Assembly: GCF_018476525.1 (NCBI RefSeq)
Contig: NZ_JAHCST010000033.1
Span: 1 to 64,000, forward strand
Length of the DNA: 64,000 bases
Reading direction: 5' to 3'
From: Acrocarpospora catenulata
Lineage (GTDB): Bacteria > Actinomycetota > Actinomycetes > Streptosporangiales > Streptosporangiaceae
Below are positions 1 through 64,000 of the stretch, one piece after another. The notes under the pieces are model-generated. The model was not told where the DNA came from. It ran no database searches and saw only the letters and a list, made by a program, of their open reading frames with translations. The position numbers and the translations under genes are program-made. Position 1 is the first letter of the stretch. Every line of letters begins with the position of its first letter.

Positions 1-124
1 GGTACCGGCCCGGCTGCGGCCGGGCAAACCCTACATACGACCACGGAAGTTGGTTGCGGGGAAGCGACTGCGTCACAACCCGGGGTAGGCGCGGGTCAGG
101 CGCGCCTACCCCGGGCTGGGGGCG

Positions 125-162
125 CGGCTGCCGGGATGTGTGGGAAGGGCATCCGGCAGCCG
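125..162. terminator. Stem-loop, probable terminator
   Basis: A near-perfect inverted repeat (arms at 125-138 and 150-162, one unpaired base) with an 11-base loop lies beyond the 3' end of the GH9 gene. There is no U-run, as is usual in actinomycetes. It may back up the hairpin at 192-232 or terminate a gene outside the window to the left. Bases 1-124 hold nothing else I can support. Confidence 0.5.
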
Positions 163-191
163 ATATGGGGCCCCTTGAGTGGGCCCGTGGA

Positions 192-232
192 GCCCGCCTC
201 CCCCAGAGGGGTCCTTCTGGGGGAAGGCGGGC
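192..232 (-). terminator. Terminator of the GH9 cellulase gene
   Basis: GCCCGCCT-CCCCCAGA pairs with TCTGGGGG-A-AGGCGGGC around an 8-base loop, giving a stem of about 16 bp with one bulge, starting 8 bases beyond the GH9 stop codon. Position and strength make it the likely transcript end of the cellulase genes. Confidence 0.75.
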
Positions 233-239
233 AGCTTGG

Positions 240-2660
<2,421 letters not shown>

Positions 2661-2707
2661 TCAGGGGCGCGACAGCGGGTCAGGCGCCGTCGCGCCCCGG
2701 CTTCTGG

Positions 2708-2733
2708 GGCGGCCCCTCAGGGGAGGGGCCGCC
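2708..2733 (-). terminator. Hairpin between the GH48 and GH9 genes
   Basis: A perfect 10-bp inverted repeat (GGCGGCCCCT / AGGGGCCGCC, 6-base loop) lies 8 bases beyond the GH48 stop. It can end the GH48 transcript or reduce read-through into the GH9 gene, so the two cellulases may be made in unequal amounts. Confidence 0.6.
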
Positions 2734-2741
2734 GGGGGTGA

Positions 2742-5546
2742 TCAGCCGTTCGGGAAGAGCCGCCCGAACTCGCCCAGTGCCACCGCCACGTCCACCTGCG
2801 CCCAGAAGCGGTGGTAGTTGAACGTGGGGGCCGGGCCGGTGCCCTTCAGGAAGGCGTCGACCTTGGGCCAGTCGGGGTCGTTCTTGTAGAACGAGCGGAT
2901 CGAGATGAAGGTCGAGCTGGAGTTGATCGGGTCGCCGTTCGGCATCTTGCCGCTCCAGCCGGCCGGAACGTAGATCGGGTCGCCGATCCGGCTGTAGTCG
3001 TTGCGCGTCTCGGGAACCGAGACGCCCTTGGCGTCGGAGAACTTCCAGATGCCGTCCAGCAGCGCCTTGGCCATGTTCTTCGCGGCCGTGTTGTTGGCGC
3101 GCGCCGCGTAGTACATCAGGACCTTCGCGTACGACCCGGCCACACCGACGTCCGTGGTGTGGTCGGCGACCGTGACGTGCAGGTTCGGGTTGGCCGGCGG
3201 CATCCCGGTGGTCGAGGACCAGTCGCCGGCCGGCTGCCCGGTCCAGCGCAGGGTCGACGGGATCTGGTAGGTGCCGTCGGCGTTGATGGTGGTGTTCGCC
3301 ATCGCCCAGGCGACCCACTTGTCGAGGATCGTCTTGGCGTCGGCGTTGCCGCTCGCGTTGTACAGGGCCGCCACGCGCTCCATCGACCAGGCCTGGAAGC
3401 CGAACCACTGGTTGGACGGCGGGTCGTGGTAGACCGGCTGCCAGTCGTAGGTCATGCCGTGGAACTTGGGCAGGCCCGCCGGGGGAGCCGCGTAGTGGCC
3501 CTCCCAGCTGTTGGTCGCGCCACCGCCGATCGCGCCTTCTGCCGACTGGAGCCACTTGTAGAACTGGAGCTGCCGGGTGAGCGAGGTCGCCCAGTCGGTG
3601 GCGCCGGTGGGGCTCTTCGGCTTCAGTTCGGGCACCGTGGACAGCGCCCACGCGGCCAGCGGGTTCTGGTAGCCGCCGTGGTTGTGGCTGGAGCCGATCC
3701 GCCAGGCCCAGCCGGCCGAGCTGTCGGTCGCGCCGCCCCAGGCGTAGTACCAGGAGAGCAGGTAGTTGGAGCTGTCCTTGCCGGTGCCGGCCGCGCAGGA
3801 GGTGCTGGTGCAGCCCGGCTTCTTGAAGTACTTGTCGTACATGCCGTACCGGAGGTAGTCACCCATCTTGGCGGCCTTGGCGACGGTCGCCGAGATCTGG
3901 GACTCCTTGCCCTGGGCCTTCGCCCAGGTCTGCGCCCAGTACGCCACCTGGACCGCGCGGGCGTCCGCGTCGGGGGCGTTGGTGTACTTCCACTGGCGGG
4001 CGTACGAGCCGTCCTTGATGAACAGGTCGAGGAAGCCGTTCGGGCCGCCGTGCTTGAAGGTGTCGCAGGACGGCTGCGGGATGGTCTCGAAGACCGACTC
4101 CTCAGGGCCGCGCTGGTAGGTGTTGATGTAGGCGGGCCTGGTGGTGCCGTCGCCGCAGCGGCCGAAGCCGTAGGTGTTGTCGACGTCGAGCAGCCAGTGC
4201 ATGCCGTAGACGTCGCTGGTGCCGTACGCGGTCTTCAGCTCGTTGGCCAGCGGGTCCACGCCGACCGAGACACCCCCGTCGATCTGCGACGGGTAGCTGC
4301 TGATCGAGTTCCACTCACCGGCGTAGGTGGCCGGCTTGGACGGGTTGTAGAAGGAGTTGGTCGGCTGGTCGGCCGTGGCCGGGATGATGTACTTCTCCAT
4401 TGAGGTCCAGGCCGCGTTGAACTTGCTCCAGTCGCCGGTGACCTGGCCGTACACGGCCTCCAGCCACAGGTAGTAGCTGTAGGCCTCGGAGGTCGTCTCG
4501 TGCCCGTGGTCCGGGGCCTCCACCAGCAGCGTCTCGACCGAGTGGTACGGCACGCCCTCCGGTGAGAAGTACCCGTTGGCCGGGTTGTGCAGCTTGTTGT
4601 AGAGCGTGGTGAAGCGCTGCACGTACTCGTTGGTGTTGCCCGCGTCGTCGTCGGCCTCGGTCGCGGTCAGCGTGGAGGCGAAGTAGAAGACGCCGCCGCC
4701 GGTGGCCGAGAACGTGAAGGTGGCGCTGCCGCTGACGGTGTCGGCGTCCTGGGCCGCGGAGATGGTGACGTTCTGCGCGGTGTTCCAGGTGGACGGCGTG
4801 AAGGTGAGCGTCGTGGGCGCCGCGGACAGGTCGGCGTCACCGCCGCTCTGCTTGGTGACCGTGACCGTCACGTTGGAGGTGGGCTGGAGAGAGAGCTTGA
4901 CGCCCACCGTGGCGCTGCCGCCCTCCGGCACGACCAGCGAGGTCGTGGTCAGCGAGACGAAGCCGTCCGGCTGCGGGGACGGGCTCGGGCTCGGGCTCGG
5001 CGAGGGGCTGGGGCTCGGCGACGGGCTCGGGCTGGGGGACGGGCTGGGGGACGGGCTGGGGCTCGGCGACGGCGAGGGGCTGGGGCTGGGGGATCCGCCG
5101 CAGGTCACACCGTTGATCTTGAAGGAGGTCGGCTTGGGGTTGCTGCCGACCCAGGTGCCGTTGAAGCCCAGGCTCGTGGTGGCGTTGGTGCCGAGGCTGC
5201 CGTTCCACGGCATGCTGGTCGCGGTGACGTTGCTCCCGGACTGGGTCCAGTTGGCTGACCAGCCCTGGTCCATGCGCTGGTTCGCGTTCGGGAAGGTGAA
5301 CCCGAAGGTCCAGTTGGAGATGGGGTCGCCAGTGTTCGTGATGTTGATCGAGGCGGTGAAGCCGCCCTGACCGGGGCTGGATGTCCAGTCATTCGATGTG
5401 TACGTGACGCTGCAGGACACGGCGGCGGAGGCGGGTGCCTGCGCCAGGCCGGTCAGAACGCCGGTGCACATCGCGATCACGGTCGCCCACACGACGCGTC
5501 TCCGCGTACGTGGGAGCGCTCCCGTGCCGACAAGTCGGGTGCGCAT
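2742..5546 (-). CDS. Secreted GH48 cellobiohydrolase with N-terminal CBM2
   Basis: A 934-residue reducing-end-acting exocellulase. Order: signal peptide (about 1-42, twin arginines before the hydrophobic core), CBM2 (about 43-143), Pro-Ser linker (about 148-190), a beta-rich all-beta domain of about 110 residues (FnIII/Calx-beta-like, also present in other actinobacterial GH48 enzymes), then the GH48 domain (about 310-934). The GH48 acid is in [13 protein letters not shown] and the proposed base in [13 protein letters not shown] chose the ATG at 5546, preceded by GGAGA at suitable distance, over an upstream ATG at 5591 that would place 15 unrelated residues before the signal peptide. Operator palindromes at 5511-5524 and 5664-5677 imply cellobiose-type repression by a LacI-family protein. 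With the downstream GH9 enzyme it forms the standard synergistic endo/exo pair. Confidence 0.95.
5511..5524. promoter_or_regulatory. CelR/CebR-type operator, copy inside the GH48 signal-peptide region
   Basis: TGGGAGCGCTCCCG matches the 14-bp palindrome bound by the LacI-family cellulase repressor CelR of Thermobifida at 13 of 14 positions. It lies inside the coding sequence, about 22 bases into the gene, and could act with the upstream site by looping or roadblock. Confidence 0.6.
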
Positions 5547-5663
5547 GGGTGCGGGGTCTCCAAAAAACGGTGGTGCAGCGTGGTGATGCACCAGGAATCA
5601 TTGGTAAATGGGGGAAAGCCAGCTGGTAGTGCGGGGTTGGTGGCCATGGGATGAGGTGGATAA

Positions 5664-5677
5664 TGGGAGCGCTCCCA
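5664..5677. promoter_or_regulatory. Perfect CelR/CebR-type operator upstream of GH48
   Basis: TGGGAGCGCTCCCA is a perfect 14-bp palindrome identical to the known CelR operator. It lies 118 bases upstream of the GH48 start, in the space between GH48 and the gene at 5949, so it most likely controls GH48. The cognate regulator is not obvious: the only LacI-family gene in the window (52046-53065) is far away and sits beside a GH30 gene. Confidence 0.8.
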
Positions 5678-5687
5678 CATAGAATTG

Positions 5688-5701
5688 TGGGAGCGGCCCC
5701 C
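5688..5701. promoter_or_regulatory. Degenerate second operator half-site
   Basis: TGGGAGCGGCCCCC follows the perfect operator by 10 bases. The left half matches fully and the right half is degenerate. The centre-to-centre distance is 24 bases, so it could help cooperative repressor binding or be a decayed copy. The rest of 5547-5948 shows only AT-richer promoter-like sequence and the ribosome binding site of the next gene. Confidence 0.35.
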
Positions 5702-5948
5702 GCCCTGTCAATCATTCGTCGCCGGGCATTCACCGCGCGGGGTCACCGTCGTACGCCGGGCTGGACTTTTGCCGGGAGTCACACGGAACCCGCTTTTCCC
5801 GTACCTGAAACTTTCAGTTGTTACCCGTGGGTTTCACCCGCGTCGCAAGCGTGTGACCGGCCAATCCAGGGGTAGGCGCGTCTTCGAGCGGAACCTCGCG
5901 AAGGAGAGGGAACCGAGCAAAGGGAACCGAGGAGAGGAAAGCGGACCG

Positions 5949-6284
5949 ATGGCCAAGGACCGAATGATGAACGAAGTCGTCGACCGGCTCCCTGAGCCGG
6001 TCAAGGACGCCGCCGACAAGGTGGTGGCCAAGGTCGCCGAGGTCGCCCCCGAGGTGAAGGAGACCGCCGACCGGATGGTCGCCAAGGTGGCCGAAGCCAC
6101 GCCGGACAGCGTCAAGGAGACCGCGGACAAGGTGGCGGAGAAGGTCGCCGAGGTCACCCCCGACAGCGTCAAGCAGGCCGCCGACAAGGTCGCCGACGAA
6201 GCCCGCCGCCACCCTGGCATCGCGATCGCGGCCGGGCTGGCCGCGCTGCTCGTGGTGCGCCGGCTCTTCCGCCGCAAGCGGTGA
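5949..6284 (+). CDS. Small amphipathic-repeat protein with C-terminal membrane anchor
   Basis: A 111-residue protein with four consecutive amphipathic helical repeats of 18-19 residues (core pattern VKxxADKVAxKVAEVxPDS; about residues 17-87), rich in Ala, Val, Lys, Glu and Asp, followed by a single hydrophobic helix (about 90-104) and a basic tail RRLFRRKR. The architecture resembles lipid- or granule-surface helix-repeat proteins (phasin, apolipoprotein or LEA-like) with a tail anchor; no specific family is claimed. The ATG at 5949 is preceded by GAGGAGAGGAAAG, a strong ribosome binding site; upstream in-frame starts lack one. It is monocistronic and convergent with the response-regulator gene at 6350. 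Confidence 0.75.
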   Translation: MAKDRMMNEVVDRLPEPVKDAADKVVAKVAEVAPEVKETADRMVAKVAEATPDSVKETADKVAEKVAEVTPDSVKQAADKVADEARRHPGIAIAAGLAALLVVRRLFRRKR

Positions 6285-6349
6285 CGGGCGCGCTTCGCGG
6301 AGCTGAACAGATTCCCGATCCGCGGTGGTGTTGAGATTCGCGGTGCTGT

Positions 6350-7039
6350 TCAGCTTCGCGACGGTGCTCCGGTGAGCCGGTAGAGCAGGCCGGGCCGTCC
6401 GACGCCGCCGTACTGGGGCACCCGCCGGGCGACGCCGGTGTCGGTCAGGTGCTCCAGGTAGCGGCGGGCGGTCACCCGTGACACCCCGACCAGGACGGCG
6501 ACCGCCTGCGCCGACAGGCCCTCGCCGGCCGCCCTGAGCTCGGCCACCACCGCCTCCAGGGTCGGCTGGGTCAGCCCCTTCGGCAGATGCGAGCGCGCGG
6601 GGCCGCGGAGCGCGGCGAGGGCGTCGTCCACCTCGCCCTGCCCGCTCGCCTCGCCGGAAGCGTCCACCGAGGAACGGAAACGCGCGTACTGCCGCAACTT
6701 CTCGCTCAGCGTGGCGAACGTGAACGGCTTGAGCAGGTACTGCGCCACGCCCACCGACACCGCCGACCGCACGACCGACAGGTCCCGCGCGGAGGTGATC
6801 GCGATGACGTCGCAGAGAATGCCCGCGCCCCGGACCGCCCGGCAGACCTCAAGCCCGTGCATGTCCGGCAGGTAGAGATCCAGCAGGATCAGATCCACGG
6901 GCTGCCGCCGCAGGAACCGCAACGCCTCCCCGCCCGACCGGACCACCCCGGCGACCCGGAAGCCCGGCACCCGCTCCACGTACACCCGGTTGGCCTCGGC
7001 GGTGATCTCCTCGTCCTCCACGACCAGTACGGAGATCAT
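6350..7039 (-). CDS. CitB/DcuR-type response regulator
   Basis: A 229-residue transcriptional regulator with an N-terminal receiver domain (about 1-120, acidic pocket VVEDEE, phosphoacceptor Asp in LLDLYLPDMHG, conserved Lys in LLKPF) and a C-terminal helix-turn-helix region (about 165-215, SAQAVAVLVGVSRVTARRYL) typical of the CitB/DpiA/DcuR family. The start overlaps the kinase gene by four bases (ATGA), so the two are translationally coupled. The divergent dctA gene is the likely target, making this the C4-dicarboxylate-responsive system (inference from context). Confidence 0.9.
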   Translation of the reverse strand: MISVLVVEDEEITAEANRVYVERVPGFRVAGVVRSGGEALRFLRRQPVDLILLDLYLPDMHGLEVCRAVRGAGILCDVIAITSARDLSVVRSAVSVGVAQYLLKPFTFATLSEKLRQYARFRSSVDASGEASGQGEVDDALAALRGPARSHLPKGLTQPTLEAVVAELRAAGEGLSAQAVAVLVGVSRVTARRYLEHLTDTGVARRVPQYGGVGRPGLLYRLTGAPSRS

Positions 7040-8607
7040 GCCGGGCTCCGTTCCGGCAGCGGGAGCCGTACCGTGAAGACCGCGCCCGCGTCCCCGGTCA
7101 CCTCGATGGTGCCGCCCATGCGGCGCACGGCCTGGGCGACCAGGGACAGGCCCAGGCCGCGGCCGGTGCCCTTGGTGGTCCAGCCCCGCTCGTACGCCTC
7201 CTCGGCGGCGCCGGGGTCCAACCCGGGGCCGCTGTCGGCCACCCGGATCTCACAGACGCCGCCCGAGGCCCTGAGCCGCACCTCCACCCGCGCGGGCGGG
7301 GGCCCCGACATGGCCGCCTCCATCGCGTTGTCGATCAGGTTGCCGACGATGGACACCAGGTCGTGGGTGTCCAGGCCGAGGTCGTCGAGCTCGCTGTCCT
7401 CGCTGACGCGCAGGTCGACGCCGCGCTCGCCCGCCTGGGCCGACTTGCCCAGCAGCAGGGCGGCCAGCACCGGCTCCCGGACCGCGCCGACCACCCGGTC
7501 GGTCAGCTCCTGGGCGACCCGGAGCTCCTCGGTGGCGAACGCGATGGCCTGCTGCGGTTTGCCCAGCTCGACCAGAGTGATCACGGTGTGCAGCCGGTTG
7601 GCCGACTCGTGCGCCGCCGAGCGCAGCGCCTCGGCGAACCCGCGCTCGATGTCCAGCTGCCCGGTCACGGCCTGGAGTTCAGTATGGTCACGTAGCGTGA
7701 CAACGGTGCCGAGGGAGCGAGTGCCCGATTGCACCACGGAGACGCTGACCACCAGCACGCGATCCCCCGTCAGGTGGATCTCGTCGGCGCGGTTCTCGCC
7801 GCAGGCCAGCAGCTCGGTGAGGGAGGGCGGCAGCCCGAGCGCGGTCACGTGACGACCCTCCGCGTCGTCGGGGAGACCGAGCAGCGCCCGTGCGCCATCA
7901 TTACACAACGTGAGCACGCCCGCGCCGTCCACCAGCAGCAGCCCTTCGCGGACCGCGTGCAGGATCGCCTCGTGGTAGTCGTACATCCGGCTCAGTTCGG
8001 ACGGCCCGAGGCCGCGCGTCTGCCGGCGCAGGCGGCGCCCCGTCAGGTAGGTGCCCCCGGCCCCCGCCGCCAGCCCCAGCAGCCCGGCCAGCCCGGCCTC
8101 CTCCACCTGATCCCGCAGCCGCCCGCTCACCTTCTCCACCGTGATACCGGCGCTGACCAGGGCTCTGACGGTTCCTCCCGAGTCGGCTACGGGGGTGATG
8201 GTGCGGACCGACGGCCCCAGCGTGCCGGTGTAGGTCTCGCTGACCGTCCGCCCGGCCAGCGCGGGCGCGATGGTGCCCAGGTAGCGCTTGCCGATCTGGT
8301 CCGGGAGACGGTGCGTGTACCGGATGCCGTCCGGCCTCATGATCGTGATGAAGTCCACCCCGGTGGCCGCCCGCACCTTCTCCGCGTACGGCTGGAGCGT
8401 GGCCGACGGGTCGGCCTCACCGAGCGCGGCGAGCACCGACGGCGCCGCGGCCACACTCACCGCCACCGTCCTGGTCACCCCTTCCGCGTCCTCCGCCACC
8501 AGATCACTGGCCTGGAAGTAGGCCATCACGCTACCGGCCACGACCGTCACCGCCACGACCACGATCTGGAGCACGAGCATCTGCCTGGCCAGACTCCACC
8601 GCCGCAT
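7036..8607 (-). CDS. CitA/DcuS-type sensor histidine kinase
   Basis: A 523-residue membrane kinase: TM helix (about 8-30), extracytoplasmic PAS-like sensor (about 35-175, with the RYTHRLPDQIG(K/R)YLGT-type region typical of CitA/DcuS ligand domains), second TM (about 180-200), cytoplasmic PAS (about 210-310), a short dimerisation region with phospho-His in AAHESANRLHT, and a HATPase domain (N box NLIDNAMEAA, then DSGPGLDPG and GRGLGLSLV). The family senses citrate or C4-dicarboxylates outside the cell. It pairs with the overlapping response regulator and is divergent from dctA. Confidence 0.92.
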   Translation of the reverse strand: MRRWSLARQMLVLQIVVVAVTVVAGSVMAYFQASDLVAEDAEGVTRTVAVSVAAAPSVLAALGEADPSATLQPYAEKVRAATGVDFITIMRPDGIRYTHRLPDQIGKRYLGTIAPALAGRTVSETYTGTLGPSVRTITPVADSGGTVRALVSAGITVEKVSGRLRDQVEEAGLAGLLGLAAGAGGTYLTGRRLRRQTRGLGPSELSRMYDYHEAILHAVREGLLLVDGAGVLTLCNDGARALLGLPDDAEGRHVTALGLPPSLTELLACGENRADEIHLTGDRVLVVSVSVVQSGTRSLGTVVTLRDHTELQAVTGQLDIERGFAEALRSAAHESANRLHTVITLVELGKPQQAIAFATEELRVAQELTDRVVGAVREPVLAALLLGKSAQAGERGVDLRVSEDSELDDLGLDTHDLVSIVGNLIDNAMEAAMSGPPPARVEVRLRASGGVCEIRVADSGPGLDPGAAEEAYERGWTTKGTGRGLGLSLVAQAVRRMGGTIEVTGDAGAVFTVRLPLPERSPA

Positions 8608-8659
8608 GCGCGCTCACTTCCCCTCGGCGACTCCGGTGATGAACGAAATGTACGCAATG

Positions 8660-8673
8660 GTGACCTAGGTCAC
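8660..8673. promoter_or_regulatory. GTGACCTAGGTCAC palindrome in the kinase/dctA intergenic region
   Basis: A perfect 14-bp palindrome of form GTGA-N6-TCAC, the core of the Crp/GlxR operator, in the 139-base divergent promoter region. It lies 87 bases upstream of the dctA start. It may bind a Crp-family protein or the adjacent response regulator. The same core recurs upstream of the acetate symporter operon (26866-26879). Confidence 0.55.
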
Positions 8674-8746
8674 TCCCACGGCGCATATTCACTCAACCGA
8701 CCATCCCAAACAACTGGCCATCCCCCAACAATGGAGAGTGAGCGCC

Positions 8747-10132
8747 ATGCCCGCGCCATCGGCAGTCTCGCAGGCTACCGGCCCCGAGAAGCGGGACCGA
8801 ACCCGCTACCTGTACCTCGCCGTCATTCTCGCCGTCTTCGCCGGGATCGCGGTCGGCTTCCTCTCCCCGGAACTCGGCAAGCAGCTCAAACCCCTCGGCA
8901 CGGCCTTCGTGGCGCTGATCAAAATGATGATCAGCCCGATCATCTTCTGCACGATCGTGCTCGGCATCGGCTCGGTCGCCAAGGCCGCGAAGGTCGGCCG
9001 GGTCGGCGGCCTGGCCCTCGGCTACTTCCTGGCGATGTCCACGGTCGCCCTCGCAGTCGGCCTGGTCGTCGGCAACCTCGTCGACCCCGGCCAGGGACTG
9101 CACCTCACCGACGAACTCCGCCAGGCCGCCGAAGCCGAAGCCGCCAAGGGCGGCGAGGGGAACACCACCGATTTCGTGCTCGGCATCATCCCGGCCAGCC
9201 TGTTGTCGGCGTTCACCGAAGGCCAGGTGCTCCAAACCCTGCTCGTCGCCCTGTTCGCCGGGTTCGCCCTCCAGGCCATGGGGCAGCGGGCCGCGCCCAT
9301 CCTGACCGGCATCGGCCACATCCAGCGGCTGGTCTTCCGCATCCTCGCCATGATCATGTGGGCCGCTCCGGTGGGAGCCTTCGGGGCCATGGCGGCCGTG
9401 GTCGGCGCGACCGGCGTGGACGCCCTCACCAGCCTCGGCGTCATCATGCTCAGCTTCTACGCCACCTGCGTGGTCTTCGTGTTCGCCATCCTCGGACCCC
9501 TGCTCTGGGTGGTCGCCCGCGTCAAGATCCTTTCCCTGTTCGGCTACCTGCGCCGCGAGTTCCTGCTGATCCTCTCCACGTCCTCCTCCGAGTCCGCGCT
9601 GCCCCGGCTGATCGCCAAGATGGAGCACCTCGGCGTCAGCCGTCCCGTCGTCGGCATCACCGTCCCGACCGGCTACTCCTTCAACCTGGACGGCACCGCC
9701 ATCTACCTGACCATGGCCACCCTCTTCGTGGCCTCCGCCACCGGAGCGCCCCTCAGCCTCGGGGAGCAGCTCTCCCTGCTCGCCTTCATGATGATCGCCT
9801 CCAAGGGCGCGGCCGGGGTGACCGGCGCCGGCCTGGCCACCCTCGCCAGCGGCCTGCAGTCCCACCGCCCCGAGCTCGTCGACGGGGTCGGCCTCATCGT
9901 CGGCATCGACCGCTTCATGTCCGAGGCCCGCGCGCTGACCAACTTCGCGGGCAACGCCGTGGCCACCGTCCTGATCGGCAGCTGGACCGGAGAGTTCGAC
10001 CGCGCCCGCGCCACCGAGGTCCTCTCCGGCCGCAACCCCTTCGACGAGACGACCCTCCTGGACGAAGACCACTCCCCGTCTCCGTCTCCGTCTCCGGCGG
10101 GGGAACCCGCCGGGGCGTCACAGGCCGCCTGA
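8747..10132 (+). CDS. dctA: DctA-type dicarboxylate:cation symporter
   Basis: A 461-residue member of the DAACS (glutamate/C4-dicarboxylate symporter) family, importing succinate, fumarate or malate with protons or sodium. It has about eight TM helices plus the re-entrant loops: the serine-rich hairpin STSSSESALPRLIAKME, the NLDGTAIYL motif and the GAAGVTGAG loop, and a C-terminal VGIDRFMSEARALTNFAGNAVAT helix with substrate-contacting Asp, Arg and Asn residues. The ATG at 8747 is preceded by GGAGAG with 8-base spacing; a GTG three codons upstream is less well placed. The tail has a Pro-Ser run. Adjacent two-component genes and a palindrome upstream suggest substrate induction plus catabolite control. 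Confidence 0.95.
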   Translation: MPAPSAVSQATGPEKRDRTRYLYLAVILAVFAGIAVGFLSPELGKQLKPLGTAFVALIKMMISPIIFCTIVLGIGSVAKAAKVGRVGGLALGYFLAMSTVALAVGLVVGNLVDPGQGLHLTDELRQAAEAEAAKGGEGNTTDFVLGIIPASLLSAFTEGQVLQTLLVALFAGFALQAMGQRAAPILTGIGHIQRLVFRILAMIMWAAPVGAFGAMAAVVGATGVDALTSLGVIMLSFYATCVVFVFAILGPLLWVVARVKILSLFGYLRREFLLILSTSSSESALPRLIAKMEHLGVSRPVVGITVPTGYSFNLDGTAIYLTMATLFVASATGAPLSLGEQLSLLAFMMIASKGAAGVTGAGLATLASGLQSHRPELVDGVGLIVGIDRFMSEARALTNFAGNAVATVLIGSWTGEFDRARATEVLSGRNPFDETTLLDEDHSPSPSPSPAGEPAGASQAA

Positions 10133-10137
10133 ACAGG

Positions 10138-10181
10138 CCCTCGGCACCGCCCACTCACCCCAAGTGGTGCGGTGCCGAGGG
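10138..10181 (+). terminator. Terminator of dctA
   Basis: A perfect 13-bp stem (CCCTCGGCACCGC / GCGGTGCCGAGGG) with inner pairing CCACT / AGTGG begins six bases after the dctA stop. The 3' arm is also the first unit of the degenerate repeat array that follows. Confidence 0.8.
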
Positions 10182-10315
10182 TCGACCTCGTCGGTAAGAC
10201 CCCGAGGGTTGACCTCGTTGATATGGCACCGAGGGCCGACCCGACCTCGGCGGCGCGGCGCCGGGGGCCGACCTGGCCTCCTTGGTGCGGTGCGACGGCT
10301 GACCGGACCTCGGTG
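10169..10315. repeat. Degenerate tandem repeat of about 26-32 bases, five units
   Basis: Units with a shared core (G/C)CCGAGGG(T/C)(T/C)GACC(T/C)CG start near 10169, 10200, 10226, 10258 and 10290. They fill the space between the dctA terminator and the HIT gene and contain no ORF of interest. The first unit overlaps the terminator's 3' arm, so the array probably arose by duplication of that arm followed by decay. Confidence 0.55.
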
Positions 10316-10346
10316 GATGTCAGAGGGAGCCGTTAGGGTCGGGCGG

Positions 10347-10775
10347 GTGACCGATTGCCTGTTCTGTGCGATCGCCGACGGCGAGAAGCCCGCCCACGTC
10401 GTGTTCTCGGACGCGCTGGCGGTGGCGTTCCTGGACGCCCGGCCGGTCTTCAAGGGGCACGTTCTGGTGATCCCCCGCCTCCACGTGGAGACTCTCACCG
10501 ATCTCGCTCCGGAGACGGTGGGCCCGTACTTCGCCCGCGTCCGCGCGGTCACCGGCGCGGTCGAGTCGGGCCTGTCCGCCAAGGGCTCGTTCGTCGCCCT
10601 GAACAACCGCGTCAGCCAGAGCGTCCCCCACCTGCACACCCACGTCGTCCCCCGCAACCCGAAGGACGGCCTGCGCGGCTTCTTCTGGCCCCGCACCAAG
10701 TACGCCGACGAGACCGAAGCCGAGTCCTACGCGGAACAGATCAGATCCGCCATCTCATTTCCTGGCCAGGAATAG
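10347..10775 (+). CDS. HIT-family nucleotide hydrolase
   Basis: A 142-residue histidine-triad protein. It begins TDCLFCAIADGE, the usual N-terminus with two metal-site Cys residues, and carries the active-site triad HLHTHVVPR near residue 95. HIT proteins hydrolyse phosphoramidates, AMP-lysine or dinucleoside polyphosphates; the exact substrate cannot be read from sequence. The GTG at 10347 is chosen because residues upstream do not belong to the family. It is monocistronic, between a repeat array and the LytS-type kinase gene. Confidence 0.9.
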   Translation: MTDCLFCAIADGEKPAHVVFSDALAVAFLDARPVFKGHVLVIPRLHVETLTDLAPETVGPYFARVRAVTGAVESGLSAKGSFVALNNRVSQSVPHLHTHVVPRNPKDGLRGFFWPRTKYADETEAESYAEQIRSAISFPGQE

Positions 10776-10812
10776 GAGCTCGGCACCCAGATCGCGCTCG
10801 CAGACCGGCGAA

Positions 10813-10898
10813 GTCCGCTCTCACGTCCGTGGGGTGAACCAGGATCGCCACCTCGTCACCGGGCCCGGCCACGTCCGCTCTCACGTCCGTAGGGTGAA
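10813..10898. repeat. Pair of 26-bp direct repeats, 60-base period
   Basis: GTCCGCTCTCACGTCCGT followed by (G/A)GGGTGAA occurs at 10813-10838 and 10873-10898 with one mismatch. The pair lies in the 185-base gap between the HIT gene and the kinase at 10961 and could be a regulator site pair or a segmental duplication. Nothing else is evident in 10776-10960. Confidence 0.65.
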
Positions 10899-10960
10899 TC
10901 GCCTGAGCCCGCCGGGCCAGGATGTACCGGAAATGTCGGGTGCGCGGGTAGGCTCCCCGC

Positions 10961-12136
10961 GTGGAACCGCTGGTGGCCGTGTTCGTGCTGCTGGGGCTGG
11001 TTGGGGTACCGGCCGCTGTGTTGTGGCGCGTGTTGCGCGGTCGGCGGGAGCTGGGGAGCGGTCCCGCCGAGCGGGCCACCTTCGAGACCCTGCACACGGC
11101 GTCGCTGGCTGCTCCGCTGCTCAGGGCCGGTCTGACCCAGGCGGGCGTCACGAAGGCGTCCCGGCATTTACGCCAGCTTCTCGGCACACCCGCCATCGCG
11201 ATCACCAACGCGGAGGGACTGCTGGTCTACGACGGAACCGGCGACCACCATTCGCAGGACGCGTTCGAGCACGCCACGGCCACCCTGAAGGACGGCCGCA
11301 CCCAGGTGCTCCAGTTGAACTGCGGCCTTCCTGAGTGCCCGATCCGGCATGCCGTGGTGGTCCCGCTGACCACTGACGATCGTGTGGTGGGGTCGCTGGC
11401 GGCATACGGGGATCATGCGTCGGCCGGGCTGGTGCGGGCGGTCCAGGAGGTCGCCCGGTGGGTGGACTCGCAACTGGAGCTGGCGGAACTCGACCGGTCC
11501 CGGACGATGCTGATGGAAGCCGAGGTCCGAGCGCTGCGGGCGCAGATCTCACCGCATTTCATCTACAACTCACTGACGACCATCGCCTCCTTCGTCCGTA
11601 CCGATCCGGAGCGGGCGCGGGAACTACTCATCGATTTCGCCGACTTCACCCGATACTCGTTCCGGCGGCACGGCGACTTCACAACCCTGTCCGAGGAACT
11701 GCACTCCATCGACCGCTACCTCACCCTGGAACGGGCGCGTTTCGGGGACCAGCTCCGGGTGACCCTGCGCATCGCCCCCGAGGTACTCGCCGTCGCCGTC
11801 CCCTTCCTCTGCCTCCAGCCGCTGGTCGAGAACGCCGTACGGCACGGCCTGGAGAGCAAGCCAGGGGTAGGACGGATCACGATCATCGCCGAGGACGCCG
11901 GCGCCGAGTGCGGCATCTCGGTCGAGGACGACGGCCTCGGAATGGACCCCGAGCGGCTACGCCGGGTCCTGGCCGGCGAAGAACGGGCGACGGGGGTCGG
12001 CCTGGCCAACGTCGACGAGCGCCTCCGGCAGGTCTACGGGGACGAATACGGCCTGATCGTGGAGACGGGGGAGGGGGCCGGAACCAAGGTGACACTGCGG
12101 CTGCCCAAGTACCGGCCCGGGGTCAGCGCCCGTTAG
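10961..12136 (+). CDS. LytS/YehU-type sensor histidine kinase
   Basis: A 391-residue kinase with a single N-terminal TM helix (about 3-24), a GAF-like region (about 65-165), a short coiled region, the His_kinase (LytS) block with phospho-His in LRAQISPHFIYNSLTT (about residue 200) and a HATPase domain (PLVENAVRHGLE, then GVGLANVDERL). It starts with GTG at 10961. In many actinomycetes I recall such a kinase directly followed by a LytTR regulator, a DUF485 protein and an SSS symporter. Here the regulator is 11.6 kb away (23748) behind an opposite-strand operon. The kinase stop codon overlaps the stop of the convergent gene at 12133. Confidence 0.9.
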   Translation: MEPLVAVFVLLGLVGVPAAVLWRVLRGRRELGSGPAERATFETLHTASLAAPLLRAGLTQAGVTKASRHLRQLLGTPAIAITNAEGLLVYDGTGDHHSQDAFEHATATLKDGRTQVLQLNCGLPECPIRHAVVVPLTTDDRVVGSLAAYGDHASAGLVRAVQEVARWVDSQLELAELDRSRTMLMEAEVRALRAQISPHFIYNSLTTIASFVRTDPERARELLIDFADFTRYSFRRHGDFTTLSEELHSIDRYLTLERARFGDQLRVTLRIAPEVLAVAVPFLCLQPLVENAVRHGLESKPGVGRITIIAEDAGAECGISVEDDGLGMDPERLRRVLAGEERATGVGLANVDERLRQVYGDEYGLIVETGEGAGTKVTLRLPKYRPGVSAR

Positions 12137-13131
12137 AGCAGGTCCGCCAGGGTGAGGTCGCGGATGTCAGGGGAGTCGCGCGCGACGAGGTGATCGGCCG
12201 CGCCAGCCGTGGCCGGCTCCAACGGCGGGACGATGCCGAGCTTGGCGGCGTCGATCTGCTCGGCGATGAACTTGGCCACGCGGGGGCGGTCCGGGGGGAC
12301 CAGGTCGGGAGAGCACCAGGCTTTGATGATGGCCTCTTTACGCAGGTCCTCGAAGGTCTCCCGGTGGCCGCGGAGCTTGGCCTCGATGGCACGGGCGATC
12401 AGGTCGGCCAGCTCGCGGGTGATGGGGTTCGGCAGTTCGGTACGGCATTCGATCCGGAGCACCAGATAGTCGATACCGGTCGGGCGGACGCCGTCCACGT
12501 GCAGCAGCCCGTCGGCGATCGTCAGTTCCCCGGGCGACTTGGGGGTGTTGAGGACCACCAGATGCCCCGCCTGCACCGGACGTCCACCTCCACCAGGCGC
12601 GAGCATGCTGAAACTGACCCCCAGAACCGGCTGCTCACCCGTGGCCTCAAGCACCGAATCCAGCCCGTCGGACACCTTCGTCGCGATCGACGCGGCCGTG
12701 GCCAGCGGCGGCCCCATCAGCCCCGCCAGCGCCCCGACCACCTGAACCGCCGCCCCCAACGGACCTCGGTCGGAGGCCCGGTACAACCCGGCCTGAACCC
12801 CCACCACTCCCGAGTTGTACGGCACTAGCGGCGACATCTGCTCATCCAGCCGAATCCCCGCCGCCATCCACACCGGCTTGCTCATCGTGCTGAAGGTGAC
12901 CGCCTCGTCCCCGAGAAAGCCGAGCGTCACCCCGCCGTGCAACGCCGGATACCAGTCAACCCCCCACGAACGCCGGTCCGCCAGGAACCCTTCCGCCAGC
13001 CAGAGGCGTATGTAGCCCTGGTAGGGCACGAGCGGTCGCGAGTCCTCCTCCGGCAGGAACACCACGGTCACCTGCTCCGCCTGCGCGGAGAACCATCCGG
13101 CCACCCGCTGCCATACGCGGTTGCTTCCCAT
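12133..13131 (-). CDS. Unrecognised protein, last gene of the CHAT-STAND operon
   Basis: A 332-residue protein I do not recognise. The N-terminal half (about 1-120) is beta-rich with many aromatic residues (WQRVAGWF, YQGYIRLWLAEGF, VDWYPALHGG). A Gly/Ala-rich segment (about 125-165) could be a membrane-interacting or amphipathic helix. After this comes a beta region (VLGVSFSMLAPG, VLRIECRTELP) and a helical C-terminus. No signal peptide or catalytic motif is visible. It follows the STAND gene by 8 bases and so belongs to the same transcript. By position it could be the effector, substrate or membrane target of the system. Its stop overlaps the stop of the convergent kinase gene. Confidence 0.8.
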   Translation of the reverse strand: MGSNRVWQRVAGWFSAQAEQVTVVFLPEEDSRPLVPYQGYIRLWLAEGFLADRRSWGVDWYPALHGGVTLGFLGDEAVTFSTMSKPVWMAAGIRLDEQMSPLVPYNSGVVGVQAGLYRASDRGPLGAAVQVVGALAGLMGPPLATAASIATKVSDGLDSVLEATGEQPVLGVSFSMLAPGGGGRPVQAGHLVVLNTPKSPGELTIADGLLHVDGVRPTGIDYLVLRIECRTELPNPITRELADLIARAIEAKLRGHRETFEDLRKEAIIKAWCSPDLVPPDRPRVAKFIAEQIDAAKLGIVPPLEPATAGAADHLVARDSPDIRDLTLADLL

Positions 13132-13139
13132 GAACGCTC

Positions 13140-16100
13140 CTAGTCCGGAAGAAACATGATCAGGTCGAAGAGAGCCCGCTCGCCCTCACGGGTCGGCTCG
13201 TGACCGGCGATGAGATTACGGAGCGGACGGAGCATGCGCAGGTAGGTCATCGGCCCGGGCTGCCCGACACCTCGGTTCAGGTACATCCAGCGGAGGCTCC
13301 TCGTCAACGCGACAACAGTCGGGCGGGCGGGTCGCGGACCCCCGCTCGCGTACGTCCGGCAGAGGTCCCTGGCCAGCCGAGCGACGTCATCCGGCAACGG
13401 GGGGATGATCAACACTGCCCGCGCCCCTTCCGCGATCAGCTGACGGGCGAAGGCCACGAAACCATAGCGCTGGTCGCCGAGAGGGCGGGGCGGGCCGTCC
13501 ACGGGGTTCGCTTGCAGGACGATCAGCGCGAGTTCGCCGGGCTTGAGGTCGCGGGCGCTGATCAGTCGCCGGTCACGCCGCGACGTCCCGCTTTCGGTGT
13601 ACTGGGGGTCATCGTCGTAGATGCCCATCCGCCATTCGCTACCCGTAGGGACCGGGGACCCCACGATATGGGTCATCCCCGGACCTTTGTCCTTCCTGGG
13701 AGTCGTGGTTGAGGCGTACAGGTGGGGTGGGCCGATGTACTGATACTGGCCCTGGGCATCCCGCCCTGCGTACCAGCCACCCTCGACCGGCCTGCCGAGC
13801 AGGCGGAACCAGAGTGGCATCCGCCGGAGGTCGGAGTTGGCATTTGCGCCCAGCCACTGCTCCCACGCGCCTTGGTCGAGACCGGGGGGCACATCGAGGC
13901 GAACGATGCCTGGTCTTTCCTCCCTCGGGAAGGGGGTGCTGAGCGTGATGTCGGGGAAGTGTTCGAGGTCGAGCCGGTGGACTGTGTCGACGGTTTCGAG
14001 ACGGCCCGACTGCCAGTGCACGATCCTCCAGCGGGTGAGCTGGTTGGTCCACGGGCTCTCCCACGCGGCGAACGACGATTGAAGGACACGCTCGACCTTC
14101 CATGGGTTCCCTCCGTGTCGATTGACCCGCAGTGTCATCCCCTCTGCCTTGGGTGGATGGACGACTCCCGAGAGCGTGGAGGTCAGTCCGAGCAAGGCAA
14201 CGACGGTGATCCACCACGGCCCTCCGAGCAGCGGCACCGCGAGGGCCGCGAGGGCTGCGAGGGTGGGTAGCGGCCCCACCGTCCAGCGGAGCCGGAAATC
14301 CGGCTCCTTCTCCGGGATGTCATCGACCCACAGGTCGGGATCGGCAACCGGCCAGTCCACACCGTCCGCCCAGTGGGCTTCATTGCTTCCCGGGTCGGGA
14401 CGCACTCCGAGCGGGAGCTCTGTCGTGTCGGGGACGTCGGGTGGCGAAACACGGTTGGGTCGCGTGCATTCCGGGACGGCGAGTACTGATGGTTGCCCAG
14501 CCACCAGGTCGGCCAGCGAAGTGGCCCGGTCGGGCCAGCCGGAATCCCCGCTGGCCAGGGCGGTGGCATACGGGCCGGACAGCTCGTCCAGGATCTTGAT
14601 GAGGGCCTCCGCCGTCGCCGGAGGTAGTGGTTCGCCGCTCGGTACCGTCCTGACCGTGGCCAGACCAGCGAGCACCAGCGCCTGGGCCGCGTGCGTGATG
14701 TCCCCCGCCTCACGTAGGTCGGCGACCGTGGACGACAGGATGGCCGCCGCACGCTCCGGGAACCTGAGGGCGAGGATTTCGGCACGCGCGAGGGCGGCAC
14801 GCCCCCGTGAACCCGGCCGTTGCTCGTCCAGATCCGGACGGAACTCGCGTGGTGTGGGCGGGCCCGGGCGAGGCGTCACCCCACGGAAGTCCTCGAGTTC
14901 GCGAATGCTCTCCCGCAGAAGATGGTCGGGTATGGCTGGCTCACCCAGATATGGCGCGGAGAATCGCCACTCTTCCCGTATCGACACCGAATCTTGCGAC
15001 TGCCACCAGCCGTACCAGCTGCCCGCCTCTTCTGGTGACTGCGGCTGCCGACCCGTCACCAGCGCGAGGGTGGTCCACGCTTCGGCCCGGACGAGCGGGG
15101 TGCCCGTGTTCGCGAGGACGCTCACCTGCGGGAAGTACCGAAGCGTCCGGTAGCGGCGGCAGAGGCGGATCAACGCGATCTGGCATTGCTCGGTGGTCTC
15201 CGCGTCGTCCCCGGCGCTGACGGCCGCGTCCAGCCAGTGGACAAGATAATCGGCGGCCTGATCTGGATGATTGAGAATGGTCAGGTATTCGGCGTTGCTG
15301 ACCATGAGTGGCGGGATCGTGTCATGAAGCCAGTTGCATGTGTCTGTCGCCCGCCGATCGTAATCGAAGTTCACCTCGCTGATGGAGTCCTGGACGAGGC
15401 CATGCCCGAGCAGGAGGTGTACGGCCAGTGAGTGAAGGCGGTCGAGATCAACACTCCAGCGAACGGCTCGATGGCTATAGTCGATCCGCAAGCCGTCGCC
15501 TATCTGCAGTTCTCTGTAATGCGACGCACTGCTGAGTAGGGTGCCACACGCCTCCTGTACGTCTTGGCCCTGAAGACCAGCGATGAGCAGCCGGGCGAGC
15601 TGGACCCTGCTGAACGGGCTCTCGGGAGGTAGCCAGTCGGCGTACCGGCCGCCGGGAGGAATCTGTATGACTCCCTTGCGGGCCAACTGACCGATTTCAT
15701 CGAGCGGTGCGAAATATTGGGACGGCTGCGACCACCAAGCGGACTCCTCGTCCCCCGCCCAGCCGCAGGCCATCAGCGCGGATTCGGCGAGAGGCCCGGC
15801 CTGTTCCGGATTCTCGCGTAGGGCGAGCACGGCGGATTGGGCGAGCGCCACGGCACTTACCATGCGGTCTGCGTTCCAGATCCGGACCTCGCCGTCGAGT
15901 GAGCTCGTCGTGAACCAGGCGCCGGATGGCGCGATGCGGATCGTCACCTCGCCGTCCGGGCGCACCTTTACATGTCCCCTCTCGTCGTGGTTGTAACTGC
16001 CCTGGCGCTCTTCGGCGTCAAGGAGCTCCACGATGCCGTCACGCGCGACTGCCAGCCAGGAACTGTGGGGGGCGATGGCCAAGCTATGAGCGCGCACACC

Positions 16101-19100
16101 CGCGAGCTCCTGCCGGGTCGTCCCGTCCGGGTTCCACAGCCGTACCTTTCCGTCGCGGGAGTGGGTGGCGAACCAGGTGGCGTCCGGGGCGATGAGAAAC
16201 CGGTCGATGTCCGGCATGAGGTTGGTGCGTAAGGTCCCGTCCGCATTCCATAGCTGGCCAATACCGTCGGTGGACGTGGTAACCAGCCACTTCCCGTCAG
16301 GTGAGATGGTCAGGCCGGTGAAGCGGCTGTGTTCGCGGGTGAGGGTCCCGCGCAGGATGCCGTCCGGCTCCCAGAGGTCGATCTCGCCTTTCCCGTCGAG
16401 GCAGGCGAGCCAGCTGCTGTCGGGCGCCGTCTCGATGGACGTGAGTTCGGGAGGCAGGATCGGCAATCCGGGTCCCGAGGGGAGGACGGCCCGCAGGGTT
16501 CCGTCGGTGTTCCAGATGTGGACGTCCTCCCTGCGCGAACGGCCGGCCAGCCAGGTTCCGTCCGGAGCGATGACGAGGCAGGGGGACTCGACCGAGAGTT
16601 GGGCGGGCAGGCTGCTATCGATATCAGAGGCGATGTCTCGTCTCGTTGGTTGCTCGGGGGCGATGCTCAGTCTCAGTGCGCCGCTGAACATGTCACGACC
16701 ATGCAAGGTGGCCAGCGGCGTGCCGTCGGAGCTGTTCCACAGGCGTGCCGTTCCGCTGGAGGCTACCGTGGCCAGCCAGGAGCCGTCCGGCGCGATGGCG
16801 ACGCTGATGATGTCGCCGGAGTCCTCGACGATGTCGGCTCGGACCGCGCCGTCCGGCCGCCAGAGGCGGAGTCGGCCCGCCTGCTCCGGGGTGGACCCGG
16901 GCCGTCGTGTCGGCGGCGGTGCCACGAACCAGGAGCTGTCGGGGGAGACGGCGAGCGAGTCGACCTGCCCAGGCTCGCCGTCGACCCTGCCCAGCGCTGA
17001 GCCGTCTGGCTTCCAGACTTCGATGACACCGGTGCCGGAAGTCGTCGCGAACCAGTTGCTGTCCGGTGCGATCCACACCTGGCGTTCCCAGTCAGGGGAA
17101 GGATCAAGGTCCTTGCGTTCCCTTCCGAGTCCTGGGGGGATCCACGTCTGGCGCTCGCGCTCCGACTCCAGGGGAAGATCGAGGTCCTCAATTCGTGGAC
17201 GCGGGTGGTGTTCGCGCCCCGGGCCCGGAGGAAGGGCGGTGTCCCCGATCAGGGGACGGAGGTCGCCGGATTTCAGTTCGCCCCATATCCCGTCCCGCAT
17301 CCATCCGTCGATCGCGGCGACCAGTGATCCCGGCGGGGCCGCACCCTCGGCCAGGATGCCGGGCAGGCGTTCGTCCAGCGGGACTTTCACCCCTGCGGCG
17401 GCCAGCCCGAGGAAGGCCCGTGCCGCCAGGGTGCGGGCCTGGGTCGGGTGCCGTTCGGCGTACTCCTCGACCTGGCGCCAGATCTCGGCGACCCCGCCTC
17501 CGCCGGTGTGGATGCGTGCCGACGCCTGGGTCGCCAGGACGGCGGCGAGGATGGTCGGGGTCATCCCGCCGGTTGCGTCACCCGTTGTCTCGGCGGCCAC
17601 CCGGGTGGTCACGTTGGCGGCCCAGGCCCAGGCGTTCTCTCGTACCGTGCGGTCTTCGATGGCCGACCAGAGGGCGGCGGCCTCCGGGAGGGGGAGGAGG
17701 CGGACGGCGGCCAGGACGGTGGAGACCGGGACGGTGTCCAGTGAAGGGGCGCTCTGGATGACGGTTGCGGCGTCGCGGCCGAGTTGGGGACGGGTGAGCG
17801 GGAAGCGGGTGGGGGCAGCCGAGGTGGTGGTGCGGAGGCGGTCGCGGAGGTGGGCGTCCACTTCGATGATTGAGGGGCGGCCGTCGGGGCCGAGTTCGAC
17901 GACCTGGATCCATTCCTGAGCGGCGAGGTCGTCGAAGACGAGGTCGGGGTCGAGGCCGAGGCGGTGCAGGGCGGGGGTGATGAGCGGGCGGTCGAACCGG
18001 CCGAGTTCGGCGACCACGGCTAGCGCGCGGGCTATGGGGGTTTCGGAGATACGGCCGATGATGCGGCGTTCGATGTAGGGGTCCCCGGACGTACCCGACA
18101 AATCAAGATCGGGGTCGCTTAGCGCCCATTCCGTGTACGCGGCCAGGTCGAACGGGTTGAAACCGAGCTGCTCCGACATGAGCGCTCGTGCCAGGATCGC
18201 AGACCGTTGACCGGTCAGTACCGCACGTTCGGCCAGGTACCCCGCAGCCTCGTCCTCGGTGAATCCCGCCACGGGCACCACGCGCAGATAGCCGCGGGGG
18301 AGCAGGACCGGCCCGGCGGCGTTCTCCTCGTCTGAGGATGACGGGGTCAGCCACCGCCGTCCTGCCAGCACGACCCGGATCTCGGGCATCCGTGCGTGAA
18401 TCAGCTCCAGGACGCGGAACGTGACCTCGATCGCGGGCGCAGGGGACCGTGGCGGATAGAGTTTCGCCAGTTCCTCGCAGGTGTCCAGGACGAGAACTGC
18501 CGGTCTCGAGAGTTCAGCCGCAAACCGCGTGAACCCGGCGACCGCCTCCTCCAACAGTCGGTCGACCACGCTCCCCTCTCGCTCCCGCCGGGACAACTCC
18601 TCGTGCAGCCGGTCAACAGCCTCCCGGAACCGGTTGTACCGAGCCTCCGCGTCCCGGGACTCGACGAAGCCGAGCAGCTCCGCCGCCAGCGCCACCAGGA
18701 TCTCCCCGGGCCGGTCTTCCGGATAGCGGGGATCGAGGTGGTCGAAGTCGATCCGGGCCACCGGGAACGGCTCCAACCCGCGATCCCGGGCGAACCGGCC
18801 GGACATCAGATACCTGACCAGCATGGTCTTCCCCATGCCGCCCTCACCCAGCAGGTGCACCGCCCACGGCACGGGCCGATCCGGTTCCTGAGCTTCGCCC
18901 CCTTCGGCGAGGGTGCGTTCGGGCAGGTCCCGATCCGACACCTCCACGGGCATCGGCCAGGAGGGGTGAATCGTCGTCCGTGTGCTGGAGGAGCCGGGCA
19001 GGATTGAGGCGGCGAGCGCGTTCTCGATCTCGCGGCGGCGCAGGTAGTGCCGGAGGAAGTGCACATCCTCGGCCTCCCGTTCTGCCCGGGACACCCGCCA

Positions 19101-20003
19101 GGCGGCACGGCGGGCCGAGTGCCCTAGATGCCCGCCGAGGGTCTCGCCGAGCATGCGGGCGACGGCGACCAGGCGTGCCGCGCCCGGGACGTCACCGGAC
19201 TCCACCCGCCGCGAGGTCTCCTGAACCAGCTGGATACCTGACGGGTCCTCCACATACAACTCCGCGACCCGGTACCAGTTGCGCAACCGGTCGAATCCGG
19301 CGGTGATGAACAACTCGTCGAAGTCGTCCCGCAGGGCGGGCAGGTCAGGCGGGGAATTGATGGCGAGGTACTGGCCAAGCGGGGGGACCCGGTCCAGGTC
19401 GACGGTCTCCGGGGGCCGAGCGATCCGCCACAGCTGCGCACAGAGTTCCGTGCGCGCCCGAGGGAGCACTGCGGGATGCACCCTCCTCAGATACGCGCTG
19501 ACCTCTGTTCGGGCGGCGGGGTGCAGCCAGAACGTGGTCTCCTCAGCCCCGTCCTCCCCGAGTGTGGGGCGGAGTTCGACCAGGTCCTGCTTGATCAGCT
19601 GATCGAGCAGATCCTGCACGTTGTCCCTCCCGAACGAGATCCGGGATGCCAGAGACTCTGTCCATTCCGGCAACAACGCCAGAATGGCGAGCGTCTCGGG
19701 CGCGAAGGCGCTGAGCCTGTCGGTACGCCGGGCGTCCGCGCGCCGATCCAGTTCGGCGTCGAGCAGTTCGGGAGTGAGTCCAGGCTGGGGCTCCTGGGCG
19801 AGCGTGGACAGGGTTCCGCCCCCGTCGAGTTCCTGGTCGAAACGGGCGGCGAGGTCCCGTCCGGGAGGGTGGGCGATGCCTAGTTCCAGATGCTCGATGT
19901 AGAGCCGCTCACACCCCACACGTCGCGCCAGCTCGCGCCGGGACATCCCCGCCTGCTCCCGGAGGAGGCGCAGCTGGGTGGCGAAGGTCGGCGGCCTGCT
20001 CAT
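13140..20003 (-). CDS. Giant HTH-STAND NTPase-WD40 protein with C-terminal CHAT-like domain
   Basis: A 2287-residue protein. Order: XRE-type helix-turn-helix (about 7-45, QAGMSRRELARRVGCERLYIEHLE); winged-helix-like and helical region (about 95-330); STAND NTPase with Walker A GEGGMGKT (386-393), Walker B VLVLDTCEE (D507) and the sensor-like strand RVVLAGRR (543-550); a winged helix (about 680-740); about ten WD40-type repeats (roughly 1030-1480, recurring APDGSWLA...LWNPDG); a long helical region; a hydrophobic pair of segments (about 1990-2030); and a C-terminal region whose pattern (LIVLQANPVDG, then FARQLIAEGARAVLIIPP) resembles the second half of a CHAT fold but without catalytic Cys. 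STAND proteins of this type act as ligand-triggered switches. The start overlaps the CHAT gene by ATGA. A TTA codon lies at 16230-16232. Confidence 0.88.
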   Translation of the reverse strand: MSRPPTFATQLRLLREQAGMSRRELARRVGCERLYIEHLELGIAHPPGRDLAARFDQELDGGGTLSTLAQEPQPGLTPELLDAELDRRADARRTDRLSAFAPETLAILALLPEWTESLASRISFGRDNVQDLLDQLIKQDLVELRPTLGEDGAEETTFWLHPAARTEVSAYLRRVHPAVLPRARTELCAQLWRIARPPETVDLDRVPPLGQYLAINSPPDLPALRDDFDELFITAGFDRLRNWYRVAELYVEDPSGIQLVQETSRRVESGDVPGAARLVAVARMLGETLGGHLGHSARRAAWRVSRAEREAEDVHFLRHYLRRREIENALAASILPGSSSTRTTIHPSWPMPVEVSDRDLPERTLAEGGEAQEPDRPVPWAVHLLGEGGMGKTMLVRYLMSGRFARDRGLEPFPVARIDFDHLDPRYPEDRPGEILVALAAELLGFVESRDAEARYNRFREAVDRLHEELSRREREGSVVDRLLEEAVAGFTRFAAELSRPAVLVLDTCEELAKLYPPRSPAPAIEVTFRVLELIHARMPEIRVVLAGRRWLTPSSSDEENAAGPVLLPRGYLRVVPVAGFTEDEAAGYLAERAVLTGQRSAILARALMSEQLGFNPFDLAAYTEWALSDPDLDLSGTSGDPYIERRIIGRISETPIARALAVVAELGRFDRPLITPALHRLGLDPDLVFDDLAAQEWIQVVELGPDGRPSIIEVDAHLRDRLRTTTSAAPTRFPLTRPQLGRDAATVIQSAPSLDTVPVSTVLAAVRLLPLPEAAALWSAIEDRTVRENAWAWAANVTTRVAAETTGDATGGMTPTILAAVLATQASARIHTGGGGVAEIWRQVEEYAERHPTQARTLAARAFLGLAAAGVKVPLDERLPGILAEGAAPPGSLVAAIDGWMRDGIWGELKSGDLRPLIGDTALPPGPGREHHPRPRIEDLDLPLESERERQTWIPPGLGRERKDLDPSPDWERQVWIAPDSNWFATTSGTGVIEVWKPDGSALGRVDGEPGQVDSLAVSPDSSWFVAPPPTRRPGSTPEQAGRLRLWRPDGAVRADIVEDSGDIISVAIAPDGSWLATVASSGTARLWNSSDGTPLATLHGRDMFSGALRLSIAPEQPTRRDIASDIDSSLPAQLSVESPCLVIAPDGTWLAGRSRREDVHIWNTDGTLRAVLPSGPGLPILPPELTSIETAPDSSWLACLDGKGEIDLWEPDGILRGTLTREHSRFTGLTISPDGKWLVTTSTDGIGQLWNADGTLRTNLMPDIDRFLIAPDATWFATHSRDGKVRLWNPDGTTRQELAGVRAHSLAIAPHSSWLAVARDGIVELLDAEERQGSYNHDERGHVKVRPDGEVTIRIAPSGAWFTTSSLDGEVRIWNADRMVSAVALAQSAVLALRENPEQAGPLAESALMACGWAGDEESAWWSQPSQYFAPLDEIGQLARKGVIQIPPGGRYADWLPPESPFSRVQLARLLIAGLQGQDVQEACGTLLSSASHYRELQIGDGLRIDYSHRAVRWSVDLDRLHSLAVHLLLGHGLVQDSISEVNFDYDRRATDTCNWLHDTIPPLMVSNAEYLTILNHPDQAADYLVHWLDAAVSAGDDAETTEQCQIALIRLCRRYRTLRYFPQVSVLANTGTPLVRAEAWTTLALVTGRQPQSPEEAGSWYGWWQSQDSVSIREEWRFSAPYLGEPAIPDHLLRESIRELEDFRGVTPRPGPPTPREFRPDLDEQRPGSRGRAALARAEILALRFPERAAAILSSTVADLREAGDITHAAQALVLAGLATVRTVPSGEPLPPATAEALIKILDELSGPYATALASGDSGWPDRATSLADLVAGQPSVLAVPECTRPNRVSPPDVPDTTELPLGVRPDPGSNEAHWADGVDWPVADPDLWVDDIPEKEPDFRLRWTVGPLPTLAALAALAVPLLGGPWWITVVALLGLTSTLSGVVHPPKAEGMTLRVNRHGGNPWKVERVLQSSFAAWESPWTNQLTRWRIVHWQSGRLETVDTVHRLDLEHFPDITLSTPFPREERPGIVRLDVPPGLDQGAWEQWLGANANSDLRRMPLWFRLLGRPVEGGWYAGRDAQGQYQYIGPPHLYASTTTPRKDKGPGMTHIVGSPVPTGSEWRMGIYDDDPQYTESGTSRRDRRLISARDLKPGELALIVLQANPVDGPPRPLGDQRYGFVAFARQLIAEGARAVLIIPPLPDDVARLARDLCRTYASGGPRPARPTVVALTRSLRWMYLNRGVGQPGPMTYLRMLRPLRNLIAGHEPTREGERALFDLIMFLPD

Positions 20004-22042
20004 AGGTCCTGCTTCAGGCCGTGGAGTTTGGCGTAGGCCTGCCAGGCGTGATCGTCATCCTCGATCCGGAAATGTCCGTAAGCGGCGAGGTCGTCGACCA
20101 TTTCGTATAGCTTGAGGGGAATCCACTTGGGCTCGCCCTTGAGCCGTTTCCGGAAGCGTTCGCGGAGCTTGTCCTGGTCGTGGTCGGGGGCGGCTACGTA
20201 CACCTTGCGAAAGTCCACGTCGGGATGCCACGGATGCAGCAGGATCCACTGGTAGCCAAGGGCGGCCTCCTCGTCCGGCAACGGGCCCAGTTCGGGGAAC
20301 ACACAGCCGCCTATTCCCGGCCGGTCGGCTTGGAAGGCCCGCAGGGCGGCGCTCTCGCTCATCGACGCTGTCGCGATCACCGGCACCGGCGACGACGGGC
20401 TGCCCAGGCCGTCCGGATTGAGCAGTTCGAGCAGCCCCGGCGCGTCCTCGGTCCAGCCCAGCGCACCCTTCCACAGGTGCAGGGCTTCCGCGAGTACCAC
20501 CGTCCGCGTGTGCTCTCCGAACGGCGGTCCCAGTTCCCGGGCCGCCATCGCGAGCGCACCCAGGTCCTCGGCCAGCAGCTCGCCGACGGAATCGGGTGAC
20601 AACTCGCCGGTGGATTTCCGGAACGCGGAGATGTCGGAGCGTAAGCGCTGGCGGGCTAAGGCCGAATCGGGCGGTTGCTCCCCGCCGAGGATCAGCGGCA
20701 CCCGGAACGGTAGCCCGAGGCCACGCCGTACCCTGAAGTCGGCGTGCATCATCTCGGTCACCACCTCCCGCAGGCTGGTGGGCGCCGACTCCTCCTTGTA
20801 GGGCAGCAGTGGCAACGGCACATGTCCCTCCTGGAGCAGCCGGAACCCGAGCTGCCGCAGCAGCCGGGTCGACCCCAGGTTCTCCAACCCGGACCTGCTG
20901 GCCGCCACCACGAAACTCGTCTTCCGGGCGAACAGCTCGTCCACCGCGTCGAAGATCGGCCGACGCCCGATGTAGACCGGCTGTTGCAGCAGGTCAAGCC
21001 GCCGGGCCAGCTCTCGGACCCGCTGCGCCGGCCCCGGATCCACCGCCCGGAACCCGGCGGGCACGGTCTGCGCCGCGTACAGCACGGGCATCGCCCAGTC
21101 GAACCGGTCCCGCGCGACAGGCCCCGCCAGCAGGGCGGCCCGCCGCCCATGCGCGACCGCCTCGGCCACCTCCTGCCCGGCCAGCAGCGAGCGGGTCATC
21201 AACCGGGAGAACATCCGGCAGGCCTGCTCGCTGATCTCCCCGGCCATCGCCGCCACCAGTGGCACGCCCGCCGCGATCAGCGCCCGCGCGATCGACGAGG
21301 TACGCTCAGGGCCGCCCGCCGTGATCCGTCCGTCGGCGGCGCTGTGGCAGCTGCTCAGCACCACGGCCAGCGGCGGCTCCGGGCGGAGCGCGTCGACCAG
21401 TTGCGCGGCGGAGACGTCCTGGCCGGCCAGCTGGATCATCGGTTCGCCGCGTTCGTCCAGCCGTCCGTGGGCCACCAGATGCACCAGGTCGGGGCGGAAG
21501 GTGGCATAGCGCTGGGCCAGCCGGTCGAGGGTCACGCCGTCGTCGAGCCGGGTGATCGCCAGGCCGCCGGACTCGCACTCCCGGGCCAGCCCGAGGAACA
21601 TCGCGCCCGGCCGGATGACCGGGTCGGTGAACAACGTGCCGCTCGCGAACAACACCCGGAGTGCCCCGGCCGCCGGGCGCGGCTCCCGATTCGCGGGAAG
21701 CGTCCGGGTGAACGCGACCAGCAGGTCCGTGGCGGCCAGCGGCTGCCGCCCGTCGTGCATCGACTCCCAGCGGAACGGCTGCAACCCCTCCGGCAGGCGC
21801 AACGCCAACTCGACTCCGCGTGCCGCCCGCACCTGGTCCAGCTGGGTGATCTCCCCCCACGCCGGGCGAAGCAGAGCGTCGAAAAGCGCGGCCCCGTGGG
21901 CCGCCACGTCGTCCCCGGCCGTGCCCAGGCGCGCCCGCAACTCCACGATCTCCAGCCGGTACGGCTCACACAGCGGTTCCCCCGCGCAGGAGACCACCAC
22001 CGTCGACTGAGTGACGGCGACATCGACCCTGGGCAGGCTCAT
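20000..22042 (-). CDS. CHAT protease fused to a degenerate NTPase module
   Basis: A 680-residue protein. The N-terminal CHAT (caspase-HetF-associated) peptidase domain (about 1-330) has both catalytic residues: His192 in LVHLVAHGRLDE and Cys232 in AVVLSSCHSA. The C-terminal half (about 355-640) looks like a P-loop NTPase fold gone bad: the Walker A position reads VVAASRSGLENLGSTRLL without GxxGxGK(T/S), and the Walker B-like strand is VVLAEALH. No HTH or TM is present. The ATG at 22042 is chosen because its duplicate copy upstream also starts MSLPR, and because the 45-codon ORF ends on it with an ATGA overlap. It ends with an ATGA overlap on the STAND gene. Two TTA codons lie at 20642-20644 and 20657-20659. 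It is the probable executioner protease of the operon. Confidence 0.88.
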   Translation of the reverse strand: MSLPRVDVAVTQSTVVVSCAGEPLCEPYRLEIVELRARLGTAGDDVAAHGAALFDALLRPAWGEITQLDQVRAARGVELALRLPEGLQPFRWESMHDGRQPLAATDLLVAFTRTLPANREPRPAAGALRVLFASGTLFTDPVIRPGAMFLGLARECESGGLAITRLDDGVTLDRLAQRYATFRPDLVHLVAHGRLDERGEPMIQLAGQDVSAAQLVDALRPEPPLAVVLSSCHSAADGRITAGGPERTSSIARALIAAGVPLVAAMAGEISEQACRMFSRLMTRSLLAGQEVAEAVAHGRRAALLAGPVARDRFDWAMPVLYAAQTVPAGFRAVDPGPAQRVRELARRLDLLQQPVYIGRRPIFDAVDELFARKTSFVVAASRSGLENLGSTRLLRQLGFRLLQEGHVPLPLLPYKEESAPTSLREVVTEMMHADFRVRRGLGLPFRVPLILGGEQPPDSALARQRLRSDISAFRKSTGELSPDSVGELLAEDLGALAMAARELGPPFGEHTRTVVLAEALHLWKGALGWTEDAPGLLELLNPDGLGSPSSPVPVIATASMSESAALRAFQADRPGIGGCVFPELGPLPDEEAALGYQWILLHPWHPDVDFRKVYVAAPDHDQDKLRERFRKRLKGEPKWIPLKLYEMVDDLAAYGHFRIEDDDHAWQAYAKLHGLKQDL

Positions 22043-22213
22043 CGGGCCACCAACCGGGAACGCGGCGGGTGCCACGGGGCCGATATCGAAGGTGTCCTGG
22101 GCAGGCTCATACGGCCACCAACCGGGCTGCCTGACGCTGCCGGGTGAATGGCGTCGACCTGGGCTCTCGGTCTCATGGGGCCACCAACTGGGCGGCCAGA
22201 CGACGGGCGATGG
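22030..22213. repeat. Tandem duplication of the peptidase/CHAT gene junction, three degenerate copies
   Basis: On the minus strand a block GTTGGTGGCC-N2-ATGAG occurs three times, at the peptidase stop, in the middle and at the CHAT start, spaced about 66-69 bases. The second and third copies continue into ATGAGCCTGCCCAGG, identical for 15 bases. A second block, CAGGTCGACGCCAT, occurs twice (at about 22147 and 22211). Together they show two rounds of duplication of the junction. Confidence 0.75.
22039..22176 (-). CDS. Bridging 45-residue ORF between peptidase and CHAT genes
   Basis: An ORF of 45 sense codons whose ATG overlaps the peptidase stop (ATGA at 22173-22176) and whose TGA overlaps the CHAT ATG (ATGA at 22039-22042). 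The first half repeats the peptidase 3' end at DNA level (CAGGTCGACGCCAT) and encodes RAQVDAIHP; the second half contains an internal ATG followed by SLPR, a duplicate of the CHAT start. It thus arose from tandem duplication of the gene junction. It is probably translated as a coupling ORF rather than making a functional peptide; the product is rich in Pro, Arg and Ser. Confidence refers to translation, which the sequence alone cannot prove. Confidence 0.4.
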   Translation of the reverse strand: MRPRAQVDAIHPAASGSPVGGRMSLPRTPSISAPWHPPRSRLVAR

Positions 22214-23531
22214 CGTCGACCTGGCTGCTCGGTGTGTCGCCCGCCATGGTTCCGGGAGGTCCGCAGCGGGGGAGTGTGGCGGACAGGTTCTCGTGCACGC
22301 GGTCCCGAGCTTTGGCGGCGGGGTGGGTCTCGGCGGCGATCACCCCTGCGGAGACGAGGACTCTGGCGGCGCTGCGTTCGTCCAGGCGGGTCAGCAAGGG
22401 ATCGTGTTCAGTCAGGCGTTCCGCCCAGATGGCGGCTAGCCCACCCGGCTGGAACCACTCCTGCCGTAGTCCCGAAATTTCGGGAAGTGAGTGGTCTTGC
22501 ACCTTCAACGCGAGTACTGCGGAGGCAGCTCGCGATATTTCCGGCATTTGTGGGATGCCGGGGCCCTGGGGTAACTCGGTGGGGTGGCCCGGGTCGCCCA
22601 AGCCCGACTGTCGGGCGATCTCGGACATCAGCGCGAGCCGTACCGACGGGGGAGGGTAGGCGTCGCCTGGACGCGGGGAACGATCCTCCTGGCCGTGCTG
22701 GAGCTCCGCGACCGCCCACAACGCGGACGGGCCGACCATGAGCACCGAGTAGGCGTCGGCGAAGAGCTCACCCGACCAGCTCACCCATTCCGGCCCGACG
22801 GCTGCCAGCGCCTCCTGCGTCGCGTAGCGCAAATCACCCAGGTCATGCTGCACGTGATGCCCGGTCTCGTGTGCGGCCAGCGTTAACCACCAGGCTTCCC
22901 GGGTAGCCCACCCGGGCAGACAAACCACAGGAATCGGTAGCTCATGGACAAAGGCCGCGACCACCGCATCCGCCGGCGCCCGCAGATCCACCGGAACCGA
23001 CACCCTGGGCGTGGCATACGCGTCGAACCGAGGCTCCAGATAGACCAGCGGCCCGCTCGGTGGCACGGCCCCCACCCGGGCGAAGGGCTCCCGCCAGCAA
23101 CTCCGCACCACCTCGTCCGCCGCCGCCAGCACCGTTCCGAAACGGGGATCCCGGCGCTGGTCGTACTTGGCCGCGTACCAGTCGAACAACCGCCGGACCA
23201 CCAGCACGCCACGGTCCAGCCGGGCACACCGCTCGTAGGTCTCCCGTGACCCCCGGATCTCCCGCGCCAGGTCGAGCTCACCGCCGAGCGCCGCCAGCAT
23301 CTCCCCGAACACCCGCTCCAGGATGCCCAGATGATCGGCGAACCGCGCGAACCGCGGATCGGCTCGCCGCGCGCCCAGCCATGACGCGGTCTCGGCGCGC
23401 AACTCCTCCACGGTGGCATTCGAGCGGTCCACCCGAGCACGGACACGGTCAGGGTGCACACGGTCAAGATACGTGCGCCCGGCCGCCCGCCTCACCCGCA
23501 GGCGCGAGCTGTGACTCCTCCGTGACGCCAT
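22173..23531 (-). CDS. HEXXH zinc metallopeptidase, first gene of the CHAT-STAND operon
   Basis: A 452-residue protein. The zinc motif HETGHH (H221, E222, H225) sits in AAHETGHHVQHDLG, and a downstream GELFADA (E255) supplies a plausible third ligand, so it resembles gluzincin-type peptidases. The N-terminal 200 residues are helical with many Arg and Glu. No signal peptide or TM is visible, so it is expected to be cytoplasmic. A TTA codon (22884-22886) lies just before the HETGHH codons. The start is uncertain: ATG at 23531 or 23540 fit, neither with a clear ribosome binding site. It is divergent from the LytTR regulator gene, 216 bases away, where the operon promoter should be. It may mature the CHAT protein or act as a second effector (inference). 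Confidence 0.82.
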   Translation of the reverse strand: MASRRSHSSRLRVRRAAGRTYLDRVHPDRVRARVDRSNATVEELRAETASWLGARRADPRFARFADHLGILERVFGEMLAALGGELDLAREIRGSRETYERCARLDRGVLVVRRLFDWYAAKYDQRRDPRFGTVLAAADEVVRSCWREPFARVGAVPPSGPLVYLEPRFDAYATPRVSVPVDLRAPADAVVAAFVHELPIPVVCLPGWATREAWWLTLAAHETGHHVQHDLGDLRYATQEALAAVGPEWVSWSGELFADAYSVLMVGPSALWAVAELQHGQEDRSPRPGDAYPPPSVRLALMSEIARQSGLGDPGHPTELPQGPGIPQMPEISRAASAVLALKVQDHSLPEISGLRQEWFQPGGLAAIWAERLTEHDPLLTRLDERSAARVLVSAGVIAAETHPAAKARDRVHENLSATLPRCGPPGTMAGDTPSSQVDAIARRLAAQLVAP

Positions 23532-23747
23532 CGACAACATCACGGGTCGCCGACGAACCCACCGCGTGCCTACGGAAGGCCAGGATCTCCTGCCCCGCAG
23601 GCGGATGGGTACGCATCCGGCCTCAAGCCGAACAACATCGACGATGGCGCCGACGACCCGATGACGCCGCGCACGCTGCTGGAGACGCCGTTGACTTCTG
23701 GGGGACGTTTCATCAGTCTCTATGGAACAAGTTATGAGGAGGCGGAC

Positions 23748-24506
23748 GTGACCGGGCTGCGGGTCCTGGCGGTCGATGACGAACAGCCCGCCCTGGAGGA
23801 CCTGGCGTACCTGCTCCGTGCTGACGCGCGCATCCGTGATGTGCTGACCGCGCGGGACGGCGCGGCGGCGCTCAAGCTCCTGGACCGGGCCATGGCCGAG
23901 GGGCGCCCGGTGGACGCGGTCTTCCTGGACATTCGCATGCGCGGTCTGGACGGGGTCGTGCTCGGCCGTCTGCTCACCCAGTTCTCCCGCCCTCCGAAGG
24001 TCGTCTTCGTCACCGCGTACGAGGACCATGCGGTGGACGCCTTCGAGTTGAAGGCCGAGGACTACCTGCTCAAACCGGTTCGCCCCGACCGGCTCGCCGA
24101 GGCCATCCGCCGGTGTGTCGGGGGCACCGGGCTACCCGGCGACAGCCGTGCCGAGCAGGACGCCGACACCATCCCGGTGGAACTGGGCGGCGTCACCCGG
24201 TTCGTGGCCAGCACCGAGGTCCGGTACGTCGAGGCTCGCGGCGACTACGCCCGCCTGCACACCGCCACCGGCAGCCACCTGGTCCGCATCCCGCTGGCGG
24301 CGCTGGAGGAACGCTGGGCCTCGGCGGGGTTCCTGCGAGTGCACCGAAGTCACCTCGTCGCCGTCCGGCACATCGACGAACTCCACATCGACTCCGGCAA
24401 ATGCGTGGTCCGCATCGGCGACACCGAGATCCCCGTCAGCCGCCGCCACACCCGCGAACTCCGCGACCTCCTGGTCCGCCGCGCCCGCAAGGCCAAACCG
24501 GAATGA
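23748..24506 (+). CDS. LytTR-family response regulator
   Basis: A 252-residue regulator: receiver domain (about 1-120, VDDEQPALED, phosphoacceptor Asp in VFLDIRMRGLDG, Lys in YLLKPV) followed by a LytTR DNA-binding domain (about 145-245, VRYVEARGDYARLHT and FLRVHRSHLVAVRHI). GTG at 23748 is preceded by AGGAGG with 5-base spacing, which fixes the start. Its cognate kinase is most likely the LytS-type protein at 10961. The downstream genes (repeat ORF, DUF485-like, symporter) are coupled to it, so the pair probably senses and controls uptake of pyruvate, acetate or a similar acid. Confidence 0.93.
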   Translation: MTGLRVLAVDDEQPALEDLAYLLRADARIRDVLTARDGAAALKLLDRAMAEGRPVDAVFLDIRMRGLDGVVLGRLLTQFSRPPKVVFVTAYEDHAVDAFELKAEDYLLKPVRPDRLAEAIRRCVGGTGLPGDSRAEQDADTIPVELGGVTRFVASTEVRYVEARGDYARLHTATGSHLVRIPLAALEERWASAGFLRVHRSHLVAVRHIDELHIDSGKCVVRIGDTEIPVSRRHTRELRDLLVRRARKAKPE

Positions 24507-24781
24507 GCCGAGCCGGAATAAGCGGACCCGGTGTACGCCGAGCCGGAATGAACGGAACTGGTGTACGCCGAGCCGGTATGAGCGGACCCGGAGTGTGCCG
24601 AACCGGAATGGGCGGCACAGGAGTGCGCCGAGCCGGTATGAGCGGACCCGGAGTGCGCCGGACCGGAATGGGCGGCGCAGGAGTGCGCCGGGCCGGTATG
24701 AGCGGACCCGGAGTGTGCCGAATCGGATGGAACGGTCGGATCGCCGCGCCCTCGCCTCGGAACTGGACGGATCCGCGATGA
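24503..24781 (+). CDS. Bridging ORF of seven 10-residue Gly-rich repeats
   Basis: An open frame of 92 codons that begins with ATG overlapping the regulator's stop (ATGA at 24503-24506) and ends with TGA overlapping the next gene's ATG (ATGA at 24778-24781). It encodes seven copies of a decapeptide with consensus AGMSGPGVRR plus a partial eighth, then a short non-repeat tail. The product would be very basic and Gly-rich with no known fold. The underlying DNA is a 30-bp tandem repeat, so the frame may exist by chance of repeat length; conservation of an open frame and two perfect couplings argue for translation. I know of no named family. Confidence 0.5.
   Translation: MSRAGISGPGVRRAGMNGTGVRRAGMSGPGVCRTGMGGTGVRRAGMSGPGVRRTGMGGAGVRRAGMSGPGVCRIGWNGRIAAPSPRNWTDPR
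24512..24721 (+). repeat. 30-bp tandem repeat, seven full units
   Basis: Units start at 24512, 24542, 24572, 24602, 24632, 24662 and 24692. From unit 3 on, two variants alternate: GCCGGTATGAGCGGACCCGG-type and ACCGGAATGGGCGGC(A/G)CAGG-type, so the latest expansion had a 60-bp unit. Every unit is in frame with the bridging ORF. Confidence 0.95.
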
Positions 24782-25149
24782 GCGCCAAACCTCGGCGGGT
24801 CGTGGTCACCAGCCCGCGGACGGCCGCGGCCCAGCGTCCGCGCTACCCGGTCACCCGGGAGATCGACGAGCAGACCAAGCTGGGCGAGGTCTACATGCGC
24901 TCCCTCATCCGCACCCAGCTGCGGCTGGCGCTGTTCGTCTGTACCGTGCTGGCGGCCCTGATCGGCGGCCTGCCCCTGCTCTTCCTGTTGGTCCCCGAAC
25001 TCCGCGAGGTGGAGATCCTCGGCATCCCGCTGCCCTGGGTGGTGCTGGCCGGGCTGATCTACCCGGCTTTCGTGGTCGGCGCGTGGCTCTACGTCCGCCA
25101 GGCCGAGCGGTACGAGAGGCACTTCGCCGAACTGGTGGAGCGGGAGTGA
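24778..25149 (+). CDS. DUF485-like small membrane protein
   Basis: A 123-residue protein with a polar N-terminus, two TM helices (about 54-76 and 84-104) and a charged C-terminus, the layout of DUF485 proteins that are encoded next to SSS-family acetate/pyruvate symporters. It starts at an ATG overlapping the bridging ORF and precedes the symporter. The match to DUF485 is by size, topology and context rather than by motif. Confidence 0.75.
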   Translation: MSAKPRRVVVTSPRTAAAQRPRYPVTREIDEQTKLGEVYMRSLIRTQLRLALFVCTVLAALIGGLPLLFLLVPELREVEILGIPLPWVVLAGLIYPAFVVGAWLYVRQAERYERHFAELVERE

Positions 25150-25224
25150 GCCCGAGGCGGGAGTGAATCCGGGGCGAGAGTGAGCGTGGGGTGGAAGTGA
25201 GCGCAGGGTGGGAGTGAGTTCGGT
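25140..25224 (+). repeat. 17-bp tandem repeat, five units, across the DUF485-like/symporter junction
   Basis: Units of pattern G(C/T)G(G/A)(G/A)AGTGA(G/A)(C/T) start at 25140, 25157, 25174, 25191 and 25208. The first unit holds the stop codon of the DUF485-like gene and the last holds the symporter start. Each unit contains a GTGA that can serve as start plus stop and a purine-rich stretch before it, so ribosomes could reinitiate along the array. Confidence 0.9.
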
Positions 25225-26710
25225 CAGCTCGGTTATCGCGATCGTGCTGGTCGTGGTGGCGGCGGTGCTGATCGGGGCGTTCGGGATCCGGGTCTCCCGG
25301 ACGACGTCGGACTTCTACGTCGCCTCGCGGACGGTCACCCCACTCTGGAACGCCTCGGCGATCGGCGGCGAGTACCTCTCGGCGGCCTCCTTCCTGGGCA
25401 TCGCGGGCCTCATCCTCACCTACGGCGCGGACATGCTGTGGCTGCCGGTCGGCTGGACCGGCGGATATCTGGTGTTGCTCGTGCTGGTGTCGGCGCCGCT
25501 GCGCCGTTCCGGGGCGTACACGTTGCCGGACTTCGCCGAGGCCAGGCTGGAGTCGATGGCGGTCCGGCGGGTGTCCAGCGTGCTGGTGGTGCTGATCGGG
25601 TGGCTCTACCTGATGCCGCAGTTCCAGAGCGCGGGGCTGGTGTTCCGTACCATCACGGGGGCGCCGACGTGGGCGGGCGGGCTGCTGGTCGCGGTAGTCG
25701 TGGCAGTCAACGTGCTGTCAGGCGGGATGCGATCCATCACATTCGTACAAGCGTTCCAGTACTGGCTGAAGCTTACCGCACTAGCGGTCCCCCTCGTCTT
25801 CATGCTCCTCGCCTGGGGTACCAACGGATCTCCCGGCCTCCAGCCGCAGGACCCCTGGGCGCTGCCGCTGCACGGGCGCGAGCACCCGGTGTACGCCACG
25901 TACTCGCTGATCCTGGCGACCTTCCTCGGCACCATGGGCCTGCCCCACGTGCTGGTGCGGTTCTACACCAACCCGGACGGGCGGGCGGCCCGCCGTACCA
26001 CCCTGGTCGTGCTCTCGCTGCTGGGGGCGTTCTACCTGATGCCCGCCATATACGGCTATCTCGGCCGGATCTACCTCCCCAACCTGGACCGGCCGGACGC
26101 CGTCGTGCTCACCCTCCCCGGCCACCTGGTCGGCGGGGTCGCCGGGGACCTGCTCACCGCGCTGGTCACTGGCGGCGCGTTCGCGGCGTTCCTGTCCACT
26201 TCCTCGGGTCTGACGGTGTCGGTCGCCGGGGTGGTCGGGCAGGACATGCTCCGCATCAAGGACGGGGTGCGCGCCTTCCGGGTCGCCACCGTGCTCGCCG
26301 TGCTGGTGCCGTTCGCCCTGGCGGGGACGGCGCGGGCGCTCCCGGTCGCCGACGTGGTGGGCCTGGCCTTCGCGGTGGCCGCGTCCTCGTTCTGCCCGCT
26401 GCTGGTGCTGGGCATCTGGTGGCGGCGGCTGACCACCGCGGGCGCGGTCGCCGGGCTGCTCGCCGGGGGCGGCATGGCCTGCGGGGCGGTGATGGTGACC
26501 ATCATCGGCGGCCCGCACACCGGCTGGCTGGGCGCGCTGCTGGCCCAGCCTGCTGCCTGGACGGTGCCCATCTCGTTCACCGTGATGGTCGTCGTGTCGC
26601 TGCTGACCCCGTCCCGGGTGCCGCCGAACGTGGCGCGTACCATGGTTCGCCTGCACACTCCGGAGACCCTGGACGTGGATCGCGGCGACTGGCGCCCCCG
26701 TTCTACGTGA
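25208..26710 (+). CDS. SSS-family monocarboxylate symporter
   Basis: A 500-residue sodium:solute symporter with about 13 TM helices and the ActP/MctP-type signature region (SDFYVASRTVTPLWNASAIGGEYLSAASFLG near residues 35-65). It likely imports acetate, pyruvate or another short acid with Na+ or H+. GTG at 25208 is given; GTG at 25214 is equally possible because both lie inside the last 17-bp repeat unit. It closes the group LytTR regulator, repeat ORF, DUF485-like, symporter. Confidence 0.9.
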   Translation: MGVSSVSSVIAIVLVVVAAVLIGAFGIRVSRTTSDFYVASRTVTPLWNASAIGGEYLSAASFLGIAGLILTYGADMLWLPVGWTGGYLVLLVLVSAPLRRSGAYTLPDFAEARLESMAVRRVSSVLVVLIGWLYLMPQFQSAGLVFRTITGAPTWAGGLLVAVVVAVNVLSGGMRSITFVQAFQYWLKLTALAVPLVFMLLAWGTNGSPGLQPQDPWALPLHGREHPVYATYSLILATFLGTMGLPHVLVRFYTNPDGRAARRTTLVVLSLLGAFYLMPAIYGYLGRIYLPNLDRPDAVVLTLPGHLVGGVAGDLLTALVTGGAFAAFLSTSSGLTVSVAGVVGQDMLRIKDGVRAFRVATVLAVLVPFALAGTARALPVADVVGLAFAVAASSFCPLLVLGIWWRRLTTAGAVAGLLAGGGMACGAVMVTIIGGPHTGWLGALLAQPAAWTVPISFTVMVVVSLLTPSRVPPNVARTMVRLHTPETLDVDRGDWRPRST

Positions 26711-26865
26711 ACACCATGTGTCCAGACATTTCGGGATCTTCCATTCGTCGCACATAGCGGACCATTCGGCGCAAGCCCACCCCAATTGAGCGCCATGTGC
26801 GGACGGCTCGGCGAACACTGCGGCCCGGCGTCTCGTCGGCGGTCAACCTCCTGCCTACGTTGTGA

Positions 26866-26879
26866 GTGATTCAGATCAC
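26866..26879. promoter_or_regulatory. Crp/GlxR-type box upstream of the DUF485-actP operon
   Basis: GTGATTCAGATCAC has the form GTGA-N6-TCAC and lies 16 bases upstream of the start codon of the DUF485 gene, a position that fits repression or an overlap with the promoter region. Crp-family proteins (GlxR) are known to control acetate uptake in other actinobacteria. The rest of 26711-26895 has no ORF. Confidence 0.5.
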
Positions 26880-26895
26880 AGCGTTGGAGGCATCC

Positions 26896-27258
26896 GTGAC
26901 GACGCAGCAGCATGATCCGTCGGTATACGAACAGATAGGAGGCTCCGAACGGTTCCAGGAGCTGAAGCGCCGCTACCGATCGTGGGCCTTCCCGATGACG
27001 GTCGCCTTCCTCGCCTGGTACCTGCTGTACGTGATTCTGTCGGGCTTCGCCCGTGACTTCATGGGCGCCAAGCTGTTCGGCAACATCAACGTCGCCCTGA
27101 TCTTCGGTTTGCTCCAGTTCGCGTCCACCTTCCTGATCGCCTGGGCGTACGCGCGGCACTCCGCCGCCAAGCTCGACCCGCTGGCCGACGAGCTCCGGCA
27201 CGAGATCGAAGGCGCCGCCACAGACACCGCCAAGGACACCGCGGGGGACAAGGCATGA
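26896..27258 (+). CDS. DUF485 membrane protein (YjcH-like)
   Basis: A 120-residue protein with two TM helices (about 33-55 and 68-90) and the typical DUF485 elements F..LKRRYRSWAFP before the first helix and GLLQFASTFLIAWAYARHS in the second. It is the usual partner of ActP. GTG at 26896 is preceded by GGAGG with 5-base spacing. It overlaps actP by four bases (ATGA). Confidence 0.92.
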   Translation: MTTQQHDPSVYEQIGGSERFQELKRRYRSWAFPMTVAFLAWYLLYVILSGFARDFMGAKLFGNINVALIFGLLQFASTFLIAWAYARHSAAKLDPLADELRHEIEGAATDTAKDTAGDKA

Positions 27259-28865
27259 GCGAGACCACCCTCTCCACCGTCCTGTTCCTGCTCTTCGTCG
27301 CAGGCACCCTGGCCATCACCTTCTGGGCCAGCCGGCACACCAAGACCGCCGCCGACTACTACGCCGGCGGCCGCTCCTTCAGCGGCGTTCAGAACGGCCT
27401 GGCCATCGGCGGCGACTACATGTCGGCCGCCAGCTTCCTCGGCATCGCCGGCATCATCGCCCTGTCCGGGTACGACGGGTTCCTCTACTCGATCGGCTTC
27501 CTGGTCGCCTGGCTGGTGGCGCTCCTGCTGGTCGCCGAGCTGATGCGCAACTCCGGCAAGTTCACCATGGCCGACGTGCTCGCCTTCCGGATGAGCCCCC
27601 GCCCCGTACGGACTGCGGCCGGCGTCTCCACGATCACCGTCAGCATCTTCTACCTGCTGGCCCAGATGGTCGGCGCGGGCGCCCTGGTCGGCCTCCTGCT
27701 CGGCGTCACCTCCGAGGCCGGCAAGGCCCTCACCATCGTCGGCGTCGGCGCCCTCATGATCGTGTACGTCGTGGTCGGCGGCATGAAGGGCACCACCTGG
27801 GTCCAGATCGTCAAGGCCATCCTGCTGATGGGCGGCGCCACCCTGGTCACCCTGCTGGTCCTCGGCCACTACGGCTTCAACCTCTCCTCCCTGCTCGGCG
27901 AGGCCGCCACGCAGAGCGGCAAGGGCGACGCCTTCCTGAACGCCGGCGGGAAGTACGGCACCGAGGCCCAGGGTCTGGCCGGCAAGATCGACCTGATCAG
28001 CCTCGGCCTCGCACTGGTACTCGGTACGGCCGGTCTGCCGCACATCCTGATCCGGTTCTACACGGTGCCCACCGCGAAGGACGCCCGGAAGTCGGTTCTC
28101 TGGGGCATCGGCATCATCGGCTCGTTCTACTTGCTCACCCTGGTCCTCGGTTTCGGCGCCGCGGCCCTCGTCGGATCCAAGGTCATCTCTGAGCAGAACG
28201 CGGCGGGCAACACTGCGGCGCCACAGCTCGCGAAGGCCGTCGGTAACCTGATCTTCGGCGAGGTCGGCGGCACGATCCTGTTGGCGGTGATCGCGGCTGT
28301 CGCGTTCGCCACCATCCTCGCCGTGGTCGCCGGGCTCACCCTGGCCTCCTCCTCCAGCTTCGCCCACGACCTGTACGCCCACGTCTTCAAGCGGGGTAAG
28401 GTCAGCGAGCAGCAGGAGATCCTGGTGGCCAGGATCGCCGCCTTCGCCATCGGTGCGGTGGCCATCGTGCTGGGCATCTTCGCCCAGAAGCTCAACGTGG
28501 CCTTCCTGGTAGCCCTGGCCTTCGCGGTCGCCGCCTCTGGCAACCTTCCCGCCATCCTCTACAGCCTGTTCTGGAAGAGGTTCAACACGGCGGGCGCCGT
28601 CTCGGCCATCTACGGCGGCCTGGTCTCCGCCGTGGGCCTGGTCATCTTCTCCCCGGTCGTCTCCGGCTCCGCGACGGCCCTGTTCCCCGACGCCGACTTC
28701 GCCTGGTTCCCCCTCCAGAACCCCGGCATCATCTCGATCCCACTCGGCTTCTTCTGCGGCTGGCTCGGCACGATCCTGAGCAAGGAACACAACGAGTCGA
28801 AGTACGCCGAAATAGAAGTCCGCTCCCTCACAGGCGTGGGAGCGGAAAAGGCGGCCCAACACTAG
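27255..28865 (+). CDS. actP: Cation/acetate symporter ActP
   Basis: A 536-residue SSS-family transporter with about 13 TM helices, TAADYYAGGRSFSGVQNGLAIGG near the N-terminus and ASFLGIAGIIALSGYDG next to it, as in ActP. It imports acetate and glycolate-type acids with a cation. It is coupled to the DUF485 gene and ends before a strong hairpin. This is the second SSS-type uptake system within 3 kb. Confidence 0.95.
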   Translation: MSETTLSTVLFLLFVAGTLAITFWASRHTKTAADYYAGGRSFSGVQNGLAIGGDYMSAASFLGIAGIIALSGYDGFLYSIGFLVAWLVALLLVAELMRNSGKFTMADVLAFRMSPRPVRTAAGVSTITVSIFYLLAQMVGAGALVGLLLGVTSEAGKALTIVGVGALMIVYVVVGGMKGTTWVQIVKAILLMGGATLVTLLVLGHYGFNLSSLLGEAATQSGKGDAFLNAGGKYGTEAQGLAGKIDLISLGLALVLGTAGLPHILIRFYTVPTAKDARKSVLWGIGIIGSFYLLTLVLGFGAAALVGSKVISEQNAAGNTAAPQLAKAVGNLIFGEVGGTILLAVIAAVAFATILAVVAGLTLASSSSFAHDLYAHVFKRGKVSEQQEILVARIAAFAIGAVAIVLGIFAQKLNVAFLVALAFAVAASGNLPAILYSLFWKRFNTAGAVSAIYGGLVSAVGLVIFSPVVSGSATALFPDADFAWFPLQNPGIISIPLGFFCGWLGTILSKEHNESKYAEIEVRSLTGVGAEKAAQH

Positions 28866-28880
28866 CCGCCTTCCCCCACC

Positions 28881-28913
28881 AGGGCACGGAGTTCCACTCG
28901 AACTCCGTGCCCT
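28881..28913 (+). terminator. Terminator of the DUF485-actP operon
   Basis: A perfect 14-bp stem (AGGGCACGGAGTTC / GAACTCCGTGCCCT) with a 5-base loop begins 15 bases after the actP stop. Confidence 0.9.
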
Positions 28914-29042
28914 GCGCCATTTCCACCACCCCGTCCGGGCCTCGTCCTGCCGTATTGAGCAGAGAATATGGAGAAGATCCAAACGTATTGTGCGGGTTGC
29001 TAGTATCGTCCGTCCTCTGAGCGCGAGGTCCGGGGCGGTGGG

Positions 29043-29615
29043 ATGGCGAAGAGCGTGCCAGACGTGGGGACGGTCATGGGCGAGAAGGTGGAGGGAACGC
29101 CGCTCGACGAACTGCCGCTCAGCGAGAAGAAGCAGCAGTTCAGCCTTGCTTTCGTCCGGATGGTGGTCGCTGCGGCAGGATGCTCGGTCAAATGCCATGA
29201 AACGGACTATGACGGAGTAGATATCACCATAGCCTCGTCGGCTGAGTATGCGCGATACTACTGTCCCCAGTTCGAACTCCAGCTGAAGTGCACGTCCCAA
29301 TTGGGCGTGCTGCGCGACACCTCCCTCATGTGGCAGATGAAGGCAGGGCCGTTCCGCCGGTTGACCAACCCCAAGCGTCACATTCCCGCCTACCTCGGGG
29401 TGCTCCATGTGCCCGAGTCGCCGGAGTCATGGCTCCACCAGAACGAGGAACGTCTCTTGGTCAACAGCAAGATGTACTGGGAGAATGCGGCAAATCTGGG
29501 GGTCATCGCTGAAGGACAGGCGTCGAAGACCGTCCGCTTACCGAAGAGTAACCTGTTTGATGTAGACAGACTTCTCGGCATCATGAAAACGATCGGCGAG
29601 GGAGGTGACTGGTGA
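29043..29615 (+). CDS. DUF4365 protein, probable PD-(D/E)XK nuclease fold
   Basis: A 190-residue protein. KKQQFSLAFVRMVVAAAGC, YDGVDITI and FELQLKCTS fit DUF4365, where the Asp of the second motif and the E-x-x-x-K of the third resemble the PD-(D/E)XK nuclease core. DUF4365 proteins are often found in defence islands and as domains fused to other effectors. A -10-like TAGTAT lies at 29001-29006. A TTA codon (29538-29540) and lower GC than the neighbours suggest acquisition by transfer. It overlaps the next gene by GTGA. Confidence 0.8.
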   Translation: MAKSVPDVGTVMGEKVEGTPLDELPLSEKKQQFSLAFVRMVVAAAGCSVKCHETDYDGVDITIASSAEYARYYCPQFELQLKCTSQLGVLRDTSLMWQMKAGPFRRLTNPKRHIPAYLGVLHVPESPESWLHQNEERLLVNSKMYWENAANLGVIAEGQASKTVRLPKSNLFDVDRLLGIMKTIGEGGDW

Positions 29616-30799
29616 GCCGCTCCATCACGGACGCCTCCCTGCAAGAGCTCGTCCAGACGCTCACGCCCAACGCGGTCTCCCGCTACCTTGCGTCACACGA
29701 TTGGGAGCTGGAGTCACGGCAGGACGACATCCGGGAGATCTGGCGCCTACCGGGCCATGACGGTGACCTGCTGGCCCGTATCATGTTGCCATTGGACAGC
29801 GAATACCTGGACTATCCGCGACGCTTTTTTGACGCGCTCAAAACGATCACTCTCGTCAATGACTGGGATGCGAATAAACTATACGAAGAGGTCACGGTCG
29901 CGTCTGCGGACCTTTTGTATATTCGCCTGGATCAGGCAATGTCTGATGGAACAATCCCTTTCAAGCAAGCCGAGTCAACGATCGGCGCAATCTATCGAAT
30001 GATGCGAGCCGCCGCGACCACGGCTGCCGATCCAAGTCACACGCATCGCGGGCGGCGTTCCACACCGGTGAACGAGTTCCTCGACAAGGATGTCCGCCTG
30101 GGACACACCAAGCGCGGCAGCTTCGTATTCACTGTTGTCACGCGACTCGACGGAGGTGAACCTCCTCCGCAATCGTCCTCTGACCCCGACACCCCGTTTT
30201 CGCGTCGTGTTATGACGACGCTCGCACGCGGTCTTGAGACAACACGGCAACTCGCCCGGGGCCAGAGTCGCGAGGCGCTGGACTCGCCCGCCGAGTGGGG
30301 TCTGAGCGCGAACTTGGTCGAGTCGCTGGAAGAGATGGCGGGCTTCAGTCGACTGCGCGCTCTGGACATGTCCTTTGAGTGGGCGGCAATTCGTGGTGTA
30401 CCGGCCATGAGCGCCCGGTTGATCAAACTGGAACAGGAGTTGCTTGAGCAGCTACCGCTGGTCCGGGAACGTCTGGTCCGCAGGGAGGAGCCGCCTCGGC
30501 GCGAAACCCTCGTTGGGCCAGTCAAATCGCTTACGCGGGAAGAAGGCGTTGGCATCGACGACGAGGCCGGAACTGTCGTGATCACGGCCTACGTCAATGG
30601 ACGGATACGAAATGTACACCTGATTCTGAGTGGAGAAGATCACGACTGGGCTATCAAAGCCTATCGGCACAAGCTGCCATTGACCGTGAGCGGCGATCTT
30701 ACCTTCGAGCGGAGATCCTGGCGGCTGGTCGGAGACACCGAAGTAGATACGAGCTTCCTTCGCCATCGCCTTGGTGGCAACCCAGAAGGGGACTCCTAA
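29612..30799 (+). CDS. Unrecognised partner of the DUF4365 protein
   Basis: A 395-residue cytoplasmic protein I cannot assign. The first 130 residues are mainly helical with several acidic and aromatic positions; a central part (about 150-290) is helical; the C-terminal third (about 310-385) is beta-rich (GTVVITAYVNGRIRNVHLIL, GDLTFERRSWRLVG). The start GTG overlaps the DUF4365 stop (GTGA), so the pair is translated together and should work together. Base composition is lower in GC than the flanking genes. Confidence 0.8.
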   Translation: MSRSITDASLQELVQTLTPNAVSRYLASHDWELESRQDDIREIWRLPGHDGDLLARIMLPLDSEYLDYPRRFFDALKTITLVNDWDANKLYEEVTVASADLLYIRLDQAMSDGTIPFKQAESTIGAIYRMMRAAATTAADPSHTHRGRRSTPVNEFLDKDVRLGHTKRGSFVFTVVTRLDGGEPPPQSSSDPDTPFSRRVMTTLARGLETTRQLARGQSREALDSPAEWGLSANLVESLEEMAGFSRLRALDMSFEWAAIRGVPAMSARLIKLEQELLEQLPLVRERLVRREEPPRRETLVGPVKSLTREEGVGIDDEAGTVVITAYVNGRIRNVHLILSGEDHDWAIKAYRHKLPLTVSGDLTFERRSWRLVGDTEVDTSFLRHRLGGNPEGDS

Positions 30800-31529
30800 A
30801 GCATCTTGGTCTCGGCCGTTGTACTTCAAGGAGCCTTCAAAAGGTCCCTACGCGCTGGGCACAGGTTCCCTTTCATCAGCCGATGATGCGGCGAAGGGCA
30901 CTCCAGGTAGCAAGCTCCCTATTTTGAGCTACGGCAAAAGTGAGATGTCCCTCGGCAGCGATGTCAAGAGGGGCGACGATGTTTTCTTCGCTGCAACTCA
31001 GTCGTCTCTTTTCGTTTGTGGTTCGTTCTGAGCCATTTTGTCGACCTTTTGCCTCGCCTGCCATGAGTCCGACCATGTGGTAATTTGATCAACAGGTCTG
31101 GCCTGGAATTGCCGCCGCGTGCCCTCTTGGGGTTATGGCTGGGGCTGACTTATCGCACGGAGTTCGACTGGGAGTAGCGATCCGCCGTCGCGAACTGCGG
31201 GCTACCAGTCTCGTCAGAGTCGTCATGTGTAGCGTGTGGGCTCCCTGGGGTCACGCTGATGTCCGCCGATGGAGCCCGCCGCAGTGACGACGCATGGACC
31301 AAGGCGTGCGACTCCAACGGCTGAGCTGAGGCTTTGTCTCGAGGGTGGCGGTCTCCTGCCGCACTCTGGACGGCCTCGGGGAACGGGTCGACTCGTGTGC
31401 GGCAAGCTTGTACAGGTTGTGCAATGTCACACACTAGGACCAAGGTGGTGTCGAACGTGTAAAGGGATCTTGTTGGTTATGTGGACATTCGTGGAGATTT
31501 CGGGTGTTCCTGAGTCTCTGGAGGATCCT
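30800..31529. other. 730-base stretch without a supported gene
   Basis: This stretch has lower GC around 30,880-31,120 and AT-rich patches such as those near 30,985-31,030. Short open frames exist on both strands but lack ribosome binding sites, family features or normal codon use. It ends with the GGAGG and GTG of the peptidase gene. It may be residue from the event that brought in the DUF4365 module. Confidence 0.5.
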
Positions 31530-33458
31530 GTGCCACAGTTACGAGCGACCCTCGTCGCCGTCGGCCTGGTCCTGCTCGCCGCCGCACCGGTTCAGGCGAG
31601 CACGGCCCCTGCCATCACAATCGAGGAAGGACGCACCCAGCCGGTCTTTTCGTACGCCGATGCCATCCGCGAGCACGTCTACGTCGAGTCGAGCGTCGAC
31701 AGTGACGCCGACGGGCGGCTGGACCGGGTGCGGGTGGACATCATCAGGCCCCGCGAGTCCGGTCCGGGGCTCAAGGTGGCGTCGATCATCGATGAGAGCC
31801 CGTACTACGACAACTCCGGACGAGGTAACGAGTCCGAGCGCAAGGTCTACGACGCGGCGGGCAACCTCGCCAAGTTCCCCCTCTTCTACGACAACTACTT
31901 CGTGCCCCGCGGGTATGCGGTGCTCAACGTCGACATGATCGGAACCACCAAGTCCGACGGCTGTCCCGACGTGGGCGGGCAGGCCGACGTGCTGGGCGGC
32001 AAGGCCGTCATCGACTGGCTGAACGGTCGCGCGGTCGCCTACCGCGCCGACGGCACCCAGGCGTTGGCCGACTGGAGCACCGGCAAGGCCGCGATGATCG
32101 GCAAGTCCTACGACGGCACGCTGGCCAACGCGGTCGCGGCGACCGGCGTGCAGGGGCTGGAGACCATCGTCCCGATCTCCGCGATCAGCTCCTGGTACAA
32201 GTACCAGCGCTCGAACGGCGTGGTCTACAACTACAACTACATGTCGTACCTGGCCAGGGTCGTCGACACCGACCCGGCGGCCAAGTGTGCCGCCGTACGG
32301 GCGCGCCTGGACGCCGAGGACGGCGACGACACCGGCAACTACAACGCCTTCTGGGCCGAGCGCGACTACATCGCCGGCACGCTGGGCGACGCGTCCCGGG
32401 TGCGGGCCAGCGTGTTCGCCGTCCACACCGTCAACGACCTGAACGTCAAGCCCGACCACTTCTCCACCTGGTGGGAGGCGCTGGCCAACCGCAACGTGCC
32501 GCGCAAGATCTGGGTCGGCCAGTACCAGCACGTGGATCCCTTCGACTTCGAGGGACGCCGGGACCTGTGGGTGGACACCCTGCACCGCTGGTTCGACTAC
32601 TGGCTGGTCGGCGTGGACAACGGCATCATGAAGGAGCCCCGCGCCGACGTGCAGGTCGGCCCGACCGACTGGATCACCCAGAAGGACTGGCCGGCGCCGG
32701 CCGCGTCGACCCACTTCTTCCGCCCGGCCGCCGACGGCTCGCTCAACCTCAAGCCGGCCAGGAACGGCGAGACCGCGACCTTCACCGACCAGCGTCTGTC
32801 CGAGAACACCATGGTGGCCAACGTCGGCACCGTCCACCCGGGACGGGTGGCCTTCACCACCGGCGAGCTGCCCCGGGACCTGCGCCTGTCCGGTACGCCC
32901 GTGGTGGACCTGACCGTCGCGCTGGACAAGCCCACCGCGAACCTGACCGCTCTACTGGTCGACTTCGGCGACGACGACCGCATCGACTGGCGGCGCGGGC
33001 AGGGCATCACCACCCTGACCACCGAGAGCTGCCACGGCGAGTCCACCGCCGCCGACGACGGCTGCTACCGGACGGTCGTCACCAACATGGTCAACCGGCC
33101 GCTGGAGATCGTGGCCCGCGGCTGGATCGACGTCCAGAACCGCGACTCGCTGACCGAGTCCGCACCGCTGACGCCGGGCACCTACGCTCAGGTCAAGTGG
33201 GCCACCCTGCCCCAGGACTACGTCTTCAAGAAGGGCCACCGCCTGGGCCTGGTGATCGCCGGAACCAACTCGACCTACAGCGGCGAGACCGCCACCGGTA
33301 CGAACGTCACGATCGACCTGCACCGGAGCAGGGTGGAGATCCCGCTCGTCCTCGGCGTCGGCCACGCCCTGAACAACGGCGACCTCACCCGCGACAACGG
33401 CAGCTGGTTCGGCCCCGGGCACATCGACCTGCCGGTGCCGGACAACCGCCTCTACTAA
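31530..33458 (+). CDS. Secreted X-Pro dipeptidyl-peptidase (S15 family)
   Basis: A 642-residue secreted serine peptidase that removes X-Pro dipeptides. It has a signal peptide (about 1-23, ending VQA), an alpha/beta hydrolase domain with nucleophile S193 in GKSYDG, acid Asp in the region VHTVNDLNVKPDHF and His in GQYQHVDPF, and a C-terminal jelly-roll domain (about 430-640) typical of S15 enzymes. GTG at 31530 is preceded by GGAGG (31520-31524) and starts the signal peptide; a longer frame upstream has no such support. Confidence 0.93.
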   Translation: MPQLRATLVAVGLVLLAAAPVQASTAPAITIEEGRTQPVFSYADAIREHVYVESSVDSDADGRLDRVRVDIIRPRESGPGLKVASIIDESPYYDNSGRGNESERKVYDAAGNLAKFPLFYDNYFVPRGYAVLNVDMIGTTKSDGCPDVGGQADVLGGKAVIDWLNGRAVAYRADGTQALADWSTGKAAMIGKSYDGTLANAVAATGVQGLETIVPISAISSWYKYQRSNGVVYNYNYMSYLARVVDTDPAAKCAAVRARLDAEDGDDTGNYNAFWAERDYIAGTLGDASRVRASVFAVHTVNDLNVKPDHFSTWWEALANRNVPRKIWVGQYQHVDPFDFEGRRDLWVDTLHRWFDYWLVGVDNGIMKEPRADVQVGPTDWITQKDWPAPAASTHFFRPAADGSLNLKPARNGETATFTDQRLSENTMVANVGTVHPGRVAFTTGELPRDLRLSGTPVVDLTVALDKPTANLTALLVDFGDDDRIDWRRGQGITTLTTESCHGESTAADDGCYRTVVTNMVNRPLEIVARGWIDVQNRDSLTESAPLTPGTYAQVKWATLPQDYVFKKGHRLGLVIAGTNSTYSGETATGTNVTIDLHRSRVEIPLVLGVGHALNNGDLTRDNGSWFGPGHIDLPVPDNRLY

Positions 33459-33477
33459 CCCCTGAATCCGACGACAA

Positions 33478-33507
33478 CCGCGGGCCCGGCGACGACCGGG
33501 CCCGCGG
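33478..33507. terminator. Bidirectional terminator
   Basis: A perfect 12-bp stem (CCGCGGGCCCGG / CCGGGCCCGCGG, 6-base loop) lies between the convergent peptidase and response-regulator genes and can serve both. Confidence 0.85.
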
Positions 33508-33512
33508 GCGTT

Positions 33513-34166
33513 TCACAGTCCCAGACCGGCCTCGCGGGCTCGGGCGATGGCCTCGGCTCGGTCGGCGACCTGGAGTTTGGTGAAGATGGCGGAGATGTGG
33601 TTGCTGACGGTCTTGGGGCTGATGACCAGGTGGCGGGCGATCGCCGGGTTGGTCCGGCCGGCGGCGATGAGGTCGAGGACTTCGCGCTCGCGGGCGGTGA
33701 GCTCGGGGAAGGGGTCCGCGGCGGGGCGGGGGCCGTGGGTGAAGAAGTCGATGATGCGGCGGGCCACGGTGGGGCCGAAGATGGCCTGGCCGGCGGCGAC
33801 GGAGCGGATGGCGCGGATGATCTCGTCCTGCTGGGCGCCCTTGACCAGGTAGCCGGAGGCGCCGGCGCGCATGGCGGCGAACACGGAGTCGTCGTCCTCG
33901 AACATGGTCAGGACGAGCACCCGGGTGGCCGGGGCGGCGCGCAGGATGGCCCGGGTGGCCGCCACGCCGTTGGTGCCGGGCATGTGCAGGTCCATGACCA
34001 CGACGTCGGGGCGGGTGAGCTGGGTCTCCCTGCGGGCCGCGTCGCCGTCCCCGGCTTCGCCGACCACCTCGATGTCGGGCAGCGAGGCGACCAGGGCGCG
34101 CAGGCCCTCCCGCATCAGCGGGTGGTCGTCCACGATCGTGATCCGGATCGGTGGCTGCGCGGTCAT
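33513..34166 (-). CDS. NarL/LuxR-type response regulator
   Basis: A 217-residue regulator with a receiver domain (about 1-120, phosphoacceptor Asp in VVMDLHMPGTNG, Lys in YLVKGA) and a C-terminal LuxR HTH (about 150-210, LTAREREVLDLIAAGRTNPAIARHL). It overlaps the adjacent kinase pseudogene by ATGA. Because that kinase has lost its phosphorylation domain, this regulator is probably an orphan or is served by another kinase. Confidence 0.93.
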   Translation of the reverse strand: MTAQPPIRITIVDDHPLMREGLRALVASLPDIEVVGEAGDGDAARRETQLTRPDVVVMDLHMPGTNGVAATRAILRAAPATRVLVLTMFEDDDSVFAAMRAGASGYLVKGAQQDEIIRAIRSVAAGQAIFGPTVARRIIDFFTHGPRPAADPFPELTAREREVLDLIAAGRTNPAIARHLVISPKTVSNHISAIFTKLQVADRAEAIARAREAGLGL

Positions 34167-35709
34167 GCGGGCTCCAGCGGGAGCAGGGCGTGCACCCGGC
34201 CGCCCCGGTCGGTCGGTCCTGCCGTGAGTGCGCCGCCCAGTTCGGCCGCGCGCTCGTGCATGGAGCGTAGCCCCACGCCGGTCCGCCAGGCGGCGGCGCC
34301 GTCCGGGCCGCCGTCGCGGACCTCCACGTGCAGGGCGTGATCGGCGCGTAGCGTCACCCGGCAGCTGGTGGCCCGGCTGTGGCGGAGCGCGTTGGTGACC
34401 GCCTCGGTGGCGATCCGGTAGGCGGCCACCTCCACGGCGGCGGGCAGCGCGGGCAGGTTCCGCCCGCCCGCAGGCCCACCGGCAGGTCGGCCCCGTCGGC
34501 CACCTGGAGCGGTACCGTGTGCCGGAGGGTGGGCGGCTCGCCGTAGGTGGCCACCAGGCGTCCGTCCGAGCTGATCGCGGCGTACGGCAACCGCAGCGCC
34601 TCGCACACGGCGCGCAGCACTCCCGCCAGGCCGGTGCCCAGGCGTACCCCGACCTGGGCGGCGGCCTCGGCGGGGTCGCGGCGCCTGCCGTACATGACTC
34701 GATCCACGGTGGACTGGACGGCGGAGCGGGCCGGGGCGAAGGCGAGTGCGATCACCCCGGTCGCGATCAGCGGCTGGGCGACGAGCCGGTCCTGGGCCAG
34801 CGCCGACAGGGCCGCCACGATGCCCAGGTACGCGCCGATCACGCCGATCGTGAGCAGGCCGTACACCAGAGAGCGGTTGACGATCAGGCGGATGTCGTAC
34901 AGCCGGTGGCGGACGATCGCGACCGTCGCGGCGGCGGGGATCAGCGGCAGCGTCAGCAGGAACAGCACCGGGCCGTCGGTGGTGAGGATGCGCTGCGCGT
35001 TCAGCGCCGCGAACACGACCGCCGCCCAGAGCAGCCACATCACCTGCAGCCGCTGCTCCTCCCGCGACCGGTACGCCCGTACGGCCAGCGCGGCGAGCCC
35101 GGCCAGCAGCACCACCGCGTCGGTTCCGGCGGCGACGGGCAGCATGGCCGCCGCGACCCGGCCTGCCTCGGGGGACAGCACCAGGTCCAGGCCACCCCCG
35201 CCCTCCTGCGCGCCGAGCGCCAGCGTGACGACCGGCGTGAGCGGCAGCACCGCGAAGGTCGCCGCCACCAGCCACCGCCACCGGGGAGACACCGGGCGCC
35301 CGTCGGGGAACAACTGGAGGATCAGCGGCAGGCAGACGGCGGGCGCGGGGATCCACACGGTGATGCCGAACAGCTGGATCGCGCGCGTCCACCAGGGCGG
35401 CAGGGCGAAGACCCCGGACAGCAGGCCCAGGCAGGCGACGCTCGCCGTGTAGGAGGCGCCGTACGCGACGAACAGCCGCCCGACGTTGTGCCGTCGGCGG
35501 TGCGCCAGGACGATCACGCCGAGCGCGGTGAAGGTGACCGCCTGGACGCTGTTGGTGAGCAGGTACGAATCGCTCGCCGCGTCGGCGAAGGTCAGCCCTC
35601 CGGCGAACCAGGACACCCAGGCCGCCACGATCACCACCGTGGTGGTCGCGGCCACCGCCGCCGGTCCGCCTCGCCTGCCTGACATGCGGCCATCATGTGA
35701 CCTGGCCAC
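34163..35709 (-). pseudogene. NarL-type sensor kinase broken by deletion and frameshift
   Basis: One frame (35709 down to about 34470) encodes seven or more TM helices and a cytoplasmic segment ending ...LQVADGADLPVGLRAGG; the neighbouring frame continues NLPALPAAVEVAAYRIATEAVTNALRHS... to the C-terminus, the HATPase N box and a GVGLRSMHERAAELGG motif. A one-base loss near 34465-34475 explains the switch. The whole dimerisation block with the phospho-His (usually ERRRLRRDLHDGLGP-like) is also missing between the two parts. Either event alone would inactivate the kinase. A start at 35685 is equally possible. A sequencing error could explain the frameshift but not the missing block. Confidence 0.75.
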
Positions 35710-35843
35710 TCCCAGGGGCCATAGGGGTACCCTCCCATTCCGGCCGGGACCGGATGGGAGGCGGATGGGCGCACGTCCCCACGACGGCGGGCGAGTGCCG
35801 GCGTGAACCTGGCGAGGACAGGGTTCACGACTCGGAGGGTCAC

Positions 35844-36545
35844 ATGCAACCAGACATCCCCGCCAAGCCGCTGCGGGACGTACGAGGCTTCTGGCGTGTT
35901 CTGCTCGCCGTCGTCGCGCCGCTGCCGATGATCGGCATGGGCGTCCACTACATCCTGAGTCCCATCGACGGCGGGTCGTCGTTCGAGGCCACCGCCGCGG
36001 CGTACGTGGCCGACGAGCAGTTGGCCGATCTGGTGCGCTGGTTCGGCGTGCCGTTCCTGGTCGGCCTGATCCCCGCCACCTTCGCGGTCGCCTGGGTGGC
36101 CCGCCGGGGCGCTCCCCGGCTCGCCACCGTGGGCGCGTTCCTCGCCCTCCTCGGCGACCTGGCGGGTTTCCCGCTGATCGAGGGCGGCGACAACCTCGCC
36201 CTCGTCACCGTACGGGGCGGCTTCGACGTGGCCACCATGGCGAAGGTCCAGGCCACCATGGACGATGACATCCTCGGCCAGGTGGCCGGCCTGCTGTTCA
36301 TCGTGGGCATCGTCTTCGGCCTGCTCCTGCTCGGCCTCGCGCTGTGGCGCAGCGGCGCGGCCCCGGCCTGGGCGGGCATCGCCCTGGCGGTCGGCGGCTT
36401 CACCCACCCGTTCATGCCCGGGCACGTCGCCTCCGGCATCGGCCTGCTGGTCGCCGCGGCCGGCTTCGGCGGCGCCACGCTCGCCCTGCTCCGCATGCGC
36501 AACGACGACTTCGACCTGCCGCCGGCCCGGGCGCGCATCTCTTGA
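35844..36545 (+). CDS. Six-TM membrane protein of unknown function
   Basis: A 233-residue protein with six predicted TM helices (about 17-36, 62-82, 90-110, 150-170, 178-196, 200-220) and short loops, close in size and layout to DUF4386-type proteins. ATG at 35844 is preceded by GGAGG with 5-base spacing. It is divergent from the broken kinase and may be a target of the neighbouring regulator; this is only context. Confidence 0.8.
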   Translation: MQPDIPAKPLRDVRGFWRVLLAVVAPLPMIGMGVHYILSPIDGGSSFEATAAAYVADEQLADLVRWFGVPFLVGLIPATFAVAWVARRGAPRLATVGAFLALLGDLAGFPLIEGGDNLALVTVRGGFDVATMAKVQATMDDDILGQVAGLLFIVGIVFGLLLLGLALWRSGAAPAWAGIALAVGGFTHPFMPGHVASGIGLLVAAAGFGGATLALLRMRNDDFDLPPARARIS

Positions 36546-36628
36546 GTAGTGGGCTACTCAGGTCGTGGACCCGGTCACGGGCGGAGGATCGGGAGCACGA
36601 GACTGCGAGACACGCAACGAGGTGAGCA

Positions 36629-37495
36629 ATGGGCGAGTTCGATTTCCACGTGGCACGTGCCAGTGCGGAGCGCGCGCTGGCGGTGGCGGCGACCCGGTCG
36701 CCGTTCACCATCGAGGTCCGCTTCCTCGGCGGCCTCAGCGACACCCAGCAGGCCGCCTTCGCCGCCGCGGCCGACCGCTGGGCCCGGGTGATCGTGGGCG
36801 ACCTGCCCGAGGTCGCCATCCCCGACCTGGCGCAGCTCCCGGACGGACTCACCGCCGGAGAGGTCGTGGACGACGTCCTCATCCTGGCCAAGGGCGCCGA
36901 GATCGACGGCCCCGGCACACCGCAGGGCAACATCCTGGGCCAGGCCCGGCCGCTGTTGGTCCGCTCCGGCAGCCGGCTGCCGGCCGTCGGTGAGATGACC
37001 TTCGACAGCTTCGACCTGGACCGGATGGAGGAGTCCGGCCTGCTGCACGACGTCATCTGCCACGAGATGGGCCACGTGCTCGGCCTCGGTGGCGGCATCT
37101 GGCAGGCACTCGACCTCGTCCAGGGCCTCGGCACCGCCGATCCGGTGTTCACCGGCACCCGGGCCGGCCAGGAGTTCGCCGCCCTGCTGTTCAGTGTCGA
37201 CCCGCACGTCGTCCCGGTGGAGAACGTCGGCGGCCCCGGCAGCGTCGGGTCCCACTGGCGCGAGTCGGTGTTCGGCGCGGAGCTCATGACCAGCAGGGTC
37301 GCCCCCGGCGTCGGCAACCCGATGAGCCGCCTCACGGCCGCCGCGCTGGGCGACATGGGCTACGAGGTCGACATGGCCGCCGCCGAGCCCTACACGCTGC
37401 CGTCCCAGCTGCTGCTCGCCGACCTGCGCGCGGTGGCCCCGGAGACCACGCTGACCTGCGGGGTCTCCGTGGACCAGCCACCCATGATCATCTGA
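36629..37495 (+). CDS. Leishmanolysin-like zinc peptidase without signal peptide
   Basis: A 288-residue protein with the zinc motif HEMGHVLGLG (residues about 146-155) and a C-terminal segment GSHWRESVFGAELMTSR plus LTAAALGDMGYEVD that corresponds to the M8-like fold of bacterial leishmanolysin-type proteins. No signal peptide is visible, unlike most relatives, so it may be cytoplasmic or exported by another route. The 3' end overlaps the convergent acyltransferase gene by 8 bases. Confidence 0.82.
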   Translation: MGEFDFHVARASAERALAVAATRSPFTIEVRFLGGLSDTQQAAFAAAADRWARVIVGDLPEVAIPDLAQLPDGLTAGEVVDDVLILAKGAEIDGPGTPQGNILGQARPLLVRSGSRLPAVGEMTFDSFDLDRMEESGLLHDVICHEMGHVLGLGGGIWQALDLVQGLGTADPVFTGTRAGQEFAALLFSVDPHVVPVENVGGPGSVGSHWRESVFGAELMTSRVAPGVGNPMSRLTAAALGDMGYEVDMAAAEPYTLPSQLLLADLRAVAPETTLTCGVSVDQPPMII

Positions 37496-38909
37496 GTTCC
37501 GCGTCGGCGAGCTTGGTGAGCTCGGTGGTGGCGTCGTGGATGTGCGCCATCATCTGCCAGATGTCGGGGACGCGGGTGGGGCAGGCCACGATGCCGAAGT
37601 CGAGGCTGCCGTCGTAGGAGATGCAGGTGATGCTCAGCGCGCCGGTGACATCGGTGAGGACGGACATCGGGTAGTACGCGAGCAGGCGGGCCCCGGCCAG
37701 GTAGAGGGGGGACTGGGGCCCGGGGACGTTGGAGATGATCAGGTTCACGCCGGGGGTGACCAGACCGGTCAGGCGGAAGACCGCCGGGGTGAGGCCGGCC
37801 AGGGGGGCGGGCAGCGCCGAGCAGAGGTCGTGCAGCCAGGTGGTGCGGGAGACCGCGAAGCGGCGTTTGGCGGCCATCATGGTGGCCCGGACCGCGGCCA
37901 GACGGGCCTTGGGGTCGGCCACGTCGGTGGCCAGCGGGGTGATCATCGCGGAGATCTGGTTGCCGATCGAGTCGCCGTCCCGTCCCGTACGGACCGAGAC
38001 GGGGACGGCGGCGACCAGGGGCTGCGCGGGCAGCCGGCCGCGGTCGGCGAGCCAGGCCCGCAGTGCCGAGGCGCAGACCGTCATGACCACGTCGTTGACG
38101 CTCATCCCGAAGGTTCCGGCGATGTGCTTGAGGTCGTCGAGGGCGACCGAGCCGTAGGCGAAGCTGCGGCGGCTGGAGATGGTGCCGTTCAGCGGGGTCC
38201 GGGGGGCGGCCAGCGATGGCAGGTCGGGGACGGGCCGGTGGCCGCGGAAGGATCGGGTGGCGCGGGCGATCTGGCGGGCGCCGGGCAGGGTGGCGATCAC
38301 CGGGATGGCGTCCAGGTCGGCGAAGGCGCGGCCGAGGGAGCGCAGGGAGGCCATCGGCTGGCGCAGCCCCCGGCGGAACGCGTCGGCGAGCATGTCGACC
38401 GGGTCAGGCGCCTGGACGGGGACGGCCGGGGGAGCGGCCGGGACCGGCCGGGGCTCGGGGGAGAAGTCGAGGAAGGCGGCCAGGAGTTCGACGCCGGAGA
38501 CGCCGTCGATCGCGGCGTGGTGCACCTTCGAGTAGACCGCCACCCGGTCCTCGCCGATGCCGTGGATCAGGTGCATCTCCCAGAGAGGGCGCTTGCGGTC
38601 CAGACGCCGCGCGTGGAGACGGCCGACGTGGCGGGCGAGATCGTCCGGTCCGTGCACCGTGGACTCGTGGACGTGGTCGGCCACGTCGAAGGACGGGTCG
38701 TCCACCCAGTACGGGCGGTCCAGGCCGAAGGGCACGTCCGCCAGGCGCATGCGGAGCGGCGGGGCCAGGTGCAGACGCGCGCGGATCAGGTCGATCAGCT
38801 GGGCCCTGGTCACCGGCGCGTCCAGGACGGCGACCCCGGCGACGTGGGCGGCGGTGGTGGCCGACTCGGTGCTGAGGAACTGCGCGTCGAGAGCCGTCAG
38901 CTGACGCAT
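37488..38909 (-). CDS. Wax ester synthase/diacylglycerol acyltransferase (WS/DGAT)
   Basis: A 473-residue enzyme that makes wax esters or triacylglycerol from acyl-CoA. The catalytic motif HHAAIDGVSG (near residue 133) and the conserved NVPGPQSPLYLAGARL and C-terminal block are present. I chose the ATG at 38909, six bases after GGAGG, over the ATG at 38915, which directly abuts that ribosome binding site. The 199-base space upstream (38916-39114) shows nothing further. Storage lipid synthesis is common in actinomycetes. Confidence 0.93.
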   Translation of the reverse strand: MRQLTALDAQFLSTESATTAAHVAGVAVLDAPVTRAQLIDLIRARLHLAPPLRMRLADVPFGLDRPYWVDDPSFDVADHVHESTVHGPDDLARHVGRLHARRLDRKRPLWEMHLIHGIGEDRVAVYSKVHHAAIDGVSGVELLAAFLDFSPEPRPVPAAPPAVPVQAPDPVDMLADAFRRGLRQPMASLRSLGRAFADLDAIPVIATLPGARQIARATRSFRGHRPVPDLPSLAAPRTPLNGTISSRRSFAYGSVALDDLKHIAGTFGMSVNDVVMTVCASALRAWLADRGRLPAQPLVAAVPVSVRTGRDGDSIGNQISAMITPLATDVADPKARLAAVRATMMAAKRRFAVSRTTWLHDLCSALPAPLAGLTPAVFRLTGLVTPGVNLIISNVPGPQSPLYLAGARLLAYYPMSVLTDVTGALSITCISYDGSLDFGIVACPTRVPDIWQMMAHIHDATTELTKLADAELR

Positions 38910-39114
38910 GGGCATCCTCCCTGTTGGACCTGGCGGTTCTACACAGTGTGACCATCATCACCGTGTCGGGTTACCAGGGCATTTCCGCGGCGTCTCCGTG
39001 AGATTCTGTCAGCAGCCGGCCCATGACCTCCGCTGGCAGCACCTCCCTCCGGCACGCGATCACGCCCGGCCACCTGGTCTTCTACCCCGAAACTGTCCTC
39101 AAGGTGACAATTAG

Positions 39115-40212
39115 CTATTCAACGATCACTGGGTGTTCCACAATGGCTCCGAAAAGATACCCCCTCGGGTTGTAGGGTGCGCGCGCCGGCTGACCGGCGC
39201 CGGTCTCGTCGACCGCTCTGGCCAGGAGCTTGTACGGCCCCGGCGTGCGCGGGCACCAGGCGAAATGCCACATCGCCCAGGCGGCGGAGGGACGGCCGCG
39301 CAGATGTGCGCGCTGCCAGGTCTCGCCACCGTCGGTGCTGACCTCGACCCGGACGATCCGGCCCTGGCCGGACCAGGAACGGCCGTGCAGGATGTGCTGG
39401 CGTCCGGCGGGGAGCCGTGCCTCCCAGGCGAGTTCGAAGGCGCTCTTCACCACCTGGGCGGTCAGCTCGCTGTCGGGGAGGCGGTAGAAGCCGGTGCTCC
39501 ACGGGGATTCGAGCGGGCGGGTGGCGACCTCGATGGAGCCCAGCCATTTGATGGACGCCACGCCGACCCAGCCGGGGACCACCAGGCGGGCGGGGAAACC
39601 GTGGTCGGGTGGGAGTTGCTCGCCGTTCATCTCGTACGCCACGAGTACGTCGGTCATGGCCTTTCCGGCCGGGAGGGGGCGGCGGACGTGGCCGTGGTTG
39701 ACGCCGTCCTCGGTGTACTCGGGGTCGAGGCCGACCGGGAGTACGTCGACGGCGTCCGGGGTGATGCCGGCGAGTTCCAGCAGCAGCGACAGGCGTACGC
39801 CGCGCCAGCGGGCCACGCCGATGCCGCCCAGGCGCCATGGGGTGCCTTCGGTGGGTTCGCCCTGCTGGGTGGCGAAGAAGGACCGGCCGTTTCCGGCGCA
39901 TTCGATGGCCACGTCCAGGGTGGTTGTCGGTAGGGAGAGGAGGTCCTCGTAGGTGAAGTCTCTGGGGTGACGCAGGGCGTCGCCGTGGACGCGCAACCGC
40001 CAGGTTCGGGCGTCGATGGTGGGTGTGACGGTGTGGTTGCGGACGAAGAAGAGGTCGTTGGGGACGTGGTAACCCTGGCCGCGCATGGATTCCCAGCGCA
40101 TCTCGGCTGAGCCGCCGTGGCGGATGTAGCGGTCGGGGGGGAGTGGTTTGTGGATTGGTCCGGATCGGTTGGTCACGAGGGGGGCGATGTCCCCCAAGGT
40201 ACAGAGATCCAT
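39115..40212 (-). CDS. Sulfite oxidase-family molybdopterin enzyme
   Basis: A 365-residue protein with the oxidoreductase molybdopterin domain (about 40-235; Mo-ligating Cys in ECAGNGR, then PWRLGGIGVARWRG and WVGVASIKWL) and the C-terminal Mo-co dimerisation domain (about 245-355). It is cytoplasmic by sequence since no Tat signal is present. The substrate could be sulfite or another small oxyanion. Monocistronic; the bases from 40213 to 40346 hold no gene. Confidence 0.92.
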   Translation of the reverse strand: MDLCTLGDIAPLVTNRSGPIHKPLPPDRYIRHGGSAEMRWESMRGQGYHVPNDLFFVRNHTVTPTIDARTWRLRVHGDALRHPRDFTYEDLLSLPTTTLDVAIECAGNGRSFFATQQGEPTEGTPWRLGGIGVARWRGVRLSLLLELAGITPDAVDVLPVGLDPEYTEDGVNHGHVRRPLPAGKAMTDVLVAYEMNGEQLPPDHGFPARLVVPGWVGVASIKWLGSIEVATRPLESPWSTGFYRLPDSELTAQVVKSAFELAWEARLPAGRQHILHGRSWSGQGRIVRVEVSTDGGETWQRAHLRGRPSAAWAMWHFAWCPRTPGPYKLLARAVDETGAGQPARAPYNPRGYLFGAIVEHPVIVE

Positions 40213-40346
40213 CGGAGCGCTCCTCTCCGTAAATCTTCATTCCCTACCAGGAAACCATTGATTCCCCATGATCGCGAACTGTGCAGTGACCGTGGGCTGA
40301 CCTCGGATCCGGGGCCGTTGCCGGAGGGTGGAGTTGAGCTGGGTCG

Positions 40347-42041
40347 TTAGTCGGAGTCTTTCGACAGCCAGGTGAGGAGGCGGTCCACCGGCCAGGTGTT
40401 GATGACGTCCTCGGTGGTCAGCCAGGCGCGTTGGGCCAGGCCGATGCCGAAGCGCTGGTTGGCCAGGTGGGGGATGGCGTGGGAGTCGCTGTCGATGGAG
40501 AACTTGACGCCGTGGTGGCGGGCCCGGCGTACCAGGTCGGAGGGGAGGTCGGCGCGGTCGGGGTAGGAGTCGATCTCCATGGCGGTGCCGGTGCGGGCGG
40601 CGGCGCGGAAGACGGCGTCCCAGTCGGCGTCCACCGGCTCCCGCTTGCCGATCTTGCGGGTGGTCGGGTGGCCGATGATGTCGACGCCGGGGTTCTCGCA
40701 GGCCGCGATGAAACGGCGGGTCATCTCGTCGCGGGACTGGGTGAAATGGGAGTGCACGGAGGCGACCCGGACGTCGAAGCCCGCCAGCACGTCCAGCGGC
40801 CAGTCCACCGAGCCGTCGGGGGCGATGTTCAGCTCCGTCCCCTGCAGCAACCGCATGTTCGGATATTTCGTCTGAAGGGCGGCTATCTGGGCGCGTTGCT
40901 CCAGCGCCTTCTCCAGGGTCATCCGCTGCATGACCAGGTTGGGGGCATGGTCGGTGATCGCGTAGTAGGCGTAACCGCGGCCCGCCGCAGCGGCCACCAT
41001 GTCCTCCAGCGAGGCGATCCCGTCGGTCAGGTTGGTGTGCGTGTGCAGATCGCCCTTCAGGTCGGCCAACGTCACCAGCCGAGGCAACTCACCCCGGAGC
41101 GCGGCCTCGACCTCGCCACCGTCCTCCCGCAGCGGCGGCGGCACCCACTCCATACCGAGCGCGTGGTAGATGTCCTCCTCGGTCGCGGCGGCGATCACCC
41201 GATCCTCGGCGTCGAACAGCCCGTACTCGGAGAGCTTCCACCCCTTCTTCACAGCCATCTCGCGAATGCGGACGTTATGCTCCTTCGACCCCGTGAAGTA
41301 GACCATCGCGGCCCCCCACGACTCGGCGGGCACCACCCGCAGATCCACCTGCATGCCGCGATCGGTTCGGATCGAGGTCTTCCGCTCACCCCGGGCGATC
41401 ACCTCCGCCACGTACGGCCGGCTCGCGAACACCTCCATCAGCGAGACCGGCCCGACCGCCAGGATGTCGATGTCCCCCACGGTCTCCCGCATCCGCCGCA
41501 GCGAACCCGCGTACGCGATGCGGCCGGCCGGCAGCGAGGCGATCACCTGCTCCGCCAGGTCCATGGCGATGCCCAGGTGCACCCGCTGCCCCGACTGCGC
41601 CATCTGCTCGATGCCCTTGAGCAGGTTCTCCTCGGTCTTGGCGCCGAACCCGCGCACCCCGGTGAGCCGCCCCGCGCGGATCGCCTCGGCCAGCGCGTCG
41701 GGCGAGTCGATGCCGAGCTCCTGGAAGAGGAACAACGCCTTCTTCGGCCCGAGCGTGGGGATCCGGGTGAGCCGGCGCACCCCTTCGGGCACCTTGCCGC
41801 GCAGGTCGTCCAGCTGCCGGAAACTCCCGCGCGCCAGGAACTCCTCGACCTTCTTCGCGATCGCCTCGCCGACCCCCGGAATCTGCCGGACCGGGATGGC
41901 CCGCAGGTCCTCCGGATGCCCGGCGATCGCCTTGGCGGCCTTCTGGTAGCTGCGCACCCGGAAGGCGTCCCCGCCGTTCAGCGCGAACAGCTCCGCGTAC
42001 TCCTGCAGGGCCGCCGCGGCCTCGTCATTCGCCCGTGCCAT
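40347..42041 (-). CDS. polX: DNA polymerase/3'-5' exonuclease PolX
   Basis: A 564-residue repair polymerase: helix-hairpin-helix region (about 1-130, IPGVGEAIAKKVEEF, IPTLGPKKA), polymerase X palm (about 170-310, nucleotidyltransferase motif AGSLRRMRETVGDIDILAV with the metal-binding Asp pair) and a C-terminal PHP nuclease domain (about 330-560, DLHTHTNLTDG, ITDHA, SVHSHF). It starts 5 bases after the stop of the PaaK-like gene, so it shares that transcript, an odd pairing of DNA repair with an acyl-adenylating enzyme. Confidence 0.95.
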   Translation of the reverse strand: MARANDEAAAALQEYAELFALNGGDAFRVRSYQKAAKAIAGHPEDLRAIPVRQIPGVGEAIAKKVEEFLARGSFRQLDDLRGKVPEGVRRLTRIPTLGPKKALFLFQELGIDSPDALAEAIRAGRLTGVRGFGAKTEENLLKGIEQMAQSGQRVHLGIAMDLAEQVIASLPAGRIAYAGSLRRMRETVGDIDILAVGPVSLMEVFASRPYVAEVIARGERKTSIRTDRGMQVDLRVVPAESWGAAMVYFTGSKEHNVRIREMAVKKGWKLSEYGLFDAEDRVIAAATEEDIYHALGMEWVPPPLREDGGEVEAALRGELPRLVTLADLKGDLHTHTNLTDGIASLEDMVAAAAGRGYAYYAITDHAPNLVMQRMTLEKALEQRAQIAALQTKYPNMRLLQGTELNIAPDGSVDWPLDVLAGFDVRVASVHSHFTQSRDEMTRRFIAACENPGVDIIGHPTTRKIGKREPVDADWDAVFRAAARTGTAMEIDSYPDRADLPSDLVRRARHHGVKFSIDSDSHAIPHLANQRFGIGLAQRAWLTTEDVINTWPVDRLLTWLSKDSD

Positions 42042-42046
42042 GCCGA

Positions 42047-43462
42047 TCAGCGTACATAGCGGTGCTTGACGCCCGGCGGGAAGTGCGTCGGATCCCCGTA
42101 CGGCCGGAGGGCGACCCTCGGGGGCTGGCGGTCCGCCGGGACATAGTGGGCGAACTCGCTGTTGAGGCGGCGGAGGGCGGCCAGCACCGAGGCCGACACC
42201 TGGTCCGCCAGGCCCTCGGTCGCGGTCACTCCGGCGGCGAGCTCGACGGTCAGCTCCAGACCTTCCGCGCCTTCCTGGGCAGCCAGGACGAACTTGCCGG
42301 TCACCGAATCACACACCTCGGGCTGTTCCAGGCCGACCGTGACGTTCTCCGGGAACACGTTGGCACCGTAGTAGGAGACCACGAAAAGGCTGCGGCCGAA
42401 GACGTACACGAAGGGCAGTTCGGGGCCTTCCGTTGACGGGCGGAAGCCGAAGCGGGCCAAGTAGCCGAGCATGCCCTTGTGCGAGATCAGGCCGCCCTCG
42501 TCGGCGATGTGGTAGCGGATGAGCGGGATGCCGTTGTCGCCGGTGAAGAGCAGGGTGCCGGCGTGCTCCTCGAAGAAGCGCACCTCGGGGTCGTACTGGA
42601 CGAGGGTGGGCAGGCGGGGGGCGCCGAAGAGTTCCTTGGCGGCCTCCGGGTGAGCGGCCAGGAAGCGTCTGATCTCGATGGAGAGGGGGGTCTCGTTGCC
42701 GAGCACGCCCGCGTCTGCGGTGCCGTACAGGGAGGCGGTGCCGGTCAGCGGGTCGGCGATACCGGCTCGGGCGGCGACCAGGGCGCGCCACTCCTCGCTG
42801 AACACCTCCCCGGCGGTGACGATCTTGATCGTGTACGAGGACCAGGGCACGCCCTGGGTGTCGATCACGTCCTTGAGGAACGGCGGGTAGCCCAGCAGCA
42901 CGACCTGGTCGAACTGGGGCGCCAGTTCCGGGAGCACGCGGAGGATCTCGCCCTTGTTGTTGCCCGGCGCGACCACGGTGATCGGGAAGCCCTCGTCGGC
43001 GAGGTGGCGCAGGCAGGCGATGGTGAACAGGCCGCCGACCCAGGTCCCCAGCGAGAAGCAGACGACCGCCAGGGTACGGCGTTCGCGGGCCCCGAAGGCG
43101 TCCATGACCTGGGCGAACCGTTCCGCGATCACCTTCTCGTCGGCGGTGCTCCGCACCCAGAACGACGGCTCGCCGCTGGACCCCGAGGAGACCGCGATCA
43201 TGTCCCCGATCCGGCCGTCCCGGCAGAGCATGGCCAGCGGATGCCGACGCGTGTAGTTCTCCTTGGTCGTCATCGGCACCCGCCCAAAGTCCTGAAATGT
43301 CAGGACACTTTGGGGGTCGACCCCATGCTCTTTCAGAAACGCCGCGTACGCCGGAACCGTCGCCGCGACCCGATGGAACAACTCAACAGGAACCACCCGC
43401 CGACTGTAAGGCTTCCGCCCCCTCAACGGGGACCCCGGAGGCTCGCGATCTTGTTGAAACAC
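42047..43462 (-). CDS. PaaK/CapK-like adenylate-forming enzyme
   Basis: A 471-residue ANL-superfamily protein related to phenylacetate-CoA ligases. It has the phosphate-binding loop SSGSSGEPSFWVRST (about 92-106), a SLYGTADAGVLGNET block (about 245-260), TGDNGIPLIRYHIADEGG (about 310-328) and the C-terminal mobile region. Such enzymes activate a carboxylate as acyl-AMP and pass it to CoA or an amine. A GTG at 43396 (VPVELFHRVAATVP) is an alternative start that would drop 22 atypical residues. It is divergent from the repeat peptide gene (43575) and followed at once by polX. It may activate the peptide or a small carboxylate attached to it (inference). Confidence 0.85.
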   Translation of the reverse strand: MFQQDREPPGSPLRGRKPYSRRVVPVELFHRVAATVPAYAAFLKEHGVDPQSVLTFQDFGRVPMTTKENYTRRHPLAMLCRDGRIGDMIAVSSGSSGEPSFWVRSTADEKVIAERFAQVMDAFGARERRTLAVVCFSLGTWVGGLFTIACLRHLADEGFPITVVAPGNNKGEILRVLPELAPQFDQVVLLGYPPFLKDVIDTQGVPWSSYTIKIVTAGEVFSEEWRALVAARAGIADPLTGTASLYGTADAGVLGNETPLSIEIRRFLAAHPEAAKELFGAPRLPTLVQYDPEVRFFEEHAGTLLFTGDNGIPLIRYHIADEGGLISHKGMLGYLARFGFRPSTEGPELPFVYVFGRSLFVVSYYGANVFPENVTVGLEQPEVCDSVTGKFVLAAQEGAEGLELTVELAAGVTATEGLADQVSASVLAALRRLNSEFAHYVPADRQPPRVALRPYGDPTHFPPGVKHRYVR

Positions 43463-43574
43463 CCGGGGAACAAAGTGCCATGCAACTCGCTGACAGATCG
43501 CCGCTATTGCCTCCGCCTTGGCCGGTTACGCAAGATCGGATTTGTAAGACGATTTGAGGACAGGGAGGTCCTTC

Positions 43575-43766
43575 ATGTCCAGCAACCTGGATGCGGTGGC
43601 GCTCGAGGGCGGTTTGAGCACCAACCACAACGAGGTCGTGCTTGAGGGCGGTTTGAGCACCAACCACAACGAGGTCGTGCTCGAGGGCGGTTTGGCCACC
43701 AACCACAACGAGGTCGTGCTCGAGGACGGTGGCCGGGACTACAACCACAACGAGGTCGTGCTCTAG
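43575..43766 (+). CDS. Multicore repeat peptide, candidate RiPP precursor
   Basis: A 63-residue peptide with a 10-residue leader-like start and four tandem modules of consensus LEGGLSTNHNEVV (module 4 is variant: LEDGGRDYNHNEVV). The peptide ends exactly after the fourth NHNEVVL. GGAGG at 43564-43568 sits 6 bases before the ATG, so translation is likely. The peptide is acidic, has no Cys and no Lys, and each module offers Thr/Ser, two Asn, His and two Glu as possible modification sites. Repeated cores and Gly-Gly before each module recall multicore RiPP precursors. No lanthipeptide, lasso, radical SAM, YcaO or ATP-grasp gene is nearby. A PaaK-like enzyme is divergent, and an MFS transporter and TPR protein lie downstream. 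Confidence 0.7.
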   Translation: MSSNLDAVALEGGLSTNHNEVVLEGGLSTNHNEVVLEGGLATNHNEVVLEDGGRDYNHNEVVL

Positions 43767-43793
43767 GACGGCTTGAGCACCAACCACAACGAC
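43605..43793 (+). repeat. 39-bp tandem repeat with a fifth copy beyond the stop codon
   Basis: Units start at 43605, 43644, 43683 and 43722 (the last 42 bases). After the TAG stop at 43764-43766 the repeat continues as GACGGCTTGAGCACCAACCA and onward to 43793. Where other units have GAG the fifth has TAG, so the stop arose by a single base change within the array. Confidence 0.95.
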
Positions 43794-43959
43794 TCAAGAC
43801 GAAGGCCGTACGGGGCCGTGCCGGGGTGTCCAAGCCTGGCTGGGCCCGTACGGCGTTGTCGCACTGCCTTCACCGGGCTTTCCCGTAAACATCTCGGTCG
43901 CCTGATCGAGGAACCGGCCCGGCCCTGCCGGAAGAGTTCGCCCAGACGAGGAAAGACAG

Positions 43960-45249
43960 ATGGAGCGAATGTCGTTGCGAAGAATATTGCCGGACCTCCC
44001 GCGGGAGGCGTGGCGGATTCTCGCCGGTAATGCGGTTTCTGCTTTCGGCAGCGGTCTGACGCTGCCTTTCTTCCTCGTCTACCTGCACAATGTCCGAGGA
44101 ATCGAAGTCGGCCTGGCCGGGCCGATACTCTCGGCGATCGCCGTCGCGGGACTCGTCGGAAATCCACTGGGTGGCCAGCTCGCGGATCGTTTCGGTGCGC
44201 GGCAGGCGGCCACTGCGGGGCTCGTGGTCTCGGCGATCGGGACCGCTGGGATGGCAGGCGTCCAGTCCGCCTGGCAGGGGCTTGCGGCGGCCGTCGTGTA
44301 CGGGCTGGGCATCGCGATCACGGCCCCGGCGTTCCAGGCGCTTATCGGGATCTCCGTCCCCAAGGAGCGGCGACAGCAGATATTCGCGGTTCAGTACGTC
44401 ATGATGAACGTCGGCTTCAGCGCCGGGGGTTTGCTGGCCGCGTTCCTCGTGAGCTCCTCTCCGCAGAGTTTCGTCACGCTGTACCTGTTGGACGCGGCCA
44501 CGTTCCTCGCCTTCGCCGTGCTGATCGCCCGCTCGCCCGGGGGCCGCGTCCAAGGCGTCCGGTCCCCGGTGCCACGGGGCGGATATCGCGAGATCCTCTC
44601 AGACCGGCCACTGCTGCGGATCTGTGTGCTGGTGGCCGCCCTCTTCACCTGCGGCTACGCCCAGTACAGCAGCGCCTACCCGATCTACGCGATGGAGGAG
44701 GGCGGGCTCGACGCCGCCGCGTTGAGGCTCACCTTCCTGGCGAACACGTGCACCGTCGTCATCGCCCAGTTCCTCGTGCTCCGCCTCTTGAAGGGCCGGC
44801 GTCGTACTCGGGGCTTCGCGTTGTCCGCCGCACTCATGGCCGCCGCGTGGGTGACGGTGCTGTGGGCGGCGGCTGAAGGAGGAGCGGTGGGCATGGCCGG
44901 GTTCACGGTCGCGATGGCCCTGTTCGCGGTGGGAGAGACGCTCATGGCTCCCACCGTGCCCACGATCGTGAACGACCTCGCGCCCGACTCGGCGCGCGGC
45001 CGGTACAACGGGGCCTTCAGCCTGGCGACCACCCTTGGCTACATCATCGGACCCGCGCTGGCGGGTGCCGTCCTGACCGCGGGCCTCGGATCCGCCCTTT
45101 TCGCCGTCATGGCCCTGGCACTCGGCCTCGTCGCCGTGCAGGCGCTCCGGCTCGAACGCCGCCTTCCGGACGCGGTGAACATCGTCACCGCCGCGGCGGA
45201 CAACCCCGCCGCCGGCCCCCGGCAGAAAGAAGGCGCCAGAAATGAGTGA
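43960..45249 (+). CDS. MFS transporter, probable exporter of the repeat peptide cluster
   Basis: A 429-residue major facilitator with 12 TM helices, DRFGARQ between TM2 and TM3 (the MFS signature loop, LADRFGARQAATAG) and drug-efflux-type layout. It is 193 bases downstream of the repeat peptide; that space has no gene. ATG at 43960 follows GAGGAAAG. It overlaps the TPR gene by 8 bases. Its job may be export of the mature peptide product or resistance to it (inference). Confidence 0.9.
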   Translation: MERMSLRRILPDLPREAWRILAGNAVSAFGSGLTLPFFLVYLHNVRGIEVGLAGPILSAIAVAGLVGNPLGGQLADRFGARQAATAGLVVSAIGTAGMAGVQSAWQGLAAAVVYGLGIAITAPAFQALIGISVPKERRQQIFAVQYVMMNVGFSAGGLLAAFLVSSSPQSFVTLYLLDAATFLAFAVLIARSPGGRVQGVRSPVPRGGYREILSDRPLLRICVLVAALFTCGYAQYSSAYPIYAMEEGGLDAAALRLTFLANTCTVVIAQFLVLRLLKGRRRTRGFALSAALMAAAWVTVLWAAAEGGAVGMAGFTVAMALFAVGETLMAPTVPTIVNDLAPDSARGRYNGAFSLATTLGYIIGPALAGAVLTAGLGSALFAVMALALGLVAVQALRLERRLPDAVNIVTAAADNPAAGPRQKEGARNE

Positions 45250-46057
45250 CAGGAGCGCTCCAGCCCACACGCTGCTGACCCTTTCCAGGACGCTCCGCGA
45301 GCAGGGCCGGTACCGGGAGTGCGACGAAACGCTGCGACGCGCTCTGACGATCGCCGAGCAGGACGCTGATCCGGATTCCTTCCTCGTCGCCCGCATCTGC
45401 AACAGCCTTGGCGTGCTGCACAAGTACACCGGCCGGTTCGAGGAGTCCGAGCGGTTCTACCGGCGCGCTCAGGCGATCATCGAGGCGCGCATCGACCAGG
45501 GCCATCCCCTGCTGGCCGACATCTACCACAACCTCGGTGGGCTCAACCACGCACGGGGCACGTACGCGCAAGGCGAGCCCTTCGCCCGGCGTTCGGTGGA
45601 GATCCGCGAACGGATCCACGGTCCCGGCCACCTTGACGTCGCCGCGGACAAGGCGGCCCTCGCCGCCATCCTGCACTCGCTCGGTGACAGCGAGGAGGCG
45701 GAGCGCCTGTTGCTGGAGGCCCTCGCGGTGTTCGAAAAGGACCTCGGGCCCGAGGACTACGAGGTGGCCTCATGCCTGAGCAACCTCGCCGCCATCCACT
45801 ACGCCAGGGGCGACCTTGAGCGCGCGGAGACGGCCTACCGCAAAGCGGTTGCGATCAAGACAGGGATCTTCGGTGAGACCCATCCCGACCTGGCTGTGAC
45901 CCTGCACAATCTCGGAGTGATCGCCTCCACGCGCGGCCGCTCACAGACGGCCGCTGAGGCCTTCCACCGGGCTCTTGCCATGCTCGGGGACGAGGTGGAC
46001 AAGCAGCACCCGCTACGACTGTCCTGCCTGCGCCGCCTCGACGCCTGCGGCCGGTAA
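45242..46057 (+). CDS. Tetratricopeptide repeat protein (kinesin light chain-like)
   Basis: A 271-residue protein of about six TPR units with the kinesin-light-chain-like spacing of 42 residues (SFLVARICNSLGVLHKYTGR, LADIYHNLGGLNHARGTYAQ, LAVTLHNLGVIASTRGRSQ). No other domain. It overlaps the MFS gene and so is made with it. TPR scaffolds bind peptides; it could recognise the repeat peptide or hold a maturation complex (inference). Confidence 0.88.
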   Translation: MSDRSAPAHTLLTLSRTLREQGRYRECDETLRRALTIAEQDADPDSFLVARICNSLGVLHKYTGRFEESERFYRRAQAIIEARIDQGHPLLADIYHNLGGLNHARGTYAQGEPFARRSVEIRERIHGPGHLDVAADKAALAAILHSLGDSEEAERLLLEALAVFEKDLGPEDYEVASCLSNLAAIHYARGDLERAETAYRKAVAIKTGIFGETHPDLAVTLHNLGVIASTRGRSQTAAEAFHRALAMLGDEVDKQHPLRLSCLRRLDACGR

Positions 46058-46174
46058 ACGACCTGTTGGATCACCTGGGAGGGGGATGGGCACCCTTGCT
46101 CGGTTACGGTGAGCGAATGGAACAGACGTTTGCGATGATGAACACGGACGGATCAGTTGAGGGAAGGTGAAGCG

Positions 46175-46825
46175 GTGTCCTACAGCCCGAAGCTCGCGGC
46201 GGCGTTGTCGGGTGCCACGCTTCGGCAACTCGCTCACTGGCGTAAGGCCACTAATCGGGGCGCCGTGCTGGTGCCGGAGATCTCCGTGACCAGGCCGGTG
46301 CTGTACTCCTTCCGGGACCTGATCGCGCTGCGCACCTGCGTGAAACTCCGCAACGACACGTCGCTGCAGAAGATCCGGCGCGCACTGGACACGCTCAGGG
46401 ACGACCTGGGGGAGCGCGAGCACCTGTCGGCGTACCAGTTCGTGGCCGACGAATCGACGATCTATCTGGTCGAGCCGGAGCAGGTGACCGATCTGGTCCG
46501 CAACAAGGCCAACCTCGTCATCTATCAACTGGTGGACGTCCTGCGGCCGTTCTACCGCGACGGGCGGCACATCCCCGATCTGCTCCGTCCGCGTGAACAT
46601 GTCACCGTCGATCCGGCGGTCAGGGGTGGCATCCCCGTGATCGAGGGCACTCGCGTCCCGTACGACGATGTCGCGGCCCTGCTACGAGACGGCGTGCCGG
46701 CCGAGCGGATCTCCGACTACTATCCCAGCGTGTCGGGAACGGCCGCGCTGGACGCCGCGGACTTCGCAGACTACGTCGACAGCTACGAACCCCCCAAGGA
46801 GCAGCGTGAGGCTGCTGCTGGATGA
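46175..46825 (+). CDS. DUF433 antitoxin with MerR-like N-terminus
   Basis: A 216-residue protein. The N-terminal part (about 1-95) has a MerR-like winged helix (LAAALSGATLRQLAHWRKA) and the C-terminal part (about 150-205) is DUF433 (HVTVDPAVRGGIPVIEGTRVPYDDVAALL). DUF433 proteins are antitoxins of DUF5615 PIN-like toxins. GTG at 46175 follows GGGAAGG with 7-base spacing. It overlaps the toxin gene by 20 bases. Confidence 0.87.
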   Translation: MSYSPKLAAALSGATLRQLAHWRKATNRGAVLVPEISVTRPVLYSFRDLIALRTCVKLRNDTSLQKIRRALDTLRDDLGEREHLSAYQFVADESTIYLVEPEQVTDLVRNKANLVIYQLVDVLRPFYRDGRHIPDLLRPREHVTVDPAVRGGIPVIEGTRVPYDDVAALLRDGVPAERISDYYPSVSGTAALDAADFADYVDSYEPPKEQREAAAG

Positions 46826-47261
46826 GAATGTTCCCCGGCCACTGCACCAGGTACTGACCACCTTCATCCTGGGCCACGAGATCGTGCACCTGCTGGACCT
46901 GCCCGGTTGGTCGGGAACCCGGGACGAGAAGCTCTACCCGCGAGCCGCGGCTGACGGCTTCCACGCGGTGCTCACCAACGACGGTCGCCAGATGGAGCGT
47001 CCACGCGAGGTGGCCGCTATCGCCGCATCCGGGCTCCATCGGATCGAGTACCCGCACAAACACCCTGGTCTCATCGGAATGGGGATCGCGATCGCCACAG
47101 TGGCCGCCGCCCTGCCCACCGCCCTGGCGCTCCTCGAAACCGCCGACCGCCAGCAGTTGATCACCCTGCGGGCGGTCGATCCGACCGTGGCGGCCCGATT
47201 GCGAGTCGTTGATCCGGCGTGCGCTCCGCCGAAACACTGGCCAGACGCATCACAACCGTAA
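46806..47261 (+). CDS. DUF5615 PIN-like toxin
   Basis: A 151-residue PIN-like protein starting MRLLLDENVPRPL, where the Asp and Glu correspond to the first acidic residues of the nuclease pocket, followed by VLTNDGRQM for the second. DUF5615 proteins are the probable RNase toxins in DUF433 pairs. GTG at 46806 lies inside the antitoxin gene, which supports translational coupling. Confidence 0.85.
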   Translation: MRLLLDENVPRPLHQVLTTFILGHEIVHLLDLPGWSGTRDEKLYPRAAADGFHAVLTNDGRQMERPREVAAIAASGLHRIEYPHKHPGLIGMGIAIATVAAALPTALALLETADRQQLITLRAVDPTVAARLRVVDPACAPPKHWPDASQP

Positions 47262-47290
47262 GCGGGCTCGGGCCCCGAACCGGAAGCCGG

Positions 47291-48262
47291 TCAGAAGGAG
47301 AGCGGACGCGGCTGGTACGGCTCCGCCAGTGCGTTCAGCTCCTTCTCCGACAAGTCGAGGTCCTCGGCGGCGAGCGCGTCGTCGACGTGGTGGCCCTTGG
47401 TCGCGCCGATGATGGGGGCCGTCATGCCCGGCTGGTGGAGCAGCCACGCGAGGGACAGCGTTGCCGGGGTCACCCCGCGTTCGGCCGCGAGTTCGGCCAC
47501 CTTCGCGAGGATCTCGGCGTCGGCGGGGCCGCCGTAGAGTTGCTGCTGGCGGGGGCCGTCGCCGACCTGGCGGGTGGTCTCCTGCTCGGTGCCCGCGCGG
47601 GCGAGCAGCCCCCGCGCCAGCGGGCTCCACGGAATGAGGCCGACCCCCTGGTCGAGGCAGAGCGGGTTCATCTCCCGCTCATCCTCTCGGTAGAGCAGGT
47701 TGTAATGCCCCTGCATGCTGACGAACCTGGTCCAGCCATGCAGGTCAGCCACGTGCTGCGCCTTGGCGAACCGCCAGGCGGGCATGGACGAGGCGCCGAT
47801 GTACCGGGCCTTCCCGGCTTTGACGACGTCGTGCAGAGCTTCCATGGTCTCCTCGATGGGCGTCTCCTCATCCCATCGATGGATCTGATAGAGGTCGACG
47901 TAGTCCGTACCGAGGCGACTGAGCGACCCATCGATACCGGCCATGATGTGCTTACGCGACAGCCCCCCGTCGTTGGCGGCCTTCCCCACCGGAAAGAACA
48001 CCTTGGTCGCCAGCACATACTCCTCCCGCCCCGAGAAGAGTTTCCGCAGCAGATTCCCTGTGACGACCTCGCTGGCACCCCCGCTGTACACGTCAGCCGT
48101 GTCAAAGAAGGTAACCCCACCCTCCACGGCCTTCCGCACAATGGGCTCCGCCTCGTCCTCCGGCAACGCCCACCCCATCTGCCCGGGATCCCCATAACTC
48201 ATCATCCCAAGACAGATCTTGCTGACCTTGAGCCCCGTCCGACCCAGCCGTGTGTACTCCAT
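47291..48262 (-). CDS. Aldo/keto reductase
   Basis: A 323-residue NADPH-dependent reductase of the AKR fold with Asp and Tyr in FFDTADVYSGG, Lys in LATKVFF and His in LYQIHRWDEETP, the four catalytic residues, plus the C-terminal cofactor site (PIIGATKGHHVDDAL). ATG at 48262 begins MEYTRLGRTGLKVSKICLG, the family N-terminus. Substrate unknown. The gene is monocistronic and divergent from the Fic gene. Confidence 0.93.
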   Translation of the reverse strand: MEYTRLGRTGLKVSKICLGMMSYGDPGQMGWALPEDEAEPIVRKAVEGGVTFFDTADVYSGGASEVVTGNLLRKLFSGREEYVLATKVFFPVGKAANDGGLSRKHIMAGIDGSLSRLGTDYVDLYQIHRWDEETPIEETMEALHDVVKAGKARYIGASSMPAWRFAKAQHVADLHGWTRFVSMQGHYNLLYREDEREMNPLCLDQGVGLIPWSPLARGLLARAGTEQETTRQVGDGPRQQQLYGGPADAEILAKVAELAAERGVTPATLSLAWLLHQPGMTAPIIGATKGHHVDDALAAEDLDLSEKELNALAEPYQPRPLSF

Positions 48263-48309
48263 GAGACCGACCCTAGTCACTGGGAGGTGGGAGCAAGGAG
48301 GCCGCAGTC

Positions 48310-49173
48310 GTGAGACCGTCACGTATCAAGATGGAGACTCTGCCCCTGTCTCTGCGGCTGCTGAGAGAGATCCACGCCGTATTGCTGGACGGTGTCCGCG
48401 GTAGCCAGAAGTCGCCGGGAGAGTTCCGGAGCACCCAGAACTGGATCGGCGTCGGCCCCAGGGGGCTGCGTGACGCCACGTTCATCCCCCCGCCACCAGG
48501 CGAACTGATGACATGCCTGGGTGATTTCGAAGGCTTCCTGTACAAACCAGGGCCCTTGCATCCTCTGATGGTGTGTGCGCTGGCCCACGCACAGTTCGAG
48601 ACCATCCACCCATTCCTTGATGGGAACGGCCGTATGGGTCGCTTGCTGATCACACTGCTGCTCTGCCGCGAGCGGATCCTGCTGCGACCGCTCCTCTATC
48701 TGAGCCACTACCTGAAGGTGCACAGATCGGAGTACTACGACCGGCTCATGGCCGTCCGGGTGGTCGGCGACTGGGAGGGCTGGCTCCGGTTCTTCCTCAC
48801 CGGCGTGCTTCAAGTCGCCATCGAGTCGGAGCGGACCGCCCGGCGCATCGTCGAGTTGCGGGAGGAGACCCGCCGTCAGGTGCACGAGGCCGGGCTGAGC
48901 GCACGATCTCTCGCCCTGCTGGACCATCTGTTCGAGCAGCCCGTTGTCAATGTCGCGGCTGTTCAGGCGCAGCTGCAGGTCTCGTACGTCTCCGCGAACA
49001 GCCTGGTCACAGGGTTGTGTGAGATCGGTCTGATGGACGAGATCACTGGAGGCAGACGCAATCGGATGTTCCGGTTCACCAGCTATGTCGACCTCTTCGC
49101 CGATCCGGGAACAGGCTCCGACGCGCTCGCGGTCGAGTCGAACACGGAGCGGGAGGCGGCGTCGCACCCATGA
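48310..49173 (+). CDS. Fic-family protein lacking the N-terminal inhibitory region
   Basis: A 287-residue AMP-transferase-type protein with the complete Fic motif HPFLDGNGRMGR (from H100) and a C-terminal winged-helix part (about 205-265). Class II Fic proteins of this type usually run to about 370 residues and have an N-terminal helix with (S/T)xxxE(G/N) that blocks the active site. Here the protein starts within LPLSLRLLREIHAVLL, right after where that helix should be, and only 47 bases separate it from the divergent aldo/keto reductase start. It is either a truncated relic or an enzyme without autoinhibition. GTG at 48310 is the only early start and has a weak ribosome binding site. Confidence 0.8.
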   Translation: MRPSRIKMETLPLSLRLLREIHAVLLDGVRGSQKSPGEFRSTQNWIGVGPRGLRDATFIPPPPGELMTCLGDFEGFLYKPGPLHPLMVCALAHAQFETIHPFLDGNGRMGRLLITLLLCRERILLRPLLYLSHYLKVHRSEYYDRLMAVRVVGDWEGWLRFFLTGVLQVAIESERTARRIVELREETRRQVHEAGLSARSLALLDHLFEQPVVNVAAVQAQLQVSYVSANSLVTGLCEIGLMDEITGGRRNRMFRFTSYVDLFADPGTGSDALAVESNTEREAASHP

Positions 49174-49343
49174 CTCATTGGCAGTAGTGAAGCGAATTCT
49201 GCTTCTCCTTTAATAAGGAGCGGTCGCCGGGTGTCTTGTTTCACTGAACTTCATTACGGCCCGAGGTGGGCGTCCTCAGCAGGCCAGAGAGCAAAGCGGT
49301 CCTGGTGCCCGCCGCCGGTGGCCTTCCGGCGGCGGCGTGGGGG

Positions 49344-49736
49344 TTAGTTGAAGGTGGGCCAGCCGGAGCAGTGGGGGACGTTGAGGCGGAGGACTGAGGA
49401 GATCTTGTCGCCGAAGTTCCAGGCCGGGTTGTGGAGGTCGTTGATGAGCTGGCCGGAGCGGATGCAGTAACGGCGGCCCTGGTAGGTGTCGTGCTCGAAG
49501 AGGACCCAGGCGTCCTCGGTGTCGTTGTGGACGGAGGAGGCCTTGTCGCCGGACTCGTTCTTCAGGTTGGAGTTGTTGTCGTAGTAGAGCCAGAGGGAGC
49601 CGCGCAGGTTCTGGTGCTGGCCGAGCCAGAGGGCTCCGGCGCTGGCCTGGGCGGGGGTGGCCGAGAGGGCGGCAGGCAGGGCGGTCAGGCCGGCCAGGAT
49701 GACGGCGATCCCGGTACGCCGGACGTTCCAGGACAT
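49344..49736 (-). CDS. Secreted peptidase inhibitor I36-like protein
   Basis: A 130-residue secreted protein with a signal peptide (about 1-32) and one crystallin-like domain (LWLGQHQNLRGSLWLYYDNN, then HDTYQGRRYCIRSGQLINDL and DKISSVLRL), the pattern of peptidase inhibitor family I36 in actinomycetes. Two Cys may form a disulfide. It sits downstream of the GH30 gene with its own promoter region. Confidence 0.82.
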   Translation of the reverse strand: MSWNVRRTGIAVILAGLTALPAALSATPAQASAGALWLGQHQNLRGSLWLYYDNNSNLKNESGDKASSVHNDTEDAWVLFEHDTYQGRRYCIRSGQLINDLHNPAWNFGDKISSVLRLNVPHCSGWPTFN

Positions 49737-49910
49737 GGGTTCCTCCGTAGGTGTTGAGTGCGGGGCGGGTTGCCCCGGTACTCATGGAGGCGGTCCATTC
49801 GGTGCCGGACGGCTGGGATGCAGGAAAGTCGTGGAACGCCGTGGAACGGAGCTTCACTGCGAATCGGGGCGCGGGCACGGCCCGGATTTAAGGTGCCTAC
49901 CCCGATTCAG

Positions 49911-49947
49911 AATGTGGGCGCGGACCCCCGATCCGCGCCCACACATT
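49911..49947 (-). terminator. Terminator of the GH30 gene
   Basis: A 12-bp perfect stem (TGTGGGCGCGGA / TCCGCGCCCACA, 7-base loop) lies 8 bases beyond the GH30 stop. Confidence 0.8.
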
Positions 49948-49955
49948 TCAGCGGG

Positions 49956-51824
49956 TCACAGGTTCCACTTCTGGTTGGCCGCGCCGGTGCAGGTCCAGAT
50001 CTGCAGGCGGGTGCCGTCGGTGCTGGTGTTGCCGGTGACGTCCAGGCACTTGTTGGCGGCCGGGTTCACCAGGTCGCGGCCGGAGGTGTACGTCCACTGC
50101 TGGTTGGCGCCACCGGTGCAGGTCCAGAGCTGGGCCTGGGTGCCGTTGGCGGTGCCGAGGTTGACCAGGTCCAGGCACTTGCCGAAGGCACGCAGGGTGC
50201 CGTCGCCGGGACGGGTCCACTGCTGGGCGGCGGTGCCGTTGCAGGTGTAGAGCTGGACCGCGGTGCCGTCGGCGCTGTTGGCGCCCGCGACGTCGATGCA
50301 CTTGCCGGCCAGGCCGGTGATGGGCGTGCCCCCGCCGCCGCTGCCGGGTGTGCCGGTCCAGGTGAAGGTCGCCGTGGTACGGGCGGGCAAGGTGTACACG
50401 AACGACTGGTTGCCCCAGTTCACCCGTACCGACTGGGACGAGGTGCCGCCGTTGTGGGCGATCAGGGCCTTGGAGCCGTCCGGGTTGCGCCAGGCGAGGT
50501 TCTGGATGGTGGCGTTGGCGGTGGAGTCGATGCGGAAGGCGCCGGGCTTGACGAACTTGGACAGGTGGCCGGTGGTGTAGTACTCGATCGTGTAGTCCAC
50601 CTGGCCGGCCCGGGAGCCGCCCTCCTGGACGGTGATCAGGCCGCTGCATGTGCCGCAGCCGCCGTTGTGCGGGCCCCGGTTCTGGTTGAGCGCGAGGCTC
50701 CATTTGACCAGGCTGCCGCTCCAGTTGCGGGCGTAGGTGACGATGTCGTTGAGGTCCTCGTTGTGCTGGTTGGCCACCCAGGTGCCGCCGGAGTGCTCGG
50801 TGCTGAACTGGCGTACCGCCGGGAACTGGTTGTGGACCTGGGTGCCGACGGCGGGGTCGCCGAAGTAGCCGTGCCAGGCGACGCCGCCGAAGAGCGGGTC
50901 GTTGCGTACGGCGGCGTCGTTGAGCACGCCGGAGCCCATGGTCGCCCAGTCGCCGTAGTTCCAGTCGTGGATGAGCACCTTGGTGGTGATGCCGGCCGCG
51001 CGGAACGCCGGGTAGATGTGGTTCTTGGTGAGCTCGGCCAGGCCGGAGGAGTTCCAGTTCATGCCCGGGTAGTCCATGGCGGTGGGGTTGCCCGCCTGGC
51101 AGCAGTTGGGCTCGTTCTGGACGGAGATGTAGTCAATCGGGACGCCGGCGGCCTGGTAGGACTGGATGTACTTGACGAAGTACTGGGCGTACATGGGGTA
51201 GTACTCGAACTTCAGCCAGCCCATCTGGTCCATCCGGCCGTTGTCCTTCATCCAGCCGGGGGCGCTCCACGGCACCCCCTTCACCCGGAGCGCCGGGTTG
51301 AGCTGCTTGGCCTGCACGGTCAGCAGGCGCACGTTGGTGTCGTACCCGTTGGCGCCGAAGTCGTTGAGGTTGCAGCAGGTGTCGTCGAGGGAGACGTGAC
51401 CCGGGCGGGACAGGTCGGAGGCGCCGATCGGGTTGCGGACGAAGGACAGGCCGATGCCGTCGGTGGGGGAGAAGAGCTTGCGCATCACGTCGTCCCTGGT
51501 GGCCGCGCTCACCGGGCCGCCGCGGAGCAGGTAGGCGGTGGTGTCGGTGATCGACGCGCCGGCGCCTTCGAACTGCTGGTACGTGACGCCCTCGTTGACG
51601 GTGATGGTGTGGTTGGCCGAGCCCCCGGCGGGGCCGAAGGCGATGGCGGCCTGTTGCTGGAGGCCCCGGGTGACGGTACGGCCTCCGGAGTCGGAGGTGG
51701 TGGTGAGCCAGATGTTGACGGTCTCCCCGGCGGCGTGCGCCGGTGCGGCCAGGGGCCCGGCGACCCCGAGCGCGGTGGCGAGGGCAATGCCGAGGGTGAC
51801 GGCCCTGCGAGAGGCACGGGACAT
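49956..51824 (-). CDS. Secreted GH30 beta-glucanase with ricin-type CBM13
   Basis: A 622-residue secreted enzyme: signal peptide (about 1-32), GH30 TIM barrel plus side beta-domain (about 75-480; acid/base E238 in SVQNEPN and nucleophile E343 in FSTEHSGG), and a C-terminal ricin B-lectin module with three QxW-type repeats (about 490-622, QQW and QKW). GH30 members of this kind act on beta-1,6-glucan or related polysaccharides such as fungal wall glucan. A LacI-family gene lies directly upstream on the same strand, and repeat elements fill the promoter. Confidence 0.93.
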   Translation of the reverse strand: MSRASRRAVTLGIALATALGVAGPLAAPAHAAGETVNIWLTTTSDSGGRTVTRGLQQQAAIAFGPAGGSANHTITVNEGVTYQQFEGAGASITDTTAYLLRGGPVSAATRDDVMRKLFSPTDGIGLSFVRNPIGASDLSRPGHVSLDDTCCNLNDFGANGYDTNVRLLTVQAKQLNPALRVKGVPWSAPGWMKDNGRMDQMGWLKFEYYPMYAQYFVKYIQSYQAAGVPIDYISVQNEPNCCQAGNPTAMDYPGMNWNSSGLAELTKNHIYPAFRAAGITTKVLIHDWNYGDWATMGSGVLNDAAVRNDPLFGGVAWHGYFGDPAVGTQVHNQFPAVRQFSTEHSGGTWVANQHNEDLNDIVTYARNWSGSLVKWSLALNQNRGPHNGGCGTCSGLITVQEGGSRAGQVDYTIEYYTTGHLSKFVKPGAFRIDSTANATIQNLAWRNPDGSKALIAHNGGTSSQSVRVNWGNQSFVYTLPARTTATFTWTGTPGSGGGGTPITGLAGKCIDVAGANSADGTAVQLYTCNGTAAQQWTRPGDGTLRAFGKCLDLVNLGTANGTQAQLWTCTGGANQQWTYTSGRDLVNPAANKCLDVTGNTSTDGTRLQIWTCTGAANQKWNL

Positions 51825-51893
51825 CGGAAAACAGTCCTTCCAGATGCGGCGGGTCAGGCGCTCATCCGCGTTCGACGGGCCGGGAACCGTCGA

Positions 51894-52033
51894 CGAAACA
51901 AATGAAACAAGCCTTGAATTATGTCTTGCCGCGTAACAACAACACGTGTCGAAGAGCGTGTCAAGCCCCCGCCCAAGTCTCGACTTATCCCCAAACCCAT
52001 CCCGCGGCCCAATGAAACAAATGAAACAAAGCC
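51894..52033. promoter_or_regulatory. Direct repeats GAAACAAATGAAACAA in the GH30 promoter
   Basis: GAAACAAATGAAACAAGCC at 51896-51914 and GAAACAAATGAAACAAAGCC at 52014-52033, each made of two GAAACAA half-sites spaced 9 bases, lie 118 bases apart in the region between lacI and GH30. They are strikingly AT-rich for this genome and are candidate operators for the adjacent LacI-type regulator or another sugar-responsive protein. They are not palindromic in the usual LacI sense. Confidence 0.5.
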
Positions 52034-52045
52034 GTGGTCGTTGGG

Positions 52046-53065
52046 TCAGTTGGCCGGTGAGGCGGTTGAATCGCGGATCACCAGTTCGGTGGCCAGGGAG
52101 ACGTGCAGGGCTTCCAGGGTGTGGTGGTTGAGGAGGCGGGTGAGGAGGGTGACCGCCATGCGGCCCATTTCCTGCAGGGGCTGACGCACCGTGGTCAGCT
52201 TCGGGCGGGAGGCGCGGCTGACGTCGATGTCGTCGAAGCCCGCCACGGAGAGGTCGTCAGGGACGCGCAGGCCGCGCTCGGCTGCCGCCCAGAGCGCTCC
52301 GACGGCCATCTTGTCGTTGAAGCCCACCAGAGCGGTCGGACGCTCGGGCAGGTCAAGGAGTTCGCAGGCGGCGCGGTAGCCGTTCTCGGTGTTGGGTTCC
52401 ACGACGCTGCGGAGCAGTCCGGGCGACGGCAGGACGCCGGCGTCGGCGAGGGAGGCCGCGTACCCGGCCAACCGGGCGTCGCTGGCCAGCCAGTCCCGGG
52501 GCCCGGCGATCATCCCGACCCGGCGGTGGCCCAGTTCCACCAGATGGGACATGAGCCGGCGCGCCCCCGCGAAATGCGCCGCCGACACCGCCACGATGTC
52601 CCTGGGCGGCGGCGTACGGGGATCGATCACCACGAACGGGAAGCGCCGGTCACGGAGCCGGGCGAGCTCCTCGGCGGGCTCCGGCGGCAAGATGAGGATG
52701 GCCCCGGCGATATCCGGCCGATCCGGCAGGCCAGGCAGTACGGCGCTGCGCTGGGCAGCCTCGCCGGCGCCCAGGATCACCGGCCGCCCGTGCAGTTCGA
52801 GGGTCTCGGCCACCGAGGAGACGATCAACCCGAAGTAGTCGGTGAGCAGGTAGGGACAGCGCACGTACACCCCACCCAAGGGAGCGGCGGCACGCCGCCG
52901 CGGCGCCTGGTCCCCGAGCCGGTCCACGGCCCGCAGCACCAGCGCCCGGGTGTGCGGGGCGACGTTGGCCTGCCCGTTGAGCACCCGGGACACGGTGGCG
53001 ATGGACAGACCTGTCTCGGCCGCGACATCCCGCACCGTCGCCCGCGTACCCGCCGATCTCGCCAT
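52046..53065 (-). CDS. LacI-family transcriptional regulator
   Basis: A 339-residue repressor: N-terminal HTH (about 7-55, ATVRDVAAETGLSIATVSRVLNG) and a periplasmic-binding-protein-like effector domain (about 65-335). Its position next to the GH30 gene suggests control of beta-glucan use. Whether it also recognises the CelR-type palindromes 46 kb away cannot be judged from sequence. ATG at 53065 begins the usual N-terminus. Confidence 0.93.
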   Translation of the reverse strand: MARSAGTRATVRDVAAETGLSIATVSRVLNGQANVAPHTRALVLRAVDRLGDQAPRRRAAAPLGGVYVRCPYLLTDYFGLIVSSVAETLELHGRPVILGAGEAAQRSAVLPGLPDRPDIAGAILILPPEPAEELARLRDRRFPFVVIDPRTPPPRDIVAVSAAHFAGARRLMSHLVELGHRRVGMIAGPRDWLASDARLAGYAASLADAGVLPSPGLLRSVVEPNTENGYRAACELLDLPERPTALVGFNDKMAVGALWAAAERGLRVPDDLSVAGFDDIDVSRASRPKLTTVRQPLQEMGRMAVTLLTRLLNHHTLEALHVSLATELVIRDSTASPAN

Positions 53066-53156
53066 AGTGCCCCCATGATGCCCCAGCCAAGTCCCGCGGT
53101 CGCGGCCTCAATTCATTGACAAGTGCCCGCCAAGTTCCCGGGCGTACAACAGGGTC

Positions 53157-54050
53157 ATGGAAATCAGGAACCCCAAACCCGCCGACGCGGACGCGATCTA
53201 CGAACTGGTGGCCGAGCACGAAACCCAGGTGCTTGGCCGCCCGGACTGCACGCCGGCCGACATCGCCGACCAGCTCAACGAGCCCGACTTCGACCCGGCC
53301 ACCGACGGCTGGCTCGCCTTCGACGGGGACCGGCTGACCGGCTGGGCGTGGGCCTGCCGCAGGGGCGGCAGCGAGCGCGTCGACCTGGACGTCCTGGCCA
53401 GGACCCCCGAGGCCGCCGAGGCGCTCTGGGCCAAGGCGCTCGGCCGGTTCTCCGGCGTCACCGCCAACGTCGACGTGTACGCCGAGGACACCGCCAAGCG
53501 GGCGGCCGTGGCCGCGCGCGGCTTCGCCCCGGCCACCAGTTTCCACCGCATGCGCATCGACCACCACGGCCCGGTCCCGGCGGCGTACCTGCCGGGGGTG
53601 ACCGTGGAGGCCGCCTCCCCGGACGCCGAGGAACTGCTCCGGGCCGCGCACGCGATCAAGGAGGAGTCGTTCGCCGAGCACTTCGGGAACGTGCCGCAGA
53701 GCTTCGACGAGTGGGCCGACGCGCGGGAGGCCTCCAGCGCGCACGACTGGGGCCAGGTGCTGGTCGCCAAGGTGCACGGGCAGCCCGCCGCCATGCTGGT
53801 CGGCACCAACCACTTCGTGCCGGACGAGAACTGCGGGTACGTGCTGACCCTGGGCGTACTACCCCGGTTCCGTGGCTACGGTCTCGGCCGGCTGCTGCTG
53901 CGCCGGGCGTTCGCGGCCGACCAGCGGCGCGGCCGGATCGGGACGATCCTGCACGTGGACTCCAACAACACCACCCCGGCCCTGGACCTGTACCTCTCGG
54001 TCGGCATGCGCCGGGTGCTGTCCATCGACGTCTGGCGCCGGGCCCTCTGA
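53157..54050 (+). CDS. GNAT-family acetyltransferase, double domain
   Basis: A 297-residue protein with two GNAT folds: a weak N-terminal copy (about 1-140) and a complete C-terminal copy (about 148-297) with the acetyl-CoA loop LGVLPRFRGYGLGRLLL. The mycothiol synthase MshD shares this layout but also other acetyltransferases do; no specific substrate is claimed. The stop directly abuts the stop of the convergent small membrane protein. Confidence 0.88.
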   Translation: MEIRNPKPADADAIYELVAEHETQVLGRPDCTPADIADQLNEPDFDPATDGWLAFDGDRLTGWAWACRRGGSERVDLDVLARTPEAAEALWAKALGRFSGVTANVDVYAEDTAKRAAVAARGFAPATSFHRMRIDHHGPVPAAYLPGVTVEAASPDAEELLRAAHAIKEESFAEHFGNVPQSFDEWADAREASSAHDWGQVLVAKVHGQPAAMLVGTNHFVPDENCGYVLTLGVLPRFRGYGLGRLLLRRAFAADQRRGRIGTILHVDSNNTTPALDLYLSVGMRRVLSIDVWRRAL

Positions 54051-54239
54051 CTATCGCCTGCGGCGGGCCGCCCATACGGCCAGGACGAGCCCGCAGACGA
54101 GCACGATCGGCCCGATGATCGCCCACGTGGTGTCCCCGCTCATGAAGCTGCCGCCGATGTACCCGAGTCCCTGGAGGGTCCAGACGGCCCCCACGAGCGC
54201 CAGGAGGGCGCCAAGACCGATCAAGAAGGTTTTTCCCAT
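54051..54239 (-). CDS. Small two-TM membrane protein
   Basis: A 62-residue protein with two hydrophobic helices (about 4-25 and 35-56), a short polar loop and an RRRR tail on the cytoplasmic side. ATG at 54239 is preferred over an upstream in-frame start at 54278 because the first 13 extra residues are polar and unrelated. It is conserved-hypothetical in style; no function can be assigned. Confidence 0.65.
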   Translation of the reverse strand: MGKTFLIGLGALLALVGAVWTLQGLGYIGGSFMSGDTTWAIIGPIVLVCGLVLAVWAARRRR

Positions 54240-54331
54240 GACCCCAAGTCCTAGCGCCTCTACGTCGATCTTGGCCACTCCTGTGGATAACGGTCACTGG
54301 GTGCGCCCCGCCCGCGATAACCTCCGGAGAC

Positions 54332-54691
54332 ATGGACAGGATCTTCAGCGTCGAAGGTGCCCAGGCTCTCATGCCGGAGGCGCGTGCGAAGGTCGACGAG
54401 CTGATCGAGCTCCGGGCCGACCTGGCCGAGCTTGGATACGACCTGAAGACCTCGGGGATCTCCCCGCGGGGCGGGCTGGCCGACGCCAAGGGCCTGGAGG
54501 CCCGGATGAGCGAGATCGTCAGCTGGTTCGCCGACCAGGGCATCGAGCTGAAGGGCATCGCGCCGGTCCTGATCGACTTCCCGGCGGTGCGGCACGGCGT
54601 TTCGGTTCGGCTCTGCTGGATCGAGGGCGAAGCGGAACTGGCCTGGTACCACCGCAGCGAACTCGGCTTCGCCGGCCGCCGGCGGCTCTGA
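54332..54691 (+). CDS. DUF2203 protein
   Basis: A 119-residue cytoplasmic protein starting MDRIFSVEGAQALMPEARAKVDELIELRADLAEL with the DUF2203 pattern: helical hairpin, then GIELKGIAPVLIDFPAV and LCWIEGEAELAWYH. The family is small and found in many actinobacteria; function unknown. It is convergent with the chelatase-like gene. Confidence 0.88.
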   Translation: MDRIFSVEGAQALMPEARAKVDELIELRADLAELGYDLKTSGISPRGGLADAKGLEARMSEIVSWFADQGIELKGIAPVLIDFPAVRHGVSVRLCWIEGEAELAWYHRSELGFAGRRRL

Positions 54692-54699
54692 CCCGGGCG

Positions 54700-55596
54700 T
54701 CACCCCTCGGAGAACTCCTCGCCGAGCTCCTCGAAGTCCTCGGTCAGGTTGCCGAGGATGGCGCCGTACCGGACGGTCACCATGCGGGCCACCGCCTCGT
54801 GGGCGCCCAGCGGGGAGGCGCAGCCGGTGCACTCGGCGGCGGCCGCGGCCACCTTGTCGTGGTCCACCTCGGGGCCGATCACGAACGGGGCCAGCGCGAT
54901 CCGCGAAGCGCCGATGTTGCGCAGCCGGTCGGCCGCGTCCGCCACGGTCGGGCGGCCGTCGAAGGCGGCGGGCACCACCGGCAGGGCGAGCCGTGCGGCC
55001 AGCAGCACGGCGGTGGCGTCGGCCGCGCGGGCCGACTCGTCGCCGCCGACGGTGGCCACGATGATGCCGTCCACCGGCGAGGTCACGTTGAACAGCCGGA
55101 TGCGGTCCGCCCTGGCCAGGCCCTTCTCGGCCAGCCGGACGTGCAGGGCCTCGGCGAGCAGCGGGTGCGGCCCGAGCGGGTCGGTGACGGTGACCGGCGC
55201 CTCGCTCTCGGCCGCCGCGTCCCGGACCGAGCGCATCACCCGGGGGTGCGAGCCGGTGATGAGCGGCACCACGATGGCGGCGCCGGCGTGGCCGTCGGCG
55301 GGGTTGAGGCCGCGGCCGGCGCGCTCGGCGGCGATCGAGGAGAATTCCTTGGACAGGTCGGCGCCGCCGTCGCTCAGCGAGATCAGACGAAGGTCGAGTT
55401 GCGGGTTGTCCACCCGGATGATCGACGCCAACTCGGCCACGACGTCGTCGACCGCCCCTGGAACCGCGAGCACCAGCGCGGGCGCGTCCGCGGGCAGGCT
55501 GACGGGCAGCGGCCTGCGATGGCGGCCGCCTCCGCCGGGGCGCGACGAGCGTTCCCGGATCGGGAGCTTCGCCGGAACGTCTTGACCTTCGTTCAC
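54700..55596 (-). CDS. CbiX/sirohydrochlorin chelatase-like protein
   Basis: A 298-residue two-domain protein of the CbiX/SirB class II chelatase family, with repeated motifs around IVVPLITGSHPRVMRSV (first half) and IALAPFVIGPEVDHDKV (second half), both containing the His used in metal insertion or its remnant. The first 35 residues are basic and disordered. Related proteins insert Co, Fe or Ni in corrin or siroheme synthesis; many actinomycete copies are of unknown use. It is divergent from the ribokinase gene. Confidence 0.85.
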   Translation of the reverse strand: MNEGQDVPAKLPIRERSSRPGGGGRHRRPLPVSLPADAPALVLAVPGAVDDVVAELASIIRVDNPQLDLRLISLSDGGADLSKEFSSIAAERAGRGLNPADGHAGAAIVVPLITGSHPRVMRSVRDAAAESEAPVTVTDPLGPHPLLAEALHVRLAEKGLARADRIRLFNVTSPVDGIIVATVGGDESARAADATAVLLAARLALPVVPAAFDGRPTVADAADRLRNIGASRIALAPFVIGPEVDHDKVAAAAAECTGCASPLGAHEAVARMVTVRYGAILGNLTEDFEELGEEFSEG

Positions 55597-55675
55597 ACCG
55601 GCGGATTCTAGGACTAAGTAGGCGATTTAGTGGAGTCGACGGGCCGAAGCGTTGCCTGGGAGCACCATAAGAAGC

Positions 55676-56569
55676 GTGATCTCGGTATTCGGTAGTGCCA
55701 ACATGGACCTCGTCGCCTACGTCTCACAGGCCCCCGAGCTGGGGGAAACGGTTTCCGGACGGGAATTCCGTATGATTCCTGGAGGGAAAGGGGCTAATCA
55801 GGCGATCGCTGCGGCGCGGGCGGGGGCGGAGGTGGCTTTCCTCGGCGCGGTGGGGGACGACGCGTTCGGTCCGGTGTTGCGGGGGGCGCTGACGGAGGCC
55901 GGGGTGGATACCTCGGGGCTTCAGGTGGTGCCCGGTTCCTCCGGGATTGCGCACATTGTGGTGGCGGACGGTGGGGCGAACTCGATCATCGTGGTGGCGG
56001 GGGCGAACGGGGCCGTCTCGGCGCCTTCCCCGGACGAGCTGGCGGTGATCCGGCGCTCGGACGCACTGCTGCTGCAACTGGAGTTGCCGATGCCGGCGGT
56101 TGTCGGGGCGGCTGTTTCCGCGGGCGTGCCGGTGATCCTGACACCCGCGCCAGTGGTCGAACTGCCCGGCGAGTTGCTGGACGCCGTCGCCCTGCTGGTC
56201 TGCAACGAGCACGAGGGGACCGCGATCACCGGCCAGGCGGAGCCCGACAAAGCCCTGGAAGCCCTTCTGCGGCGCGTTCCGGAGGCGGTGGTCACTCTCG
56301 GGTCCAAAGGAGCCCTGTACGGCTCACGCGACGGCTCACGCCTCTGGGCACCCGCCGTCCCCGCCCGGGCCGTGGACACCACGGCGGCGGGTGACACCTT
56401 CGTCGGCGCGCTCGCCGTGGCCCGCTCCGAAGGACGGACCGCCGAGGAGTCCCTCCGGTTCGCCTCGACGGCGGCGGCACTCTCGGTGCAACGACCGGGA
56501 GCGTCCACGTCCATGCCGACCCGAACCGAAATCGACCAGTCCCTCAACAGCGGGCAGTCGCCCACTTGA
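55676..56569 (+). CDS. rbsK: Ribokinase (PfkB family)
   Basis: A 297-residue sugar kinase with the N-terminal PfkB motif (GGKGANQAIAAARAGAEVAFLGAVGDD), the C-terminal motif DTTAAGDTFVGAL (catalytic Asp in AGDTF) and a ribokinase-like central part. It phosphorylates ribose or a related sugar. GTG at 55676 is chosen because ISVFGSANMDLV is the ribokinase start. It is monocistronic; the 237 bases after it have no gene. Confidence 0.92.
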   Translation: MISVFGSANMDLVAYVSQAPELGETVSGREFRMIPGGKGANQAIAAARAGAEVAFLGAVGDDAFGPVLRGALTEAGVDTSGLQVVPGSSGIAHIVVADGGANSIIVVAGANGAVSAPSPDELAVIRRSDALLLQLELPMPAVVGAAVSAGVPVILTPAPVVELPGELLDAVALLVCNEHEGTAITGQAEPDKALEALLRRVPEAVVTLGSKGALYGSRDGSRLWAPAVPARAVDTTAAGDTFVGALAVARSEGRTAEESLRFASTAAALSVQRPGASTSMPTRTEIDQSLNSGQSPT

Positions 56570-56806
56570 CTTCCCCTCCACCCACCCGGTCCATTGATGA
56601 CCTTCGGTCGGATCGGCTCCGCCGGGGGCTTGCGGTCCGGCCTCTTGATGCGGGGTTGCCGTGGTTGTCCTGTCTCTGGCGCGACAACCTTCCGTTTCTG
56701 AGATCGCATCGACCGTTTCTGGCGTCAGGCAATGTCGCGCCCACGTCGGTGTAAGCCGATATTTCGGCCCAATTGTGAGGTGAGGGGTGCGGCGTAGGGT
56801 GGCCGT

Positions 56807-58006
56807 ATGGCGGATGTGGAGATCATCGAGGTTGGTGGGCGGGAGGTGCGGGTCACCAACCCCGGACGGGTGGTCTTCCCTGGCACCGGTCATACCAAGT
56901 TGGATCTGGTGCGCTTCTATCTGGCGGTCGGTGAGGGGGTGCTGCGGGGTGTCGCCGATCGGCCGTTGGTGCTCAAGCGTTTTGTGCACGGGGTGGACGC
57001 GGAGCCGTTCTTTCAGAAGCGGGCCCCCGCCAAACGGCCGGACTGGATTGAGGTGGCCGAGTTCAAGTACCCCTCCGGACGGTCCGCCGAGGAGGTCGTC
57101 GGTCGTGACCTGGCCGCGGTGCTGTGGACGGTCAACCTCGGTTGCGTCGATCTCAACCCGCACCCGGTCCGGGCGCCCGATCTCGACCATCCGGATGAGC
57201 TCCGCATCGACCTGGACCCGGTCCCCGGAGTCAGCTGGGACGAGATCGTGGACGTGGCCCTGGTGGCCAGGGAGGTCCTCACCGAGTACGGCCTGACCGC
57301 CTGGCCCAAAACCTCCGGTTCCCGCGGCTTCCACGTCTACGCCCGCATCACGCCTGACTGGACCTTCCCGCAGCTGCGTACCGCCGCCGAGACCGTGGCC
57401 CGGGAGGTCGAGCGGCGCGCACCCGATCTGGCCACCAGCCACTGGTGGAAGGAGGAGCGCCAGGGCGTCTTCGTGGACTTCAACCAGAACGCTCGGGATC
57501 GTACGGTCGCCTCCGCCTACTCGGTCCGCCCGACCGGTCTGGTCTCCACCCCGCTGCGCTGGGACGAGGTGCGCGACTGCCGCCCCGAGGCGTTCTCCAT
57601 AGACACCGTGCCCGCCCGGTTCGCCGCCGAGGGTGACCCGTGGGCGGACATGGACGCCGCGGAGGGCTCCATCGACGGGCTGCTCGCGCTCGCCAAGGAA
57701 CTCGGCCCGCGGCCCCGCGCCCCCAAGGGCACCGGCCGCCGCCAGTCCACCATGCCCCTCATCGAGATCGCCCGCGCCGAGACCAAGGCCGAGGCCGAGG
57801 CCGGGCTGGAGCGCTGGAAAGCCCGCCACCCCGAAGTGGCGGCCCTGCTCCAGCCCGCCGACATCCTCACCGACTCGATGCGCGGACGCAGTTCCGCCTG
57901 GACCCGGATCCGAATCAACCTCCAGCACGTACCCGAGCCGATGCGCCCACCCCAGGAGCCGCTCGAGGTCGACTACGACCCCTGGCAGGGCCACAGACCC
58001 GAATAG
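56807..58006 (+). CDS. LigD-type DNA polymerase domain protein
   Basis: A 399-residue stand-alone polymerase of the archaeo-eukaryotic primase type found in bacterial LigD. The catalytic Asp pair is in LRIDLDPVPG, with HVDAEPFFQKR-type motif near residue 65 (HGVDAEPFFQK) and SGSRGFHVYA (about 160) as in LigD polymerases. It adds NTPs or dNTPs in non-homologous end joining with Ku. No ligase or Ku gene is in the window. ATG at 56807. Confidence 0.9.
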   Translation: MADVEIIEVGGREVRVTNPGRVVFPGTGHTKLDLVRFYLAVGEGVLRGVADRPLVLKRFVHGVDAEPFFQKRAPAKRPDWIEVAEFKYPSGRSAEEVVGRDLAAVLWTVNLGCVDLNPHPVRAPDLDHPDELRIDLDPVPGVSWDEIVDVALVAREVLTEYGLTAWPKTSGSRGFHVYARITPDWTFPQLRTAAETVAREVERRAPDLATSHWWKEERQGVFVDFNQNARDRTVASAYSVRPTGLVSTPLRWDEVRDCRPEAFSIDTVPARFAAEGDPWADMDAAEGSIDGLLALAKELGPRPRAPKGTGRRQSTMPLIEIARAETKAEAEAGLERWKARHPEVAALLQPADILTDSMRGRSSAWTRIRINLQHVPEPMRPPQEPLEVDYDPWQGHRPE

Positions 58007-58072
58007 GCAGATCGTCGGCATGCCGCGCCACGGAGGGACGGCCGGCCCCCGCGGCGAACCGCCCCCGGCAAG

Positions 58073-58696
58073 CTAGATGGGGAGGAGACCGCAGGAAAGA
58101 CCCAAGGTTACATTGGTCGCACTGTCATTGCTGTTGTACCAAATGACATCCAGCCTTTGTGGAATCGATTCGAGATATCTAAACGTGGTGTTACTGATTC
58201 CGGTCGGGCTGACGAAGTGATCCTCAATGATCTTGGGAAGGCTAAAAGGGCAATTGAGCTCCGACGCTGCAGCTCCATCGTTGCTACCCACCTTTCCTGG
58301 AACCTTCAGATTCTTGATGACTTGGAACGAAGGAGCCTGTGCAGGCGCTGACGCAGAGCAAACGGCAGTCAGGGATACCCAGACGTTCTTGGCCGGGTTG
58401 CTGTACGTGTTGGTGTTATTGAACGACAGCTTGGACACCCCGGGGTAATCGCTCGGCGTGTAGCTGGTCAACTCGGTCTTGTCGTTGTCGGCCTGTGCCC
58501 TGACCCCCACCAGATAACGGTGGCTTGAAGGACATTTGACGGATACGTAGCTACTCCCTTGAGGGGGAGCCCAACCCAGGTTGGAGACCTCGCGTTCGTT
58601 GGTTTCTGCGGCGCCGGCGACGGGGGCGAGGGTAAGCAATCCTCCGATCACGACCGGTAAGACCAGGCAGATGCGTTTCCACAGCAGAGATGTCAT
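58073..58696 (-). CDS. Secreted protein of unknown function
   Basis: A 207-residue protein with an N-terminal signal peptide (about 1-29, ending AGA) and a beta-rich mature part with two Cys in the middle (VKCPSSHRYLVGVRAQ, then VSLTAVCSAS) and a Cys near the end (LSCGLLPI). Base composition is lower in GC than nearby genes, a hint of transfer. I do not recognise a family. The gene has its own upstream region. Confidence 0.78.
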   Translation of the reverse strand: MTSLLWKRICLVLPVVIGGLLTLAPVAGAAETNEREVSNLGWAPPQGSSYVSVKCPSSHRYLVGVRAQADNDKTELTSYTPSDYPGVSKLSFNNTNTYSNPAKNVWVSLTAVCSASAPAQAPSFQVIKNLKVPGKVGSNDGAAASELNCPFSLPKIIEDHFVSPTGISNTTFRYLESIPQRLDVIWYNSNDSATNVTLGLSCGLLPI

Positions 58697-58996
58697 GGTC
58701 GCTCCTTGACGAGTCCTGAAAGTACATATTGATCTTCAGGTGATCCGCCCAGAGCCGAACATTCGGACACGACGTGTATCGGCTGAGCTTCCCTCGTCGC
58801 TGAGCGGCCTGAAGTCCGTGATCTCAATTTCGGGCATCAGGCCGCTCCCGCACAGCGCCACCGCACCACCAGCAAGGTGCAAGTCACCAAGTGCCCCGGG
58901 AGCGAGTGGATCTCTCGCACCCCGCGAGCACAGGCCCTTCCTCTCAAAGGCTGTCGTCGCCGATCAGCTGGTCTCTCGCTCAACGAGGAGACCCGG
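58697..58996. other. 300-base intergenic stretch with an 11-bp inverted repeat
   Basis: GAGCGGCCTGA (58802-58812) and TCAGGCCGCTC (58837-58847) form a perfect 11-bp inverted repeat with a 24-base loop. It could be a terminator for transcripts entering from either side or an operator. The rest of the stretch holds the upstream region of the secreted protein gene and the 3' side of the GMC oxidoreductase gene; no further ORF is supported. Confidence 0.55.
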
Positions 58997-61168
58997 TCAG
59001 CGGGGTCCGTACACGTCCCAGAGTTCGCCCAAGAAGAAGGCGCCGAAGCGGGCCAGGGCGGTCGTGCCGCCGGGGCCGGTGGTGCGGAACGTGGTGAGCA
59101 TCTTGCCCAGGTCGGAGGGGAGGATGTGGAGGGTGCCGGTGGCCATCAGGGGGCCGTCCTCGCCTTCCGCGACGAAGCCCTCCAGGAGGCGGGCGTGCAG
59201 GGTGGAGGTGTCCAGCCAGAGGCGGGTGGGTGGGCCGTGCTGGACGTACTTGTGGCCGGTGAGGGTGCGGGGCTGGTTCTCGCCGTCACGGAACTGGAGA
59301 CGGTAGCGCATCTCCCGGCGGTCCGGCGCCTCCCCAGGCGCGAACAGGTTGAACCAGCCCCGCTCGATGGCACGCCGGCCCCCGCAAAAGTCGGCGTCGA
59401 TCCATCCCTCGGCCCGGGCAAGGTGCTCGGGTTCGGCCAGGAAGCGGTCTATGTCATCGGTGCTGATGGTGATCTGGAACTCGATGCGGTCGCCCCCGTT
59501 GAGCGTGCCGCGCATCTCCTCGGTGAAGGACAGGGACGTGGTCAGCGTGGTACCCATTGAAATGATCTTTCCCCGTTGTTGCGTGATGATCCGGTCCGCC
59601 AGGCGGTCGGCCATGGCGGCGATGGTGAGGGAGGGGTTCGGCCCAACAGGTCCCGGCATGGCCGCGCCGTCCGCGACGTACAGGCCGGGGAAGCCGAACA
59701 CCTCGCCGCGCGCGTCGCAGACCCCTTCGCCGGGGTGGCGGCCCATGGGGGCGCCGCCGAGCGGGTGCGCGGTGACGACGCGGCGCAGCGGCGCGTCGGA
59801 GTACTCGGCGCCGAGCACGTCGCCGATGCGGCGCATGGTGCCGCGGAGTTCCTTGTAGTAGTCCCGGCTGGAGTCCCCGTCCCAGTCCAGGACGAGGCGG
59901 TCGCCGTGCAGCCGGAGCACGCCGTCGGGCACGTCCCGGCCCATGCCGAGGACGGGCAGCGAGCGGCTGGACAGTTCGCCGGCGCCCAGCAGCCGGGACA
60001 ACTCGGCGGACAGGTTGTGGTCCCGGGTGATCATGCCTTTCAGGCGTTCCCAGACGAACCGGATGGCCCGCCGCAGCTCGTCCCCGACGTCGGCGGACTC
60101 GGCCACCCATCCCACGAAGGACGGGAAACCGCCCTCCTGGATGTAGGCGCCGTCCGGCAGCGCGATCGAGCTGGTGATCACCGGACCCCGGCTCGCGTCC
60201 ACCTCACGGTCCTTGGCCCGGAGCAGGAACGAGATCACGTCGCCGTTGCCGGAGAACCGGGTGCCGAGCCGGTCGCTGAGCCCTGGCAGGTTCCCCCGGT
60301 TGCGCAGCAGCAGGTACGTCGTGCCGTACGTGCCGGCCGCCAGGATCAGACGGTCGCAGCTGATCGTGTGCGGGCCGGTGAGCGGGTTGTGCCGGACGTA
60401 CTCGACCTCGTACCCGCCGCCGGTGCGCGGCCGGATGGTCCTGACCTCGTGCAGTGTGCGCAGGTCGGCGCCGTAGTGCTTGGCCGCGGACAGATAGGTG
60501 TGGTCCAGGCTGTTCTTGGCGCCCTCGTTGCAGCCGATGTCGCACTCGCCGCACAGCTTGCAGGTCCGGCGCGTACGACCGTGCAGGTTGCCGTACGCGG
60601 GCTCGGCGATCGGCAGGCCCTGAACGGGAGGATCCCCCGGCTTGGGGGAGAAGGTGACCGCCAGCGGCGGCAGCCGCCAGTCCAGGCCCAGCTCCGCCGC
60701 CGCGTCCTGCATCGCCCTGGTCTTGGCGGTGTCCTCGTACCCGGGATGCTCCAGCGGGTACGGCACCGCCCCGAGCATGCGCTCCACCGCGTCGTAGTGG
60801 GGGTCGAGCATGGCCCGGCTGATGGGCCAGTGCTCGTACCCGCCTCCCGGCAACGGTGACTCGGTCACGAACCACTTCTCCTCCTTGCGGAGCAGCACGT
60901 TCGCGTAGATCAGCGAGCCCCCGCCGAGTCCGCTGGCCACCACCGAGTCACAGTCGCCGAAACTCCACACGTCGAAGAGCCCGTGCAGCCCTTCGGCCGG
61001 ATCCCAGAACGCCCTCCCCATGTCCGCCGGGCTGCGCGGGAACCGGCCGGGCGCCCAGGCCTGCCCCCGCTCCAGCAGCACCACCGACTGCCCCGCCTCG
61101 GCCAGCCGGTAGGCGGCCACCGAGCCGCCGAAGCCGGACCCGACGACCACCGTGTCAACGTGCTCCAT
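58997..61168 (-). CDS. GMC-family oxidoreductase, cholesterol oxidase-like
   Basis: A 723-residue FAD enzyme with the Rossmann motif VVGSGFGGS (about 8-16), the GMC signature VASGLGGGSLIYANVL, a cysteine cluster TCKLCGECDIGCNEGAKNS (about 213-232) that is absent in plain GMC enzymes, a C-terminal HPLGGAPMGRHP and VADGAAMPGPVGPNPSLTIAA, and an extra C-terminal domain of about 180 residues (about 545-723). Such enzymes act on sterols or other hydroxylated lipids. It overlaps the alpha/beta hydrolase gene by 14 bases, so the pair is coexpressed. Confidence 0.88.
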   Translation of the reverse strand: MEHVDTVVVGSGFGGSVAAYRLAEAGQSVVLLERGQAWAPGRFPRSPADMGRAFWDPAEGLHGLFDVWSFGDCDSVVASGLGGGSLIYANVLLRKEEKWFVTESPLPGGGYEHWPISRAMLDPHYDAVERMLGAVPYPLEHPGYEDTAKTRAMQDAAAELGLDWRLPPLAVTFSPKPGDPPVQGLPIAEPAYGNLHGRTRRTCKLCGECDIGCNEGAKNSLDHTYLSAAKHYGADLRTLHEVRTIRPRTGGGYEVEYVRHNPLTGPHTISCDRLILAAGTYGTTYLLLRNRGNLPGLSDRLGTRFSGNGDVISFLLRAKDREVDASRGPVITSSIALPDGAYIQEGGFPSFVGWVAESADVGDELRRAIRFVWERLKGMITRDHNLSAELSRLLGAGELSSRSLPVLGMGRDVPDGVLRLHGDRLVLDWDGDSSRDYYKELRGTMRRIGDVLGAEYSDAPLRRVVTAHPLGGAPMGRHPGEGVCDARGEVFGFPGLYVADGAAMPGPVGPNPSLTIAAMADRLADRIITQQRGKIISMGTTLTTSLSFTEEMRGTLNGGDRIEFQITISTDDIDRFLAEPEHLARAEGWIDADFCGGRRAIERGWFNLFAPGEAPDRREMRYRLQFRDGENQPRTLTGHKYVQHGPPTRLWLDTSTLHARLLEGFVAEGEDGPLMATGTLHILPSDLGKMLTTFRTTGPGGTTALARFGAFFLGELWDVYGPR

Positions 61169-62255
61169 CGGCCCCGTCCACGCTGTGCTTGCGCAGGAAT
61201 TCCAGGATGTGCGGGAAGACGTCCCGCGCCGCGTCCTTGCCGATGATCGGGTCCACGTGACCGTACCCGGGCAGCACCTGGAGCTCGTGCAGGCCCGGCC
61301 TGGCCGCGGACATGATCTCGTGGCAGACGATGTTGGAGTCCCGGAAGACGTGGTTGCGGTCGCCGGTGAGGAACAGCACCGGGGTGGTGATGTCGCCCGC
61401 CAGCTCCAGGTAGTCGGAGGGCAGGCCGGGTAACCGGTCGTCGTGGCGGACCGCGTGCCCCGCGCGGACCATGCGCCGCATGTGCCGGTAGTAGTGCAGG
61501 CCGTTGGCCCCGAACAGGTCGGCCACCCGGGCGTGCGTCTCGGGGGCCAGGTTCTCGTGGCTCCACAGGCCCGGGTTGCCCGCGCCCCACATGAAGCTGA
61601 TCATGTGGCAGGCCCGGAAGTCGCACTCCCGGTGGAAGAGCGAGACCGCGCGGGAGATCATCCAGCCCCGGGTGAGCGGCGGCGCGTCGCCGAACCGGGA
61701 GTCCAGGAAGGACACCCCGGCCACGTAGTCGAAGAAGCCGGGACCGAACCCCAGCTTGATCCGCGACCAGCGCGGTACCCGGGTCACCAGGGCCACGCTG
61801 TTGGAGGTCACGCTGGCGATGTCCCCGACCAGACCGGCGGCCAGGCTCATCATGAAGGAGACCGAGCCCAGGCACTGCGCGATCACGTGCACCCTCTTGT
61901 TCCCGATGTGCCGGCGCAGCTCCTGCAGCGCGGCCGGGTGGTCGAAGAGGGCGATGTCGTCGAGGGTGAACCGGTGCGTCTCGGTGTCGTACGGGAAACG
62001 GTTGGACATCCGGAAGTCCAGCGACCAGACGTCCGGGTACCCGCTGTCCAGCAGGAAGGAGACCAGGTTGCGGTGCTCGGGCATGATGAACATGTCCGTG
62101 GAGGCGGGCAGGCCGTGCAGCAGCAGGACGACGTCGTCGGAGTCGGCCCGGTGGAACCTGGTCAGCTTCAGGCCCAGCCCGTCGTCGGTGGCGAAACCGT
62201 GCTCGGACACCTCGGCGTCCCGCACGCCCGCATTGGTGAAGCGCGCGATCCGCAT
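61155..62255 (-). CDS. Alpha/beta hydrolase with Cys at the nucleophile position
   Basis: A 366-residue protein with an alpha/beta hydrolase fold: oxyanion HG in LLLHGLP, nucleophile elbow AQCLGS in which Cys128 replaces Ser, acid Asp in LTGDRNHVF and His in GYGHVDPI. The Cys looks genuine and I recall relatives linked to GMC oxidoreductases with the same elbow. ATG at 62255 follows GGAGGG. It is 81 bases from the LuxR-type regulator gene (62337), on the same strand. Confidence 0.85.
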   Translation of the reverse strand: MRIARFTNAGVRDAEVSEHGFATDDGLGLKLTRFHRADSDDVVLLLHGLPASTDMFIMPEHRNLVSFLLDSGYPDVWSLDFRMSNRFPYDTETHRFTLDDIALFDHPAALQELRRHIGNKRVHVIAQCLGSVSFMMSLAAGLVGDIASVTSNSVALVTRVPRWSRIKLGFGPGFFDYVAGVSFLDSRFGDAPPLTRGWMISRAVSLFHRECDFRACHMISFMWGAGNPGLWSHENLAPETHARVADLFGANGLHYYRHMRRMVRAGHAVRHDDRLPGLPSDYLELAGDITTPVLFLTGDRNHVFRDSNIVCHEIMSAARPGLHELQVLPGYGHVDPIIGKDAARDVFPHILEFLRKHSVDGADGAR

Positions 62256-62336
62256 CGCTCTGCCCTCCAGGAAGGTTGTGCGATCACACCATGCCAAGCC
62301 GGCCATGGTGCGGGGCATCGTGGGAAACCCGTACTT

Positions 62337-64000
62337 TTAACGCGCCTGCTTCAGTGCGAGTGCCAGCCCGATACGGGAGGTGACGCCCACCTTCTCGTAG
62401 GCGTGGGACAGGTGCGTCTCCACGGTGCGCACGCTGAGGAAGAGCCGCTCGGCGATCTGCTGGTTGGTGCGGCCCTCCACCACCAGCAGCGCGATCTCCA
62501 GCTCCCTGGGGGAGAGCCCATGCGCCCCGGTGCCGCGGCTCTTGGCGGGCACCCGCTTGCCCGCCCTGCGCTGTTCCCTTACGGCCTGGGCCAGCAGGCT
62601 GTTGGCGTCGCAGGACTTGAAGATCTCCACGGCGTCGGCGAGGTGCGGCAGGGCCTCCTTCTTCCGCCCCGCCGCGCTGAGCGCGGTCCCGGCCCGCAGC
62701 AGGGCCCGCCCGGCGTTCAGCCGCTGGCCCGCGGTCTCGAAGATCTCGGCGGCCTGGAGCGCGAGCGGGGCCGCCTCCTGGCCCGGTTCCGCGTGCGCCC
62801 GGGCCAGCAGCACGAAGCCCTCGTTGAAGGCGAGTTCCGGGTGGGCGACCTCGGCGGCGCGTTCCGCCCAGACGGCCGACTCGGCGAGATCCCCCTTGGC
62901 GGCCACCGCGCAGGCCATGGTCTCATAGAAGGACAGCAGGCTGAACTGGTCCAGCCGTCCGGCCGCGTAGGCGTCCTCCATGGCCGCGATCGGGCCGGGT
63001 AGGTCGTCCAGCCGCCCGGCGTTGGCCAGCGCGGTGCCGTAGGCGTACCAGGCCTGGGCGCCGGGCCACTCCCCGGCGCTCACCCCCGAGGTGGCCGCCT
63101 CCTCGCCCAGCCGGACCGCCAGCTCGTCGTCGCCGGTGGCCGCGGCCAGCAGGCTCTGCTGCGCCTGGGCCACCACCACGGCGTACCCGGAGTGCAGCAG
63201 CCGGGCCACCTCGGCCGACTCCTCGGCCGCCACCGCGCCCTCCGCCAGCCGGCCCACCACCCCGTACGCCCGGGCCAGGCCGGCCAGCATGTTGGTCACG
63301 ATGAACGTCTGGCCGGTGGCCTTGGCGATCGCGATCGAGCGCTCGAACCGCTGCAGCGCCGAGTCGTGCCGGCCCAGCCAGAGCTCCACCCAGCAGAGCC
63401 AGGCCACGCTGTCCATCCACTCCAGCAGGTCCACGTCGGCGGTGGCCGAGATCCGTGACTCCGCCTCGGCCAGGAGTTCCACCGCGCCAGGGATGTGCCC
63501 CGCCCCGTAGGCCGCCATCGGGCGCAGCGCGGCCACCGCGACCGCGAGGCCGGGCCCGGCCGGGTCGCGCGGCATGAAGTCAAGGACGGCCTGGGCGGCC
63601 CGGTGGTCGCCGCGCATCAGGCTCTCGGCCACCAGCCGCAGCCGCATCGGCAGCGCGGCCGGCAGCCGGGGGTCGGGGACCGTGCGCAGCTCGGCCAGCA
63701 GCACCGCGCGGCCCTGCTGCGGGCGGTCGAGCAGGCGCTCCACCAGCGCGCAGAACCGGGCCGCCTGGGCCCGCTTGGCGTACTCGTCCCGGGGGAGCAG
63801 GCTGAGCACCTGGTAGGCGGTCTCCCGGCCGGCGGCCAGGTCGCCGCTGACCGTCTGGCCCCTGGCCAGCTCCAGCAGCAGGTCCAGCCGTTGCGCTCCG
63901 CCGTCCTGGTCGTCCGGCATCAGGTCGACCGCCGCCTGCAGCCAGTGCGCGGTGGTCGCGGGGGCCGTGGTGGCGACCGCACGGGCCGCCTCCACCAGGA
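62337..64000 (-). CDS. LuxR-family regulator, C-terminal part (cut by the window end)
   Basis: The 3' part of a large regulator; 554 codons are visible and the frame stays open to the window edge. TPR-like helical repeats fill the visible part, followed by a LuxR HTH at the C-terminus (about last 62 residues, [27 protein letters not shown]). This is the usual layout of LAL-type regulators (AAA ATPase, TPR, HTH), whose ATPase would lie outside the window. It is located upstream of the hydrolase and GMC genes and is a probable regulator of them. Confidence 0.85.

What the first reader, a model, noticed from the sequence alone, without database searches (positions are those of the whole stretch)
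12133..23531. Five-ORF operon of metallopeptidase, CHAT protease and giant STAND-WD40 switch: candidate novel conflict system
Four large genes and a bridging ORF are packed with overlaps of 4 bases or an 8-base gap. The parts are those of NTP-dependent conflict systems known from multicellular bacteria (STAND NTPase, WD40 sensor, CHAT protease, HTH). I do not recall this exact set: a HEXXH peptidase, a CHAT protein with dead NTPase, a 2287-residue HTH-STAND-WD40 protein with CHAT-like tail, and an unknown 332-residue partner. A threat would be sensed by the WD40/STAND protein, leading to protease activation.
Basis: partly seen in the sequence, partly recalled or inferred. Interest (0 to 1): 0.88.

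Follow-up and report, generated by a model that had tools for sequence, protein, structure and literature searches.

The report
Protease relay with shared candidate effector
A four-gene bacterial unit joins two proteases, a giant ATP-driven switch protein and an unknown protein whose distant relatives often sit beside other kinds of protease, which suggests a protein that proteases switch on, possibly to attack the cell's own membrane.

Summary
Window 12133-23540 (minus strand) encodes a metallopeptidase (MP), a CHAT protease, a 2287-aa HTH-STAND-WD40 giant and a 332-aa protein (P332). The 'bridging ORF' is a tandem repeat of the gene junction, not a gene. All four genes lie together in 12 of 18 genomes with a close P332; of the other six, one copy is decayed and five were seen only in part. 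In the second family P332 is inverted but still adjacent. CHAT keeps His and Cys; the giant keeps its NTPase. The CHAT protein's dead NTPase and the giant's dead CHAT tail rest on motif reading and weak structure matches; profile tests were negative. A sister operon has CHAT, STAND giant and MP but no P332.

P332 is an unnamed family seen in five phyla. Of seven distant members, five lie beside a peptidase (CHAT, C14 caspase, trypsin-like, papain-like: three unrelated folds). Its model is a beta-sandwich, weakly C2-like, with a hydrophobic helical insert and a conserved C-terminal peptide after a variable linker. Best reading: the STAND giant activates CHAT, which cuts P332 into a membrane-active effector. 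Defence, cleavage and membrane action are inferred.

The parts
22173..23540 (-). MP: zincin-like metallopeptidase, 455 aa (alternative start 23531); first gene
   Evidence: No Pfam hit at E 0.1; HEXXH plus Glu in 12 of 12 aligned; weak NCBIfam YpfJ-type Zn peptidase, E 0.0026
22857..22871 (-). HETGH zinc-binding motif; likely third ligand Glu258 at 22767-22769
22028..22192 (.). Three copies of a 31-base junction repeat (spacing 66-68) that make the 45-aa 'bridging ORF' 22039-22176, judged not a gene
   Evidence: MP and CHAT overlap directly in L027, L033, L034, L037
20000..22042 (-). CHAT protease, 680 aa, with C-terminal domain
   Evidence: Pfam CHAT 8e-20
21467..21469 (-). CHAT catalytic His192
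   Evidence: invariant in 12 of 12 aligned
21347..21349 (-). CHAT catalytic Cys232
   Evidence: invariant in 12 of 12 aligned
20003..21010 (-). CHAT C-terminal domain: possible degenerate P-loop NTPase, no Walker lysine
   Evidence: 12 of 12 lack GK[ST]; sister CHAT proteins have GK[ST] after the CHAT domain in 6 of 6. Against: hhalign to the giant's STAND P 0.21 and to the sister CHAT P 0.48
13140..20003 (-). Giant STAND protein, 2287 aa
19836..19985 (-). XRE-type HTH
   Evidence: Pfam HTH_31 4.8e-9; not listed for the 8 other giants scanned (the L036 list was cut at 25 of 31, and starts are as I drew them)
18048..18866 (-). STAND NTPase: GEGGMGKT, VLVLDTCEEL, VVLAGRR
   Evidence: P-loop and Walker B kept in 11 of 11 aligned
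15786..16844 (-). WD40 propeller region (optional, mobile module)
   Evidence: PF00400 2.2e-20; present in 5 of 9 giants scanned, N-terminal in L036
14484..15626 (-). Helical TPR-like region
   Evidence: AlphaFold2 model, Foldseek
14190..14246 (-). Predicted transmembrane stretch before the tail
   Evidence: 19-residue hydropathy of 1.8 or more near this place in 9 of 11 orthologues; none in L036, L037
13143..14036 (-). Tail, read as a pseudo-CHAT domain
   Evidence: no catalytic His or Cys at the motifs I read as CHAT-like, 11 of 11; best Foldseek match of the C-terminal half is Craspase TPR-CHAT, E 1.9e-4, but TM 0.19/0.23 and rmsd 32; hhalign to CHAT P 0.31
12133..13131 (-). P332: beta-sandwich with helical insert and helical C-terminal region; member of a protease-associated family
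   Evidence: AlphaFold2 pLDDT 84.3; orthologues; distant family
12640..12762 (-). Hydrophobic helical insert of P332 (aa 124-164)
   Evidence: 90-99th percentile of hydropathy among same-length windows in 12 core and 6 distant proteins
12136..12186 (-). Conserved C-terminal peptide of P332 after a variable linker; candidate released or inhibitory tail
   Evidence: mean column conservation 0.74 for aa 321-332 versus 0.43 for aa 301-320, 12 core proteins

Best explanation
An accessory proteolytic conflict system. The STAND giant, probably membrane-tethered, is an ATP-dependent switch: its variable WD40, HTH or TPR parts detect a trigger, and its dead CHAT-like tail docks and activates the separate live CHAT protease. 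CHAT then cuts P332 in the linker before its conserved C-terminal peptide, freeing a C2-like beta-sandwich with a hydrophobic helical insert to act at the membrane and kill or arrest the cell. MP is a core component, either a second protease in the relay or a factor that matures CHAT or P332. Shown here: four-gene linkage; live CHAT and STAND motifs; accessory insertion; sister core without P332; P332 relatives beside several kinds of protease. Suggested only: dead CHAT tail, dead NTPase in CHAT. Inferred: trigger, docking, cleavage, membrane action, defence.
For: MP-CHAT-giant order in 12 of 12 complete loci, P332 adjacent in 12 of 12 though inverted in the 4 of the second family; three more partial loci of that family show giant and P332 convergent. 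CHAT His and Cys in 12 of 12, STAND motifs in 11 of 11. TPR plus tail best match Craspase TPR-CHAT. Sister operons with CHAT, STAND giant and MP but no P332 (CHAT vs CHAT hhalign E 2.3e-18). P332-like genes directly beside C14 caspase (L030, L075), CHAT (L078), trypsin-like (L058) and papain-like (L076) genes, with catalytic motifs present by my reading; L075 also holds VMAP and MoxR genes of a described conflict system (PMC7159879, passages read). Hydrophobic insert in 18 of 18 members measured. Flanking genes adjacent in 8 of 8 operon-free relatives. Decayed copy in L029.
Against: Profile comparison gives no support for CHAT homology of the tail (P 0.31), for STAND homology of the CHAT C-terminus (P 0.21), or for likeness of our CHAT C-terminus to the sister CHAT (P 0.48); the sister tail is only weakly like CHAT (P 0.013) and like our tail (P 0.046). 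The TPR-CHAT match has TM 0.19/0.23 and most other listed hits are plain TPR or helical-repeat proteins, so the tail's own share is unknown. C2 resemblance of P332 is weak: 0 PDB matches at E 1e-3 or better. In two of seven distant P332 loci (L057, L077) no peptidase was found among the neighbours scanned; the trypsin-like hit in L058 is below Pfam's cut-off (22 vs 27.6 bits). Only 3 of 12 P332 proteins have a 19-residue stretch above 1.5 hydropathy. No cleavage site identified. No phage-resistance data.
Confidence: 0.4

Rival explanations
1. P332 is not the executioner but an adaptor or inhibitor: a C2-like lipid-binding subunit that brings various proteases to the membrane or holds them inactive; MP or other CHAT substrates are the effectors.
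For: C2-like matches fit lipid binding; P332 is last in the operon and inverted in the second family, as regulatory subunits can be; the insert is not a strong transmembrane segment.
Against: No P332 was found in the sister loci, so it is not a general need of such CHAT proteins; the variable linker and conserved C-terminal peptide suggest a processed protein.
Confidence: 0.3
2. A developmental or stress regulator of filamentous actinomycetes, in the manner of HetF-type CHAT proteins, rather than anti-phage defence.
For: Weak NCBIfam HetF hit of CHAT (E 9.6e-5); 5 of 6 sister operons lie beside his- or trp-type genes (my reading of ORFs), as a stable chromosomal gene set might.
Against: Patchy: P332 hits in 6 of 150 family genomes and 10 of 297 of the order, own included; none in the 4 other genomes of the genus searched; flanks adjacent without the operon in 8 of 8; decayed copy (L029); distant relatives on plasmids, one beside conflict-system genes.
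Confidence: 0.15
3. A conflict system in which MP is the killing enzyme, activated by CHAT; P332 is a second, optional effector.
For: MP and CHAT are kept together in both the P332 system and the sister operons, P332 is not.
Against: No evidence that MP is a zymogen; MP is first in one system and last in the other.
Confidence: 0.15

Closest known systems
Craspase (type III-E CRISPR Cas7-11 with TPR-CHAT; structures seen as database hits, papers in search listings only)
   Same: TPR-CHAT-like C-terminal half of the giant (weak structural match); a CHAT protease gated by a sensor
   Different: No CRISPR parts in the four genes; tail read as catalytically dead, live CHAT is a separate protein, sensor is a STAND NTPase
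Canu and other protease-activated pro-nuclease systems (PMC12799240: abstract, introduction and the Canu section read)
   Same: Protease paired with an effector family that different protease classes, caspase type included, have recruited
   Different: Effector there is a metallo-beta-lactamase-type nuclease; P332 shows no such domain in Pfam and has a hydrophobic insert
Bacterial gasdermin operons (recalled; only search listings seen)
   Same: Effector beside diverse proteases, release by proteolysis, membrane action
   Different: No gasdermin relationship of P332 seen in Pfam or in the Foldseek rows listed
NTP-dependent conflict systems of multicellular bacteria: VMAP, iSTAND, EACC1 (PMC7159879, PMC8195603, passages read)
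   Same: NTPase switches, peptidases, variable sensors; one P332 relative lies in a VMAP-MoxR-caspase locus
   Different: No MoxR, vWA or VMAP hit in the four window proteins; an MP-CHAT-STAND core was not in the passages read
Avs-type antiviral STAND proteins (recalled; described in a passage of PMC10907252)
   Same: STAND NTPase with repeat regions
   Different: No N-terminal effector domain recognised; the candidate effectors are separate genes

Membership tests
CHAT proteases (Pfam PF12770) | CHAT domain with His-Cys dyad | tested here: met
   E 8e-20; His192 and Cys232 in 12 of 12 aligned
STAND NTPases | P-loop, Walker B and following R motif in a multidomain switch with repeats | tested here: met
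   AAA_16 9.8e-9, above its cut-off; motifs in 11 of 11 aligned
CHAT proteases, for the giant's tail | CHAT fold | tested here: inconclusive
   Foldseek TPR-CHAT E 1.9e-4 but TM 0.19/0.23; hhalign P 0.31; model mean pLDDT 65.6
CHAT proteases, for the giant's tail | catalytic His and Cys | tested here: not met
   0 of 11 at the motifs read
P-loop NTPases, for the CHAT C-terminal domain | Walker A GK[ST] | tested here: not met
   0 of 12; homology to an NTPase itself unproven
MoxR-vWA ternary systems (VMAP, iSTAND) | MoxR and vWA proteins with VMAP or iSTAND | tested here: not met
   no such Pfam hit in the four window proteins; the library does hold VMAP models
EACC1 systems | EACC1 single-TM protein with caspase partner | tested here: inconclusive
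   no EACC1-named hit in the four window proteins or in 9 P332-family members at E up to 1; that the library holds an EACC1 model is recalled
Bacterial gasdermins | gasdermin fold and C-terminal lid released by a protease | tested here: inconclusive
   no gasdermin named in the 50 PDB rows listed of 488, no Pfam hit; release not testable here
C2 domains | eight-strand C2 beta-sandwich | tested here: inconclusive
   about 45 of 50 listed PDB rows are proteins that I know to hold C2 domains, but best E 3.6e-3 and query TM at most 0.28 in those rows
Known anti-phage defence systems (PADLOC-DB 2023) | whole-protein model match | tested here: not met
   only partial hits: SAVED_CHAT 1.7e-6 to CHAT, HTH models to the giant, PDC-M03A 0.0031 over 42 residues of MP
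Anti-phage defence function | protection against phage | not testable with these tools
   needs experiment

The most novel reading that the evidence does not exclude
P332 founds a second, gasdermin-independent family of protease-released, membrane-active executioners, a plug-in effector shared by CHAT, caspase, trypsin-like and papain-like immune proteases in at least five bacterial phyla; and in the actinobacterial version the protease is switched on by pairing a live CHAT/dead NTPase protein with a live NTPase/dead CHAT giant, a split apoptosome with reciprocal pseudo-enzymes.
Probability: 0.25. Interest if true: 0.9.

Novelty: new variant of a known kind. Interest (0 to 1): 0.66.

Why it matters
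If right, proteases of three unrelated folds converge on one uncharacterised effector family, as proteases do on pro-nucleases (PMC12799240) and gasdermins (recalled), giving a directly testable new way for bacteria to turn proteolysis into cell death. A live/dead exchange of CHAT and NTPase domains between two partner proteins would be a bacterial example of pseudo-protease control, comparable to caspase-8 and cFLIP (recalled).

Tried and rejected
Bridging ORF as a gene: rejected. Glr2806 match of the P332 profile (E 3.1e-5): rejected, three identical weak repeats, each E about 22. LAMTOR4 matches of CHAT (E 0.08-0.1) and PDZ and CHMP4B matches of P332 (E 0.26-0.44): ignored. Profile comparisons of tail with CHAT, and of the CHAT C-terminus with STAND or with the sister CHAT: negative. 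HMM of our STAND region gave no hit on the sister giants after HMMER's filters, though blastp does (best 7.4e-14). CATRA and EACC1 identity of P332: considered from the papers, no such hit. Plasmid search with P332 itself: no match; the distant relative L030 opened the wider family. Sister small protein on plasmids: none. CHAT on plasmids: one partial Calothrix hit, not followed. Six paper searches: no listed title or abstract start describes this gene set; most subscription papers are not held.

Rows dropped: before the count of seven distant P332 loci, L059 (E 2.2e-4, inside other coding frames), L026 (E 8.9e-4, stop inside) and L073 (E 0.003, not inspected). L062 giant left out of alignments, frame broken. 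L110 MP was read in a wrong frame, so HEXXH was seen in 5 of 6 sister MPs, the sixth matched by HMM only. G036, a seventh genome with a distant MP hit, was not fetched. The genome searches score only some candidates per genome (5-14 in the large ones), so absences are soft. Binomial values use assumed rates and are no control. CHAT numbering: some calls used a query starting at 22021; the gene start is 22042. On re-checking I lowered the best explanation from 0.45 to 0.4 and the novel case from 0.3 to 0.25, because of the negative profile result, the low TM of the TPR-CHAT match and the sub-threshold trypsin hit; CHAT and C14 caspase share a fold, so the partner proteases count as three unrelated folds.
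Full report
OBSERVATION. On the minus strand, four large ORFs run MP (22173-23540), CHAT (20000-22042), giant (13140-20003), P332 (12133-13131). Pfam finds CHAT (8e-20) in the second, HTH_31, AAA_16 and WD40 in the third, and nothing at E 0.1 in MP or P332. The 45-aa bridging ORF (22039-22176) is made of three tandem copies of the translation junction; in L027, L033, L034 and L037 MP and CHAT overlap by 4 bases instead. I judge that it is not a gene.

CONSERVATION. Close P332 hits came from 18 genomes: 11 of the window's family (own included) and 7 of a second family of the class. In 12 of the 18 all four genes were found in one locus: window, L027, L028, L033-L037 (six genera) and L060-L063 (one genus; giant frame broken in L062). 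One is decayed (L029). Five were seen only in part because contig or stretch ends: L031/L032, L106, L051, L052, L055; in each of these the giant lies beside P332. MP-CHAT-giant order holds in 12 of 12 complete loci. P332 follows the giant in the 8 of the first family and is inverted, abutting the giant's end, in the 4 of the second; L051, L052 and L055 are convergent too. L035 is Streptosporangium saharense (record title, equal contig length). P332 hits: 6 of 150 family genomes, 10 of 297 of the order, 11 of 394 of the class, own and distant relatives included. Of 150 family genomes three held a CHAT match along nearly the whole query, and all three hold P332.

INSERTION. In the window the operon lies between a 391-aa gene (10961-12136) and a LytTR response regulator (23661-24506). 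In 8 of 8 relatives tested in which P332 had not been found (L126-L133; four of the genus, four others) the aligned parts of these two genes lie 46-236 bases apart; L028, L033 and L034 hold the operon at the same site. L029 has pieces of MP and P332 without CHAT and giant, between neighbours of the same lengths as intact L037.

LIVE AND DEAD DOMAINS. CHAT keeps His192 and Cys232 in 12 of 12; its C-terminal domain has no GK[ST] in 12 of 12. The giant keeps P-loop, Walker B and R motif in 11 of 11; its tail has no catalytic His or Cys at the motifs that I read as CHAT-like in 11 of 11. An AlphaFold2 model of the giant's last 848 residues (mean pLDDT 65.6; helical part mostly above 75) has Craspase TPR-CHAT as best PDB match (7y8t_B, E 1.9e-4; 7xc7_D, E 9.1e-4), but with TM 0.19/0.23 and rmsd near 30; most other rows listed are helical-repeat proteins, so the tail's own share is not separated. 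Profile comparison does not support tail-CHAT (P 0.31) or CHAT C-terminus-STAND (P 0.21) homology. A hydrophobic stretch lies near the start of the tail in 9 of 11 giants. WD40 is found in 5 of 9 giants scanned, at the N-terminus in L036; an HTH was listed only for the window giant. So the sensor part varies.

SISTER OPERONS. Distant MP hits in seven genomes led to six loci fetched, L108-L113, each with CHAT, a giant and MP within about 9 kb on one strand. CHAT domains of the two systems are homologous (hhalign E 2.3e-18); His and Cys motifs are seen in the two sequences printed of six. The sister CHAT has GK[ST] after the CHAT domain in 6 of 6, yet its comparison with our CHAT C-terminus is negative (P 0.48). 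The sister giant has GGMGKT in 6 of 6 and a tail whose CHAT-like motifs read as non-catalytic; its STAND part matches ours by blastp (best 7.4e-14) but not by our HMM; its tail is weakly like CHAT (P 0.013) and like our tail (P 0.046). A small protein of 132-151 aa, one hydrophobic helix by my reading, precedes CHAT in 5 of 6. No P332 was found in these loci by HMM. So MP + CHAT + STAND giant looks like the core, and the further gene is exchangeable.

P332 FAMILY. The window P332 finds nothing on plasmids. Its distant relative in L030, 9 bases after a C14 caspase gene, finds relatives on plasmids of Pseudanabaena, Sporomusa and Prosthecochloris, and two of these find Rhizobium sp. TH2: with the actinobacteria, five phyla. 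Neighbours: L075 Pseudanabaena, between a caspase-tailed protein and a caspase, with VMAP and MoxR genes; L076 Sporomusa, a papain-like C1 peptidase; L078 Rhizobium, a GAF protein and CHAT; L058, an overlapping protein with a sub-threshold trypsin match (E 2.9e-4, 22 bits against a cut-off of 27.6) but H and GDSG motifs; L077 Prosthecochloris, a partner without peptidase match; L057, no peptidase among the neighbours scanned, and its ORF carries a TGA. So 5 of 7 distant loci have a peptidase next door, of four kinds and three folds. Three weak hits were dropped before this count. Model of P332: pLDDT 84.3. PDB matches are weak (best E 3.6e-3; 0 at 1e-3), but about 45 of the 50 rows listed of 488 are proteins that I know to hold C2 domains. 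The viral library gave one match below 1e-3, a 323-aa Hokovirus protein (E 2.1e-4, TM 0.41). A helical insert, residues 124-164, lies at the 90-99th hydropathy percentile in 12 core and 6 distant members (5-17% charged), and residues 321-332 are conserved (0.74) after a variable linker (0.43) in the 12 core proteins.

MECHANISM. I read this as sensor giant -> live CHAT -> cut P332 -> membrane action. One effector family beside several kinds of protease is the pattern shown for pro-nucleases (PMC12799240; abstract, introduction and the Canu section read) and recalled for gasdermins. Trigger, docking, cleavage and killing are inferred. MP's role is open.

KNOWN OR NEW. The parts belong to the class of NTP-dependent conflict systems described in PMC7159879 and PMC8195603 (passages read); PMC10907252 was read in passages. 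Those passages, and the titles and abstract starts listed by six paper searches, do not describe this gene set or a P332-like family. PADLOC-DB gives only partial hits for the four proteins. I rate it a new variant of a known kind, with P332 as the new element.

Noticed in passing
window 240-5591: GH9 and GH48 cellulases with CBM_2/CBM_3 modules side by side, followed by a two-component pair (6350-8607)
   Followed up: no
L108-L113: Related CHAT-giant-MP operons without P332, with a small hydrophobic-helix protein first in 5 of 6, beside his- or trp-type genes in 5 of 6
   Followed up: partly
L057 13169-14251: P332-like ORF interrupted by an in-frame TGA; no peptidase among the neighbours scanned
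   Followed up: partly
L029 8036-9524: Decayed remnant of the operon: pieces of MP and P332 at the same site as intact L037
   Followed up: partly
P332 model, window 12133-13131: Only viral structure match below 1e-3 is an uncharacterised 323-aa protein of the giant virus Hokovirus HKV1, aligned over most of its length (E 2.1e-4, TM 0.41)
   Followed up: no
L036 4862-5143: Transposase-like fragment just upstream of the MP gene (my reading of the ORF start)
   Followed up: no
L058 2617-5481: DUF4407 plus protein kinase fusion upstream of the trypsin-like/P332-like pair
   Followed up: no
L077 10624-12374: nif11-like peptide maturase and precursor near the Prosthecochloris P332 relative
   Followed up: no
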